This document shows positions 1-33,106 of a stretch of DNA of 33,106 nt, piece after piece. Position 1 is the first letter of the stretch. Each line of letters begins with the position of its first letter. The translations under genes were made by a program, and so were the position numbers. A model generated the notes under the pieces. It had not been told where the DNA came from. It saw only the letters and a program-made list of their open reading frames with translations, and ran no database searches. Source of the stretch: a virus; the IMG/VR virus record IMGVR_UViG_3300035126_000526, positions 1 to 33,106 of that record; one strand, given 5' to 3'.

Positions 1-86
1 TCCTTGAACTTGCCTGCGATCAACTCCGGCTGCGGCTGTGGGGGCGCGCTGGCCGGTGCCGCTGGTGCGGCGACCTGCTCTGCCAT
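1..86 (-). CDS. Capsid assembly (scaffolding) protein, N-terminal fragment
   Basis: Only the first 28 or so codons are present; the gene runs off the left edge. The start ATG (86-84) follows an AAAGGAAG Shine-Dalgarno. The peptide begins MAEQVAAPAAPASAPPQPQP, an Ala/Pro-rich N-terminus, then ELIAGKFK. A disordered N-terminus followed by a GKFK-type motif is usual for T7 gp9-like scaffolds, and the gene directly follows the connector gene as in T7 (gene 8 then gene 9). In that family the protein fills the procapsid and guides coat assembly, then leaves before or during packaging. The assignment rests on position and the short motif. Confidence 0.6.
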   Translation of the reverse strand, partial: MAEQVAAPAAPASAPPQPQPELIAGKFK

Positions 87-101
87 TCTGCTTCCTTTCG
101 C

Positions 102-1673
102 TTACGCTGCGGGCGGGGCGGCTTGCTGCTGTGCAATGCCACCCGCCGCGCGTGCTGCTTCCTGGGCGACCGAAGTGGCCGCTTGGACCTTGACCTGATC
201 CGCCATTGCCCGCCGTGCTTCCTGCTCCAACTGCTCGGGTGTCTTGACAAGGCCGGGTTCGGCCACGCCAAGCGTGCGAGCGGCGAGAGAGAGCAACACC
301 CCCACGTTGATCTGCCGTGCCGCCTCGGGTCCGAGCGAACCCGCGAGTTGCGCGAGTTGCAACGCGGCCTCGGCGCGACGCTTCTTGTCGATCGCTTCAA
401 GCCCCGTCAGCGAGACGACTTCGGCGTAATCGAGTTTCTTCTTGTCGAGCAAGCCCGTTCGCGTGCCCATGTCGATCGCGGCCCACAACAGAGGCTTCTG
501 CTGTTCGTCCACGATCGTCGCGTAGAAGTCGCCAAGCCAGCCCTGCAACTGCTCGGCGGTCTGCTTCCATGCCGTGCTGTGACGGCCAGCCTCACCGGAC
601 GGGGCGGCGTCGGCGTCCAAGAGCATCGTCTTGGCGAGCGACATTTGCAGGCGTTCCCACACCTGCGAGACGACCGAGAAATCAGCGATCTTGTCAACCT
701 TGAGGATGCCAACGTCCTGAGCCTGCCCACCCTCAACGCGAGCGTTGGGGATGATGCGACCGGACGGAACAGACAAGTCCTCGGGCGTGAGTTGGCTGAG
801 GCGGTCGAGAAGGAAATTGAACTTTGACGCGGCCTCGGCCCAATCCTTCATGCGACCGGCGAAGAAGTCGTTGGCGGTAAAGTCGCCCGCGTACAACTCC
901 AACAGGCCACGTCCGTAGTCGTCGCCACCTGCACGCTTGAAATCGGTCTGGAAGATGCGGGGCGTGTCGTGCGTGACTTCGTGGACGATGACATCCGCGA
1001 CTTCCTGCTGCAACAGCCACTTGCCGTCACGCTGGCGGCGGTAAACGGTGTAGAGGTCAAGTTGCTTGTCTTTGTCCTGCGGGCCGATCCTGGCAATCAC
1101 ATCCTCGCCAAGTTCCTCGGCGGCGACGCATTCCTTGATGACGTGGTAGAGGGCGTCCCCGTACCCGTCGCGGCGTGTGCGGTACTGGTCGCGGCGGAAC
1201 ACCCGTTTAGTGAAGTCGTCGTTCCCGCGAAGGCCGATGCCTTCAAGCGTGCTGCCCGTCACAACCAATTGCGTCAGCGATTGGGTGGTGCGGGCAAAGA
1301 AACCAGACGATGTGCGGTACTTCTTGTCGAGCGAACTGGCTTCCAGTGCCGCCCGAATCTTGAGCGATTCGATGTACAACGCCTGCGCCATCGCGGGGTA
1401 CGCGCCCTCTTTCTTGGCGTCGTACTTGTACTCGGGGTCCACGTCCAACTCGAACCAACCGTCGCCTGTGAAGATGGTCGAGCGGAGTTTGCCGACGACG
1501 TTGATGATGCCGCGTGCGGCGAGCGAGTCGTTGGGATTGTGGAGTTTGTCGCCCGAGAGGTGCCCGTACTCGGGCATGATGAACGGCAGCGAGAGCGCAG
1601 CCGCCCAGCGCGCGCGCTCAATCGCACCAGAGGATCGGGAATCCTCTGCTGCCCAAAGTTTGGCAAGGCTCAT
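102..1673 (-). CDS. Head-tail connector (portal) protein, T7 gp8-like
   Basis: This 523-residue protein matches the T7 gp8 family in length (T7 536) and landmarks. An early helix (AIERARW) is followed by the conserved ARGIINVVGKL block near residue 53, equivalent to ARGLNNLASKL in T7. TGDGWFELDV comes next, and QLVVTGSTLEGIG near residue 135 corresponds to QLVVAGNVLLYLP. The protein forms the dodecameric portal ring through which DNA is packaged and ejected. The last 70 residues are Ala/Gln-rich and probably disordered. There is no clear Shine-Dalgarno; the ATG overlaps the upstream stop as ATGA, so translation is probably coupled. Confidence 0.9.
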   Translation of the reverse strand: MSLAKLWAAEDSRSSGAIERARWAAALSLPFIMPEYGHLSGDKLHNPNDSLAARGIINVVGKLRSTIFTGDGWFELDVDPEYKYDAKKEGAYPAMAQALYIESLKIRAALEASSLDKKYRTSSGFFARTTQSLTQLVVTGSTLEGIGLRGNDDFTKRVFRRDQYRTRRDGYGDALYHVIKECVAAEELGEDVIARIGPQDKDKQLDLYTVYRRQRDGKWLLQQEVADVIVHEVTHDTPRIFQTDFKRAGGDDYGRGLLELYAGDFTANDFFAGRMKDWAEAASKFNFLLDRLSQLTPEDLSVPSGRIIPNARVEGGQAQDVGILKVDKIADFSVVSQVWERLQMSLAKTMLLDADAAPSGEAGRHSTAWKQTAEQLQGWLGDFYATIVDEQQKPLLWAAIDMGTRTGLLDKKKLDYAEVVSLTGLEAIDKKRRAEAALQLAQLAGSLGPEAARQINVGVLLSLAARTLGVAEPGLVKTPEQLEQEARRAMADQVKVQAATSVAQEAARAAGGIAQQQAAPPAA

Positions 1674-1888
1674 TTGGGGATGTAAAGTCCGGTGCCCTCG
1701 GCGGGGGCGTTGTTGAGGGGCACGATGTACGAGGCAAGGTCACGCTGCGCAGCCCTGCGGACGGCGGTAGAACGCTCGGCAGCGGCGGCTGCGGCGTCGT
1801 CCACGGCGGTCGGTGCGGGATCGGCGACGTTCGCCCGTGGCGCGCTCACGCCGAAAGCGTTGTCAACGATGCTTCCAATGGCACTCAT
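1670..1888 (-). CDS. Small hypothetical protein (72 aa) before the connector
   Basis: The reading frame is open further upstream, but the start MSAIGSIVDNAFG at 1888 is preferred because it makes an ATGA overlap with the upstream gene. The protein has an Ala-rich, charged middle (DDAAAAAAERS) predicted to be helical and an ending PAEGTGLYIPK. It overlaps the connector start by 4 nt (ATGA), so the two are probably co-translated. Its position just before the connector suggests a head-assembly or adaptor role, but I recognise no family. Confidence 0.6.
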   Translation of the reverse strand: MSAIGSIVDNAFGVSAPRANVADPAPTAVDDAAAAAAERSTAVRRAAQRDLASYIVPLNNAPAEGTGLYIPK

Positions 1889-2118
1889 GGTTTTCGGTTG
1901 TGGTCTTTGGCGATCACTTCGAGGTCGTTGATGAGTTGCAACTGACCGGCCTTGAACGCCAGTTTGCAGGGGTCGCGGCACTCATCCACGTTCTGCGGGT
2001 GCTTGTCGGGGTACTTCTCGCGGAGATACGCGACGAGCGATTCGGCTTGCTCGATAGTGAGCGGGATGCGCTTCATCCCAAACGATTTCGCCGTCTGCGA
2101 GGGGCCGGAGTTGGTCAT
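1885..2118 (-). CDS. Small hypothetical protein (77 or 63 aa)
   Basis: Residues 15-77 look like a compact helical domain: IPLTIEQAESLVAYLREKYP, then a CRDPC pair, then FKAGQLQLINDLEVIA. The longest frame starts at 2118. An internal ATG at 2076 (MKRIPLTIEQ) would give 63 residues and less overlap with the upstream gene. Neither start has a good Shine-Dalgarno, so the choice is open. It overlaps the next gene by 4 nt (ATGA). No family is recognised. Confidence 0.6.
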   Translation of the reverse strand: MTNSGPSQTAKSFGMKRIPLTIEQAESLVAYLREKYPDKHPQNVDECRDPCKLAFKAGQLQLINDLEVIAKDHNRKP

Positions 2119-2523
2119 AGAGATTGACAGGCGACAGAATCGAGTCGGGCGTGTCCAGCCCGCACGCCGCGAGGTAGTCGCGGCAACTCGTAACGCAGTT
2201 GGATTGGGTGATGATGCCGCCCGTCCAGAGGTACAGAAGCCCTCGAACGATGCTCACGGGTCGCGTGTCCAGCACTCGGCTAGCGAGCGGGACTAGGTTC
2301 GGCACGCCGATATGTAGACAGGTCTGTATATTTACCGACCGCTCTACGTAGACCGACCACGGAACCAGCCGTTCGCCGTGGTTATCGGTCCTTTCGACGA
2401 CATGGGTGCCGTCACCGAAGGCGACGTGTACCAAGTGGCTTCGCGTGGTCAGGGCGGTAGCGGCTACCGACGCGGACCACGGATGCCCCGAGGCGAAAAA
2501 ACGAAAGCGCGAGCAAAAGCCAT
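1982..2523 (-). CDS. Frameshifted gene; possible permuted NlpC/P60-like (papain-like) protein
   Basis: Two frames appear to belong together. An ATG at 2523, 23 nt after the polymerase stop, opens with MAFARAFVF and then hits a stop. At a run of six T on the minus strand (2501-2496) the -1 frame continues as FASGHPWSASVAATALTTRS and stays open to 1982. It includes SHLVHVAFGDGTHVVE, then much later NCVTSCRDYLAACG and LSPVNLYDQL. A histidine strand before a Cys-capped helix is the order seen in circularly permuted NlpC/P60 (YiiX-like) proteins; that match is my inference. The last 40 codons overlap the next gene and look like out-of-frame sequence. The frameshift could be programmed, a true mutation, or an indel error in a homopolymer. 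A TTG at 2434 is the only in-frame alternative start I see for the second part. Confidence 0.45.
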
Positions 2524-2524
2524 C

Positions 2525-2553
2525 GTGTTAGTCTACGCTAACATTGTCAACAC
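2525..2553 (-). promoter_or_regulatory. Nested inverted repeats at the RNA polymerase stop codon
   Basis: The arms GTTAG (2544-2540) and CTAAC (2531-2527) form an inner stem, and GTGTT/AACAC (2553-2549 and 2529-2525) an alternative outer one. The element covers the polymerase stop and ends just before the ATG at 2523. A TTGACA lies inside (2551-2546), but no acceptable -10 follows at 16-18 bp. It may be a weak terminator, a translation control hairpin or a protein site; the sequence does not decide. Confidence 0.3.
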
Positions 2554-4940
2554 ATGGCGTAGTTCGCGGCAATGACAGCATTTACGTCAAACTCGCCGCA
2601 CGCTGGCGGGGGTGAAAACGCGATGTCTGTGTGCTGTTCTCGCCACTGTAGCCAAAGGTCTGTCAGCAAGGGGTTTGCGTGGGTTTCCGCGAACTTCCGC
2701 ATGGCCGTGTCGCCCACCTGTTCGGCGGTCGCGGCGTGGCTCCAAAACGAGTCGTGAACCCCCAAGAAAGCCACCCCACGGTTGCGGCACTCCACCGCCG
2801 TCCGCATGAGAACCGCCGTGTCGATGCCATGCACAAAGTTGGGAGCCGCCCCGTTGATCTGCTGTTTGACGTGGACCTTGTTCAGCGTGTTAGCGGCCAC
2901 TAACACCCGCCCAAACTCGGTGTTCACGCACACGGTTGGGTCCGCCGAGTACGGCTGCACCGTCACCCAGCCCACCGGCGTCCGCCAGATCACCGGGCGG
3001 TTGGCCTTCGCAATCTGTTCCGCCGCGCCGCGAATCCAGTCCATCGCCTCACACACGCGGGGGAACATGGTCCGCACGCCCTCCATGAGCCGCTTGACGA
3101 TGAGCCGCTTGGCGTCGCGGGCCAACTCACCTGTAAAGCCTAACTCTACAAACCTTGCCCTAACCTGCTCGCCAGCCCCGTATGCCGTCACGCCGTAGGG
3201 CGTCGTCATCACCGTTTGCTTGCACACCGCCTTGCCGTGCTTAGTCAGAATCTCAATCGCCAGCGTGTGCGCCGGGGTCTGGTCCTCCTTCTCCAACGCA
3301 CGCCGGACGATCCCCGCCAGGGTCGCGTACAACGCGCTCGGCTTGTCCGTGGGGTAGAGGTTGACGTGTTCCGCCGCAACCTCGTCCCGCATCATCGCGG
3401 CGAAGTGCTGGAACCCGCTCGCCGTCGCGTCACGCTGGACCGGCAAATGCACCGCCGCGTCCTTTTTCATCAGTGCCCGACACGCCACAAGGAACTGCAA
3501 CGGGTTCTCGGCCTCACGCCAGAAGCCCGTGTTCCTCGGGTCCGACGCCGACCGGCCAATCTCGCGGATGTTCTCTTTGACCCACTCGATGCGGTCCTCG
3601 AACGAAATCTTGTCGTGGCCGAACATGGTCGCGGCTTGGATCGCCACCTGCCGCGTCACGTCTGGCCCATCCACCGGGTCGGCAAACTCAATCAGCGACC
3701 GCTGCAAATCGTTCCCGTAGTGGTTGAGGTATTGCGGCTTGGCATACGCGCGGCTGCGGAAGTCCGCTTGATGCGGCATGTAAAGCCTCGGTTCCTCCAT
3801 GAACTCACGGGCGACCTGCCGAGCGTTGTACGCCGTGATGAACTCGCTCTCGTTCTTCAAGTTCTCGCGGCGAATCCGCACCCGCTCATTGCGCCATTCC
3901 CGTTGCACAGCCTCGTCGTCCGTGCCGGGCTTCGGCGGCAGGTCGAGCGACGTGGCACGCGGCAGGCCCGCGATGCCGCCACCCTCTTCCATGAGCGTGT
4001 CAATCACGCCGAGCATCCACTTGTTGACGCGAATCGGCGTGTTGCCCAACGCTTCCAGCCCCGCAAGGAACTCGCCCATGTTGGGCAGGTTGTCCCGCAG
4101 CACCGACCGCTGGGCGGGGGTGGACTGCGTGATGATCCGCATGGGGAGCGTGATGTAGCCACCCCGCGTGCTGTCCTCGTGCTTGTACGGGGGCACCACC
4201 ATCGGCGGATAGATCACGCGAAGGTCCGCAAGTGCGGCCTCGTCGTAGGCGATGGTCTTGCGCACCGCATCGTCCAGCCGGAACTGCTTGCTCGTCTTGA
4301 CGCCCTTCCGCACCGTGTCCCGATGGAACGCCAGCGCGAACGGTTGGCCCTCGTCGGCAGCGGAACACGCGCCAACAGCATCCCAGACGAAGTGCTGCCC
4401 CACGCGGACGCACATAAGCGGGTCGTAGATCGCGTCTTGGTCAAGGACCGCCGCGTACTTGTTCACGTCAGAGGGCTTGATCGCGTTGCGCCGCCGCTTC
4501 TTGAACATGGCGCGGATGAGGTCGTACTTCTTTTCCTTCTGCCAACGGTCGAGTTGGGCCTGCGCCAGAATCGCGCGCCCGACCAGCCCGAACATGCGAG
4601 CCTGGTTCACGCGGTTGCCGGTGAACAGGGCGTTGAGCATCACCGTCAGCGTGATTGCTGCCGCCTTCTTGGGCGTCACGAGCAAGTACGGGGCGACGGC
4701 CTCGGTGCGCGTCCACTTGCCTTCCTGCATCAGTTGTCGCCGCTTCTGGCGAATGGCGATGTTGAGGGCAACGGCCCAATGAGCAAGCCACCGGCGACCG
4801 GGCGGGGTCGATGCGATGCGGCCCTTCTCGTGGGCCTTGTCGCGGTCGCGCCAGTACGCATCGCGTCCGCGTTGCTTGCCTTTGCGTTCGATAAGAACCT
4901 GCCGGTCGAAGTCCGTTCCTTGCAGCAGTCCGGGCATCAT
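2547..4940 (-). CDS. Single-subunit DNA-directed RNA polymerase (T7 gp1-like)
   Basis: This 797-residue protein (T7 is 883) is a phage-type RNA polymerase that would transcribe phage genes from its own promoters. Visible landmarks are the DFRSRAY motif near residue 393; motif A QRDATASGFQH with metal-binding Asp504; the O-helix KQTVMTTPYG with Lys574 and Tyr582; and motif C VHDSF with Asp730. The C-terminus ends ANYAMC, near T7's aromatic FAFA end. The N-terminal domain is shorter than in T7. The start ATG (4940) overlaps the stop of the upstream mini-ORF as ATGA and follows AAGGAGG by only 1 nt; the second ATG (4937) is better spaced. It is the last gene of the replication block and lies just before the morphogenesis genes, unlike T7, where it is the first major early gene. 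It is intact at all catalytic positions. Confidence 0.97.
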   Translation of the reverse strand: MMPGLLQGTDFDRQVLIERKGKQRGRDAYWRDRDKAHEKGRIASTPPGRRWLAHWAVALNIAIRQKRRQLMQEGKWTRTEAVAPYLLVTPKKAAAITLTVMLNALFTGNRVNQARMFGLVGRAILAQAQLDRWQKEKKYDLIRAMFKKRRRNAIKPSDVNKYAAVLDQDAIYDPLMCVRVGQHFVWDAVGACSAADEGQPFALAFHRDTVRKGVKTSKQFRLDDAVRKTIAYDEAALADLRVIYPPMVVPPYKHEDSTRGGYITLPMRIITQSTPAQRSVLRDNLPNMGEFLAGLEALGNTPIRVNKWMLGVIDTLMEEGGGIAGLPRATSLDLPPKPGTDDEAVQREWRNERVRIRRENLKNESEFITAYNARQVAREFMEEPRLYMPHQADFRSRAYAKPQYLNHYGNDLQRSLIEFADPVDGPDVTRQVAIQAATMFGHDKISFEDRIEWVKENIREIGRSASDPRNTGFWREAENPLQFLVACRALMKKDAAVHLPVQRDATASGFQHFAAMMRDEVAAEHVNLYPTDKPSALYATLAGIVRRALEKEDQTPAHTLAIEILTKHGKAVCKQTVMTTPYGVTAYGAGEQVRARFVELGFTGELARDAKRLIVKRLMEGVRTMFPRVCEAMDWIRGAAEQIAKANRPVIWRTPVGWVTVQPYSADPTVCVNTEFGRVLVAANTLNKVHVKQQINGAAPNFVHGIDTAVLMRTAVECRNRGVAFLGVHDSFWSHAATAEQVGDTAMRKFAETHANPLLTDLWLQWREQHTDIAFSPPPACGEFDVNAVIAANYAMC

Positions 4941-5008
4941 GCCTCCTTGTTCGTTGTGTACGTTTTGTACAACTCCACCGCCTTCGCGTGGTCTGCGTCT
5001 GTGAACAT
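4937..5008 (-). CDS. Mini-ORF (23 aa) between a hypothetical gene and RNA polymerase
   Basis: The ATG at 5008 lies 8 nt after a perfect AGGAGG, which is embedded in the end of the upstream gene. The stop (4939-4937) overlaps the polymerase ATG. The peptide starts MFTDADHAKAVELYKTY and is a charged, probably helical sequence. The strong ribosome site and the ATGA junction suggest it is translated, perhaps mainly to couple polymerase translation to the upstream genes. No homologue is known to me. Confidence 0.5.
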   Translation of the reverse strand: MFTDADHAKAVELYKTYTTNKEA

Positions 5009-5009
5009 G

Positions 5010-5414
5010 CTACTTGCCTCCTGCCCGCGAGAGGGCGTCTGCTACAACCGGGTGCCGATTCGATTCGGTGATGCCAAGTTTTTTCTCGGTCTGCAACACG
5101 AACAAGAGAAGTGCTGCCCGATCCGCTTTCGCCTGCGCGAGTTCGGTTTCGAGGGTGTTGATCGTGGCCTGCTCCGGCTTGGCGGGGGTGTACACCCAAG
5201 ACTTCAACAAACGAAACGCCGTCTCTTTGGACACGTAGATTTCGTCCGGGTCTGCCCCAGCCGGATTGTTTCCGTTGTCTCGCCATTCTGTCGCAGCATG
5301 GGGTGCCACACCACGCCATTCTCGATACCCGTTTCGGTATTGACACAAAGTTCCATCGGGAAACATTGTAAATTGATCCCCCTCCGCCACGTCGATCGTC
5401 TTCTCGTCGCTCAT
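5010..5414 (-). CDS. Hypothetical protein (134 aa) with C-terminal coiled coil
   Basis: The start MSDEKTIDVAEGDQ at 5414 follows GGAAAGGACGG and overlaps the upstream stop as ATGA; the longer open frame upstream lies inside that gene. The N-terminal part has a small Trp/Tyr-rich segment (QFTMFPDGTLCQYRNG). The region from about residue 85 on is a likely coiled coil (INTLETELAQAKADRAALLL). Its place between the DnaA-like gene and the polymerase suggests an accessory replication or transcription role, without a recognised family. Confidence 0.65.
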   Translation of the reverse strand: MSDEKTIDVAEGDQFTMFPDGTLCQYRNGYREWRGVAPHAATEWRDNGNNPAGADPDEIYVSKETAFRLLKSWVYTPAKPEQATINTLETELAQAKADRAALLLFVLQTEKKLGITESNRHPVVADALSRAGGK

Positions 5415-5755
5415 GCTGCCACCGTCCTTTCCGTTGCCGCCCGAATCTGAGCCTTCGCCCACACGCGGGCCGCTGCTTCCTGCAATGAGCCTGCAAACCA
5501 CTCGCCGCCCAATCCGATTCCCTTGTCGCCGTCTGCAATCGCTTCCGCCACCGACGCGACGGCCTTGATGACGCTGCGGTATCCGCTGTAGCCGACAACG
5601 CTAGCGACCTGTTCCAGTGTCGCGCTCGTGTAATGCCGAAGCGTGTACGACGCGAGTTGCTTTGCGTACACCGCGCGGGGCGTCCCGTGTGTTTCTTCCC
5701 ACACCTTGACTTCCTCGCGTGCCGCCTCCAAGACGTACCTGAACGGAATCACCAT
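5411..5755 (-). CDS. DnaA domain IV-like DNA-binding protein (114 aa)
   Basis: The start MVIPFRYVLEAA at 5755 overlaps the end of the helicase gene by 7 nt and follows AGAGGGCAGG. The core ARAVYAKQLASYTLRHYT-like segment (residues about 24-41), then ATLEQVASVVGYSGYRSVIK, matches the layout of DnaA domain IV: a basic helix, then a helix-turn-helix whose last helix begins near a G-x-S/R-x-V-I pattern (GGRDHSTVIHA in bacterial DnaA). No AAA+ ATPase domain is present. It would bind DnaA-box-like DNA, or compete with host DnaA, next to its own helicase. The match is from motif reading; the remainder (ADGDKGIGLGGEWFAGSLQ) is unassigned. Confidence 0.6.
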   Translation of the reverse strand: MVIPFRYVLEAAREEVKVWEETHGTPRAVYAKQLASYTLRHYTSATLEQVASVVGYSGYRSVIKAVASVAEAIADGDKGIGLGGEWFAGSLQEAAARVWAKAQIRAATERTVAA

Positions 5756-7164
5756 GCCTGCCCTCTGCTTTCGTCGATGTTCTCGAACCGCGTGCGTTCC
5801 GCGTTCCAACGCAGATCGACAACGCCCGTGGGTCCGTTTCGCTGTTTCGCTACGATCAACTCGGCCTTGCCCACCTTGTCGGGGTTTGCGGCCAACCACT
5901 CGGGATCGCTGATGTGGTAGTAGTCCTCGCGGTGCAGTAGCAGCACCACGTCGGCATCCTGCTCGATGCTGCCGGATTCGCGGAGGTCGGACATGCGGGG
6001 CTTGTTGCCCTCGCGCGACTCGGCCCCGCGATTCAACTGCGAGAGGCAAATCACCGGCACGTCCAACTCGCGGGCCAGGGACTTGATGCCACGGCTGATT
6101 GCCGAGACTTCCACCTGTCGGCTCTCGCGTGCCTGCGCCGGGCTGGTCAACAACTGCATGTAGTCGATGACGATGGCACAGACCGGCACGCCCTCACGCT
6201 TGCGGGCCAGTACCCGGCGACGGGCCATGTTGCGGAGTTGGGTAATGGTCAACCCCGCCCGGTCGATGATGTCGATGGGCATGTTCGCAACCGTGTCGGC
6301 GGCACCGAGAACGCGACGGTACTGGTCGCCGCCCATTGTTCCGTTGCGGAGAACCGGCAGGTCAACGCCTGCATGTGCGGACGCGATACGGTCCCACAGG
6401 GCTTCGGCGGACATTTCCAGCGAGAACAGGAGGATCGCCCCCGCCTCGGTCCCGCAAATGCCCTCGGCCATGTTCACGGCCAGGGCGGTCTTGCCCATGC
6501 TCGGGCGGGCCGCGACGATCACCAACTCGCCGGGCTGGAACCCGCTGGTCATGGCGTCCAGTCGGAAGAATCCCACCTTGACGCCGCGATTGCCCTTCGG
6601 CGAGTCCAAAGCCGCGAGCCGGGCGGTCGTCAGTTCCTTCATCGTGCGAACCACGGCCTGCGACTTGGCTTCGGTCAGTTCGATTGCCGCGCTCTGGTAC
6701 TCGTCCAGAACCACCGTCACGGCGTCCGAGTCGGTGGGGTCAATGTCGTAGGCTTTGTGGACGGCCTGCCCCGCGCTGACCACAAGACGGCGCAAGGCTG
6801 CCGACTGGCCGACGATCTTGGCGTAGGTCACGGCTCCTGCGGCGGACGGCACGCTCTCGGCCAGTTCCCGAAGGTACTCGCCACCGCCCACGGCCTCGAA
6901 CAGATTGCCGTTCTTGATCGCCTCAATGAGCAACACAAGGTCGATACGCCCCATGCGGTCGATGATGTCACACGCCACCCGGTAGATCGCCGCATGCCGC
7001 TCGTCGTAGAAGTCCTCGGGGCTGGCAATGTGGGTTTGCACGTCGGCAAGCACGTTCGGATCGTTGAGAATGGCCCCCAAAAGGCTCATCTCGGCATGGA
7101 CCGCTTTCGGCACCGGGCGATTGAACAAGGCTTCGAGGTTGACGATCGGCGCGTTACGCGGCAT
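5749..7164 (-). CDS. dnaB: Replicative DNA helicase, DnaB-like
   Basis: This 471-residue protein has the normal DnaB layout. The N-terminal DnaB domain begins AVHAEMSLLGAILNDP (from residue 21). The RecA-like motor carries Walker A ARPSMGKTA (219-227, Lys225), FSLEMS (247-252), Walker B VIDYMQLL (332-339), LSQLNRG (374-380) and the DLRESGSIEQDAD loop (393-405). It unwinds the fork as a hexamer on the lagging strand. It has no primase or zinc domain, so it is unlike T7 gp4 and would need host DnaG. The ATG at 7164 follows AAGGAGGG and overlaps the initiator gene by 11 nt, so initiator and helicase are co-translated. Confidence 0.95.
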   Translation of the reverse strand: MPRNAPIVNLEALFNRPVPKAVHAEMSLLGAILNDPNVLADVQTHIASPEDFYDERHAAIYRVACDIIDRMGRIDLVLLIEAIKNGNLFEAVGGGEYLRELAESVPSAAGAVTYAKIVGQSAALRRLVVSAGQAVHKAYDIDPTDSDAVTVVLDEYQSAAIELTEAKSQAVVRTMKELTTARLAALDSPKGNRGVKVGFFRLDAMTSGFQPGELVIVAARPSMGKTALAVNMAEGICGTEAGAILLFSLEMSAEALWDRIASAHAGVDLPVLRNGTMGGDQYRRVLGAADTVANMPIDIIDRAGLTITQLRNMARRRVLARKREGVPVCAIVIDYMQLLTSPAQARESRQVEVSAISRGIKSLARELDVPVICLSQLNRGAESREGNKPRMSDLRESGSIEQDADVVLLLHREDYYHISDPEWLAANPDKVGKAELIVAKQRNGPTGVVDLRWNAERTRFENIDESRGQAW

Positions 7165-8083
7165 GGTGGCCCTCCTTGACCATCGCCACGAACTCTGGCG
7201 GGGGTGTATTGACGAACTGAGACTTGGGCCAGTTGGCGAACTTCGCGTGCTTGGCCTTCAGAGCCTCTACGATTCGCTCTACGGCGTCCGAAGGCAGTTG
7301 ACGGACCATCAGGGCATCCGACTCTCGGGCGTCTCTAATCGAATCTAATGGCTTCGTGGACTTGACCCACGGCCTGCCTTCGAGCCATGCGTGGATCGCG
7401 GGGGCGAACCGCTTCTCCCAATTCGGGTCGCGCTTGCACTCGTCGAGGGCTGCGAAAACCTGCGGGGCGATGTCGTCGAGTTTTTCCTTGACCCAGAACA
7501 GCAACGCCTTGTTCATCGTGTGCCGCTTGTTGTGGGCGTAGGCGTTGCAGAACTCGGTGAAGCGGGACATTTCGGCTGGCCCGTCCGCCGCAAGGGGGAT
7601 AAGGGGGTATTCTGTATTACTGTTACTATTACTATTAGTATGTCGTGTGACATGAGCGTGACCGACAGCGTGACATGAGCGTGACCGATGCTTCCGCTGA
7701 CGCAAACGGGCCTGATTTGTAGCGTTTTCCTTCTTGTCGAACAAGCGTGACAGATAGCGTGACACGACCGTGACAGTCACGCTTTTGTCACGCTCTATGT
7801 CACGCTCCGTGTCACGCTCTGCACCACTTCGAGCGTGCCGGTGGACCTCTGCCACGTTGAACTTGTGGAGTTCAATGAGGGCCGCTTCGATGTCCGCTTC
7901 CGAGAGACGCGCGAGCCTGGCGTGTTCCGCCAACGTGCCCGAAAGTTTCCCGGAACCGAGTTGCATCATCGAACCGATCATCTCAATCCAGACTCCACGA
8001 GTTGCCGCGCAGCACAGGGCAAGGCCGGGGTCGGCCTTCCACTTGTCATGCTCGAACTTGGTGTACCAGTCCTTGCCAGCCAT
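7154..8083 (-). CDS. Replication initiator / replisome organiser with origin inside the gene
   Basis: This 309-residue protein lies directly upstream of the helicase. Residues 1-80 (WYTKFEHDKWKADPGLALC, then SEADIEAALIELHKFNVAEV) resemble the winged-helix N-terminal domain of phage replisome organisers. Residues about 85-155 form a low-complexity linker (ERDTERDIERD, TNSNSNSNTE) encoded by the iteron and AT-rich DNA. Residues 165-309 form a helical C-terminal domain (FTEFCNAYAHNKRHTMNK, FAALDECKRDPNWEKRF) that in such proteins contacts the helicase. I infer that the N-domain binds the iterons and the C-domain recruits DnaB, as lambda O and P do together. The ATG (8083) follows AAGGATG. Confidence 0.75.
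   Translation of the reverse strand: MAGKDWYTKFEHDKWKADPGLALCCAATRGVWIEMIGSMMQLGSGKLSGTLAEHARLARLSEADIEAALIELHKFNVAEVHRHARSGAERDTERDIERDKSVTVTVVSRYLSRLFDKKENATNQARLRQRKHRSRSCHAVGHAHVTRHTNSNSNSNTEYPLIPLAADGPAEMSRFTEFCNAYAHNKRHTMNKALLFWVKEKLDDIAPQVFAALDECKRDPNWEKRFAPAIHAWLEGRPWVKSTKPLDSIRDARESDALMVRQLPSDAVERIVEALKAKHAKFANWPKSQFVNTPPPEFVAMVKEGHHAA
7608..7643. other. AT-rich region, probable DNA unwinding element
   Basis: In otherwise GC-rich DNA, about 36 bp here are mostly A and T, with tandem TTACTA/TTACTG units (TTACTGTTACTATTACTA). It lies 12 bp from the first iteron, at the 3' side of the array with respect to the initiator gene. Lambda ori has the same plan: iterons, then an AT-rich tract melted by the initiator. 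On the minus strand it encodes the Asn/Ser repeat of the initiator linker. Confidence 0.6.
7655..7818. repeat. Ten 8-bp iterons forming the probable phage replication origin
   Basis: Plus-strand AGCGTGAC occurs at 7655, 7667, 7678, 7744 and 7756, with a one-mismatch copy (ACCGTGAC) at 7767. The inverse GTCACGCT occurs at 7776, 7787, 7799 and 7811. Within each cluster copies start 11 or 12 bp apart, so all sites lie on one face of the helix. The two orientations meet head to head at 7767-7783. A 58-bp unrelated spacer (7686-7743) separates the first three copies. All lie inside the initiator coding sequence, which is how lambdoid origins are arranged. Confidence 0.8.
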
Positions 8084-8098
8084 TTTCGCATCCTTGCG

Positions 8099-8290
8099 TT
8101 ACTTCCACCACGTCTCGCCGGTCTTCTTCTGTCCGTTCCGCCTGCGGTAGTCCATCGCCCTGAGTTTGGCGTCGTGTATTTTCTCGGTGTAGGTGTTTTC
8201 CCCAGTGCTGTTGATCGCGTTGCCTATGCAAGCGACACACAACTTGCGGGTGGGGGTGTCGAGGGGTCCGAAACATTGGGGGCACTTCAT
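8099..8290 (-). CDS. Small zinc-ribbon-like protein (63 aa)
   Basis: MKCPQCFGPLD and KLCVACIGNAI supply two CxxC pairs about 12 residues apart, a plausible zinc knuckle, followed by a basic tail (MDYRRRNGQKKTGE). The ATG follows AAGGAGGAC and overlaps the upstream resolvase stop (ATGA). It sits between the RusA-like gene and the initiator, 15 bp from the latter, so a replication or recombination accessory role is likely. The exact function is unknown. Confidence 0.7.
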   Translation of the reverse strand: MKCPQCFGPLDTPTRKLCVACIGNAINSTGENTYTEKIHDAKLRAMDYRRRNGQKKTGETWWK

Positions 8291-8649
8291 CCGGTCCTCC
8301 TTACCGTCATCACCAACTTCGCCTCTGCACCCTTCTCGATGGTCATGGGCAGGTGCGTGAGGCCCGAGTCGTCGTCAATAAGCCCCGCGTCCCGTAGCCC
8401 GTCGAAGTAGGCTTTGCAACGGGCGAGTAGGTTGTCTTGGTCGCGCTTGCGGGCGTCCGTGAACGTCCACGCGAGTTGGACCGATGCCCGCACCCATCGC
8501 GGCTCGTCGCGGTTCAGGGCACCCATCGCCACCAACTTCGCGGCCTGCCGGTGCTGCTTTGTTACCTTCGCCTTCGCCATGTAGTGCGGGCGTGCGTTGG
8601 GCGAGAGCATGGGGCTGGGTACGGGTAGCGTGAGCGTGACGTGGTTCAT
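8287..8649 (-). CDS. RusA-like Holliday junction resolvase
   Basis: The start MNHVTLTLPVPSPMLSPNAR at 8649 is chosen because it follows AAGGAAAGGACG and gives 120 residues, the RusA size; the frame is open further upstream without a site. The RusA signature is clear: KRDQDNLLARCKAYFDGLRD, with Asp70 and Asp72, Lys79, and a DDDSG acidic cluster at 92-94. These correspond to the E. coli RusA catalytic aspartates 70, 72 and 91. It would cleave four-way junctions made during recombination and replication before packaging. Neighbours ERF and SSB belong to the same process. Confidence 0.88.
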   Translation of the reverse strand: MNHVTLTLPVPSPMLSPNARPHYMAKAKVTKQHRQAAKLVAMGALNRDEPRWVRASVQLAWTFTDARKRDQDNLLARCKAYFDGLRDAGLIDDDSGLTHLPMTIEKGAEAKLVMTVRRTG

Positions 8650-8663
8650 GCGGCGTCCTTTCC

Positions 8664-9146
8664 TTACGAGCCGTGTGGGGCGTCGGCTACCCATGCGATG
8701 TCGTCTACGCGAACGTCCAAGCCGCGCGGGAATGGCCCCTCGTCGCGTCGGCATCCGGGCGTGTCATCTTGGTAATCGCTTGGCGAAAACTTGCTCGACC
8801 GCACCACAGCGCGAATACCGGTGAGAGACACCCACTCCGCAGACACGGGTTCCGCCAACTCAAAATAAATCACCAACCCGCTCCGCAACATCATCGCGTA
8901 GTCAAACGGATCAACGCACGCCTTCTGTAACGCTGGCGGATAGCCATACGCCGCAGCAATGTCGCCTTCGTGCGTCTCCGATGCGTGCTTCACTTCCGCC
9001 ATCGCGTCGTCGTAGCACGCCTTCACGCCAGCGTCTTCGAGAAGATCGCCAGTTCCGTCAAGGCATCCGCACAGCATCTTGACGGCTTCAAGAAGTCGCG
9101 CGGCTTGGTGTGGGGTCGTCCGAAGTGGTAGCAGTTCATTTTCCAT
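8664..9146 (-). CDS. Hypothetical protein (160 aa)
   Basis: The ATG follows GAAAGGACACTT. Features seen are an N-terminal helix (TPHQAARLLEAVKMLCGCLD), an acidic middle, and a C-terminal segment rich in Asp with DDTPGCRRDEG. There is no signal peptide or membrane segment. It lies 14 bp upstream of the RusA-like gene within the early operon. I do not recognise the family. Confidence 0.65.
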   Translation of the reverse strand: MENELLPLRTTPHQAARLLEAVKMLCGCLDGTGDLLEDAGVKACYDDAMAEVKHASETHEGDIAAAYGYPPALQKACVDPFDYAMMLRSGLVIYFELAEPVSAEWVSLTGIRAVVRSSKFSPSDYQDDTPGCRRDEGPFPRGLDVRVDDIAWVADAPHGS

Positions 9147-9160
9147 AAGTGTCCTTTCTG

Positions 9161-9373
9161 TTATCCCTCGTTCATCTCCGCGCGTTCATCGCGGGCCTTG
9201 CGTTCGGTGAAGTCCTCTTCAAGCAACACGCGGAGTTTGGCAAGGGCGCGTTTCTCAGTCTGTATCACGGCGTTCTTGCTGATGCCCAGGATGCGGCCAA
9301 CCTCGTGACAGGAGCGGATCGGGGCTGTGAGTGGGTCGCGGTCAATCAAGTTCCACCGCCGATCTTCTTCCAC
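9161..9373 (-). CDS. Sigma-70 region 4-like HTH protein (70 aa)
   Basis: The GTG start at 9373 overlaps the previous gene by 28 nt. After RDPLTAP comes a helix-turn-helix, CHEVGRILGISKNAVIQTEK, then RALAKLRVLLEED. This is the pattern of sigma region 4 (EVGERLGVSRERVRQIEKRALRKLR in bacterial sigma factors), which binds the -35 element and the RNA polymerase flap. It contains region 4 only, so it cannot act as a complete sigma factor. It could be an ArpU-like late regulator or a modulator of host polymerase. Confidence 0.7.
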   Translation of the reverse strand: MEEDRRWNLIDRDPLTAPIRSCHEVGRILGISKNAVIQTEKRALAKLRVLLEEDFTERKARDERAEMNEG

Positions 9374-9567
9374 CCGCTCTGTTCAATGAACCGCGTCGGC
9401 AGCGTGAACGCCGTCCGCACCGGGTACTTCGTGCGGGGGTTCCAACGCTCCATGTAAACCACGCCGCAAGACTCGTTGATGACGCGAGCGACAAGCGGCC
9501 CACACCCCTTGTTGCTGGCGTACTCGGCCCCCTTCATGCCGGGGCTGTCTGGTGCTGGTAGCGTCAA
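9346..9567 (-). CDS. Hypothetical protein (73 aa), TTG start
   Basis: The coding part reads TLPAPDSPGMKGAEYASNKG, then VARVINESCGVVYMERWNP and TAFTLPTRFIEQSGWKK. I place the start at TTG 9567 because it overlaps the upstream stop as TTGA and follows GGGGGTGG at good spacing; the only ATG (9537) has no ribosome site. The protein ends with KKIGGGT, encoded by the GC-rich Shine-Dalgarno-like DNA before the sigma-like gene. Function unknown. Confidence 0.55.
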   Translation of the reverse strand: MTLPAPDSPGMKGAEYASNKGCGPLVARVINESCGVVYMERWNPRTKYPVRTAFTLPTRFIEQSGWKKIGGGT

Positions 9568-10151
9568 GTGCCACCCCCGATCCCGTTCGCCGCGTCTTCG
9601 GCGGCTTGCTTGGTGCTGTAGAGACGCGAAACGTACTCGGGGTCTGGCGTAACCGGAACTACGCCAATGCCGTGCGTGTCGAACAGCATCCGAGGCTGAC
9701 AGCCGCATATCTCGCCGCTGGCCGTCACCGGCAGCGTCCCCAGCACCTTCCTCGGCTCGCCATCCGGCCCCGCAAACGCCGCGAACTTCTCCAACTTCGC
9801 ACGCTCGGCACGAACAGCGTTGTCTATCGCGGTCGCAATCGCGCAGCGGAGTCGGATCATCGGCTCATCGTTCATGGACCACGCATCGCCGAACGTGCGG
9901 TAGTTGTGGCGAATCTTCTCGATGATCCGCGTCGCCTGATCGTGCAGGGCGTCCATCTCCTCGACTGGCGTGCTTGTCGCTGGCTTCGCGGGCGTGTCTG
10001 CCTTCGCACGCTCGGCGTTGAGGGCGGCGGCGTGGTCCTCCCACGCGATCCCGTGGCGCGGGCAATCGCTCATGTGACGGCGGTTGTTCTCGCCGTATCC
10101 CCCGCAGGTGCAGGGGATCAACTTCTGTGCAATGCTCTCAACGCTTTCCAT
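9564..10151 (-). CDS. Hypothetical protein (195 aa) with N-terminal Cys/His cluster
   Basis: The start MESVESIAQKLIPCTCGG at 10151 follows GAAAGGAGC. Cys and His residues (CTCGGYGENNRRHMSDCPRH, residues about 13-32) could bind one zinc ion. A helical middle follows (MDALHDQATRIIEKIRHNYR), and the C-terminal end has LYSTKQAAEDAANG. It overlaps its neighbours at both ends, so it belongs to the early operon. No family recognised. Confidence 0.65.
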   Translation of the reverse strand: MESVESIAQKLIPCTCGGYGENNRRHMSDCPRHGIAWEDHAAALNAERAKADTPAKPATSTPVEEMDALHDQATRIIEKIRHNYRTFGDAWSMNDEPMIRLRCAIATAIDNAVRAERAKLEKFAAFAGPDGEPRKVLGTLPVTASGEICGCQPRMLFDTHGIGVVPVTPDPEYVSRLYSTKQAAEDAANGIGGGT

Positions 10152-10512
10152 CGCTGCTCCTTTCGGCCTTCCGCTTCCGCCGCTTCTCGGCCTGGTGCTC
10201 GTGCAGTTCCTCCGCCGCATCCACCATCGCCGCAAGTGCCTTCTTCGCCGCGTCGTCCAAGTACCGCGTGTCGTCGTCGTTCAACTCCAAGGACGACAGG
10301 GCGTGCGCGAGTTCGAGAGCGACGTACAAGTCGGTGCCGCCGTGGAACCTGTCCAGCGCCCAGCGGATGCACCAGCCGGGCGTTGCGATCTGGTCGCCCG
10401 CTTCGTCGTCGGAGTCCTCGTACTCGACGACCACGCGAGCGTCGCCGGGGGTGGTGTGTTCGATGCGAACCAGCGTGTGCTGGCCGTTGCCGGGGGTGTG
10501 TTGAACGCTCAT
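10138..10512 (-). CDS. Hypothetical acidic protein (124 aa)
   Basis: The start MSVQHTPGNGQHTLVRIEHT at 10512 follows GAAAGGAGCAGCGG, almost the same leader as the next gene. The middle is acidic (EYEDSDDEAGDQ), and the C-terminal third is a charged helix ending in a basic stretch (EKRRKRKAERSSDGKR). It overlaps both neighbours. The function is unknown. Confidence 0.65.
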   Translation of the reverse strand: MSVQHTPGNGQHTLVRIEHTTPGDARVVVEYEDSDDEAGDQIATPGWCIRWALDRFHGGTDLYVALELAHALSSLELNDDDTRYLDDAAKKALAAMVDAAEELHEHQAEKRRKRKAERSSDGKR

Positions 10513-10724
10513 CCGCTGCTCCTTTCGCTCGCCGTCGCCCTGCCATCCATCCACTCAATCAACTTCACCTTCACCTTCGCCATGCCGCTATCGAAATGGC
10601 GGGCGACTTCGTACTTGCTCATGCCCAACTTCGCGCCGATTTCCGCGAAGGTCATGGGCTTGTTCGCGGCGATTGCCGCGTGCGCGGGGTTGCGCTCGGG
10701 GCGTAGGCGGTTGCGGCGGGTCAT
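10509..10724 (-). CDS. Small HTH protein, sigma region 4-like (71 aa)
   Basis: The start MTRRNRLRPERNPAHAAIAA at 10724 forms an ATGA overlap with the upstream gene and follows TTGGAGG; the open frame above it lies inside that gene. A helix-turn-helix, MTFAEIGAKLGMSKYEVARH, is followed by FDSGMAKVKVKLIEWM, the order seen in sigma region 4 and other sigma-like phage regulators. A basic N-terminal arm precedes it. With the gene at 9161 it makes two such small HTH proteins in one operon. Confidence 0.65.
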   Translation of the reverse strand: MTRRNRLRPERNPAHAAIAANKPMTFAEIGAKLGMSKYEVARHFDSGMAKVKVKLIEWMDGRATASERSSG

Positions 10725-11149
10725 TGGGCACCTCCAACCGCCAGGCGATTCACCATCGCCGCGTTGCCAAACCGCGTCTTCCGCGTGTCGGGGCCGGTGG
10801 CGACGATGTGGTGCTTTCGCAACTGCGACATAATCGAGGTCACGGTGGACTGCGGCCAGTGGATGAACCGCACGATCAACTCGTCGTCGGTCATGCCGTT
10901 GCCGCCAGAGTCGTGCATTGCCAGCAGCAGGCGGTGCCCGCGATGCTTCGTGATGCCAGACCCCGCCAACTTCGCGGCCATCTGGTGCGACGTGATCGGG
11001 TGCCCGTTGCCAACGAGCGGCATCTTGCACAGAATCGCCTCGTACTTAGTCACTGCGGCTTGCAGTGCCGTATCCCAATCGGATCGCGGGGCCGTCCATC
11101 GCACTTGTCCGCTCATCGGGTCGGTGGTCGTTCTGAAAAGCGAGTCCAT
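10721..11149 (-). CDS. Probable winged-helix DNA-binding protein (142 aa)
   Basis: The ATG follows TTAGGAGC. The C-terminal half reads like a winged helix: NGMTDDELIVRFIHWPQSTV, then TSIMSQLRKHHIVATGPDTR and KTRFGNAAMV, that is helix, recognition helix (QSTVTSIMSQLRKHH) and wing. An upstream segment (HPITSHQMAAKLAGSGITKH) could hold a second HTH. The next two genes downstream overlap it in a chain. Its target is unknown; a phage transcription regulator is the simplest reading. Confidence 0.6.
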   Translation of the reverse strand: MDSLFRTTTDPMSGQVRWTAPRSDWDTALQAAVTKYEAILCKMPLVGNGHPITSHQMAAKLAGSGITKHRGHRLLLAMHDSGGNGMTDDELIVRFIHWPQSTVTSIMSQLRKHHIVATGPDTRKTRFGNAAMVNRLAVGGAQ

Positions 11150-11360
11150 GCGTTGCTCCTAATCCCCTGCCGTCGCTCTCGCGCTGGCAGGTTGTCGCGC
11201 CCTCACGCCGTTTGTTCAATCACGCGAGGACGCTCTGCTCGGCAACACGCCGGGCTTAAATTGGCTGCGTCCCGTTTCCAGTTCGCAGCCAACGTGGGAG
11301 ACTCGGAAACCCCCGCGACACTGGTAAGCAACGCGGGGTAGGGGAAGAGGAGAGGCCCGT
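11150..11360 (-). other. Non-coding gap with two hairpins downstream of the HNH gene
   Basis: No convincing ORF is seen in 211 bp. On the leftward transcript two stem-loops follow the HNH gene. CCCCGCG/CGCGGGG (11338-11332 and 11317-11311) is followed by GTTTCC. TTGGCTGCG/CGCAGCCAA (11292-11284 and 11269-11261, a perfect 9-bp stem with a 14-nt loop) is followed by TTTAAG. The U tracts are short, so these look like weak or partial terminators, perhaps acquired with the endonuclease. Confidence 0.5.
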
Positions 11361-11714
11361 TTATTTCGCGTAGACGCTTCCAGGGCTGTGCCGTGGAATC
11401 AGCCCGTTTTCAATGGCGTGCTTCCGGTTCTCCGAGTGCGAACACCACTCAAGATTGGAAGGCGTGTTGTCGTGCTTGTTTCCGTTCTTGTGGTTGACCA
11501 TGAACTCCGATCCGCGATTGCCGTGAAACGCTTTGGCAACAAGCCGATGAACGCGGGATGTCACGCATTCTCCATTGTGAAACAGCGAGACAACCAAATA
11601 GCCATGCCAGTTGTCGTGCGCCTTCAAAATGCGTCCAGTCTTGATGCGACGAACGCGGCCAAGCGAACTGACTTCGTACTTGTCGCAATCAACACACGGC
11701 TTCCAGACTTCCAT
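11361..11714 (-). CDS. NUMOD4-HNH homing endonuclease
   Basis: This 117-residue protein begins MEVWKPCVDCDKYEVSSLGR, a NUMOD4 motif (W-x-x-x-x-Y-E-V-S-x-x-G-R-V), followed by GRILKAH and GYLVVSLFHNGE. The HNH core is VHRLVAKAFHGN, then MVNHKNGNKHDNTPSNLEWC, containing the H-N-H residues and the usual NLEWC end. It is a free-standing mobile nuclease, probably selfish, inserted between SSB and the HTH cluster. The ATG follows ACAGGAGAG, with a GC-rich hairpin just upstream. Confidence 0.92.
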   Translation of the reverse strand: MEVWKPCVDCDKYEVSSLGRVRRIKTGRILKAHDNWHGYLVVSLFHNGECVTSRVHRLVAKAFHGNRGSEFMVNHKNGNKHDNTPSNLEWCSHSENRKHAIENGLIPRHSPGSVYAK

Positions 11715-11745
11715 AAAGCACTCTCCTGTAAGAACCGGGGCTAAA

Positions 11746-11776
11746 CCGCACCCGTCGCCGTCACGCGGCGGGGCGG
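11746..11776 (-). promoter_or_regulatory. Leader hairpin before the HNH gene
   Basis: On the leftward transcript the arms CCGCCCC-GCCG and CGGC-(GA)-CGGG-T-GCGG fold around a CGTGA loop, followed by TTTAGCC and then the AGGAGAG ribosome site. It belongs to a recurring arrangement in this operon (hairpin, GGTTT, ribosome site), also seen at 13314, 14474 and 17062. Confidence 0.45.
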
Positions 11777-11783
11777 TGTGGTG

Positions 11784-12230
11784 TCAGGTGAACATTGCGG
11801 GCTGTGGCGCAAACGGGATGTCGTCTTGGTCCACGAGTGCCGAGCCGCCAGTTGTCGTCGGTCGCGTGGCCGTCTCGCCGTGGTCCACGCCGCCCTTGCT
11901 GTCAACGAAGTGGAACGACTCGACCACCACCTTCAACTTCGACATCTTCTTGCCCGTGGTCTTGTCGTCCCACTGGTCCATCTTCAACCGGCCCTCAATG
12001 AGAACCGGACGCCCCTTGCCTAGGTACTTCGCCATCACCTCGGCGGTCTTGCCCCACGCCTCGCAGTCAACGAACGTCACTTCCTCGCGCTTCTCGCCGC
12101 CCTGCGTGGTGTACTTGCGATTGAGGGCAAGGCCGATTTGGGCGACCTGCTGCCCGCTTGTTCCCACCGCGCGAAGTTCAATGTCACGGGTAAGGTTGCC
12201 CCACAGATACAACTTATTCAGACTCGACAT
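11784..12230 (-). CDS. ssb: Single-stranded DNA-binding protein
   Basis: The start MSSLNKLYLWGNLTRDIELR at 12230 follows GAAAGGACGG. This 148-residue protein has the bacterial SSB OB-fold layout: LYLWGNLTRD (residues 7-16), IGLALNRKY, VTFVDCEAWGKTAEVMAKYL (51-70), then GKGRPVLIEGRLK and a VVVESFHFVD strand. The flexible tail contains DQDDIPF near the end, like the acidic protein-interaction tip, but carries eight extra residues (APQPAMFT) after it. It protects ssDNA and probably acts with the ERF annealing protein encoded upstream. Confidence 0.93.
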   Translation of the reverse strand: MSSLNKLYLWGNLTRDIELRAVGTSGQQVAQIGLALNRKYTTQGGEKREEVTFVDCEAWGKTAEVMAKYLGKGRPVLIEGRLKMDQWDDKTTGKKMSKLKVVVESFHFVDSKGGVDHGETATRPTTTGGSALVDQDDIPFAPQPAMFT

Positions 12231-12666
12231 CTTCGCCGTCCTTTCCGCCCGCAAACACGCGAGCGCGTTTCACAACCAACTCTTCCTTCGTCTCGATCTT
12301 GAACCACTCGGCGGGCATGGTCTCGCCATGCTCTGCGATGAGGCTGGACGCCTTGAACGCGCCCGCCGACATGAACCGGAACAACTCGTCTGGTCCGCCA
12401 CGTTCCAGCAACGCACGTCCAACCTGCTCCGGTTCGGCAACCTTCTTGGTGGTCTTGCGTCCGACGTAGTACCGGATGTCGCCGTTGACAATCTCCCGGT
12501 CGCCCAGGTACGCGATTGCCGCCTTGCTCACGTTGGCCTTGAGTTCCCGCACGCGAGCGTTGAGCGTGTCGATGGCGTCGTACATGCGGATAAGGTCGTG
12601 GTCGTTGCCCAGGCCGGACTCGACGACCACGGCGGCATCCTCTACCTGTTCAATGAGGCCCTTCAC
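12214..12666 (-). CDS. Hypothetical protein (150 aa) between ERF and SSB
   Basis: The ATG overlaps the ERF stop (4 nt) and its own end overlaps SSB by 17 nt. Residues 25-50 (LIRMYDAIDTLNARVRELKA) look like a coiled coil. A basic YYVGRKTTKKVAEPEQVGRA stretch follows, and the end is acidic (GGKDGEDVESE). Its place between two ssDNA recombination genes suggests an accessory in recombination or a nuclease inhibitor, but no motif proves either. Confidence 0.65.
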   Translation of the reverse strand: MKGLIEQVEDAAVVVESGLGNDHDLIRMYDAIDTLNARVRELKANVSKAAIAYLGDREIVNGDIRYYVGRKTTKKVAEPEQVGRALLERGGPDELFRFMSAGAFKASSLIAEHGETMPAEWFKIETKEELVVKRARVFAGGKDGEDVESE

Positions 12667-13298
12667 GCGGCCTCCGTTTCAAGGACAAACAGAACGGAAC
12701 CGGCTTCCTCGTCCGTCATCTTCGCGCTGACCGGAACGCCGGTGGCCGCGATGATCGGCTTCCACTTGTCTGCGTTGGCGGCGGAAATCTTCTCGCCGAT
12801 GCGCCCCTCGATGATCTTGAACAACTTCTCTTTGGCGGTCGGCTGCTTCGGCGTCTCGGCAACGGCCTTGCGTGCAACCTCGGCGGCTGCGGGCTTGGTG
12901 TCGTTTCGACCGCTCGCGTGGTTCCCGTCGTCGTCCTCGGTCACAACGCCAACCACGGCGGCAAGCGCGTAACGGCGGGCGTAGGTGATTGCCGAGCCGT
13001 ATGCCTGCGGGTCGTTCTTGGTGGGCTTCATCGCCAGTGCTGACGACATCCACTGGCCGGACGAGTGGATAAGGACCGTCTCGACGATCACGCTGCCCGT
13101 GCTGTCGGTCGTCGGGTGCTGGCTAATCGCAAGCCCGTTGGCGGCGAGTTCGGCCTTGCACGCATCCCACACTGAGGACAGGTCTGCGTAGGACGACTTG
13201 AAGAAGGGGTTGGCCTTGTCCTTGACGGCGGACTTCATCTTGGTCTGCGCCTTGCACAGTGCCGCCGCCAGTTCTCCGATGTTTTCGCTCTTGTTCAT
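12663..13298 (-). CDS. erf: ERF-family single-strand annealing recombinase
   Basis: The start MNKSENIGELAAALCKAQTK at 13298 follows TCAGGAGTACCC. The 211-residue protein shows the ERF core: NPFFKSSYADLSSVWDACKA (30-49), then VIVETVLIHSSGQWMSS, and DPQAYGSAITYARRYALAAV (97-116) running into GVVTEDDDG. The C-terminal part after a Lys/Ala linker is a separate small domain (AKEKLFKIIEGRIGEK). Erf anneals complementary ssDNA for phage genome circularisation and recombination. SSB and the RusA-like resolvase complete the pathway. Confidence 0.93.
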   Translation of the reverse strand: MNKSENIGELAAALCKAQTKMKSAVKDKANPFFKSSYADLSSVWDACKAELAANGLAISQHPTTDSTGSVIVETVLIHSSGQWMSSALAMKPTKNDPQAYGSAITYARRYALAAVVGVVTEDDDGNHASGRNDTKPAAAEVARKAVAETPKQPTAKEKLFKIIEGRIGEKISAANADKWKPIIAATGVPVSAKMTDEEAGSVLFVLETEAA

Positions 13299-13313
13299 GG
13301 GTACTCCTGAAAA

Positions 13314-13342
13314 CCCCTCCCCGCGTTTCCGCAAGGGAGAGG
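13314..13342 (-). promoter_or_regulatory. Leader hairpin with GAAA tetraloop before ERF
   Basis: The leftward RNA folds CCTCTCCC-TT-GCG around a GAAA tetraloop with CGC-GGGGAGGGG, followed by TTTTCAGGAG, so a U tract runs straight into the ribosome site. It may act as an attenuator or a processing/stabilising element for the ERF transcript. Confidence 0.5.
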
Positions 13343-13347
13343 CGGTG

Positions 13348-13467
13348 TCAATCGCGGTCTTCGTACATGCCCAACATGTCGCTCACGAGAACTGCGACGA
13401 TGGGCAGAAGAAGGACGGCGCACAGGGCACAGAACACAGCCCAGCCGTAGAGGGTGGTGGAGGTCAT
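13348..13467 (-). CDS. Small single-pass membrane protein (39 aa)
   Basis: The ATG at 13467 overlaps the upstream stop as ATGA and follows GAAGAGGTGG. After MTSTTLYGW comes a hydrophobic segment of about 20 residues (AVFCALCAVLLLPIVAVLV), then a short charged tail SDMLGMYEDRD. Such tiny membrane proteins occur in many phage early operons, but their roles vary. It could be a lysis-related or host-membrane-acting peptide; no family is recognised. Confidence 0.6.
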   Translation of the reverse strand: MTSTTLYGWAVFCALCAVLLLPIVAVLVSDMLGMYEDRD

Positions 13468-13673
13468 GCTGCCACCTCTTCCTCGCCCGTCGTCGCAATC
13501 ACGCGGGCCTCGCGGAAACCTTCCAACTTGCCCGCGCCGTGGATGGCTTCAAGCACGGCCTCTAGCACAAACGCCCCGCCCGGCGTGTTGAAGTTCAGGG
13601 CGTGCGTCTTGCCGTCGCGCATCACAACCTGCACCGTCCCATCGCCCTTGCCTGTCACGATGTACTGGCTCAT
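13464..13673 (-). CDS. Hypothetical protein (69 aa)
   Basis: The start MSQYIVTGKGDGTVQVVMRD at 13673 makes an ATGA overlap with the upstream stop and follows GAAAGGACG. The sequence suggests a beta-rich start (YIVTGKGDGTVQVVMRDGKT), then a helix (GAFVLEAVLEAIHGAGKLEG) and another strand. No family is recognised. It is linked by stop-start overlaps on both sides. Confidence 0.6.
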   Translation of the reverse strand: MSQYIVTGKGDGTVQVVMRDGKTHALNFNTPGGAFVLEAVLEAIHGAGKLEGFREARVIATTGEEEVAA

Positions 13674-14119
13674 GCTTCCACGTCCTTTCCACAAAGCGGG
13701 CACTCGTAATCCGTTCCGTCCTCGGTTTCGCGCTGGATCAGCGTGCATCCGCAGCACCCACGGCGGCTGTCGGACTCGACGTAGTGCGGCATCTCGCCCT
13801 CAAGCCCGTCCGCGATCGCACGCAGCACCGTCGCCAGTCGCCCAGCATCCGCGCCGTCAACGTCGCCCATCTCGCACAACTCGATGCGTGCCCATGTGCG
13901 GGCCTTCGCGCTGGGGGTCATGCTCGCGTCAACGCTGTCGAACACGGGACGGCCTGGGCGACCGGGTCCGATCGGGTGGTAACGCTCCTTGTCCGCACGC
14001 TGGCAACGGCGGCTGAGGCCAAGCACCTCGCGGGCCTTTGCAAGCCATTGCTGCGTGTACGCTGCACGCTTCGCGGCGTCCTGTTCTGTCGTCGTGTTGC
14101 CTACGCTGTTCCCGTCCAT
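13670..14119 (-). CDS. Hypothetical protein (149 aa) with C-terminal Cys pairs
   Basis: The start MDGNSVGNTTTEQDAAKRAA at 14119 follows AAAGGAG; the open frame above it has no ribosome site. A helical N-terminus (AYTQQWLAKAREVLGLSRRC) precedes a variable middle. The C-terminal 30 residues hold CCGCTLIQRETEDGTDYECP and LCG, two Cys clusters that could form a zinc ribbon. Function unknown. Confidence 0.62.
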   Translation of the reverse strand: MDGNSVGNTTTEQDAAKRAAYTQQWLAKAREVLGLSRRCQRADKERYHPIGPGRPGRPVFDSVDASMTPSAKARTWARIELCEMGDVDGADAGRLATVLRAIADGLEGEMPHYVESDSRRGCCGCTLIQRETEDGTDYECPLCGKDVEA

Positions 14120-14175
14120 TGGAATCACGCTCCTTTGGGCTTGCGGCTCGCGCTGACACGCGGGCCGCTTCCTTT

Positions 14176-14454
14176 TCAGTCGATCGCGGACAACTTCCGC
14201 ACCGTCGTCGCGTACACCGTGGTCATCCGTGACAGCACGGCCTCGTTCTCGCAGTGGGCTTCCATGCCGCACTTGTCAAAGACGCGACCGGATCGACGCG
14301 CGGACTCTGCCCGCACGTTGTTGAGGTCCGCCATCGCGGTCGGGCCTTCGTTCGCGGCGACGCGGGCAAACTCGGCGAGTTGTGCCACCCGTGCCGCCGC
14401 TTCCGCGTGACGCACGAACAACTGCGCGTCGGTGAGTTCTTTGAGTGCGGGCAT
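14176..14454 (-). CDS. Hypothetical helical protein (92 aa)
   Basis: The start MPALKELTDAQLFVRHAEAA at 14454 follows ACAGGAGATTG. The sequence is almost entirely helical and Ala-rich (ARVAQLAEFARVAANEGPTA, then NNVRAESARRSGRVFDKCGM). It is the second gene of the leftward early operon, after the RHH protein. No family is recognised. Confidence 0.6.
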   Translation of the reverse strand: MPALKELTDAQLFVRHAEAAARVAQLAEFARVAANEGPTAMADLNNVRAESARRSGRVFDKCGMEAHCENEAVLSRMTTVYATTVRKLSAID

Positions 14455-14473
14455 TTCAATCTCCTGTGAAACC

Positions 14474-14528
14474 CCGCGCCAGTGTTTCCACGGGCGCGGA
14501 GCGGAACGGTCCCCGCCAGGGAGCGGGG
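14474..14528 (-). promoter_or_regulatory. Two tandem hairpins between the first two early genes
   Basis: Leftward RNA: CCCCGC/GCGGGG (14528-14523 and 14516-14511) forms first. It is followed by CCGCGCC-C-GTG-GAAA-CAC-T-GGCGCGG (14499-14474), with a GAAA tetraloop, then GGTTTCACAGGAG. The second resembles the hairpin before ERF in loop and downstream sequence. The pair could attenuate early transcription just after the regulator gene. Confidence 0.5.
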
Positions 14529-14536
14529 ATATGGAG

Positions 14537-14767
14537 TCACGTTGAAAGGGGTTGTGCTGCGGCCTCGGATGCGTTGCGGGCCACGGTCGCGGCGACGATC
14601 GCCTGTTCTCGGACGGTCGGGCTGCACGAGTTCCATGCGTACACAAGCGCACCGATTGTGTCGCTCATTCGCATCCCGGCAGACGCCGAAAGACGCTTCA
14701 GTACGCTGTGGTGGGCCTCGGGTACGGCAATCGTGAGGAGTTTCGGTGCTGTTTTCGGTCGTGCCAT
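14537..14767 (-). CDS. Ribbon-helix-helix-like regulator (76 aa), first early gene
   Basis: KLLTIAVPEAHHSVLKRLSA and SAGMRMSDTIGALVYAWN (residues 9-46) fit a ribbon-helix-helix DNA-binding fold: a beta strand, an amphipathic helix, a turn with Gly, and a second helix. The C-terminal half is an Ala-rich helix. It is the first gene of the leftward operon and starts only 6 nt after a predicted -10 element with no ribosome site, so its mRNA may be leaderless. Being divergent from the repressor, it is a candidate for a Cro-like role. Confidence 0.65.
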   Translation of the reverse strand: MARPKTAPKLLTIAVPEAHHSVLKRLSASAGMRMSDTIGALVYAWNSCSPTVREQAIVAATVARNASEAAAQPLST

Positions 14768-14768
14768 G

Positions 14769-14802
14769 TTGTAAAGATATTGTGCTTACAACGTCTTTAC
14801 AA
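14769..14802. promoter_or_regulatory. Operator dyad over the leftward early promoter
   Basis: Arms TTGTAAAGA (14769-14777) and TCTTTACAA (14794-14802) form a perfect 9-bp inverted repeat. An inner TTGT/ACAA pair (14780-14783 and 14788-14791) shares the same centre. A leftward promoter overlaps it: -35 TTGTAA (14802-14797), 17-bp spacer, -10 TATCTT (14779-14774). A repressor bound to the dyad would cover both elements. This is the expected immunity switch between the divergent repressor and early operon. Confidence 0.6.
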
Positions 14803-14822
14803 GACCCTTCGGGGATATTTTC

Positions 14823-14852
14823 TTGATTCCGTGACGCAAACCCTTGTATTTT
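14823..14852 (+). promoter_or_regulatory. Possible promoter for the repressor
   Basis: TTGATT (14823-14828) and TATTTT (14847-14852) are separated by 18 bp, giving a start about 37 nt before the repressor ATG. The region 14760-14880 is distinctly AT-rich. The hexamers are each 4 of 6 to consensus, so this is a moderate prediction. Confidence 0.4.
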
Positions 14853-14896
14853 CTCGGGTTGTTGGATAACTTTATTTTGTGTTCCTAGCCTGCGAC

Positions 14897-15550
14897 ATGC
14901 CGTCAAAGCCACTGCCACCCGTCGCGCGATTCATTCGCGAGCGACGTGAGACGCTGCAACTCTCGTTGCAGGACGTGGCTGAGTTGTTTGGCCTCTCGTA
15001 TCAAGCAATTGCCCAGCGTGAGAAGGGCGTTACGAAAGTCAAACTCTCGGAAGTGCCACGATTTGCAGAGATTTTGCAGGTGCCGCCGGAGAAGTTGCGG
15101 CGGCTGATCCTCGGCACGAGCGACGGCAAGATCGCGGTCATCAACCGCACGGCGGCGGGCCAGTTCATCGACGCGACAGAGTGGGGCGTCAACTCGACGG
15201 AGGGGTACACCTACGTTGACAGGGACATTCAGACGGAAGACAGCGACCTGTTCGCCCTCGTGGTTGACGGGTCTTCAATGGCTCCGACGCTTCTTGATCG
15301 TGATTTAGTCATCTGTAAGCCCGTTCCTCAAGATGCCGACAGGATGCCGCCCCCGCGCACCGTTGTCTACATCCGCATGGGTGCAGACAGCCGAACGCCG
15401 GGCGGGATGCTGTGCCGGTGGAATCCCCAGCGTGACGGTACTTACCTGCTTGAGAAGGACAACCCTGCGTATCCGAGCGTGGTAGTCTCTCGGGAACACG
15501 TCGAACAGTTCGCCGTGGTCGTCCAGAGGCGCACGCCGTTTCGGTCGTGA
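14897..15550 (+). CDS. CI/LexA-like phage repressor (XRE HTH plus S24-type domain)
   Basis: This 217-residue protein has an N-terminal XRE helix-turn-helix (LQLSLQDVAELFGLSYQAIA, residues 20-39). Its C-terminal LexA/CI-like domain has the VDGSSMAPTLLDRD signature with nucleophile-position Ser127. An Ala-Gly sequence (TAAGQF, 85-90) sits where cleavage occurs in LexA. In my alignment the position of the catalytic lysine (LexA K156) is Cys173 (MLCRWNP), so self-cleavage may be lost. It faces away from the early operon across the operator and should hold lysogeny. An in-frame GTG at 14879 would add 6 residues; neither start has a good ribosome site. Confidence 0.88.
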   Translation: MPSKPLPPVARFIRERRETLQLSLQDVAELFGLSYQAIAQREKGVTKVKLSEVPRFAEILQVPPEKLRRLILGTSDGKIAVINRTAAGQFIDATEWGVNSTEGYTYVDRDIQTEDSDLFALVVDGSSMAPTLLDRDLVICKPVPQDADRMPPPRTVVYIRMGADSRTPGGMLCRWNPQRDGTYLLEKDNPAYPSVVVSREHVEQFAVVVQRRTPFRS

Positions 15551-15558
15551 GGTGGCGG

Positions 15559-15780
15559 ATGAAAAACTGGTCAGAGAACCCGGTCGTGATGCTGCCCATC
15601 GTCCTCGTCAACTGGTTTGGCGGGCCGCTCGTGGTGTTCTTCGTCTCGATGCACTACGGCGCGCCGTGGTGGGCGGCGGCGTTGCTCGGCATCACGGTTG
15701 GCTCGCTCGTCGGCAGCGTCCTGTTCGTGCTGGGCGCGATCGTCGTTGGCATGATCGCCGTGTCACGGGAACGCCGGTGA
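15559..15780 (+). CDS. Two-helix inner-membrane protein in the lysogeny operon (73 aa)
   Basis: It follows the repressor by 8 nt; the ATG at 15559 has GAGGTGG upstream (an in-frame GTG at 15547 is the alternative). Two hydrophobic stretches are visible, about residues 9-31 (VVMLPIVLVNWFGGPLVVFF) and 38-67 (ALLGITVGSLVGSVLFVLGA), with a basic end SRERR. Co-transcription with the repressor means it would be made in lysogens, which suits a superinfection-exclusion or lysogenic-conversion factor. That role is inferred from position only. Confidence 0.65.
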   Translation: MKNWSENPVVMLPIVLVNWFGGPLVVFFVSMHYGAPWWAAALLGITVGSLVGSVLFVLGAIVVGMIAVSRERR

Positions 15781-15781
15781 G

Positions 15782-15802
15782 TTTGTGCGGGAATTTGTGC
15801 GG
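15782..15802. repeat. Left pair of putative integrase arm-type sites
   Basis: TTTGTGCGG occurs at 15782-15790 and 15794-15802, 12 bp apart, immediately after the membrane protein stop. The same heptamer pair occurs on the other side of the tRNA core (15956-15975). An inverted repeat TCTACAG/CTGTAGA (15813-15819 and 15839-15845) lies just inside. Paired direct repeats flanking a core are typical of lambda-type attP arms. Confidence 0.6.
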
Positions 15803-15865
15803 ATTCCCAATTTCTACAGCGCGTGTCTAGTGCTACGTCTGTAGAGAAACCACAACAGGTGGTAG

Positions 15866-15898
15866 AAAAAACCCCCTATGGCGTGGTGCCAGAGGGGG
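15866..15898 (-). terminator. Rho-independent terminator downstream of the integrase
   Basis: On the minus strand CCCCCT-C-TGGC (15898-15888) pairs with GCCA-T-AGGGGG around an ACCAC loop, followed directly by six T (15871-15866). This is a strong intrinsic terminator for leftward transcripts coming from the integrase. It lies on the other side of the attP core, so integration separates it from the integrase gene. Confidence 0.85.
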
Positions 15899-15908
15899 CT
15901 GCTGGGCT

Positions 15909-15950
15909 TTCGTAAAGCATAGGTCGCGGGTTCAAATCCCGCAGGTGGCT
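15909..15950 (+). other. attP core: 3' half of tRNA-Thr(CGU)
   Basis: From the anticodon loop TTCGTAA (15909-15915, anticodon CGT) through the variable loop AGGTC, the T-arm GCGGG-TTCAAAT-CCCGC (15926-15942), the acceptor strand AGGTGGC (15943-15949) and discriminator T15950, this is the 3' half of a tRNA. The 5' half is absent; upstream DNA is the terminator. The anticodon stem's 3' side keeps three of five pairs with the preceding DNA. Tyrosine integrases often recombine in the anticodon loop and restore the tRNA with phage sequence. It is therefore a gene fragment, not a functional tRNA. Confidence 0.85.
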
Positions 15951-17039
15951 CTATTTTTGTGCGGATATTGTGCGAGAATCTTCCGGCGGCGCGGGTTCCT
16001 TCTCGCGGGCTGTCACTAGCACCATGAACCGCTCGTGATTGACGTAGTGATTCATGGCGATCTTGATGTCATGGCCCAGCCACTTGCACACGGCGGGCGC
16101 GGGGTACTCCCCCATCCAGTCGGTTTCCAGGCTTGACCGGAGGGCGTGCAGGGGCGGCGTCCAGTAGCACCCCGCCCGCTCGATAAGGCGGATGGTGTCG
16201 CGGACGTACCCATCCACCCGCACGTCCCAGCAGAACCGGACCTGACCATCGGGCATGGCCTTCTGTGCGGCCCGTAGAGCCTCGTAGAGCCTCGGGGCCA
16301 TTGGAACGACCCTCGCGGCCTGCTTGGTCGTCTCGACGCCCCCACGGGGCCACACGCTGATTGTGCGGGCCTTCCAGTCAACATGCCCCACCTCCAGCGT
16401 GAGGGCTTCCATTGCCCGGAGTCCGGCGAACCGGGCAAGGGCAAGGAACGCACGCCATGAGTCGTTACGGGCGGCGGCTATCACTTTCTCGACCTCGGCC
16501 ACGGGCACATACGCCTTCGCCCGTGAGACGTTGGGCTTGTCGTTCTTGACCCGCGCCATCGGGTTCTTGGCGAGCCGGTTCTGTCGCTCAGCCTCGGCGA
16601 ACCACATCTTCGTAAACGTCACGATGCCCCACACGGTTGCCGGTGCCAGGATCGGCGTGTCCGGCTTGTTCCCTTTCCGCTGACGCCGGAGCCAGGCGAC
16701 ATAATCCGCGCACTGCTTCGGCGTGATCTGGTCAATGAGGGCGTCGGCACTGAAGAAGCGTTTGATCCACCCGAGCGCGGTGCGGTAACGGACCTCGGTG
16801 GAGGGTGCTAGTTGCTCGTTCTGGGCCAGAAAGTCCTCGGCCCACGAGTCCACCGTCTCGTTGCCCTTCGCGGCGAAATGCTCGGCGGTGAGCGATTGGC
16901 ACATGGCGAGGGCTTCGCGCCGTGTCACTTCGGCGCGGTTGCCGAGGTACTTGATACGCTCGACGCCGGTGGAGTCTCGCCACGCGGCGCGCCAGTAGTC
17001 GCCATTTTTCCTGAGCCTGACGGGATTGCGGGTTGTCAC
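15951..17039 (-). CDS. int: Tyrosine-family site-specific integrase
   Basis: This 362-residue protein has an arm-binding-type N-terminus (VRLRKNGDYWRAAWRD), a SAM-like core-binding domain (about 60-165), and a catalytic domain with all expected residues: Arg208 (AGLRAMEALTL), Lys239 (TTKQ), His298 and Arg301 (LHALRSS), His323 (WLGHD) and nucleophile Tyr332 (NHYVN). It would integrate the phage at tRNA-Thr. Its stop codon (15953-15951) abuts the tRNA 3' end. It is the last gene of a leftward operon driven from 19150-19178. The ATG has AGAAGGAAC upstream and a hairpin before that. Confidence 0.96.
   Translation of the reverse strand: MTTRNPVRLRKNGDYWRAAWRDSTGVERIKYLGNRAEVTRREALAMCQSLTAEHFAAKGNETVDSWAEDFLAQNEQLAPSTEVRYRTALGWIKRFFSADALIDQITPKQCADYVAWLRRQRKGNKPDTPILAPATVWGIVTFTKMWFAEAERQNRLAKNPMARVKNDKPNVSRAKAYVPVAEVEKVIAAARNDSWRAFLALARFAGLRAMEALTLEVGHVDWKARTISVWPRGGVETTKQAARVVPMAPRLYEALRAAQKAMPDGQVRFCWDVRVDGYVRDTIRLIERAGCYWTPPLHALRSSLETDWMGEYPAPAVCKWLGHDIKIAMNHYVNHERFMVLVTAREKEPAPPEDSRTISAQK
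15956..15975. repeat. Right pair of putative integrase arm-type sites
   Basis: TTTGTGCGG at 15956-15964 and the related ATTGTGCGA at 15967-15975 lie 11 bp apart, 6 bp from the tRNA 3' end, inside the last codons of the integrase gene. They repeat the left-arm heptamer TTGTGCG in the same orientation. Confidence 0.55.
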
Positions 17040-17061
17040 TTGGTAGTTCCTTCTGCTGAAA

Positions 17062-17092
17062 CCCCCGCCGCACCGTTAGGCGCGGGCGAGGG
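17062..17092 (-). promoter_or_regulatory. Leader hairpin before the integrase
   Basis: Leftward RNA CCCTCGCCCGCGCC-TAAC-GGTGCGGCGGGG can fold into a long GC-rich stem with minor bulges, followed by GTTTCAGCAGAAGGAAC and the ATG. It has the same hairpin, GGTTTCA, ribosome-site order as the elements at 13314 and 14474. Confidence 0.45.
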
Positions 17093-17100
17093 TGCTGTTT

Positions 17101-17739
17101 TCAGGCGAGCGCGTACATCGTCTGGAGTTCTTCCAGCGCGTCACGCGCATTGTTCTTGGTGTCCCGCATGATCTTGATAGCCTCGGACTCGGTGAGGCTC
17201 AGGCCAATCTGTCGCGCTATGTCACTCAGGCGAGACGCGAACCCTGCCGCGAATCCCTGATTCGTAAGCCTGATCTTGACGCACCGACTGAGAACTTGGT
17301 CGGTGGTGGTGCGCTCAAACAACTCGGCCTGATTCTCGGTGGTGGTGGTGAAAAACCATGCGGCGTGCAGAGGCATCGTCTCAAGGAAACCCCGCAACTG
17401 TTGGAAGACTTGCGGTTTCAGCCCGTGCGCCTCGTTCACGATCAAGGCGCGCCCCCCTTTCGTCCAACCGGGCACGCGCAGATTGTCGGCCATGCGCTGA
17501 ATGTCCGAGACAGTCAGTTCCGAACCGTCGCCAACTTCCTCGATAGAGAAATCATCGGCGATAGACTCGGCCATGATCCGGGCGAGTGAAGTCTTGCCCG
17601 TGCCGGTTGGACCCGTGATCCAAAAGGCATTGTGCTTCACCATGCCCTTGCGAATGTACGCGGACGCGATTTCGTGCGCCTTCGGTTGGCCAACAAACTC
17701 GGACAGGGAGCGCGGGCGGAATTGTTCATAGAGGTTCAC
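17101..17739 (-). CDS. Clamp-loader-like AAA+ ATPase (DnaX/RFC type)
   Basis: The GTG start at 17739 overlaps the upstream stop (GTGA) and gives 212 residues. NLYEQFRPRSLSEFVGQPKA is the usual opening of DnaX/RFC subunits. Walker A is GPTGTGKT (43-50, Lys49). Walker B is ALIVNEAH (98-105), with Asn for the usual Asp. Sensor 1 is FTTTTENQ, and the clamp-loader SRC motif is at 151-153 (VLSRCVKIRL). The protein ends after the helical lid, lacking the collar domain that binds other loader subunits or the tau regions. It may replace or disturb a host loader subunit. No phage sliding clamp or polymerase is in view. Confidence in the fold is high; the role is inferred. Confidence 0.85.
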   Translation of the reverse strand: MNLYEQFRPRSLSEFVGQPKAHEIASAYIRKGMVKHNAFWITGPTGTGKTSLARIMAESIADDFSIEEVGDGSELTVSDIQRMADNLRVPGWTKGGRALIVNEAHGLKPQVFQQLRGFLETMPLHAAWFFTTTTENQAELFERTTTDQVLSRCVKIRLTNQGFAAGFASRLSDIARQIGLSLTESEAIKIMRDTKNNARDALEELQTMYALA

Positions 17740-17948
17740 GCGCCACCCCCGATCGGGCGGACAACGGCGACCGACATGTAGGAACGCCCAGTCTCTTCCG
17801 TGACGTTCACAAAGTAGACGCCGCTCGGCATGTCCTTGCACGCTTGTACCGCCGCTTCCCGTTCCGATGCCGCTTTGATTGTGCGGCTTGGGCGCGTGCG
17901 CCAGTATGCCGGACGCTTGGTGGGATTCTGGACGTGGTAGAGGTTCAA
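17736..17948 (-). CDS. Hypothetical protein (70 aa), TTG start
   Basis: The useful part begins NLYHVQNPTKRPAYWRTRPS. I put the start at TTG 17948, which overlaps the upstream stop as TTGA. It continues IKAASEREAAVQACKDMPSG and VYFVNVTEETGRSYMSVAVV, an alpha/beta pattern with two strands after a helix. It ends PIGGGA, encoded by the GGGGGTGG ribosome site of the next gene. Function unknown. Confidence 0.55.
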   Translation of the reverse strand: MNLYHVQNPTKRPAYWRTRPSRTIKAASEREAAVQACKDMPSGVYFVNVTEETGRSYMSVAVVRPIGGGA

Positions 17949-18436
17949 CGGGCACCCCCTTCCGTGCGGGGCGTGTAGTCTCGGGTCCGGTATGCGCTGG
18001 ACGGGTGGCAACCGCCCAACACGAACACTTCGATTTCGACGCCCTTGCCGACATGGGCTTGGAGGTACTCGCCGATCTGCTGAGGCTTGGAGTATCCGCA
18101 CCCGTTCAACGCATAGTGGAACGCGGGGTATTCGCGGCGGGTCGAGTGGACCTGCCCGAACGCGGGAACGTGTTCGCCTTTCTCGCCGATCGCCTTCGCT
18201 GGGTTGTGCTTGGCCCAGACAACCCGCAAGCCCTCGGGCGTTTCCTCGTATGCGGCGTAGCGGTCGGTCATGCCCTTCGACTGCGGATTGAGCGGGACCA
18301 GATAGAACCGACGCGGGGCGGGCTTGGTCAGGGCATCGGCCAACCGCGCATGCCCAGCGTCGTCGGGGCTGCGCTCAGGGAAACACTTCGCCAGTTCACG
18401 CCGAAGCGCGGCGGACGCCTTATCATTCAGAGACAT
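17945..18436 (-). CDS. Hypothetical protein (163 aa)
   Basis: The start MSLNDKASAALRRELAKCFP at 18436 follows AATGGAGTC and a GC hairpin. Visible segments are RRFYLVPLNPQSKGMTDRYA, EGLRVVWAKHNPAKAIGEKG and a Cys-containing region (YALNGCGYSKPQQIGEYLQA, then VLGGCHPSS). It looks like a soluble alpha/beta protein. It is translationally linked to the next gene. No family recognised. Confidence 0.65.
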   Translation of the reverse strand: MSLNDKASAALRRELAKCFPERSPDDAGHARLADALTKPAPRRFYLVPLNPQSKGMTDRYAAYEETPEGLRVVWAKHNPAKAIGEKGEHVPAFGQVHSTRREYPAFHYALNGCGYSKPQQIGEYLQAHVGKGVEIEVFVLGGCHPSSAYRTRDYTPRTEGGAR

Positions 18437-18462
18437 GGGCAAGACTCCATTGCTCGGTCCAC

Positions 18463-18489
18463 GCCCCCGGTGTTCTAGCACGCGGGGGC
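18463..18489 (-). promoter_or_regulatory. Leader hairpin before the 163-aa gene
   Basis: GCCCCC (18489-18484 on the minus strand) pairs with GGGGGC (18468-18463), and inner GTG pairs with CAC around the loop CTAGAA. The same CTAGAA loop is found in the leaders of the next two upstream genes (18843 and 19110). Confidence 0.55.
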
Positions 18490-18497
18490 ACTTGTTT

Positions 18498-18562
18498 GCG
18501 CCGTGTCACTATGACGGGCGCGAATCGGAGCGAAACCCGGTAGGGTGTCGCGCCGTGTCACT
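18498..18562. repeat. Two copies of an intergenic repeat (motif X)
   Basis: GCGCCGTGTCACT occurs at 18498-18510 and again at 18550-18562, the second as part of a 22-bp unit (18541-18562). That unit is identical to 18876-18897. The longer copies end exactly at the stop codons of the genes at 18562 and 18897. The unit is an imperfect dyad (outer GTG/CAC arms). Two copies in one gap suggest loss of a gene between them. Confidence 0.65.
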
Positions 18563-18828
18563 CAGTGGACGAAAACGCCGTCGATGCGATTGTTGATGAT
18601 CGACAACTTCTTGCCGTTGCGACGGTTCTCTTTCGTTCCCCACACAATCCAAGTCCCACCGGACCAGAGCGTGCGAACGTAGATGCCACGCGAGCGCAGA
18701 ACTCGCAGTCGGTTCGCTACGTCCGATCGGTGGCGAGCCAGCAATCGGCGACGTTCCAGCGTCCACTTGCGCTCCGAATTGCGAAGGGCGACAACGTATT
18801 CAGGTGTCAGTGCGGGATATGAAGACAT
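18562..18828 (-). CDS. Hypothetical basic protein (88 aa)
   Basis: The ATG follows CAAGGAGTACGAAC, the same leader as the upstream gene. It opens MSSYPALTPEYVVALRNSER, then has a strongly basic helical stretch (LERRRLLARHRSDVANRLRV) and a Trp-rich strand segment (YVRTLWSGGTWIVWG). The basic character suggests nucleic-acid binding. No family is recognised. Confidence 0.65.
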   Translation of the reverse strand: MSSYPALTPEYVVALRNSERKWTLERRRLLARHRSDVANRLRVLRSRGIYVRTLWSGGTWIVWGTKENRRNGKKLSIINNRIDGVFVH

Positions 18829-18842
18829 GTTCGTACTCCTTG

Positions 18843-18857
18843 ACCCGTTCTAGCGGG
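18843..18857 (-). promoter_or_regulatory. Leader hairpin before the 88-aa gene
   Basis: CCCG-CTAGAA-CGGG on the minus strand forms a short hairpin 5 nt before AAGGAGT. The unit CCCGCTAGAACGGGT is repeated exactly at 19110-19124. Confidence 0.5.
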
Positions 18858-18875
18858 AATCGACGCGCACGCGGT

Positions 18876-18897
18876 TAGGGTGTCGCGCCGTGTCACT
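18876..18897. repeat. Intergenic repeat (motif X), third copy
   Basis: This is a 22-bp exact copy of 18541-18562, ending at the stop codon of the gene at 18897. It contains GCGCCGTGTCACT. See the entry at 18498. Confidence 0.65.
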
Positions 18898-19094
18898 TAG
18901 GCGCGAATGGCCCGGACGTACTCGATTGATCCGGCGGCCTGTTCCATCGTCATCGGGGCCATGCCAAGACTGATTTCGTTCTCGCCGACAACGTACCGGT
19001 CGTCGGCCATGCGCCAGACAACGCATCCGTCGATGATCGCAATGCGGCCAACCGAGAGAGAACCAAGACGGGTTTCCAATGCCTTGCGTTCCAT
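18897..19094 (-). CDS. Hypothetical protein (65 aa), first gene of the integrase operon
   Basis: The start MERKALETRLGSLSVGRIAI at 19094 follows ACAGGAGTACGAATC, nearly the same leader as the gene at 18828; the frame is open further upstream, but that is the promoter region. The chain continues IDGCVVWRMADDRYVVGENE, a beta-rich pattern, and ends in a helix (MTMEQAAGSIEYVRAIRA). Function unknown. Its location directly after a strong promoter suggests it may be made in lysogens or early in infection. Confidence 0.62.
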   Translation of the reverse strand: MERKALETRLGSLSVGRIAIIDGCVVWRMADDRYVVGENEISLGMAPMTMEQAAGSIEYVRAIRA

Positions 19095-19109
19095 GATTCG
19101 TACTCCTGT

Positions 19110-19140
19110 ACCCGTTCTAGCGGGGTTGGGATTCTGTCCC
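19110..19140 (-). promoter_or_regulatory. Two leader hairpins before the 65-aa gene
   Basis: On the minus strand TTGGGA-CAGAA-TCCCAA (19140-19124) forms the first stem near the mRNA start. CCCG-CTAGAA-CGGG (19124-19111) forms the second, just before AGGAGTACG. The second copies the element at 18843. Confidence 0.5.
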
Positions 19141-19149
19141 AACACACAG

Positions 19150-19208
19150 AGTATCGGCTACATCGCGTCGATTGTCAATGCTTTTTCAACACTTTCTCTA
19201 CACTTTCT
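19150..19208 (-). promoter_or_regulatory. Strong sigma70-type promoter with upstream direct repeats
   Basis: TTGACA (19178-19173), a 17-bp spacer and GATACT (19155-19150) make the best host-type promoter in the window. It drives the leftward 65-aa to integrase operon. Upstream lie two ACACTTTCT units on the plus strand (19189-19197 and 19200-19208), 11 bp apart, one helical turn, at about -50 to -65. They are candidate activator or repressor half-sites. Confidence 0.7.
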
Positions 19209-19287
19209 ACATATCGCACTGAGATAGCACCACTTGCGCGCGGTCGCGTTTGGGTACAGAGTCGCGTTCTCGGGTGTTCTCGGGCAC

Positions 19288-19638
19288 CTAGACCCGAACA
19301 TCCAGCGCGCGCCTACACGCCAGCGACACAGCCTCTAGCGGACAAGGGGACCACGCGCCCACCATCGCACCACCATGACCAACCGACGCGAACCACACGC
19401 CCCTATCCGCGTCCAGCGTCACATCTAAGCCCGCGCCCAGCGTCGCACCGACCACGCGCCACACCACCAACCCGCGCCCATCCCGCACCATCGCACGCGA
19501 ACGCACGCGCTGCCAGCGTGAGGGTTTCGTGTCGCTTTCGGGCACGTTTGGAGACGGTCGGACAGGAGTAGAAAAACACTGGCGAGCGGTCGATTCACTC
19601 ACACAGTCCCTCACCCTCCCGCCGCTTTCATCGCTCAT
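19288..19638 (-). CDS. Hypothetical ORF (116 aa)
   Basis: The ATG follows GAAAGGGTGACG. The second half reads like a folded protein (GRGLVVWRVVGATLGAGLDV, then LDADRGVWFASVGHGGAMVG and PLEAVSLACRRALDVRV). The first half is Ser/Pro/Arg-rich and could be untranslated or disordered. An internal ATG near residue 50 has no ribosome site. No family recognised. Confidence 0.45.
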   Translation of the reverse strand: MSDESGGRVRDCVSESTARQCFSTPVRPSPNVPESDTKPSRWQRVRSRAMVRDGRGLVVWRVVGATLGAGLDVTLDADRGVWFASVGHGGAMVGAWSPCPLEAVSLACRRALDVRV

Positions 19639-19641
19639 TCG

Positions 19642-19869
19642 TCACCCTTTCACCCTCGCCTGTTCGCACGCCGTCGCGTTTCCGCACAACCCGCCGCACG
19701 ATCGCACGCGAACCCGCAAGATTCGCAGTGGTTGCCAATGCTTACCGGAAGCGTTGCAGGCTCGTCCGTGCCCGCTCGCACGCCCAGGCCATTGGGGGGC
19801 TGACTCGCGCGTGATGCTCAACCATCCCCTCATATTTTTCGTCACCGCTTTTCGGGGGGTACCCATCAC
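19642..19869 (-). CDS. Doubtful small ORF (75 aa)
   Basis: GTG at 19869 makes a GTGA overlap with the upstream ORF's stop, and its own stop lies 3 nt before the next ORF, so the three ORFs tile the region. The protein is rich in Arg, Gly, Cys and Ser without a clear pattern (GRACNASGKHWQPLRILRVR). There is no ribosome site beyond the overlap. It may be a chance frame. Confidence 0.25.
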   Translation of the reverse strand: MMGTPRKAVTKNMRGWLSITRESAPQWPGRASGHGRACNASGKHWQPLRILRVRVRSCGGLCGNATACEQARVKG

Positions 19870-20054
19870 GTCTCAGGCGGCAGGACAATCGAGTACCCCG
19901 GCGGCTTGCGCATCCACGGGAGCCGCTTGGGTTTATCGACGGGTACGTAGTGGTGGGCGTCGCGGTCTTCGTTGTTGCGAGCCTGTTGGTGTTTGGGGTC
20001 GAGTGGGCGTCGTAAACGGATAACGCGGTCGATTGCTTGGTCGTGAGCGTTCAT
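19866..20054 (-). CDS. Hypothetical small basic protein (62 aa)
   Basis: The frame MNAHDQAIDRVIRLRRPLDP continues KHQQARNNEDRDAHHYVPVD and KPKRLPWMRKPPGYSI. It is basic and Pro-rich with a helical start, plausible but unidentified. The ATG at 20054 has no Shine-Dalgarno; a possible promoter lies at 20085-20113, so it would have a short leader. Confidence 0.4.
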   Translation of the reverse strand: MNAHDQAIDRVIRLRRPLDPKHQQARNNEDRDAHHYVPVDKPKRLPWMRKPPGYSIVLPPET

Positions 20055-20084
20055 AGCGTTACGAGCGCAATAAATAGACACATG

Positions 20085-20113
20085 ATTGTACGAGGGCAAA
20101 AGTCTGGAAACAA
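20085..20113 (-). promoter_or_regulatory. Possible promoter downstream of the terminase
   Basis: TTGTTT (20113-20108) and TACAAT (20090-20085) are separated by 17 bp, in an AT-richer patch. The -10 is 5 of 6 to consensus and the -35 3 of 6. It would serve the ORFs at 20054-19288. A small inverted repeat, AACAA/TTGTT, lies just upstream near 20130-20144. Confidence 0.35.
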
Positions 20114-20191
20114 GACCCCCCCCTACCAACAATTTCGTTGTTTGACACGATTTTGTTCGGGTTGAGGGACATTGGGTTAGTGGGTGCTAAG

Positions 20192-21949
20192 TTAGTGGGC
20201 GGTAAACCACGAGACGGCTTTGCCGTACTTGCGGCGGAGGCGTTCGATGTGGGCGGCTATACGGGGGTCTGCGGCGTCGTTGAGGTCTTTGGGGCCGTCA
20301 GCGAAGGTGAAGCCCCAAGCGTCTAGGCAGCCCGCTAATGCGTCTACAAGGTCGTCGTGGTCGAGACAGCCCCGGTCGTGGGAGAGGCGGCTGACTTGCT
20401 TCTGGAAGAGGGGGTTGGCGGCGACGTCGGTGGGGATAATCAGTCGGTGGTTACTCAACATCGGTTCAATGGTCTTGATGATGCGGAGTTCTTTGTGACC
20501 ACGGGTGGCGGTGGTGGGGCGGCTGATGACGTTGGCGGCGAACCCTTTGGGCTTGTCGGGGCGGGCGTTGGGCTTGACGTGGAGGCGGCTGACGTGGATT
20601 TCGAGGGCGGCGCGGTAGGCGTCGCCGCCGAAGTTCTGCTCAACCACAATCTCCTGTGTGGTTGTCTCGTATGCGAGCCTGGCGAGGGCGGCTAGGTTCT
20701 CGGGGGTCGCGCCACCCTTGAGGCCACCCATGCGGCGGACCCAATAGAAGCCGTTGAGGTGGCTGACGATGGCGTAGCCGGTCAAGTCGGTGCCCGTGCC
20801 TGCCGGGTCAACGTACATCTTCGTGCCGGTGAAGGGGGCGAAGGACGTGGCCGTGACGTGGATGGGGCGGTAGAAGCGGTCCTGGCCGATGCCGCCGCTT
20901 TCGAGGTCGTCGATGGCGGTGGAGCCGTTGTGGTCGCGGGTGCCCCATGTGAGGCTGACGGGGGCTTCGTCGCCAGCGATGTCGAACACCATGAAGTCCC
21001 GCAACTTGAGGGGGTAGCGGTCAGAGTCGGCAAGGTGCCGGACCAACTGGCAACCCTTGAGCCATTCGAGCCGTTGGCGACGGCGGGCCTCTACGTCAAG
21101 TTCCGTGAAGCGTTTGGGGAACAGGCACCCGTCCGAGCGTGCCTTGCCCTGCTCGATGAAGGCGATCACGCCGGGGGCGAGGGGGAACGTCTGTTCGTCG
21201 GGCTTGGGGACGCAGAGGGGGTAGGCGAAGATCGGATGCCCGGCTGCGTTCAACTTGTGAACGATCGTCTCTTCGTGGTTGGGGGTGAGGGTGTAGAGAA
21301 TCTCGTTGGGGTCGCGTGCGCCGCCTTCCTCGAAGGCCACGGACGGGTAGAGCCAGTGCATGAACTCGCCGGTCTGGTTGGCGAGGCGTTCGCGGGCATC
21401 GAACGTGACGGTGTTGCCGATCGTCTCAATGTCGTCCACGATGACGGTGTGGGCGCGGTTGTTCTCCAGCGTGCCGCCGATGCCGACGACGGAGATGGAC
21501 GGCTGGCGGTCTAGCGGGGCCATGCCCACATCGAAGGACTTGGCGTTGTCGCGGTGGGCCTTCGTGGGCCGCATGTGCCGGAGGAACCACACGCTGTCGA
21601 GCCACCCACGGATGAGCGTGGAAGTCTTGATCGCGGTCGCTTCGTTCTTACAGACGATGACGACCTTGCGGCGCGGGTCGCGGAAGAGTCGCCACACGGC
21701 GTTCGTGGCGGCAACGAGGTAGGTCTTGCCGAGGCCACGGCACCCGAGAAGGACGCGGGTGGTGGGGGAGGCGGCAACGGCGTTGTCTACGAAGTCGTAT
21801 TCGAGTTCGGAGAGCGGGGCGCGGCCTGTGCCGTCTGGACGCTCGGAGCCGATTTCAAGCCACAACTGACGGATGAAGAACTTGGCGTCCGAGTCGAGCA
21901 ATGCGAAATACTCGGCCTGCTCAGGGGTCAGTCCGGGGGGTAAAAACAT
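20192..21949 (-). CDS. terL: Large terminase subunit, T7 gp19-like
   Basis: This 585-residue packaging motor closely follows T7 gp19 (586). The ATPase part has Walker A GCRGLGKTY (69-77, Lys75), the KSFDVGMAPLDRQPSISVVG block, Walker B VIVDDIE (169-175) and YTLTP coupling. The nuclease part has YVDPAGTGTDLTGYAIV (Asp381), VVEQNFGGD (Glu437) and LDHDDLVDALAG (Asp530-536). It cuts concatemers and pumps DNA into the procapsid through the connector. There is no obvious Shine-Dalgarno before the ATG. In T7-type phages this gene lies at the end of the late region, as here. Confidence 0.96.
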   Translation of the reverse strand: MFLPPGLTPEQAEYFALLDSDAKFFIRQLWLEIGSERPDGTGRAPLSELEYDFVDNAVAASPTTRVLLGCRGLGKTYLVAATNAVWRLFRDPRRKVVIVCKNEATAIKTSTLIRGWLDSVWFLRHMRPTKAHRDNAKSFDVGMAPLDRQPSISVVGIGGTLENNRAHTVIVDDIETIGNTVTFDARERLANQTGEFMHWLYPSVAFEEGGARDPNEILYTLTPNHEETIVHKLNAAGHPIFAYPLCVPKPDEQTFPLAPGVIAFIEQGKARSDGCLFPKRFTELDVEARRRQRLEWLKGCQLVRHLADSDRYPLKLRDFMVFDIAGDEAPVSLTWGTRDHNGSTAIDDLESGGIGQDRFYRPIHVTATSFAPFTGTKMYVDPAGTGTDLTGYAIVSHLNGFYWVRRMGGLKGGATPENLAALARLAYETTTQEIVVEQNFGGDAYRAALEIHVSRLHVKPNARPDKPKGFAANVISRPTTATRGHKELRIIKTIEPMLSNHRLIIPTDVAANPLFQKQVSRLSHDRGCLDHDDLVDALAGCLDAWGFTFADGPKDLNDAADPRIAAHIERLRRKYGKAVSWFTAH

Positions 21950-21979
21950 GCTGTGGGGGTGGGGTAAACGGAGACTTTT

Positions 21980-22198
21980 TCAGGGCCAAACGTCGCCAGC
22001 CTTGCAGGGGACGTACTGAAAGCGGTCCTCTTGGCGACCGGGGTTCTCGTCGATGATGAGCATGAGTTCGTCGTCGGCGAACCCGCAACGGGTGAAGATG
22101 TCTTTCTCGTCGAGGAGTTGCTTGCGGTACTCGGGCGTGGTGTTTTCGTAGAAGACGCGGGCGGCACGGTCACGCTTGGACTGCTTGCGCTTGCTCAC
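21980..22198 (-). CDS. Small hypothetical protein upstream of the terminase (72 aa)
   Basis: The GTG start overlaps the upstream mini-gene stop (GTGA) and follows GAAAGGACG. The basic start SKRKQSKRDRAARVFYENTT leads to a helix-rich middle (EYRKQLLDEKDIFTRCGFAD) and an acidic end. Its position next to the large terminase could suit a packaging accessory, but the gene at 24271 is a better small-terminase candidate. Confidence 0.6.
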   Translation of the reverse strand: MSKRKQSKRDRAARVFYENTTPEYRKQLLDEKDIFTRCGFADDELMLIIDENPGRQEDRFQYVPCKAGDVWP

Positions 22199-22332
22199 GG
22201 GGCGTCCTTTCGCGGGCGATTGCCCGGTGGTGGCGCGGTTGGCAACGGGTCCATGAAAATGATGTCGAGGTAGTCGCCGTAGGGGTTGTCAGTAGCGATC
22301 GACGCGATTTCGCCTTCCGGTGTTTCGCGCAC
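22195..22332 (-). CDS. Mini-gene (45 aa) after the phosphoesterase
   Basis: GTG at 22332 lies 15 nt after the phosphoesterase stop, with GGGGGTGGAG as ribosome site, and the stop makes a GTGA overlap with the next gene. The peptide RETPEGEIASIATDNPYGDY continues LDIIFMDPLPTAPPPGNRPR, with a Pro-rich, basic end. It fills an otherwise empty gap and is probably translated. No homologue known to me. Confidence 0.5.
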   Translation of the reverse strand: MRETPEGEIASIATDNPYGDYLDIIFMDPLPTAPPPGNRPRKDAP

Positions 22333-22347
22333 GCTCCACCCCCACGG

Positions 22348-23118
22348 TTAGCGGATGATTTCGTACTGAACGCGAGGCAGTTCGTTCCCCCACTGGCGGA
22401 TGAGACTCAGGGCGGTCCCCCAAGTCGTCGTGTTCTCTTTCGTGGCGTACCTGGGTTTGGCAGGCCCGAGGTGGCCTGGATTGAACATCCATTGCGTGCC
22501 ACGGGTCGCGGCGGTGATTTCGACGGGCTGCGGCACGACGACGGTGTGCGTGTGCCCGCGCACGGTCAGGAGGTTGCGGGGTCCACCCAAGAGCGACCAC
22601 ATCCGCAAGCCTTCCAGTCGGTCGGAACCACGCCCACAGCCTGCCCCGTGGAAGAACGCGGTGTTGCCGATGCGAAGGATGCCGCGCCGGTCAAAGACGT
22701 AGGGGCGACGCCGCCAGCGTGCGAATGAGGACTTCCATTCGGTGTTCTCGGGGCGGATGATGAGGTCGCGTGCGATCGACTTGGGGTTCGTCGGGTCGAT
22801 GCGATACTCGTGGTTGCCGTCCATCCAGTGCCAGCGGACGCGACCGGCCCGCTTGCCGAGGGCTTTCCACAACTGGTCGGACTGGCGGGCCATGCAGTGG
22901 TATTCGCTGTAGGCGTCGGCGGCTTCGCTGCGTGGGTGTTCGGACGCCCATGAGTAATCGCCCCAGTCGCCGATGTTCACCACGTCGGTAATGTCGTTGC
23001 GGTTGCGTCCGGCAAGGTCAAGGAACTTGGACCAGTGCGGCTCGCTAGTAAAGTGCGCGTGTACGTCCGGCAGGGGCAGGATGCAGATTGCAGCCCTGCC
23101 TCGGGGTGTGAGAATCAC
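22348..23118 (-). CDS. Calcineurin-like metallophosphoesterase
   Basis: The GTG start follows TTAGGAGG. This 256-residue protein has all the metal motifs in order: DVHAH (18-22), GDWGD (50-54), GNHE (101-104), FFHG (156-158) and GHTH (188-191), so it should be an active di-metal phosphoesterase. Its substrate is unknown; relatives act on nucleic acids, nucleotides or phosphoproteins. It lies in the late block between the glycosidase-like gene and terminase, where T7 encodes lysis proteins. A DNA-processing or cell-envelope role are both possible. Confidence 0.88.
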   Translation of the reverse strand: MILTPRGRAAICILPLPDVHAHFTSEPHWSKFLDLAGRNRNDITDVVNIGDWGDYSWASEHPRSEAADAYSEYHCMARQSDQLWKALGKRAGRVRWHWMDGNHEYRIDPTNPKSIARDLIIRPENTEWKSSFARWRRRPYVFDRRGILRIGNTAFFHGAGCGRGSDRLEGLRMWSLLGGPRNLLTVRGHTHTVVVPQPVEITAATRGTQWMFNPGHLGPAKPRYATKENTTTWGTALSLIRQWGNELPRVQYEIIR

Positions 23119-23126
23119 GCGACCTC

Positions 23127-23987
23127 CTAATCGGCCCTGCGTGGGGCAAACGCGGCGGTGGCGTCCCCATGCTTCATGGTGTCAACCACGGGACCGATGG
23201 CGCGTGTCGCCATGTCCGCGTAGGGGCGAATCTGTTTCATGGTGCAGTTGGCGGATGAGTACCAGAGAACCGCGCCGTCGCACCCCAAGTCCCGCAGAGT
23301 CTTGATCTGCGTCTGCCAGAACTCCGGCGAGATAAGGCCGCGTCCGGCTGACGGGTGAATCTCGGGCGAGATAAACGGGATGATCGGTAGCCCGATGCCA
23401 TACGCACGCGCGAGCCTGCGGCACTCATCGACCTGCCAGCGTGCGAACCGCTGCCAGTGCTGGATGTTGGTGCTGTTGACGTACAGCGACGGGTGCAGCG
23501 TGTCGAAGCACTCAATCAGTTCCAACGCGAGGAAGTCGTTTGCGATCTGCGACCGCCGCAACTCGTTCGTGTCGTTGGTGATGACGGAGTTGAAGACGTT
23601 GTAGCCTGTCGGCAGGATGCCGTACAGCCCCACGGGTGCCGTCTCGCTGCCGGTGCGAACGTCGGCGATGACCTGACGAATGAACGCACAGTCGTTGGAA
23701 ATGTCCCGCCCAACGTGGATACGGGTGTCCGAACGCAACGGGCGGTGAGGCTCGCCAATGCGGTCGGCGCGGCTTTCGATGTTGACGACGACCAACGCGC
23801 CCGGCGAGAGCGTCGGCCACTTGCGGGCCTCTGCGGGGTCATAGCGGGACACGTCACGCGCCCCGCCAGTGTTGGGCTTCACGGCGTAGAACCGCTGCCC
23901 GTCCACGAGAACGTCCACCATGCCCGGCAGGGGCGCACGCGGCAGGAAAGGCCGATCGTGCGGGTAGAGGCAGTCGTACAACTTCAC
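23127..23987 (-). CDS. Putative TIM-barrel glycoside hydrolase-like protein
   Basis: GTG at 23987 overlaps the previous stop (GTGA). The 286-residue protein shows successive barrel strands: GALVVVNIESRA (Glu71), APVGLYGILPTGYN (117-130), LHPSLYVNSTNIQHW (164-178), YGIGLPIIPFISPEIHP (196-212) and GCDGAVLWYSSANC (235-248). The order and motifs recall GH56-type enzymes (D-x-E strand, YG-x-P-x-x-YN, hPSlY, G-x-x-G-h-v-l-W-x-S), with Asn69 in place of the usual Asp. No signal peptide is seen. It could be a cell-wall or capsule hydrolase acting at lysis or in the tail. The family match is tentative. Confidence 0.5.
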   Translation of the reverse strand: MKLYDCLYPHDRPFLPRAPLPGMVDVLVDGQRFYAVKPNTGGARDVSRYDPAEARKWPTLSPGALVVVNIESRADRIGEPHRPLRSDTRIHVGRDISNDCAFIRQVIADVRTGSETAPVGLYGILPTGYNVFNSVITNDTNELRRSQIANDFLALELIECFDTLHPSLYVNSTNIQHWQRFARWQVDECRRLARAYGIGLPIIPFISPEIHPSAGRGLISPEFWQTQIKTLRDLGCDGAVLWYSSANCTMKQIRPYADMATRAIGPVVDTMKHGDATAAFAPRRAD

Positions 23988-24271
23988 TGGTCAAAGTCCC
24001 CAATGGGTTTGGACAGTTGCCCGTCCGTGCCGGTGAGTTTCAGATGCTTCTGCACCTGCTTCGTGAGTTCGCCCGCTGGCGTGTTGTGGAGCGGCACGTC
24101 GTCCGCGCCCAACTGCTTCATGCGTTCCATAACAGCCTTGAGCATCGCGGGCGTGGGCGGGATGCGGACCAGTTCGCCGGTCTTCTGGTCCATCACTTCC
24201 TGCCCGTCGCGGAGTGCTTCCAGCATCCGCTGGTCGAGCAGGTCGGCTAGTTGCTTGCGGGTGTCGCTCAT
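23984..24271 (-). CDS. terS: Probable small terminase subunit
   Basis: This 95-residue protein has an early helix (QLADLLDQRMLEALRDGQEV), a GELVRIPPTPAMLKAVMERM motif followed by KQLGADDVP, and a charged C-terminal tail. Podoviral small terminases often have A-x-x-T-P-A-x-L-x-V-x-x-x-x-L-K-x-x-G in the same place, and T7 gp18 (89 residues) lies in the same part of the map, between the ejection proteins and the large subunit. The start overlaps the gp16-like stop by 4 nt. Assignment by motif and position only. Confidence 0.55.
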   Translation of the reverse strand: MSDTRKQLADLLDQRMLEALRDGQEVMDQKTGELVRIPPTPAMLKAVMERMKQLGADDVPLHNTPAGELTKQVQKHLKLTGTDGQLSKPIGDFDQ

Positions 24272-27200
24272 TCTTTGGATGTCTCCGGCAGGCCGAGCAT
24301 CCGCCCGGCGGCGTCGATGATGTGCAACTGCCTGATCGCGTTGGGCATCAGGGCACGCTCAAGTTTCTTGAGGCTCTGCATTGAGAACGAATACTCCGAG
24401 TCGATCATCGGCTGCACGACTTCGGGGATTGCCGCACCCACGTCCCGAACCGCACCGAGGGCCGGAATATTCAGGAAGTCGATGTCTTGCGCCTTGCGTT
24501 TTGTGGTGCTGGAAATAGCAAACGGGGGCTCAAATCCCGCAAGAGACGCCGCGCTGTCTGTCATGCTCGGCAGCATTGATGCCCACGCCGCACGGCCAAC
24601 GGTGGCCCGTGCCATCGCGCCCATGCTCAACCGTTCCTCGCGGTACTTCTGTGGGTCGTCCTGCCCGAGCGATTCGGCGTAGGTCCGAATGATGTAGATG
24701 GGCACGGTGGCTGCGGTGCCAAGCCCAAGCGCGGCCCAATGCCGCACGTCGCCCGTGGCAAAGCCGTACACCAGTTTCGACCGGAACGCGGCCATCGGGT
24801 ATCGCTTCAACTGCAACGCAAGTTTGCCCCACCACGTCGTAGACCACGCATAGGCGTTGATCTTCGACGGCTGGAGAAACAGACGCCCGTACTCAAGGTT
24901 GACCGCCGAGCGAAGGGCGGCGGCGGCTTCCACGTCGTCCCACTCGTGCCAGTTGAGGTCGAATCCCTTCTTGCCCGCAATCGTGCCAGGCTCGCCAAGC
25001 GTGCCGTACTTCTGGCCCTGCGCGATGATCCGATCAACTAGATAGGGCTTGCCGTCAAGATTCGTGCCCTTGAGCCACTTCTTGCCGGGAGCCTTGCCCG
25101 ACTGAATCCACTTGCCCCACTGGTGAACAAGCCCGCCCGCAATGATCTTCTGTGAGACTTCGTTGCCGAGCGTCATAAGCGACGCCCGCATCGCCAGTTC
25201 GTTGAACTTCGCAGACTTGGGTTCTACCCACGTCAACGCGCGATCGAAGGTGTTGAGTGCGGGGCCGCTCGGACGGTGGGGGGCAACGTAGGTCAGTGAG
25301 TCCAAACCCGCGCCCGTGAACGACTCGGCCAACGCAAGGTCGGCGTTGGTCAACTTGCCGTCCAGTGCCATTGACCGGAGTTCTTTTAGGGCGGGGACCA
25401 TCTCGAACGTGGTGCGGAGTTGCACGGCGGCAACTGCACCAATCGTCTCGGTGACGTTGGCAAGCCCCGTAGCCGCGCCCGACAGAAACTTCGCGCCCGT
25501 CAGTTCGCCAGCGATGCGGGCCATGCGTGCGGCACGCTGCGTCGTCGGGTTGCCAATGTCGTCGATCGGAATGCCGATGACGTGCTTGAGGCCAACCTCA
25601 AGGCGGCGGATGTTGCCCTCTTCGGCACCCTCCGGCAAGCCCGCGTCTCGTGCATCCTTGCGGAGCGATTCGAGAAGGTCGGCGAGCGACGTGACGGGGC
25701 GGGCTGGTGAGATTGGGTTCTGCGACCACTTGAGAATCTGCGCGAAGGCCGCGTTGCCAGCCGCGCGACGGATGCGGTGGGGAATGAGAACGCGGGGGTC
25801 CGTCTCCAGCATGTCGAGCAAGGAAATGGACCGGCCATCGGGCATGACCGACTCGACCAGTTCATCAAGATCGAGGCGGTGCTTGTAGTTGGACGGGTTG
25901 CCCGCGTCGTCGGCACCCTTGACGTTGGGCCGGACAATTTCGGCAACGTCGGCGAGTGCTTCAAGTTTGGCCTGCTCGTCCGCTGCCGTGAAGATCGCGT
26001 CGATGCGGTCAATCTGCTTCTGGAGCGTCTGCTTCTTCTCGGCGTCGGTGGCCTTCTGCAACTGCTTGGCGAGTGAAGCCCTCTTGGTAATGGCTTCCTT
26101 CTCGGTAATGACCTGCCCAATCTTGGCCTTGATCGCCGCACGCTGCTCGGGGTCTGCCGTCTGCCGCAACTGGGCGAGCAACCCGCGATCGGCGCTGCGG
26201 CTGACGTGATCCTCAAGGACGATGCGAGCCTCGGCAACCAGTGCCGGATCGGTGTTCGCCTCTTCCAGCAACCGAATCACGGTGTCGAATGCGTCTGGAC
26301 GCACAAGGTCGTTGCGGGTGTGCGTGCCGATCTTCCGCACCCACGCCGTTGCAACGGCATTGGCAACGCGATCGGGAGCCTGCGGGCGACGGGCCTTGAA
26401 AGCCTTTGCAACGTGGTCGATGATCGGCTGCTCGCCGTACTGCAACACAAGGCTGTCGATAAGGTCGCGGCGTCCCTTGTGCGGCAGGTAGAACTCATTG
26501 GCCGGAACGTCGGCGGCACCGGGAACCTGATGGGCCTTCTCGAACTCCAGAACGTCCCTCATCGCCGTGCGGGTAGCATCTTGAAGCGACAGCATCGACG
26601 CGGGGATGTTGTTTGCGTCCGACACGACCGACCGATACCACATGCGGCTGAGTTGGGCATCGTCAATGCCCAGAGTGTTGCCGGTTTCAGAAAAGGCTTG
26701 GTTGGCAACGCGAAGGAACGGGTTGGCGTACTCGCCCGTGCGGGCAGGCGTCCACTTGTCAGCACCCTCGAATACGTTGCCGTCGCTGCGGGGCACGGGG
26801 TCGTCAAAGACCATGTTGGCGATGCGGCGGATCGACGGCACGCTAGAACGTCCCGCCATTGCCTCCATCGTGCCGAAGTGCGCGCCGGTCGAGCGTCCAT
26901 CCGTCGCCTGCTGCGGGGTAAAGAACCCGTTGCGCGGGAGCGGGATGGTCTGGTCGTAGGTGTCGCCGAACGGGGATGCGGCGGTACGGGCGGTGTCGGC
27001 TGCGGTCGCGGCACCAACGGCGGTGGTGGGCGGAACCTCCGTGTTGGCCCGAGCAATCGACGCAATCTCGTCGAACCGCTTGGCCTCGTCCATCACGCCA
27101 TTTGACACGGATTCCACCGCTGCCTGCTGGCGAGTCTCGAACGCGGCGGGCGTGGTGTCCGCAAAGTACCGCTCGCCCTCGGGAGTCAGCGTGCCCGCGT

Positions 27201-28050
27201 TGCCAAGTTCCTCGCGGACCATTGTCTTGACCTGCGTGCGGATAACGCGGCTGGCTTCCTCGCGCACGCGGGGCGTCAAAGTGCCCGCTACGCCGCCAGC
27301 AAGGAAGGCCGTGCCGATGCCGATTGCCGATTCGAGTGCGTCGCCGTCCGACTGGAACGCCGCCACGGGAGCCGCAGCACCGACGCCGCCAGCAAGGGCA
27401 CGGACGCCAGCGGACCTCGTGAGCGTGCCGCCAATACCCGCACCCAAGCCCGCACCGGACAGGCCGGAAACAACAATGTTCTCGCCGGTCACGGTGGGGT
27501 CCAGCGTGGAGCGGTAAGACTCAAGGGCGGTGTTCGTAATAAAGCCTGCCGACGCCGCCCGCGTGATGCGAGCCGCCCGCGTCAGGCCCACGCCCAAGCC
27601 CGCGCTGCCGGTCAGCACGCCAGCCGTCAGGTTGATCGGGTCAGCCACGCTGGCGAGAATCGAAGCGGCCACGCGGCTTGTCGTGCCCGCGTTGGCAAGA
27701 ACGGTCATGCGGCGGGTCCGCTCAAGTGCAACCTCGCGGATCGCCTGCACGTCGTCGATGCTGCCAGCGTCGGCAAACATCGGCACAAACTCGTCGGCCA
27801 CGCCTTCGCGCGCCTGCGTGAGAACGTCCTTTGTCAGAACAAACGACGGGTCGTAGCGACTGCCGGGGCCGGAAAGGAAGTCGTAGGTGAGGCCCGTCAG
27901 TTCATTGCGGAAGGCCGCGCCAAGTGCCTGCGTGAAACTGGACGACTGGCGAATCGGGTTGGCTTCCAACTTCTGCGAGTCGGAGCGGGACGTACCCACA
28001 AGCCCGAGGCCCGGAATGTCAAGGTCCGAGCCGGATTGGAAGGTTGTCAT
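24268..28050 (-). CDS. Large internal virion / DNA ejection protein, T7 gp16-like
   Basis: This 1260-residue protein (T7 gp16 is 1318) is the third and largest of three consecutive ejection proteins. Residues 125-165 hold a hydrophobic segment with ASVADPINLTAGVL, a motif position shared with gp16-like proteins, then Gly-rich hydrophobic runs (GLSGAGLGAGIGGTL near 196-210). A predicted coiled coil lies near 650-705 (KQLQKATDAEKKQTLQKQID). I do not see the lytic transglycosylase (SLT) motifs that T7 gp16 has at its N-terminus. It would form the transenvelope channel during DNA entry. The start (TAATG) overlaps the gp15-like stop. Confidence 0.8.
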   Translation of the reverse strand: MTTFQSGSDLDIPGLGLVGTSRSDSQKLEANPIRQSSSFTQALGAAFRNELTGLTYDFLSGPGSRYDPSFVLTKDVLTQAREGVADEFVPMFADAGSIDDVQAIREVALERTRRMTVLANAGTTSRVAASILASVADPINLTAGVLTGSAGLGVGLTRAARITRAASAGFITNTALESYRSTLDPTVTGENIVVSGLSGAGLGAGIGGTLTRSAGVRALAGGVGAAAPVAAFQSDGDALESAIGIGTAFLAGGVAGTLTPRVREEASRVIRTQVKTMVREELGNAGTLTPEGERYFADTTPAAFETRQQAAVESVSNGVMDEAKRFDEIASIARANTEVPPTTAVGAATAADTARTAASPFGDTYDQTIPLPRNGFFTPQQATDGRSTGAHFGTMEAMAGRSSVPSIRRIANMVFDDPVPRSDGNVFEGADKWTPARTGEYANPFLRVANQAFSETGNTLGIDDAQLSRMWYRSVVSDANNIPASMLSLQDATRTAMRDVLEFEKAHQVPGAADVPANEFYLPHKGRRDLIDSLVLQYGEQPIIDHVAKAFKARRPQAPDRVANAVATAWVRKIGTHTRNDLVRPDAFDTVIRLLEEANTDPALVAEARIVLEDHVSRSADRGLLAQLRQTADPEQRAAIKAKIGQVITEKEAITKRASLAKQLQKATDAEKKQTLQKQIDRIDAIFTAADEQAKLEALADVAEIVRPNVKGADDAGNPSNYKHRLDLDELVESVMPDGRSISLLDMLETDPRVLIPHRIRRAAGNAAFAQILKWSQNPISPARPVTSLADLLESLRKDARDAGLPEGAEEGNIRRLEVGLKHVIGIPIDDIGNPTTQRAARMARIAGELTGAKFLSGAATGLANVTETIGAVAAVQLRTTFEMVPALKELRSMALDGKLTNADLALAESFTGAGLDSLTYVAPHRPSGPALNTFDRALTWVEPKSAKFNELAMRASLMTLGNEVSQKIIAGGLVHQWGKWIQSGKAPGKKWLKGTNLDGKPYLVDRIIAQGQKYGTLGEPGTIAGKKGFDLNWHEWDDVEAAAALRSAVNLEYGRLFLQPSKINAYAWSTTWWGKLALQLKRYPMAAFRSKLVYGFATGDVRHWAALGLGTAATVPIYIIRTYAESLGQDDPQKYREERLSMGAMARATVGRAAWASMLPSMTDSAASLAGFEPPFAISSTTKRKAQDIDFLNIPALGAVRDVGAAIPEVVQPMIDSEYSFSMQSLKKLERALMPNAIRQLHIIDAAGRMLGLPETSKE

Positions 28051-30317
28051 TAGTTCAGAAGACCCTGAATGCGATCGGTCAGGATCGGGTCGGTGGCGAC
28101 GCGGCGACGCTCTGCCTGCATGCCAGCGTTACGCTGCACGGCTTTCAGTTCAGCGGCGTCAGCCTCTTTCTGCAACCGCTCGTTGTGGATGCGGATGAGG
28201 TCGCCGTTGCGGAACTTCGTCTTGTTGGCCGGACCTTCAACGGGCAGGCCGAGGAAGTCCACGATTTCCCAAGTGCCAGTGGATCGGTTGTACGAGAGTC
28301 CGGCCTTGTCAACGTCCTTGTTGGTCGTCTTGTAGTCGTCGATGAGTTGCTGGCCGATGGCGGGCAAGTCCTTTCGCACAGGCTCGGGCAAGCCCTCGAC
28401 GTTGGTGAGCGTCCAAAAGCCGTTGATGACACTGCCAGAGGAAGACACGGTGTTCTTCGCCTGCTCGATAGCCAGCGTGGGGCTTGCTTGGCCCGCACGG
28501 ACAAGCCGCTCCGCTTCCGACTTGATCGCCGTCTGCAACTCGCTCAGGTTGCCGATGTTGCGGGGGGCCGACTGCACGCCCTCGCCGCGAAGCGAAGCAA
28601 ACCAAGTGTCTTTGTTGACAACGCCTAGCGCGGCCTTCTGCACGTCGTTGTCTGAAATGTTCCGCGTCAGTTGTGCGATGTCCTCGGGCGAGCGAGTGCG
28701 GGCCGCGTATGCCTGCTTGAACGCCTGCAACGCATTGGTCCTGCCGCCGGTGGTCGTGCTGGGCATGAATGCGAGAACGGAGTCGTAGAACGCACGCTCG
28801 TTGTCGCTGAGAACCGTGGTCGTCAAATGCGGCTGCGTGCGACGCATGATGGCGTAGGTCGTCAGTGAGTTCTCCCACGACGGCGGAAGCGTTTCCATCT
28901 TCTCGATGCTGCCAGCCGCCATGTACGGCATTTTCAGCGGGGCCACCCAATCAGCGGGCGCGTAAGCGCGATTGGCGACAGACTGCACCTTCTGGTATGC
29001 AGCCTCTTCTGGTGTCCGAGCCGTTGCGTCGATCCTGGCAAACTCCTCAGACATGAGGATGCGGGCTGCGTCGTCGCCGCCAACCTTGACGGTCTTCTTG
29101 CCGACTTGCCGCTCAGAGTCCTCGAAAACTGAAACCGCCGCCCCAGACTGGAACTGCGTGCGGTACTCGGACAGCATTTCGTTGCGGGCAGCGTTCTCGG
29201 CCTGCTGCTGCTGGGCTTCCAGTTGCTCGCTGAGCGCGGATCGCATGGCCTCTCGCATGGAGTTGGCTGCGCGAACGCCAACGGTCGCCTCGATGGAGTC
29301 GATCTGCCGCATGGCGTCGCCAACATTCAGGGCACCGCTACGAACGCCCGACGTAAGTGAGTTGAGGGCGTTGCTGGCAGCGGCGGCGACGTATTCGTTC
29401 TGGCGGTCGGCAAGGAACTGCTGTGCCTTCGCCGCGTTGACCGCTGACAGCGTGCCGCTTTCCGTCATTTGGCGAAGCGTTTCCGCCGCAACCTCGGGGG
29501 GCTGCGACGTTGCCACTTCCTCGAACATCGCAAGGGCGTTGGTCTGCGATGCCGTCTCGATGTTGGCCCGCGTCGATTGGAGCCGGAGCCGTTCGAGTTG
29601 CACGGTCTGCGTGAACTCGCCCTCGGGAATCTGGCTGGCAAGGCGGTCGAATGTGGCGGTGTCGCCAAGTAAGGCGGCGGATTTGAGGCTTGGAACGACA
29701 ACGGACGCGACGGCCTCGCGGTCGCTCAGGCCAAGAGCCTTTGCGCTGTTGACTGCCTGCAACACTTCGTCGGGCGTCTTGGCCCGGAATGCTGCGTCCT
29801 TGAGTCCATCGACGGCGGTAGCCCGTCCACGCTCAATGTCCCGCTGCCGCTTGTTCTGCAATGCCTCGGCAACCCGCGGGGCGTTTGCGCGATAGGCGTT
29901 CTTCCACGCCTCGGGACGGTCGGCGTACCGCGTCTCAATGAGGCTGTCAACGAACTGCGTAGCGAACTCGGACGGCTTTGCGCCGGGAGGCAGCGTGACT
30001 CGCCCGTTTTCAATGTCGTCGGCCAAATCCACGCCGTCGAGAGAGAACGCCTTTGAGCCAAGCCCCGACTGCGCCTGATCCTCCTGCGCCCGCTCACGAG
30101 CCGCGACATTCCCCGCCGTCGCCACAACCTGCCCCACAAGCCCAAACGCTTCGAGCATGTCGTTGGGCAGGCTGGAACGCTGGATCGCACCTGTGGCTGG
30201 CACGTCGAAGACCTGCAACGGCTGAGACTGCACGGCGTCCGCGAGTTGCGTGCCGCTCAGGAACTCCCCGCCCGGACGACGGCCTTGAAGGAACGGGCTT
30301 CCGCTGATTTGTGACAT
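28050..30317 (-). CDS. Internal virion protein, T7 gp15-like
   Basis: The 755-residue length matches T7 gp15 (747). The protein is soluble and helical, with many Ala/Gln-rich stretches (EQLEAQQQQAENAARNEMLS) and no membrane segment, as expected of the tube-forming ejection protein. Gene order, gp14-like then gp15-like then gp16-like, supports the call more than any single motif. It joins the next gene by a TAATG stop-start. Confidence 0.78.
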   Translation of the reverse strand: MSQISGSPFLQGRRPGGEFLSGTQLADAVQSQPLQVFDVPATGAIQRSSLPNDMLEAFGLVGQVVATAGNVAARERAQEDQAQSGLGSKAFSLDGVDLADDIENGRVTLPPGAKPSEFATQFVDSLIETRYADRPEAWKNAYRANAPRVAEALQNKRQRDIERGRATAVDGLKDAAFRAKTPDEVLQAVNSAKALGLSDREAVASVVVPSLKSAALLGDTATFDRLASQIPEGEFTQTVQLERLRLQSTRANIETASQTNALAMFEEVATSQPPEVAAETLRQMTESGTLSAVNAAKAQQFLADRQNEYVAAAASNALNSLTSGVRSGALNVGDAMRQIDSIEATVGVRAANSMREAMRSALSEQLEAQQQQAENAARNEMLSEYRTQFQSGAAVSVFEDSERQVGKKTVKVGGDDAARILMSEEFARIDATARTPEEAAYQKVQSVANRAYAPADWVAPLKMPYMAAGSIEKMETLPPSWENSLTTYAIMRRTQPHLTTTVLSDNERAFYDSVLAFMPSTTTGGRTNALQAFKQAYAARTRSPEDIAQLTRNISDNDVQKAALGVVNKDTWFASLRGEGVQSAPRNIGNLSELQTAIKSEAERLVRAGQASPTLAIEQAKNTVSSSGSVINGFWTLTNVEGLPEPVRKDLPAIGQQLIDDYKTTNKDVDKAGLSYNRSTGTWEIVDFLGLPVEGPANKTKFRNGDLIRIHNERLQKEADAAELKAVQRNAGMQAERRRVATDPILTDRIQGLLN

Positions 30318-30320
30318 GGG

Positions 30321-30836
30321 TTATGAGCCGTAGGGGAAACGATCGACTTTGGGCTTGGCCGGGAACAAGTCCTTCAAGCCCGCGTTGAGTTGGATGCCCG
30401 TGAGCGCGCCCTGCAAGCCGCCCGACAAGCCCGACATGACCGGGTTCTGCTGGGTCGCGTACAACTGATCCAGGCTCGCCTGCGTGCCAAGCCGAATCTG
30501 CTGCAAGGCGTTGTTGTAGTTCATGTCAATCGAGCGATTGGCACGGGCCGAACTGCCGAGAATGCTCTGGTCGAGTGCTTCGTAGGACGATCCCGCGAAC
30601 CCGCCGCCACGCTCTGCCGCCGACGCAAGCAACCGACCGCGAAGGGCGGCGGTTTCCAGTTGGGCGTTCTCGCGCTGCTGACGCTTGCGTTCGGCCAACT
30701 GCTCGGCCTGCAAGCGTGCCGCGTCCTCGGTGTTCCGCCCCTGCTTCTCGATCTGATTGTTGCGCGAAATCGCACCAATACCAGACAGGGCCGCGCCGCC
30801 GAGTGCCGACGCGATGAGGATTTCTGTTCCTGCCAT
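30321..30836 (-). CDS. Internal virion protein, T7 gp14-like
   Basis: This 171-residue protein (T7 gp14 is 196) starts MAGTEILIASALGGAALSGI, a hydrophobic Gly/Ala-rich segment. A long amphipathic helix follows (NNQIEKQGRNTEDAARLQAE), and a second Gly-rich hydrophobic region comes later (MSGLSGGLQGALTGIQ). This matches gp14-family ejection proteins, thought to insert in the outer membrane. The start overlaps the stop before it (TAATG). Confidence 0.8.
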   Translation of the reverse strand: MAGTEILIASALGGAALSGIGAISRNNQIEKQGRNTEDAARLQAEQLAERKRQQRENAQLETAALRGRLLASAAERGGGFAGSSYEALDQSILGSSARANRSIDMNYNNALQQIRLGTQASLDQLYATQQNPVMSGLSGGLQGALTGIQLNAGLKDLFPAKPKVDRFPYGS

Positions 30837-31417
30837 TACTGGCTATCTCTCCGGTTGTTGCTGTCCACAAGCCACTCCATGCTGGCAATCACCATCCGCT
30901 GCGGGCCGTCGCCGTAGATGATCCAGTTCGCGTCGTGCGTGTTGCCGTTGAGGTGGAACTGGGTGTTCTCGCTGGCCGCTGCCTGCTCTGCGGCGGTAGA
31001 CGTAAACGTGCGGGTCGCGTTGCTGCGGTTGGTCATGGTCCGCAGAATCATGTAGGGGCCGCTGCGGTGGCAACGGATGTCCAGCGTCCGCACGTTGATG
31101 CGGCTGGTGAAGTCGGGCGACCCGTCGTAGCGGTAGCGGATGGGCTTGGTGGGCGTTAAAGCGGCCTGAAACGACACGCCGACAACCGCCGAAAGCCCGC
31201 TGTAGTCGCCCGTGACGATGACATTGTACGGGTAGGTAAGAGTGTTGAGTGTCTTGATTGGAACAACCGTGCCGATCGACCCGCCCGACGCAATGATGAG
31301 CGTGTCAATCCCGCCGTCAGGAACCGCAATGTCCCACGAAGTTTCGTTATTCCCAGCGTCGAAACTTCCGCCCGACAACTCCTGCCGCCGGTCAAGGTGG
31401 GGGGCGTAGTTAGGCAT
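30836..31417 (-). CDS. Tail tubular protein B, C-terminal part (separate ORF)
   Basis: The 193 residues match the end of T7 gp12: LDRRQELSGGSFDAGNNETS corresponds to the segment after AFMDMKIRYT, VGVSFQAALTPTKPIRYR to YIGFNINFVYEFS, and INVRTLDIRCHRSGPYMI to the RLQLRRAWVNY region. The C-terminus NWIIYGDGPQRMVIASMEWL corresponds to the gp12 end. It overlaps the N-terminal ORF by 8 nt in another frame (ATGCCTAA). Both halves together are 750 residues, near the usual single-chain length. The split may be natural or a frameshift. Confidence 0.7.
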   Translation of the reverse strand: MPNYAPHLDRRQELSGGSFDAGNNETSWDIAVPDGGIDTLIIASGGSIGTVVPIKTLNTLTYPYNVIVTGDYSGLSAVVGVSFQAALTPTKPIRYRYDGSPDFTSRINVRTLDIRCHRSGPYMILRTMTNRSNATRTFTSTAAEQAAASENTQFHLNGNTHDANWIIYGDGPQRMVIASMEWLVDSNNRRDSQ

Positions 31418-33083
31418 CTGCGGCCATGCTTTCTCCCGACGCGCTCACGGTCGCGCCGGTCAAGAGGTTTTCAGTCGTCGCCGACAGGGGCGAGCCAAGC
31501 GTCATGCCGTGGACGTAGTACGCGCCGTCGTATTCGGACACAACGTACAAAACGCCACCGATGATCGCCACGTCACACACGCGGGTCAGGCCGTCGTTGC
31601 CAAAGAACCATTTGCCCCAAGCGTTCTGCACCTGCTTGCCGTCGATGTACGCCAGCCGCATCGCGTAGATCGTGCTGCCGTCGTTGTCGGTCACAACGCC
31701 CGCAAAGCCCGTCGTGGTGTCCGCCACAACCCGCGTGATCGACGACTCCATAAGCGATTCGACGTGGGCCGACATGGGCCGCGTGGTGTAGGACAGGGCA
31801 AGGTCGTCGTAGTCGTAGTAGTGGAGCGTGCCGCAGTCGTTGCTAATGCTCGGCACAAGTACGCCGGTCTGGAACCGGGGCATCTCCACGCCGGGCACGC
31901 TGCGGATCGACGTGGTGGCCGCAAGCGTCGCGGTGGACGGGGTGAACGAGTCGCCCGAATAGGACGCTTCGTACTGCTGGTTCTCTTTGGTGCCGAAGAT
32001 GATCGTCTTGCGAAGGGCGGTGGCGCGGTCGGCGTAGGCACCGGGCAAAGCGAACTGGATGGGGTCGCTGTCAACCACGGCGGCGGGGTTGGCGTACCAG
32101 AAATTCGTGTACGAGTTGATCGCCGAGAACAGGATGTACCCGCCAGCGACAAGCATGAGGCGGCTGTTGAATACGGCAATCTCAGAGACGGCAAAGCCCT
32201 CGCTCGACGCGCTAATCGCGTAGGTATATGGGAATCCGCCAATCGCTGCCGGGAGCGGGTTGGTGACGCTGGTGCCGTAGTCGGTGCCTGCGTCGTCGCG
32301 GTTGAACCACGTCTCGGCGTTGAATGTGAACGTCAGGGGTGACAGGGACGTTCGGGCGATCTTGTGCGGCATCGTGGATGCCGTGATGATGCCCTGTTCC
32401 AGCGTGCCGCTAATAACGCTGTGCTTGTTCACCCCCGCCATCTTCTTCTTGCTGTTGACGATGTACGTCACGTCGCGGATCGTGCAATAGCGGTAGTCCG
32501 CCGCCGTGGGCGTGTTGGCCTGCAAGTACGTCAGCGTCGAACCGCCTTCGACTAGCACGGCTTCCTTGCCCAGCGAACTGCCGACAGGGATGATGCGGGG
32601 GTAGCCGTTCGGTCCCTGAATGAGCAAGTACCGCTCAGTCTCGTCGCGTGCGATGGGCTGCAAGCGGAGTTTGGTGCCAGTCGCCCAATGTGCCCAGACA
32701 GTGCCCACGGTACCCGTGCGGGTGCCGCTTGACACGGTGGAGCCGGACACGGGCGTGCCGCTGGTGATCTGGATAGTGAGGTGCGGGGGCGACGTAGCAC
32801 TCACCGCGACAATCACGCCGGACCACGCCGAGCCGGAACCGCCCGTTCGCGTGATCGTGCTGCCGACGTTCCACGATCCGCTGCCGCCCTCAACGCTCAG
32901 GCTCATGCGGCAGTTGCCGAGGTTCGCCACCAACTTCGTGCCCGCACGGGTGAACGCACCAGACGCGGGGCTGAAATCTACGTTGCTCGCGTCGTCCACC
33001 TGCGAGGGGTGACGCAAGTGCGTCGCCTGCTTCGAGATTCCCCCGTACAGAAGGGGCTTGCTGACGACTGTTTGTTCTGGCAT
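31410..33083 (-). CDS. Tail tubular protein B, N-terminal part (T7 gp12-like)
   Basis: This 557-residue protein opens KPLLYGGISKQATHLRHPSQ, matching the GGISQQPDILRYPDQ start of T7 gp12. It keeps DVTYIVNSKKKM (DYTFIVN in T7) and FNSRLMLVAGGYILFSAINS near the middle (FRNRLGFLSGENIILS). KTIIFGTKENQQYEAS also aligns. The protein forms the nozzle end of the short tail. Compared with T7 it lacks the last 190 or so residues, which are encoded by the next ORF. An inserted Gly/Ser/Thr-rich stretch (residues about 65-130) looks like an extra beta domain. Confidence 0.88.
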   Translation of the reverse strand: MPEQTVVSKPLLYGGISKQATHLRHPSQVDDASNVDFSPASGAFTRAGTKLVANLGNCRMSLSVEGGSGSWNVGSTITRTGGSGSAWSGVIVAVSATSPPHLTIQITSGTPVSGSTVSSGTRTGTVGTVWAHWATGTKLRLQPIARDETERYLLIQGPNGYPRIIPVGSSLGKEAVLVEGGSTLTYLQANTPTAADYRYCTIRDVTYIVNSKKKMAGVNKHSVISGTLEQGIITASTMPHKIARTSLSPLTFTFNAETWFNRDDAGTDYGTSVTNPLPAAIGGFPYTYAISASSEGFAVSEIAVFNSRLMLVAGGYILFSAINSYTNFWYANPAAVVDSDPIQFALPGAYADRATALRKTIIFGTKENQQYEASYSGDSFTPSTATLAATTSIRSVPGVEMPRFQTGVLVPSISNDCGTLHYYDYDDLALSYTTRPMSAHVESLMESSITRVVADTTTGFAGVVTDNDGSTIYAMRLAYIDGKQVQNAWGKWFFGNDGLTRVCDVAIIGGVLYVVSEYDGAYYVHGMTLGSPLSATTENLLTGATVSASGESMAADA

Positions 33084-33084
33084 A

Positions 33085-33106
33085 TCAGGGCATCACGGGC
33101 ACCCAC
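33085..33106 (-). CDS. 3' end of an upstream gene, possibly tail tubular protein A
   Basis: Only the last six codons and the stop (33087-33085) remain, reading WVPVMP, cut by the window edge. The stop lies 1 nt before the tubular B start. In T7-like order the gene here would be tubular protein A (gp11), but the fragment is too short to test this. Confidence 0.3.

Follow-up and report, generated by a model that had tools for sequence, protein, structure and literature searches.

A cluster of ten short repeats within a phage gene is probably, with a likelihood that we put at about 85% from the sequence evidence, the origin from which an uncultured phage replicates. This phage possesses an integrase together with transcription and virion genes of the T7 type, and its origin would follow the P22/lambda plan, being located where the initiator gene encodes the linker of the protein. 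The window, i.e. the whole stretch of DNA analysed, is a virus record of 33,106 bases, the features of which are collected in Table 1. The repeat cluster is located inside the initiator coding sequence, adjoins an AT-rich tract prone to melting, and has a helicase gene directly downstream, the corresponding gene being a DnaC-like loader in one relative (L114). By anatomy, the locus is of the same kind as gene 18/gene 12 of phages P22 and L. The plan itself is already known from these two phages, while the T7-type setting, the mirrored array and a two-way exchange of modules among relatives are what differs here. It would thus seem that genes for T7-type transcription and for the virion can be combined in one phage with a P22-type replication start in place of the T7 replisome.

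Table 1. Coordinates of the features of the window
Feature	Position	Strand	Remarks
Replication initiator gene (P0001)	7154-8083	-	309 residues
DUE-proximal iteron block	7655-7685	+	three AGCGTGAC (7655, 7667, 7678)
Spacer	7686-7743	no strand	58 bp, no octamer at 6/8 matches or better
Second iteron block	7744-7774	+	AGCGTGAC at 7744 and 7756, near copy ACCGTGAC at 7767
Inverted iteron block	7776-7818	-	four GTCACGCT (7776, 7787, 7799, 7811)
AT-rich candidate unwinding element	7607-7642	no strand	36-mer of lowest stability in the window; codes for SNSNSNT, a Ser/Asn-rich linker
Stretch without blastn match to four sister contigs	7437-8078	-	flanks 96-97% identical (up to 7436) and 89-93% identical (from 8079)
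DnaB-type replicative helicase	5749-7164	-	DnaB_C 1e-89, DnaB N-terminal domain 6e-25
RusA-like gene just upstream	8287-8754	-	conserved in the lineage, used as anchor; E 4.9e-4, 21.2 bits (below the curated cut-off of 22.8)
T7-type RNA polymerase	2547-4940		
Head-tail connector	102-1673		
Nozzle	31410-33083		
Internal virion proteins	24268-28050, 30321-30836		PHROG
T7-type terminase	20192-21949		
Integrase	15951-17039		
AAA+ ATPase	17101-18054		
ERF recombinase	12663-13334		

The initiator gene overlaps dnaB by 11 bp. The array lies where the earlier note had placed it, within an initiator coding sequence upstream of dnaB. The encoded protein, P0001, is predicted to comprise an N-terminal DNA-binding domain, a linker covering the repeats and the AT tract, and a C-terminal partner domain. 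Sister contigs were found via the initiator (L001-L004, L031, and L114) and, via the RusA-like anchor, also L137 and L138. This anchor turned up in only eight viral records; seven of these also have an initiator, and among the seven, L002 and L003 are identical over 7 kb. The same note had described the protein as replisome-organiser-like, which agrees with the matches of relatives: the three sister proteins scanned (L001, L002, and L031) match PHROG families 9327, 13246 and 270, all three as replisome organizer and two also as primosomal protein, whereas P0001 does not return any significant Pfam, PHROG or NCBIfam match (best hit PHROG 9327, E 0.065). These labels come to P0001 from its relatives. 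Nor does P0001 report a Pfam match above the curated cut-off with the Rep domain of iteron plasmids (Rep_3 and similar). No relative was returned at E 0.01 in the annotated phage collection, or by the N-domain alone as a query against viral contigs, and the PDB sequence search reports two matches only (E 0.37 and 0.52). AlphaFold, run twice with six sequences each time, yielded poor models (mean pLDDT 50.0 and 51.2). hhalign analysis reports only weak relations of P0001 with P22 gp18 (E 0.012) and lambda O (E 0.33), which touch the same presumed helix-turn-helix stretch, and nothing useful with phage L gp18 (E 0.21). As the sequences do not establish that P0001 is a homologue of lambda O or P22 gp18, we say that it would work like these proteins and make no claim of common descent.

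The array covers positions 7655-7818, in the middle of the 309-residue frame, and comprises nine exact octamers, five AGCGTGAC on the plus strand and four GTCACGCT, the inverted AGCGTGAC, on the minus strand, together with ACCGTGAC, a near copy with 7/8 matches. A recount of the exact octamers again gives five and four, in agreement with the 8-bp sites listed by the earlier note. Weaker matches flank the array at 7644 (6/8), 7832 (7/8) and 7851 (6/8, other strand), and the bases next to the octamers are less fixed, with a preceding G in 6 of 10 and a following A in 7 of 10. The spacing of 11-12 bp claimed for all sites applies inside the blocks, but not to the 66-bp step (6 × 11) from 7678 to 7744, nor to the inversion, where the sites at 7767 and 7776 are 9 bp apart. 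Within 180 bp, the densest cluster of a single octamer counts nine copies in the window versus a maximum of three in 50 first-order Markov sequences of equal length, and 9 of the 16 AGCGTGAC sites in the whole window are found inside 7650-7820. The head-to-head turn is indeed present, but it is less unusual than had been supposed, as mixed orientations also occur in other viral AGCGTGAC arrays (L011, L014, and L017) and the P22 array includes one inverted copy. The GC skew, which had been proposed as a check, does not turn at the array, its cumulative minima being near 14.0-14.5 kb (-1.10) and 19.5-20 kb (-1.08).

The AT-rich tract adjoins the array as anticipated, and ranks first among the 33,071 36-mers of the window for low stability (-36.8 kcal/mol versus a mean of -55.1, s.d. 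3.3), the next separate one being at -41.9 kcal/mol. The sister loci L001-L004 and L031 likewise have their 36-mer of lowest stability in the initiator gene, right after the repeats; because all five carry an identical 36-mer, they count once as stability evidence. L114 possesses a variant of that sister 36-mer (rank 1 of 6473), and L138, with another initiator, a different one (rank 1 of 6782). Among the control origins, the lowest-stability 36-mer ranks 4 of 2366 for lambda O, 31 of 6966 for P22 gene 18, and 1 of 7966 for phage L gene 18 in the stretches fetched, and the P22 and phage L tracts likewise encode Asn-rich stretches. On the coding (minus) strand, the tract reads TAATAGTAATAGTAACAGTAATAC (7611-7642), with visible TAG/TAA triplets that resemble those of DnaA-trio elements and that may be a mere by-product of the Ser-Asn repeat.

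Multiple phased sites would also suit a regulator, and the array is located ~265-430 bp inside the initiator gene, where binding could block transcription. Nonetheless, we consider it improbable that the repeats are autoregulation or copy-control sites (operators, handcuffing) rather than an initiation site, since they adjoin the stretch of lowest stability in the window, for which a regulator has no use, and since the layout is kept in relatives that have other repeats. Less probable still is a mirrored array that works via a hairpin or cruciform, be it a single-strand origin or a structured RNA. The strand folds at -50.1 kcal/mol versus -31.6 for shuffles (z -6.1), and some inverted repeats are found in the sister linkers too, but any head-to-head array of perfect repeats folds strongly, and the folding is not kept in the corresponding linkers of L003 (z +0.6), L001 (z -2.5) and L138 (z -1.3). 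Lastly, it is hardly credible that the array is a coding repeat (ERD-ERD-ERD, SNSNSN linker) that arose at the level of the protein and is devoid of DNA function. ERD is indeed encoded by three sites that share a frame, and SNSNSN by the tract. Yet the octamers occur in each of the three reading frames and in either orientation (within ERD, SVT, VSRY, LSRL, RSRS, CHA, and GHA), which argues that the array DNA itself is constrained, and when the protein was recoded synonymously 20,000 times, with codon usage taken from 15 window genes, nine sites were never reached (mean 0.58, maximum 5). Both tests oppose a sole coding cause.

If we assume that the array is the origin, copies of the initiator would bind the ten octamers via their N-domain, with a helical repeat of ~11 bp, and the loaded array would strain the adjoining AT tract, which would open. 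The C-domain would recruit the phage DnaB encoded next door, and, once this helicase is loaded, the host primase and the host polymerase III would copy the DNA.

Close relatives seem, as far as sequence comparison tells, to have traded the DNA-reading half of the initiator along with the matching repeats. Where similarity to the window is lost (Table 1), the four sister contigs possess another N-domain and other repeats. Type 1, the window, associates AGCGTGAC repeats with DnaB. Type 2 (L001 and L004) has two 24-bp repeats with GGTTAACC, and type 3 (L002, L003, which matches it exactly over 7 kb, and L031) has GGATAACC repeats, both also with DnaB. Type 4 (L114) has the N-domain and repeats of type 3 with a variant AT tract, another C-domain and the DnaC-like loader (phrog_50, 2.7e-31), and no DnaB match is reported in its 12.8-kb record. 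Type 5 (L138) exhibits an initiator with PHROGs 9474 and 678 as best hits, CCCA repeats every 11 bp and the least stable tract of its locus, while neither DnaB nor a T7-type RNA polymerase is matched in its record. The repeats of the sister types are fewer than those of the window, with two 24-mers in L001 and three GGATAACC copies in L003. Across types the repeat sequence varies and the spacing is kept at 11-12 bp or multiples thereof, the steps being 24 and 36 in L003, 24 in L001, and 11 in L138; in phage L, the step is 11 too. The remaining contig, L137, is without such an initiator in the stretch read and has a DnaA-domain-IV-like protein instead. Small helix-turn-helix proteins of this kind are encoded at L137:2799-3164 (Bac_DnaA_C, E 1.2e-12), L138:4990-5424 (1e-12) and L114:5489-5869 (0.0035, below cut-off); they occupy the replication slot, in records where no DnaB was found.

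The borders of the exchanged segments can be followed by pairwise identity. Between the window and L003, identity is 87-98% over 8640-8101, 35-57% over 8100-7441, and 97-100% over 7320-6901. In the initiator gene, L001 and L003 are at 52-75% only over L003:3200-3559, which covers the DNA-binding region and the repeats, and at 97-100% from 3560 to the end. Conversely, L114 is 95% identical to L002 across the N-domain, repeats and AT tract, after which the C-domain is different; with L003, its identity is 92-100% over L003:2780-3559, and similarity ends within 3560-3619, a short way beyond the repeats and at the AT tract (3539-3574). Taken together, these differences indicate that the protein parts change with their presumed partners, the N-domain with the repeats and the C-domain with the helicase gene. 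DnaB is 99-100% identical to that of the window in all four type 2 and type 3 contigs tested, and 92% identical in the contig of L031. We lean slightly towards a broader reading, according to which the in-gene origin of this lineage, which is without a recognised DNA polymerase of its own, would be a recombination joint: an address module (DNA-binding domain and repeats) and an engine module (C-domain and DnaB or DnaC-like loader) would be exchanged independently by crossovers around the origin, each part being kept linked to its partner. Placed between the DNA-binding half and the partner half of the initiator, an origin would allow the protein and its target to be passed on jointly. The sister phages form a ready panel for how initiators choose their sites and helicase and, should the origin indeed be such a joint, natural matched pairs for reading the recognition code of the initiator.

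Among known systems, P22 gene 18/gene 12, where the phage has a DnaB of its own, comes nearer to the window than lambda O/P does. Lambda uses a separate loader, P, for the host DnaB, unlike the window, which encodes its own DnaB next to the initiator. The plan of lambda ori that had been invoked is nevertheless supported, by the repeats, the least stable tract, dnaB, the lack of a detected polymerase, and the co-variation of N-domain and repeats. In P22, gene 18 (32488-33303) contains a rep_origin in its middle (32840-32984) and is followed by the overlapping DnaB-like gene 12 (33300-34676), which is the same plan as in the window; this origin is annotated by similarity to lambda, and that of phage L is putative. 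Gene 18 of phage L resembles the initiator gene of the window in its 11-bp-spaced repeats, its two sub-blocks, which stand a multiple of 11 bp apart (44 bp in L, 66 bp in the window), and its AT-rich tract that follows the repeats and codes for an Asn-rich linker, ahead of the DnaB-like helicase (gene 12). It differs in that all copies found are in one orientation and of another sequence, and that no homology is detectable by hhalign. According to excerpts of PMC8022706, P22 has four repeats of ~20 bp, versus the ten 8-bp sites, 11-12 bp apart, of the window. Since the 11-bp repeats of phage L depart from this length too, iterons of ~20 bp are not a strict requirement. Lambda resembles the window in that its initiator gene has iterons and an AT-rich tract in the middle, the tract being called crucial for unwinding in PMC7466680; the location of the origin within gene O is also given in PMC6022878. 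The four annotated lambda iterons are 18 bp long and, according to PMC7466680, each an imperfect inverted repeat, which is different from the short non-palindromic octamers of the window.

Three spaced copies of AGCGTGAC occur in 17 viral stretches (L006-L022), and an open frame of at least 80 residues is listed at the array in 12 of them. Nine of these frames were scanned, leaving out L006 (nearly a duplicate of L018), L017 (which encodes the L011 protein) and L020, and eight match PHROG replication-initiation or primosomal families, L011 returning only a family of unknown function. The AGCGTGAC arrays sit in initiator genes of PHROG families 2447, 391, 2509, 9474, and 9327, which indicates that repeats of this kind recur alongside dissimilar N-domains. 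When the 17 stretches were searched by tblastn with P0001, no hit was better than E 0.15. A scrambled-octamer control returned five stretches, of which L126 and L129 share one protein, L127 has another, and L128 and L130 show, by eye, initiator-like frames. Arrays in initiator genes therefore seem common in general, and a special cross-family role of AGCGTGAC is not established.

The T7-type RNA polymerase and virion reported by the earlier note are borne out in the window, the virion genes including a connector, a nozzle and internal virion proteins. When isolated phages were searched with the RNA polymerase, the three top matches were LUZ100, Caulobacter S2B and Mycobacterium jiawei, which share with the window a T7-type RNA polymerase (26.8-27.7% identity), the head-tail connector and the integrase. 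They differ from the window, where no PolA was found, by a PolA in all three and by a primase/helicase in LUZ100 and S2B or a toprim protein in jiawei. T7-like phages with temperate features are already known, as PMC10134795 describes for LUZ100; word searches of the open-licence literature returned no description of this lineage or of a T7-type phage with such an origin. A DNA polymerase of its own, which is a feature of the T7-type replisome, was not found in the window (G000), which may lack part of the genome: PolA, PolB and PolIII-alpha (families A, B and C) return no match there or in the sister G002 (41,459 bp; classed linear), which is likely near-complete because its ends (L135 and L002) overlap with 97% identity over 338 bp. 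PolA was not found either in G001, G003, G004, G006, G007, and G008, of which G001, G003, G004, and G008 measure only 11-18 kb. Besides a PolA, G005 (85 kb; L031, L131, and L150) shows a second match to RNA polymerase, which is partial, and a second one to DnaB. It may for this reason hold two elements, which could be two phages or else a phage plus host DNA. Between the terminase and virion genes, the frame 23127-23987 (minus strand) reports a weak Glyco_hydro_56 (hyaluronidase family) match (24.3 bits, cut-off 23.2). Regarding DnaB, 186 relatives were found in the genome collection and 80 kept, the nearest being from Phycisphaerales (49%), a weak hint as to the host. The upstream genes of eight DnaB relatives, read by eye, look chromosomal in seven cases and like a prophage in L038 (Parvularculaceae), where an initiator-like frame (L038:3724-4620, by eye) lies upstream of the DnaB relative, possibly a cellular prophage with the same gene order.
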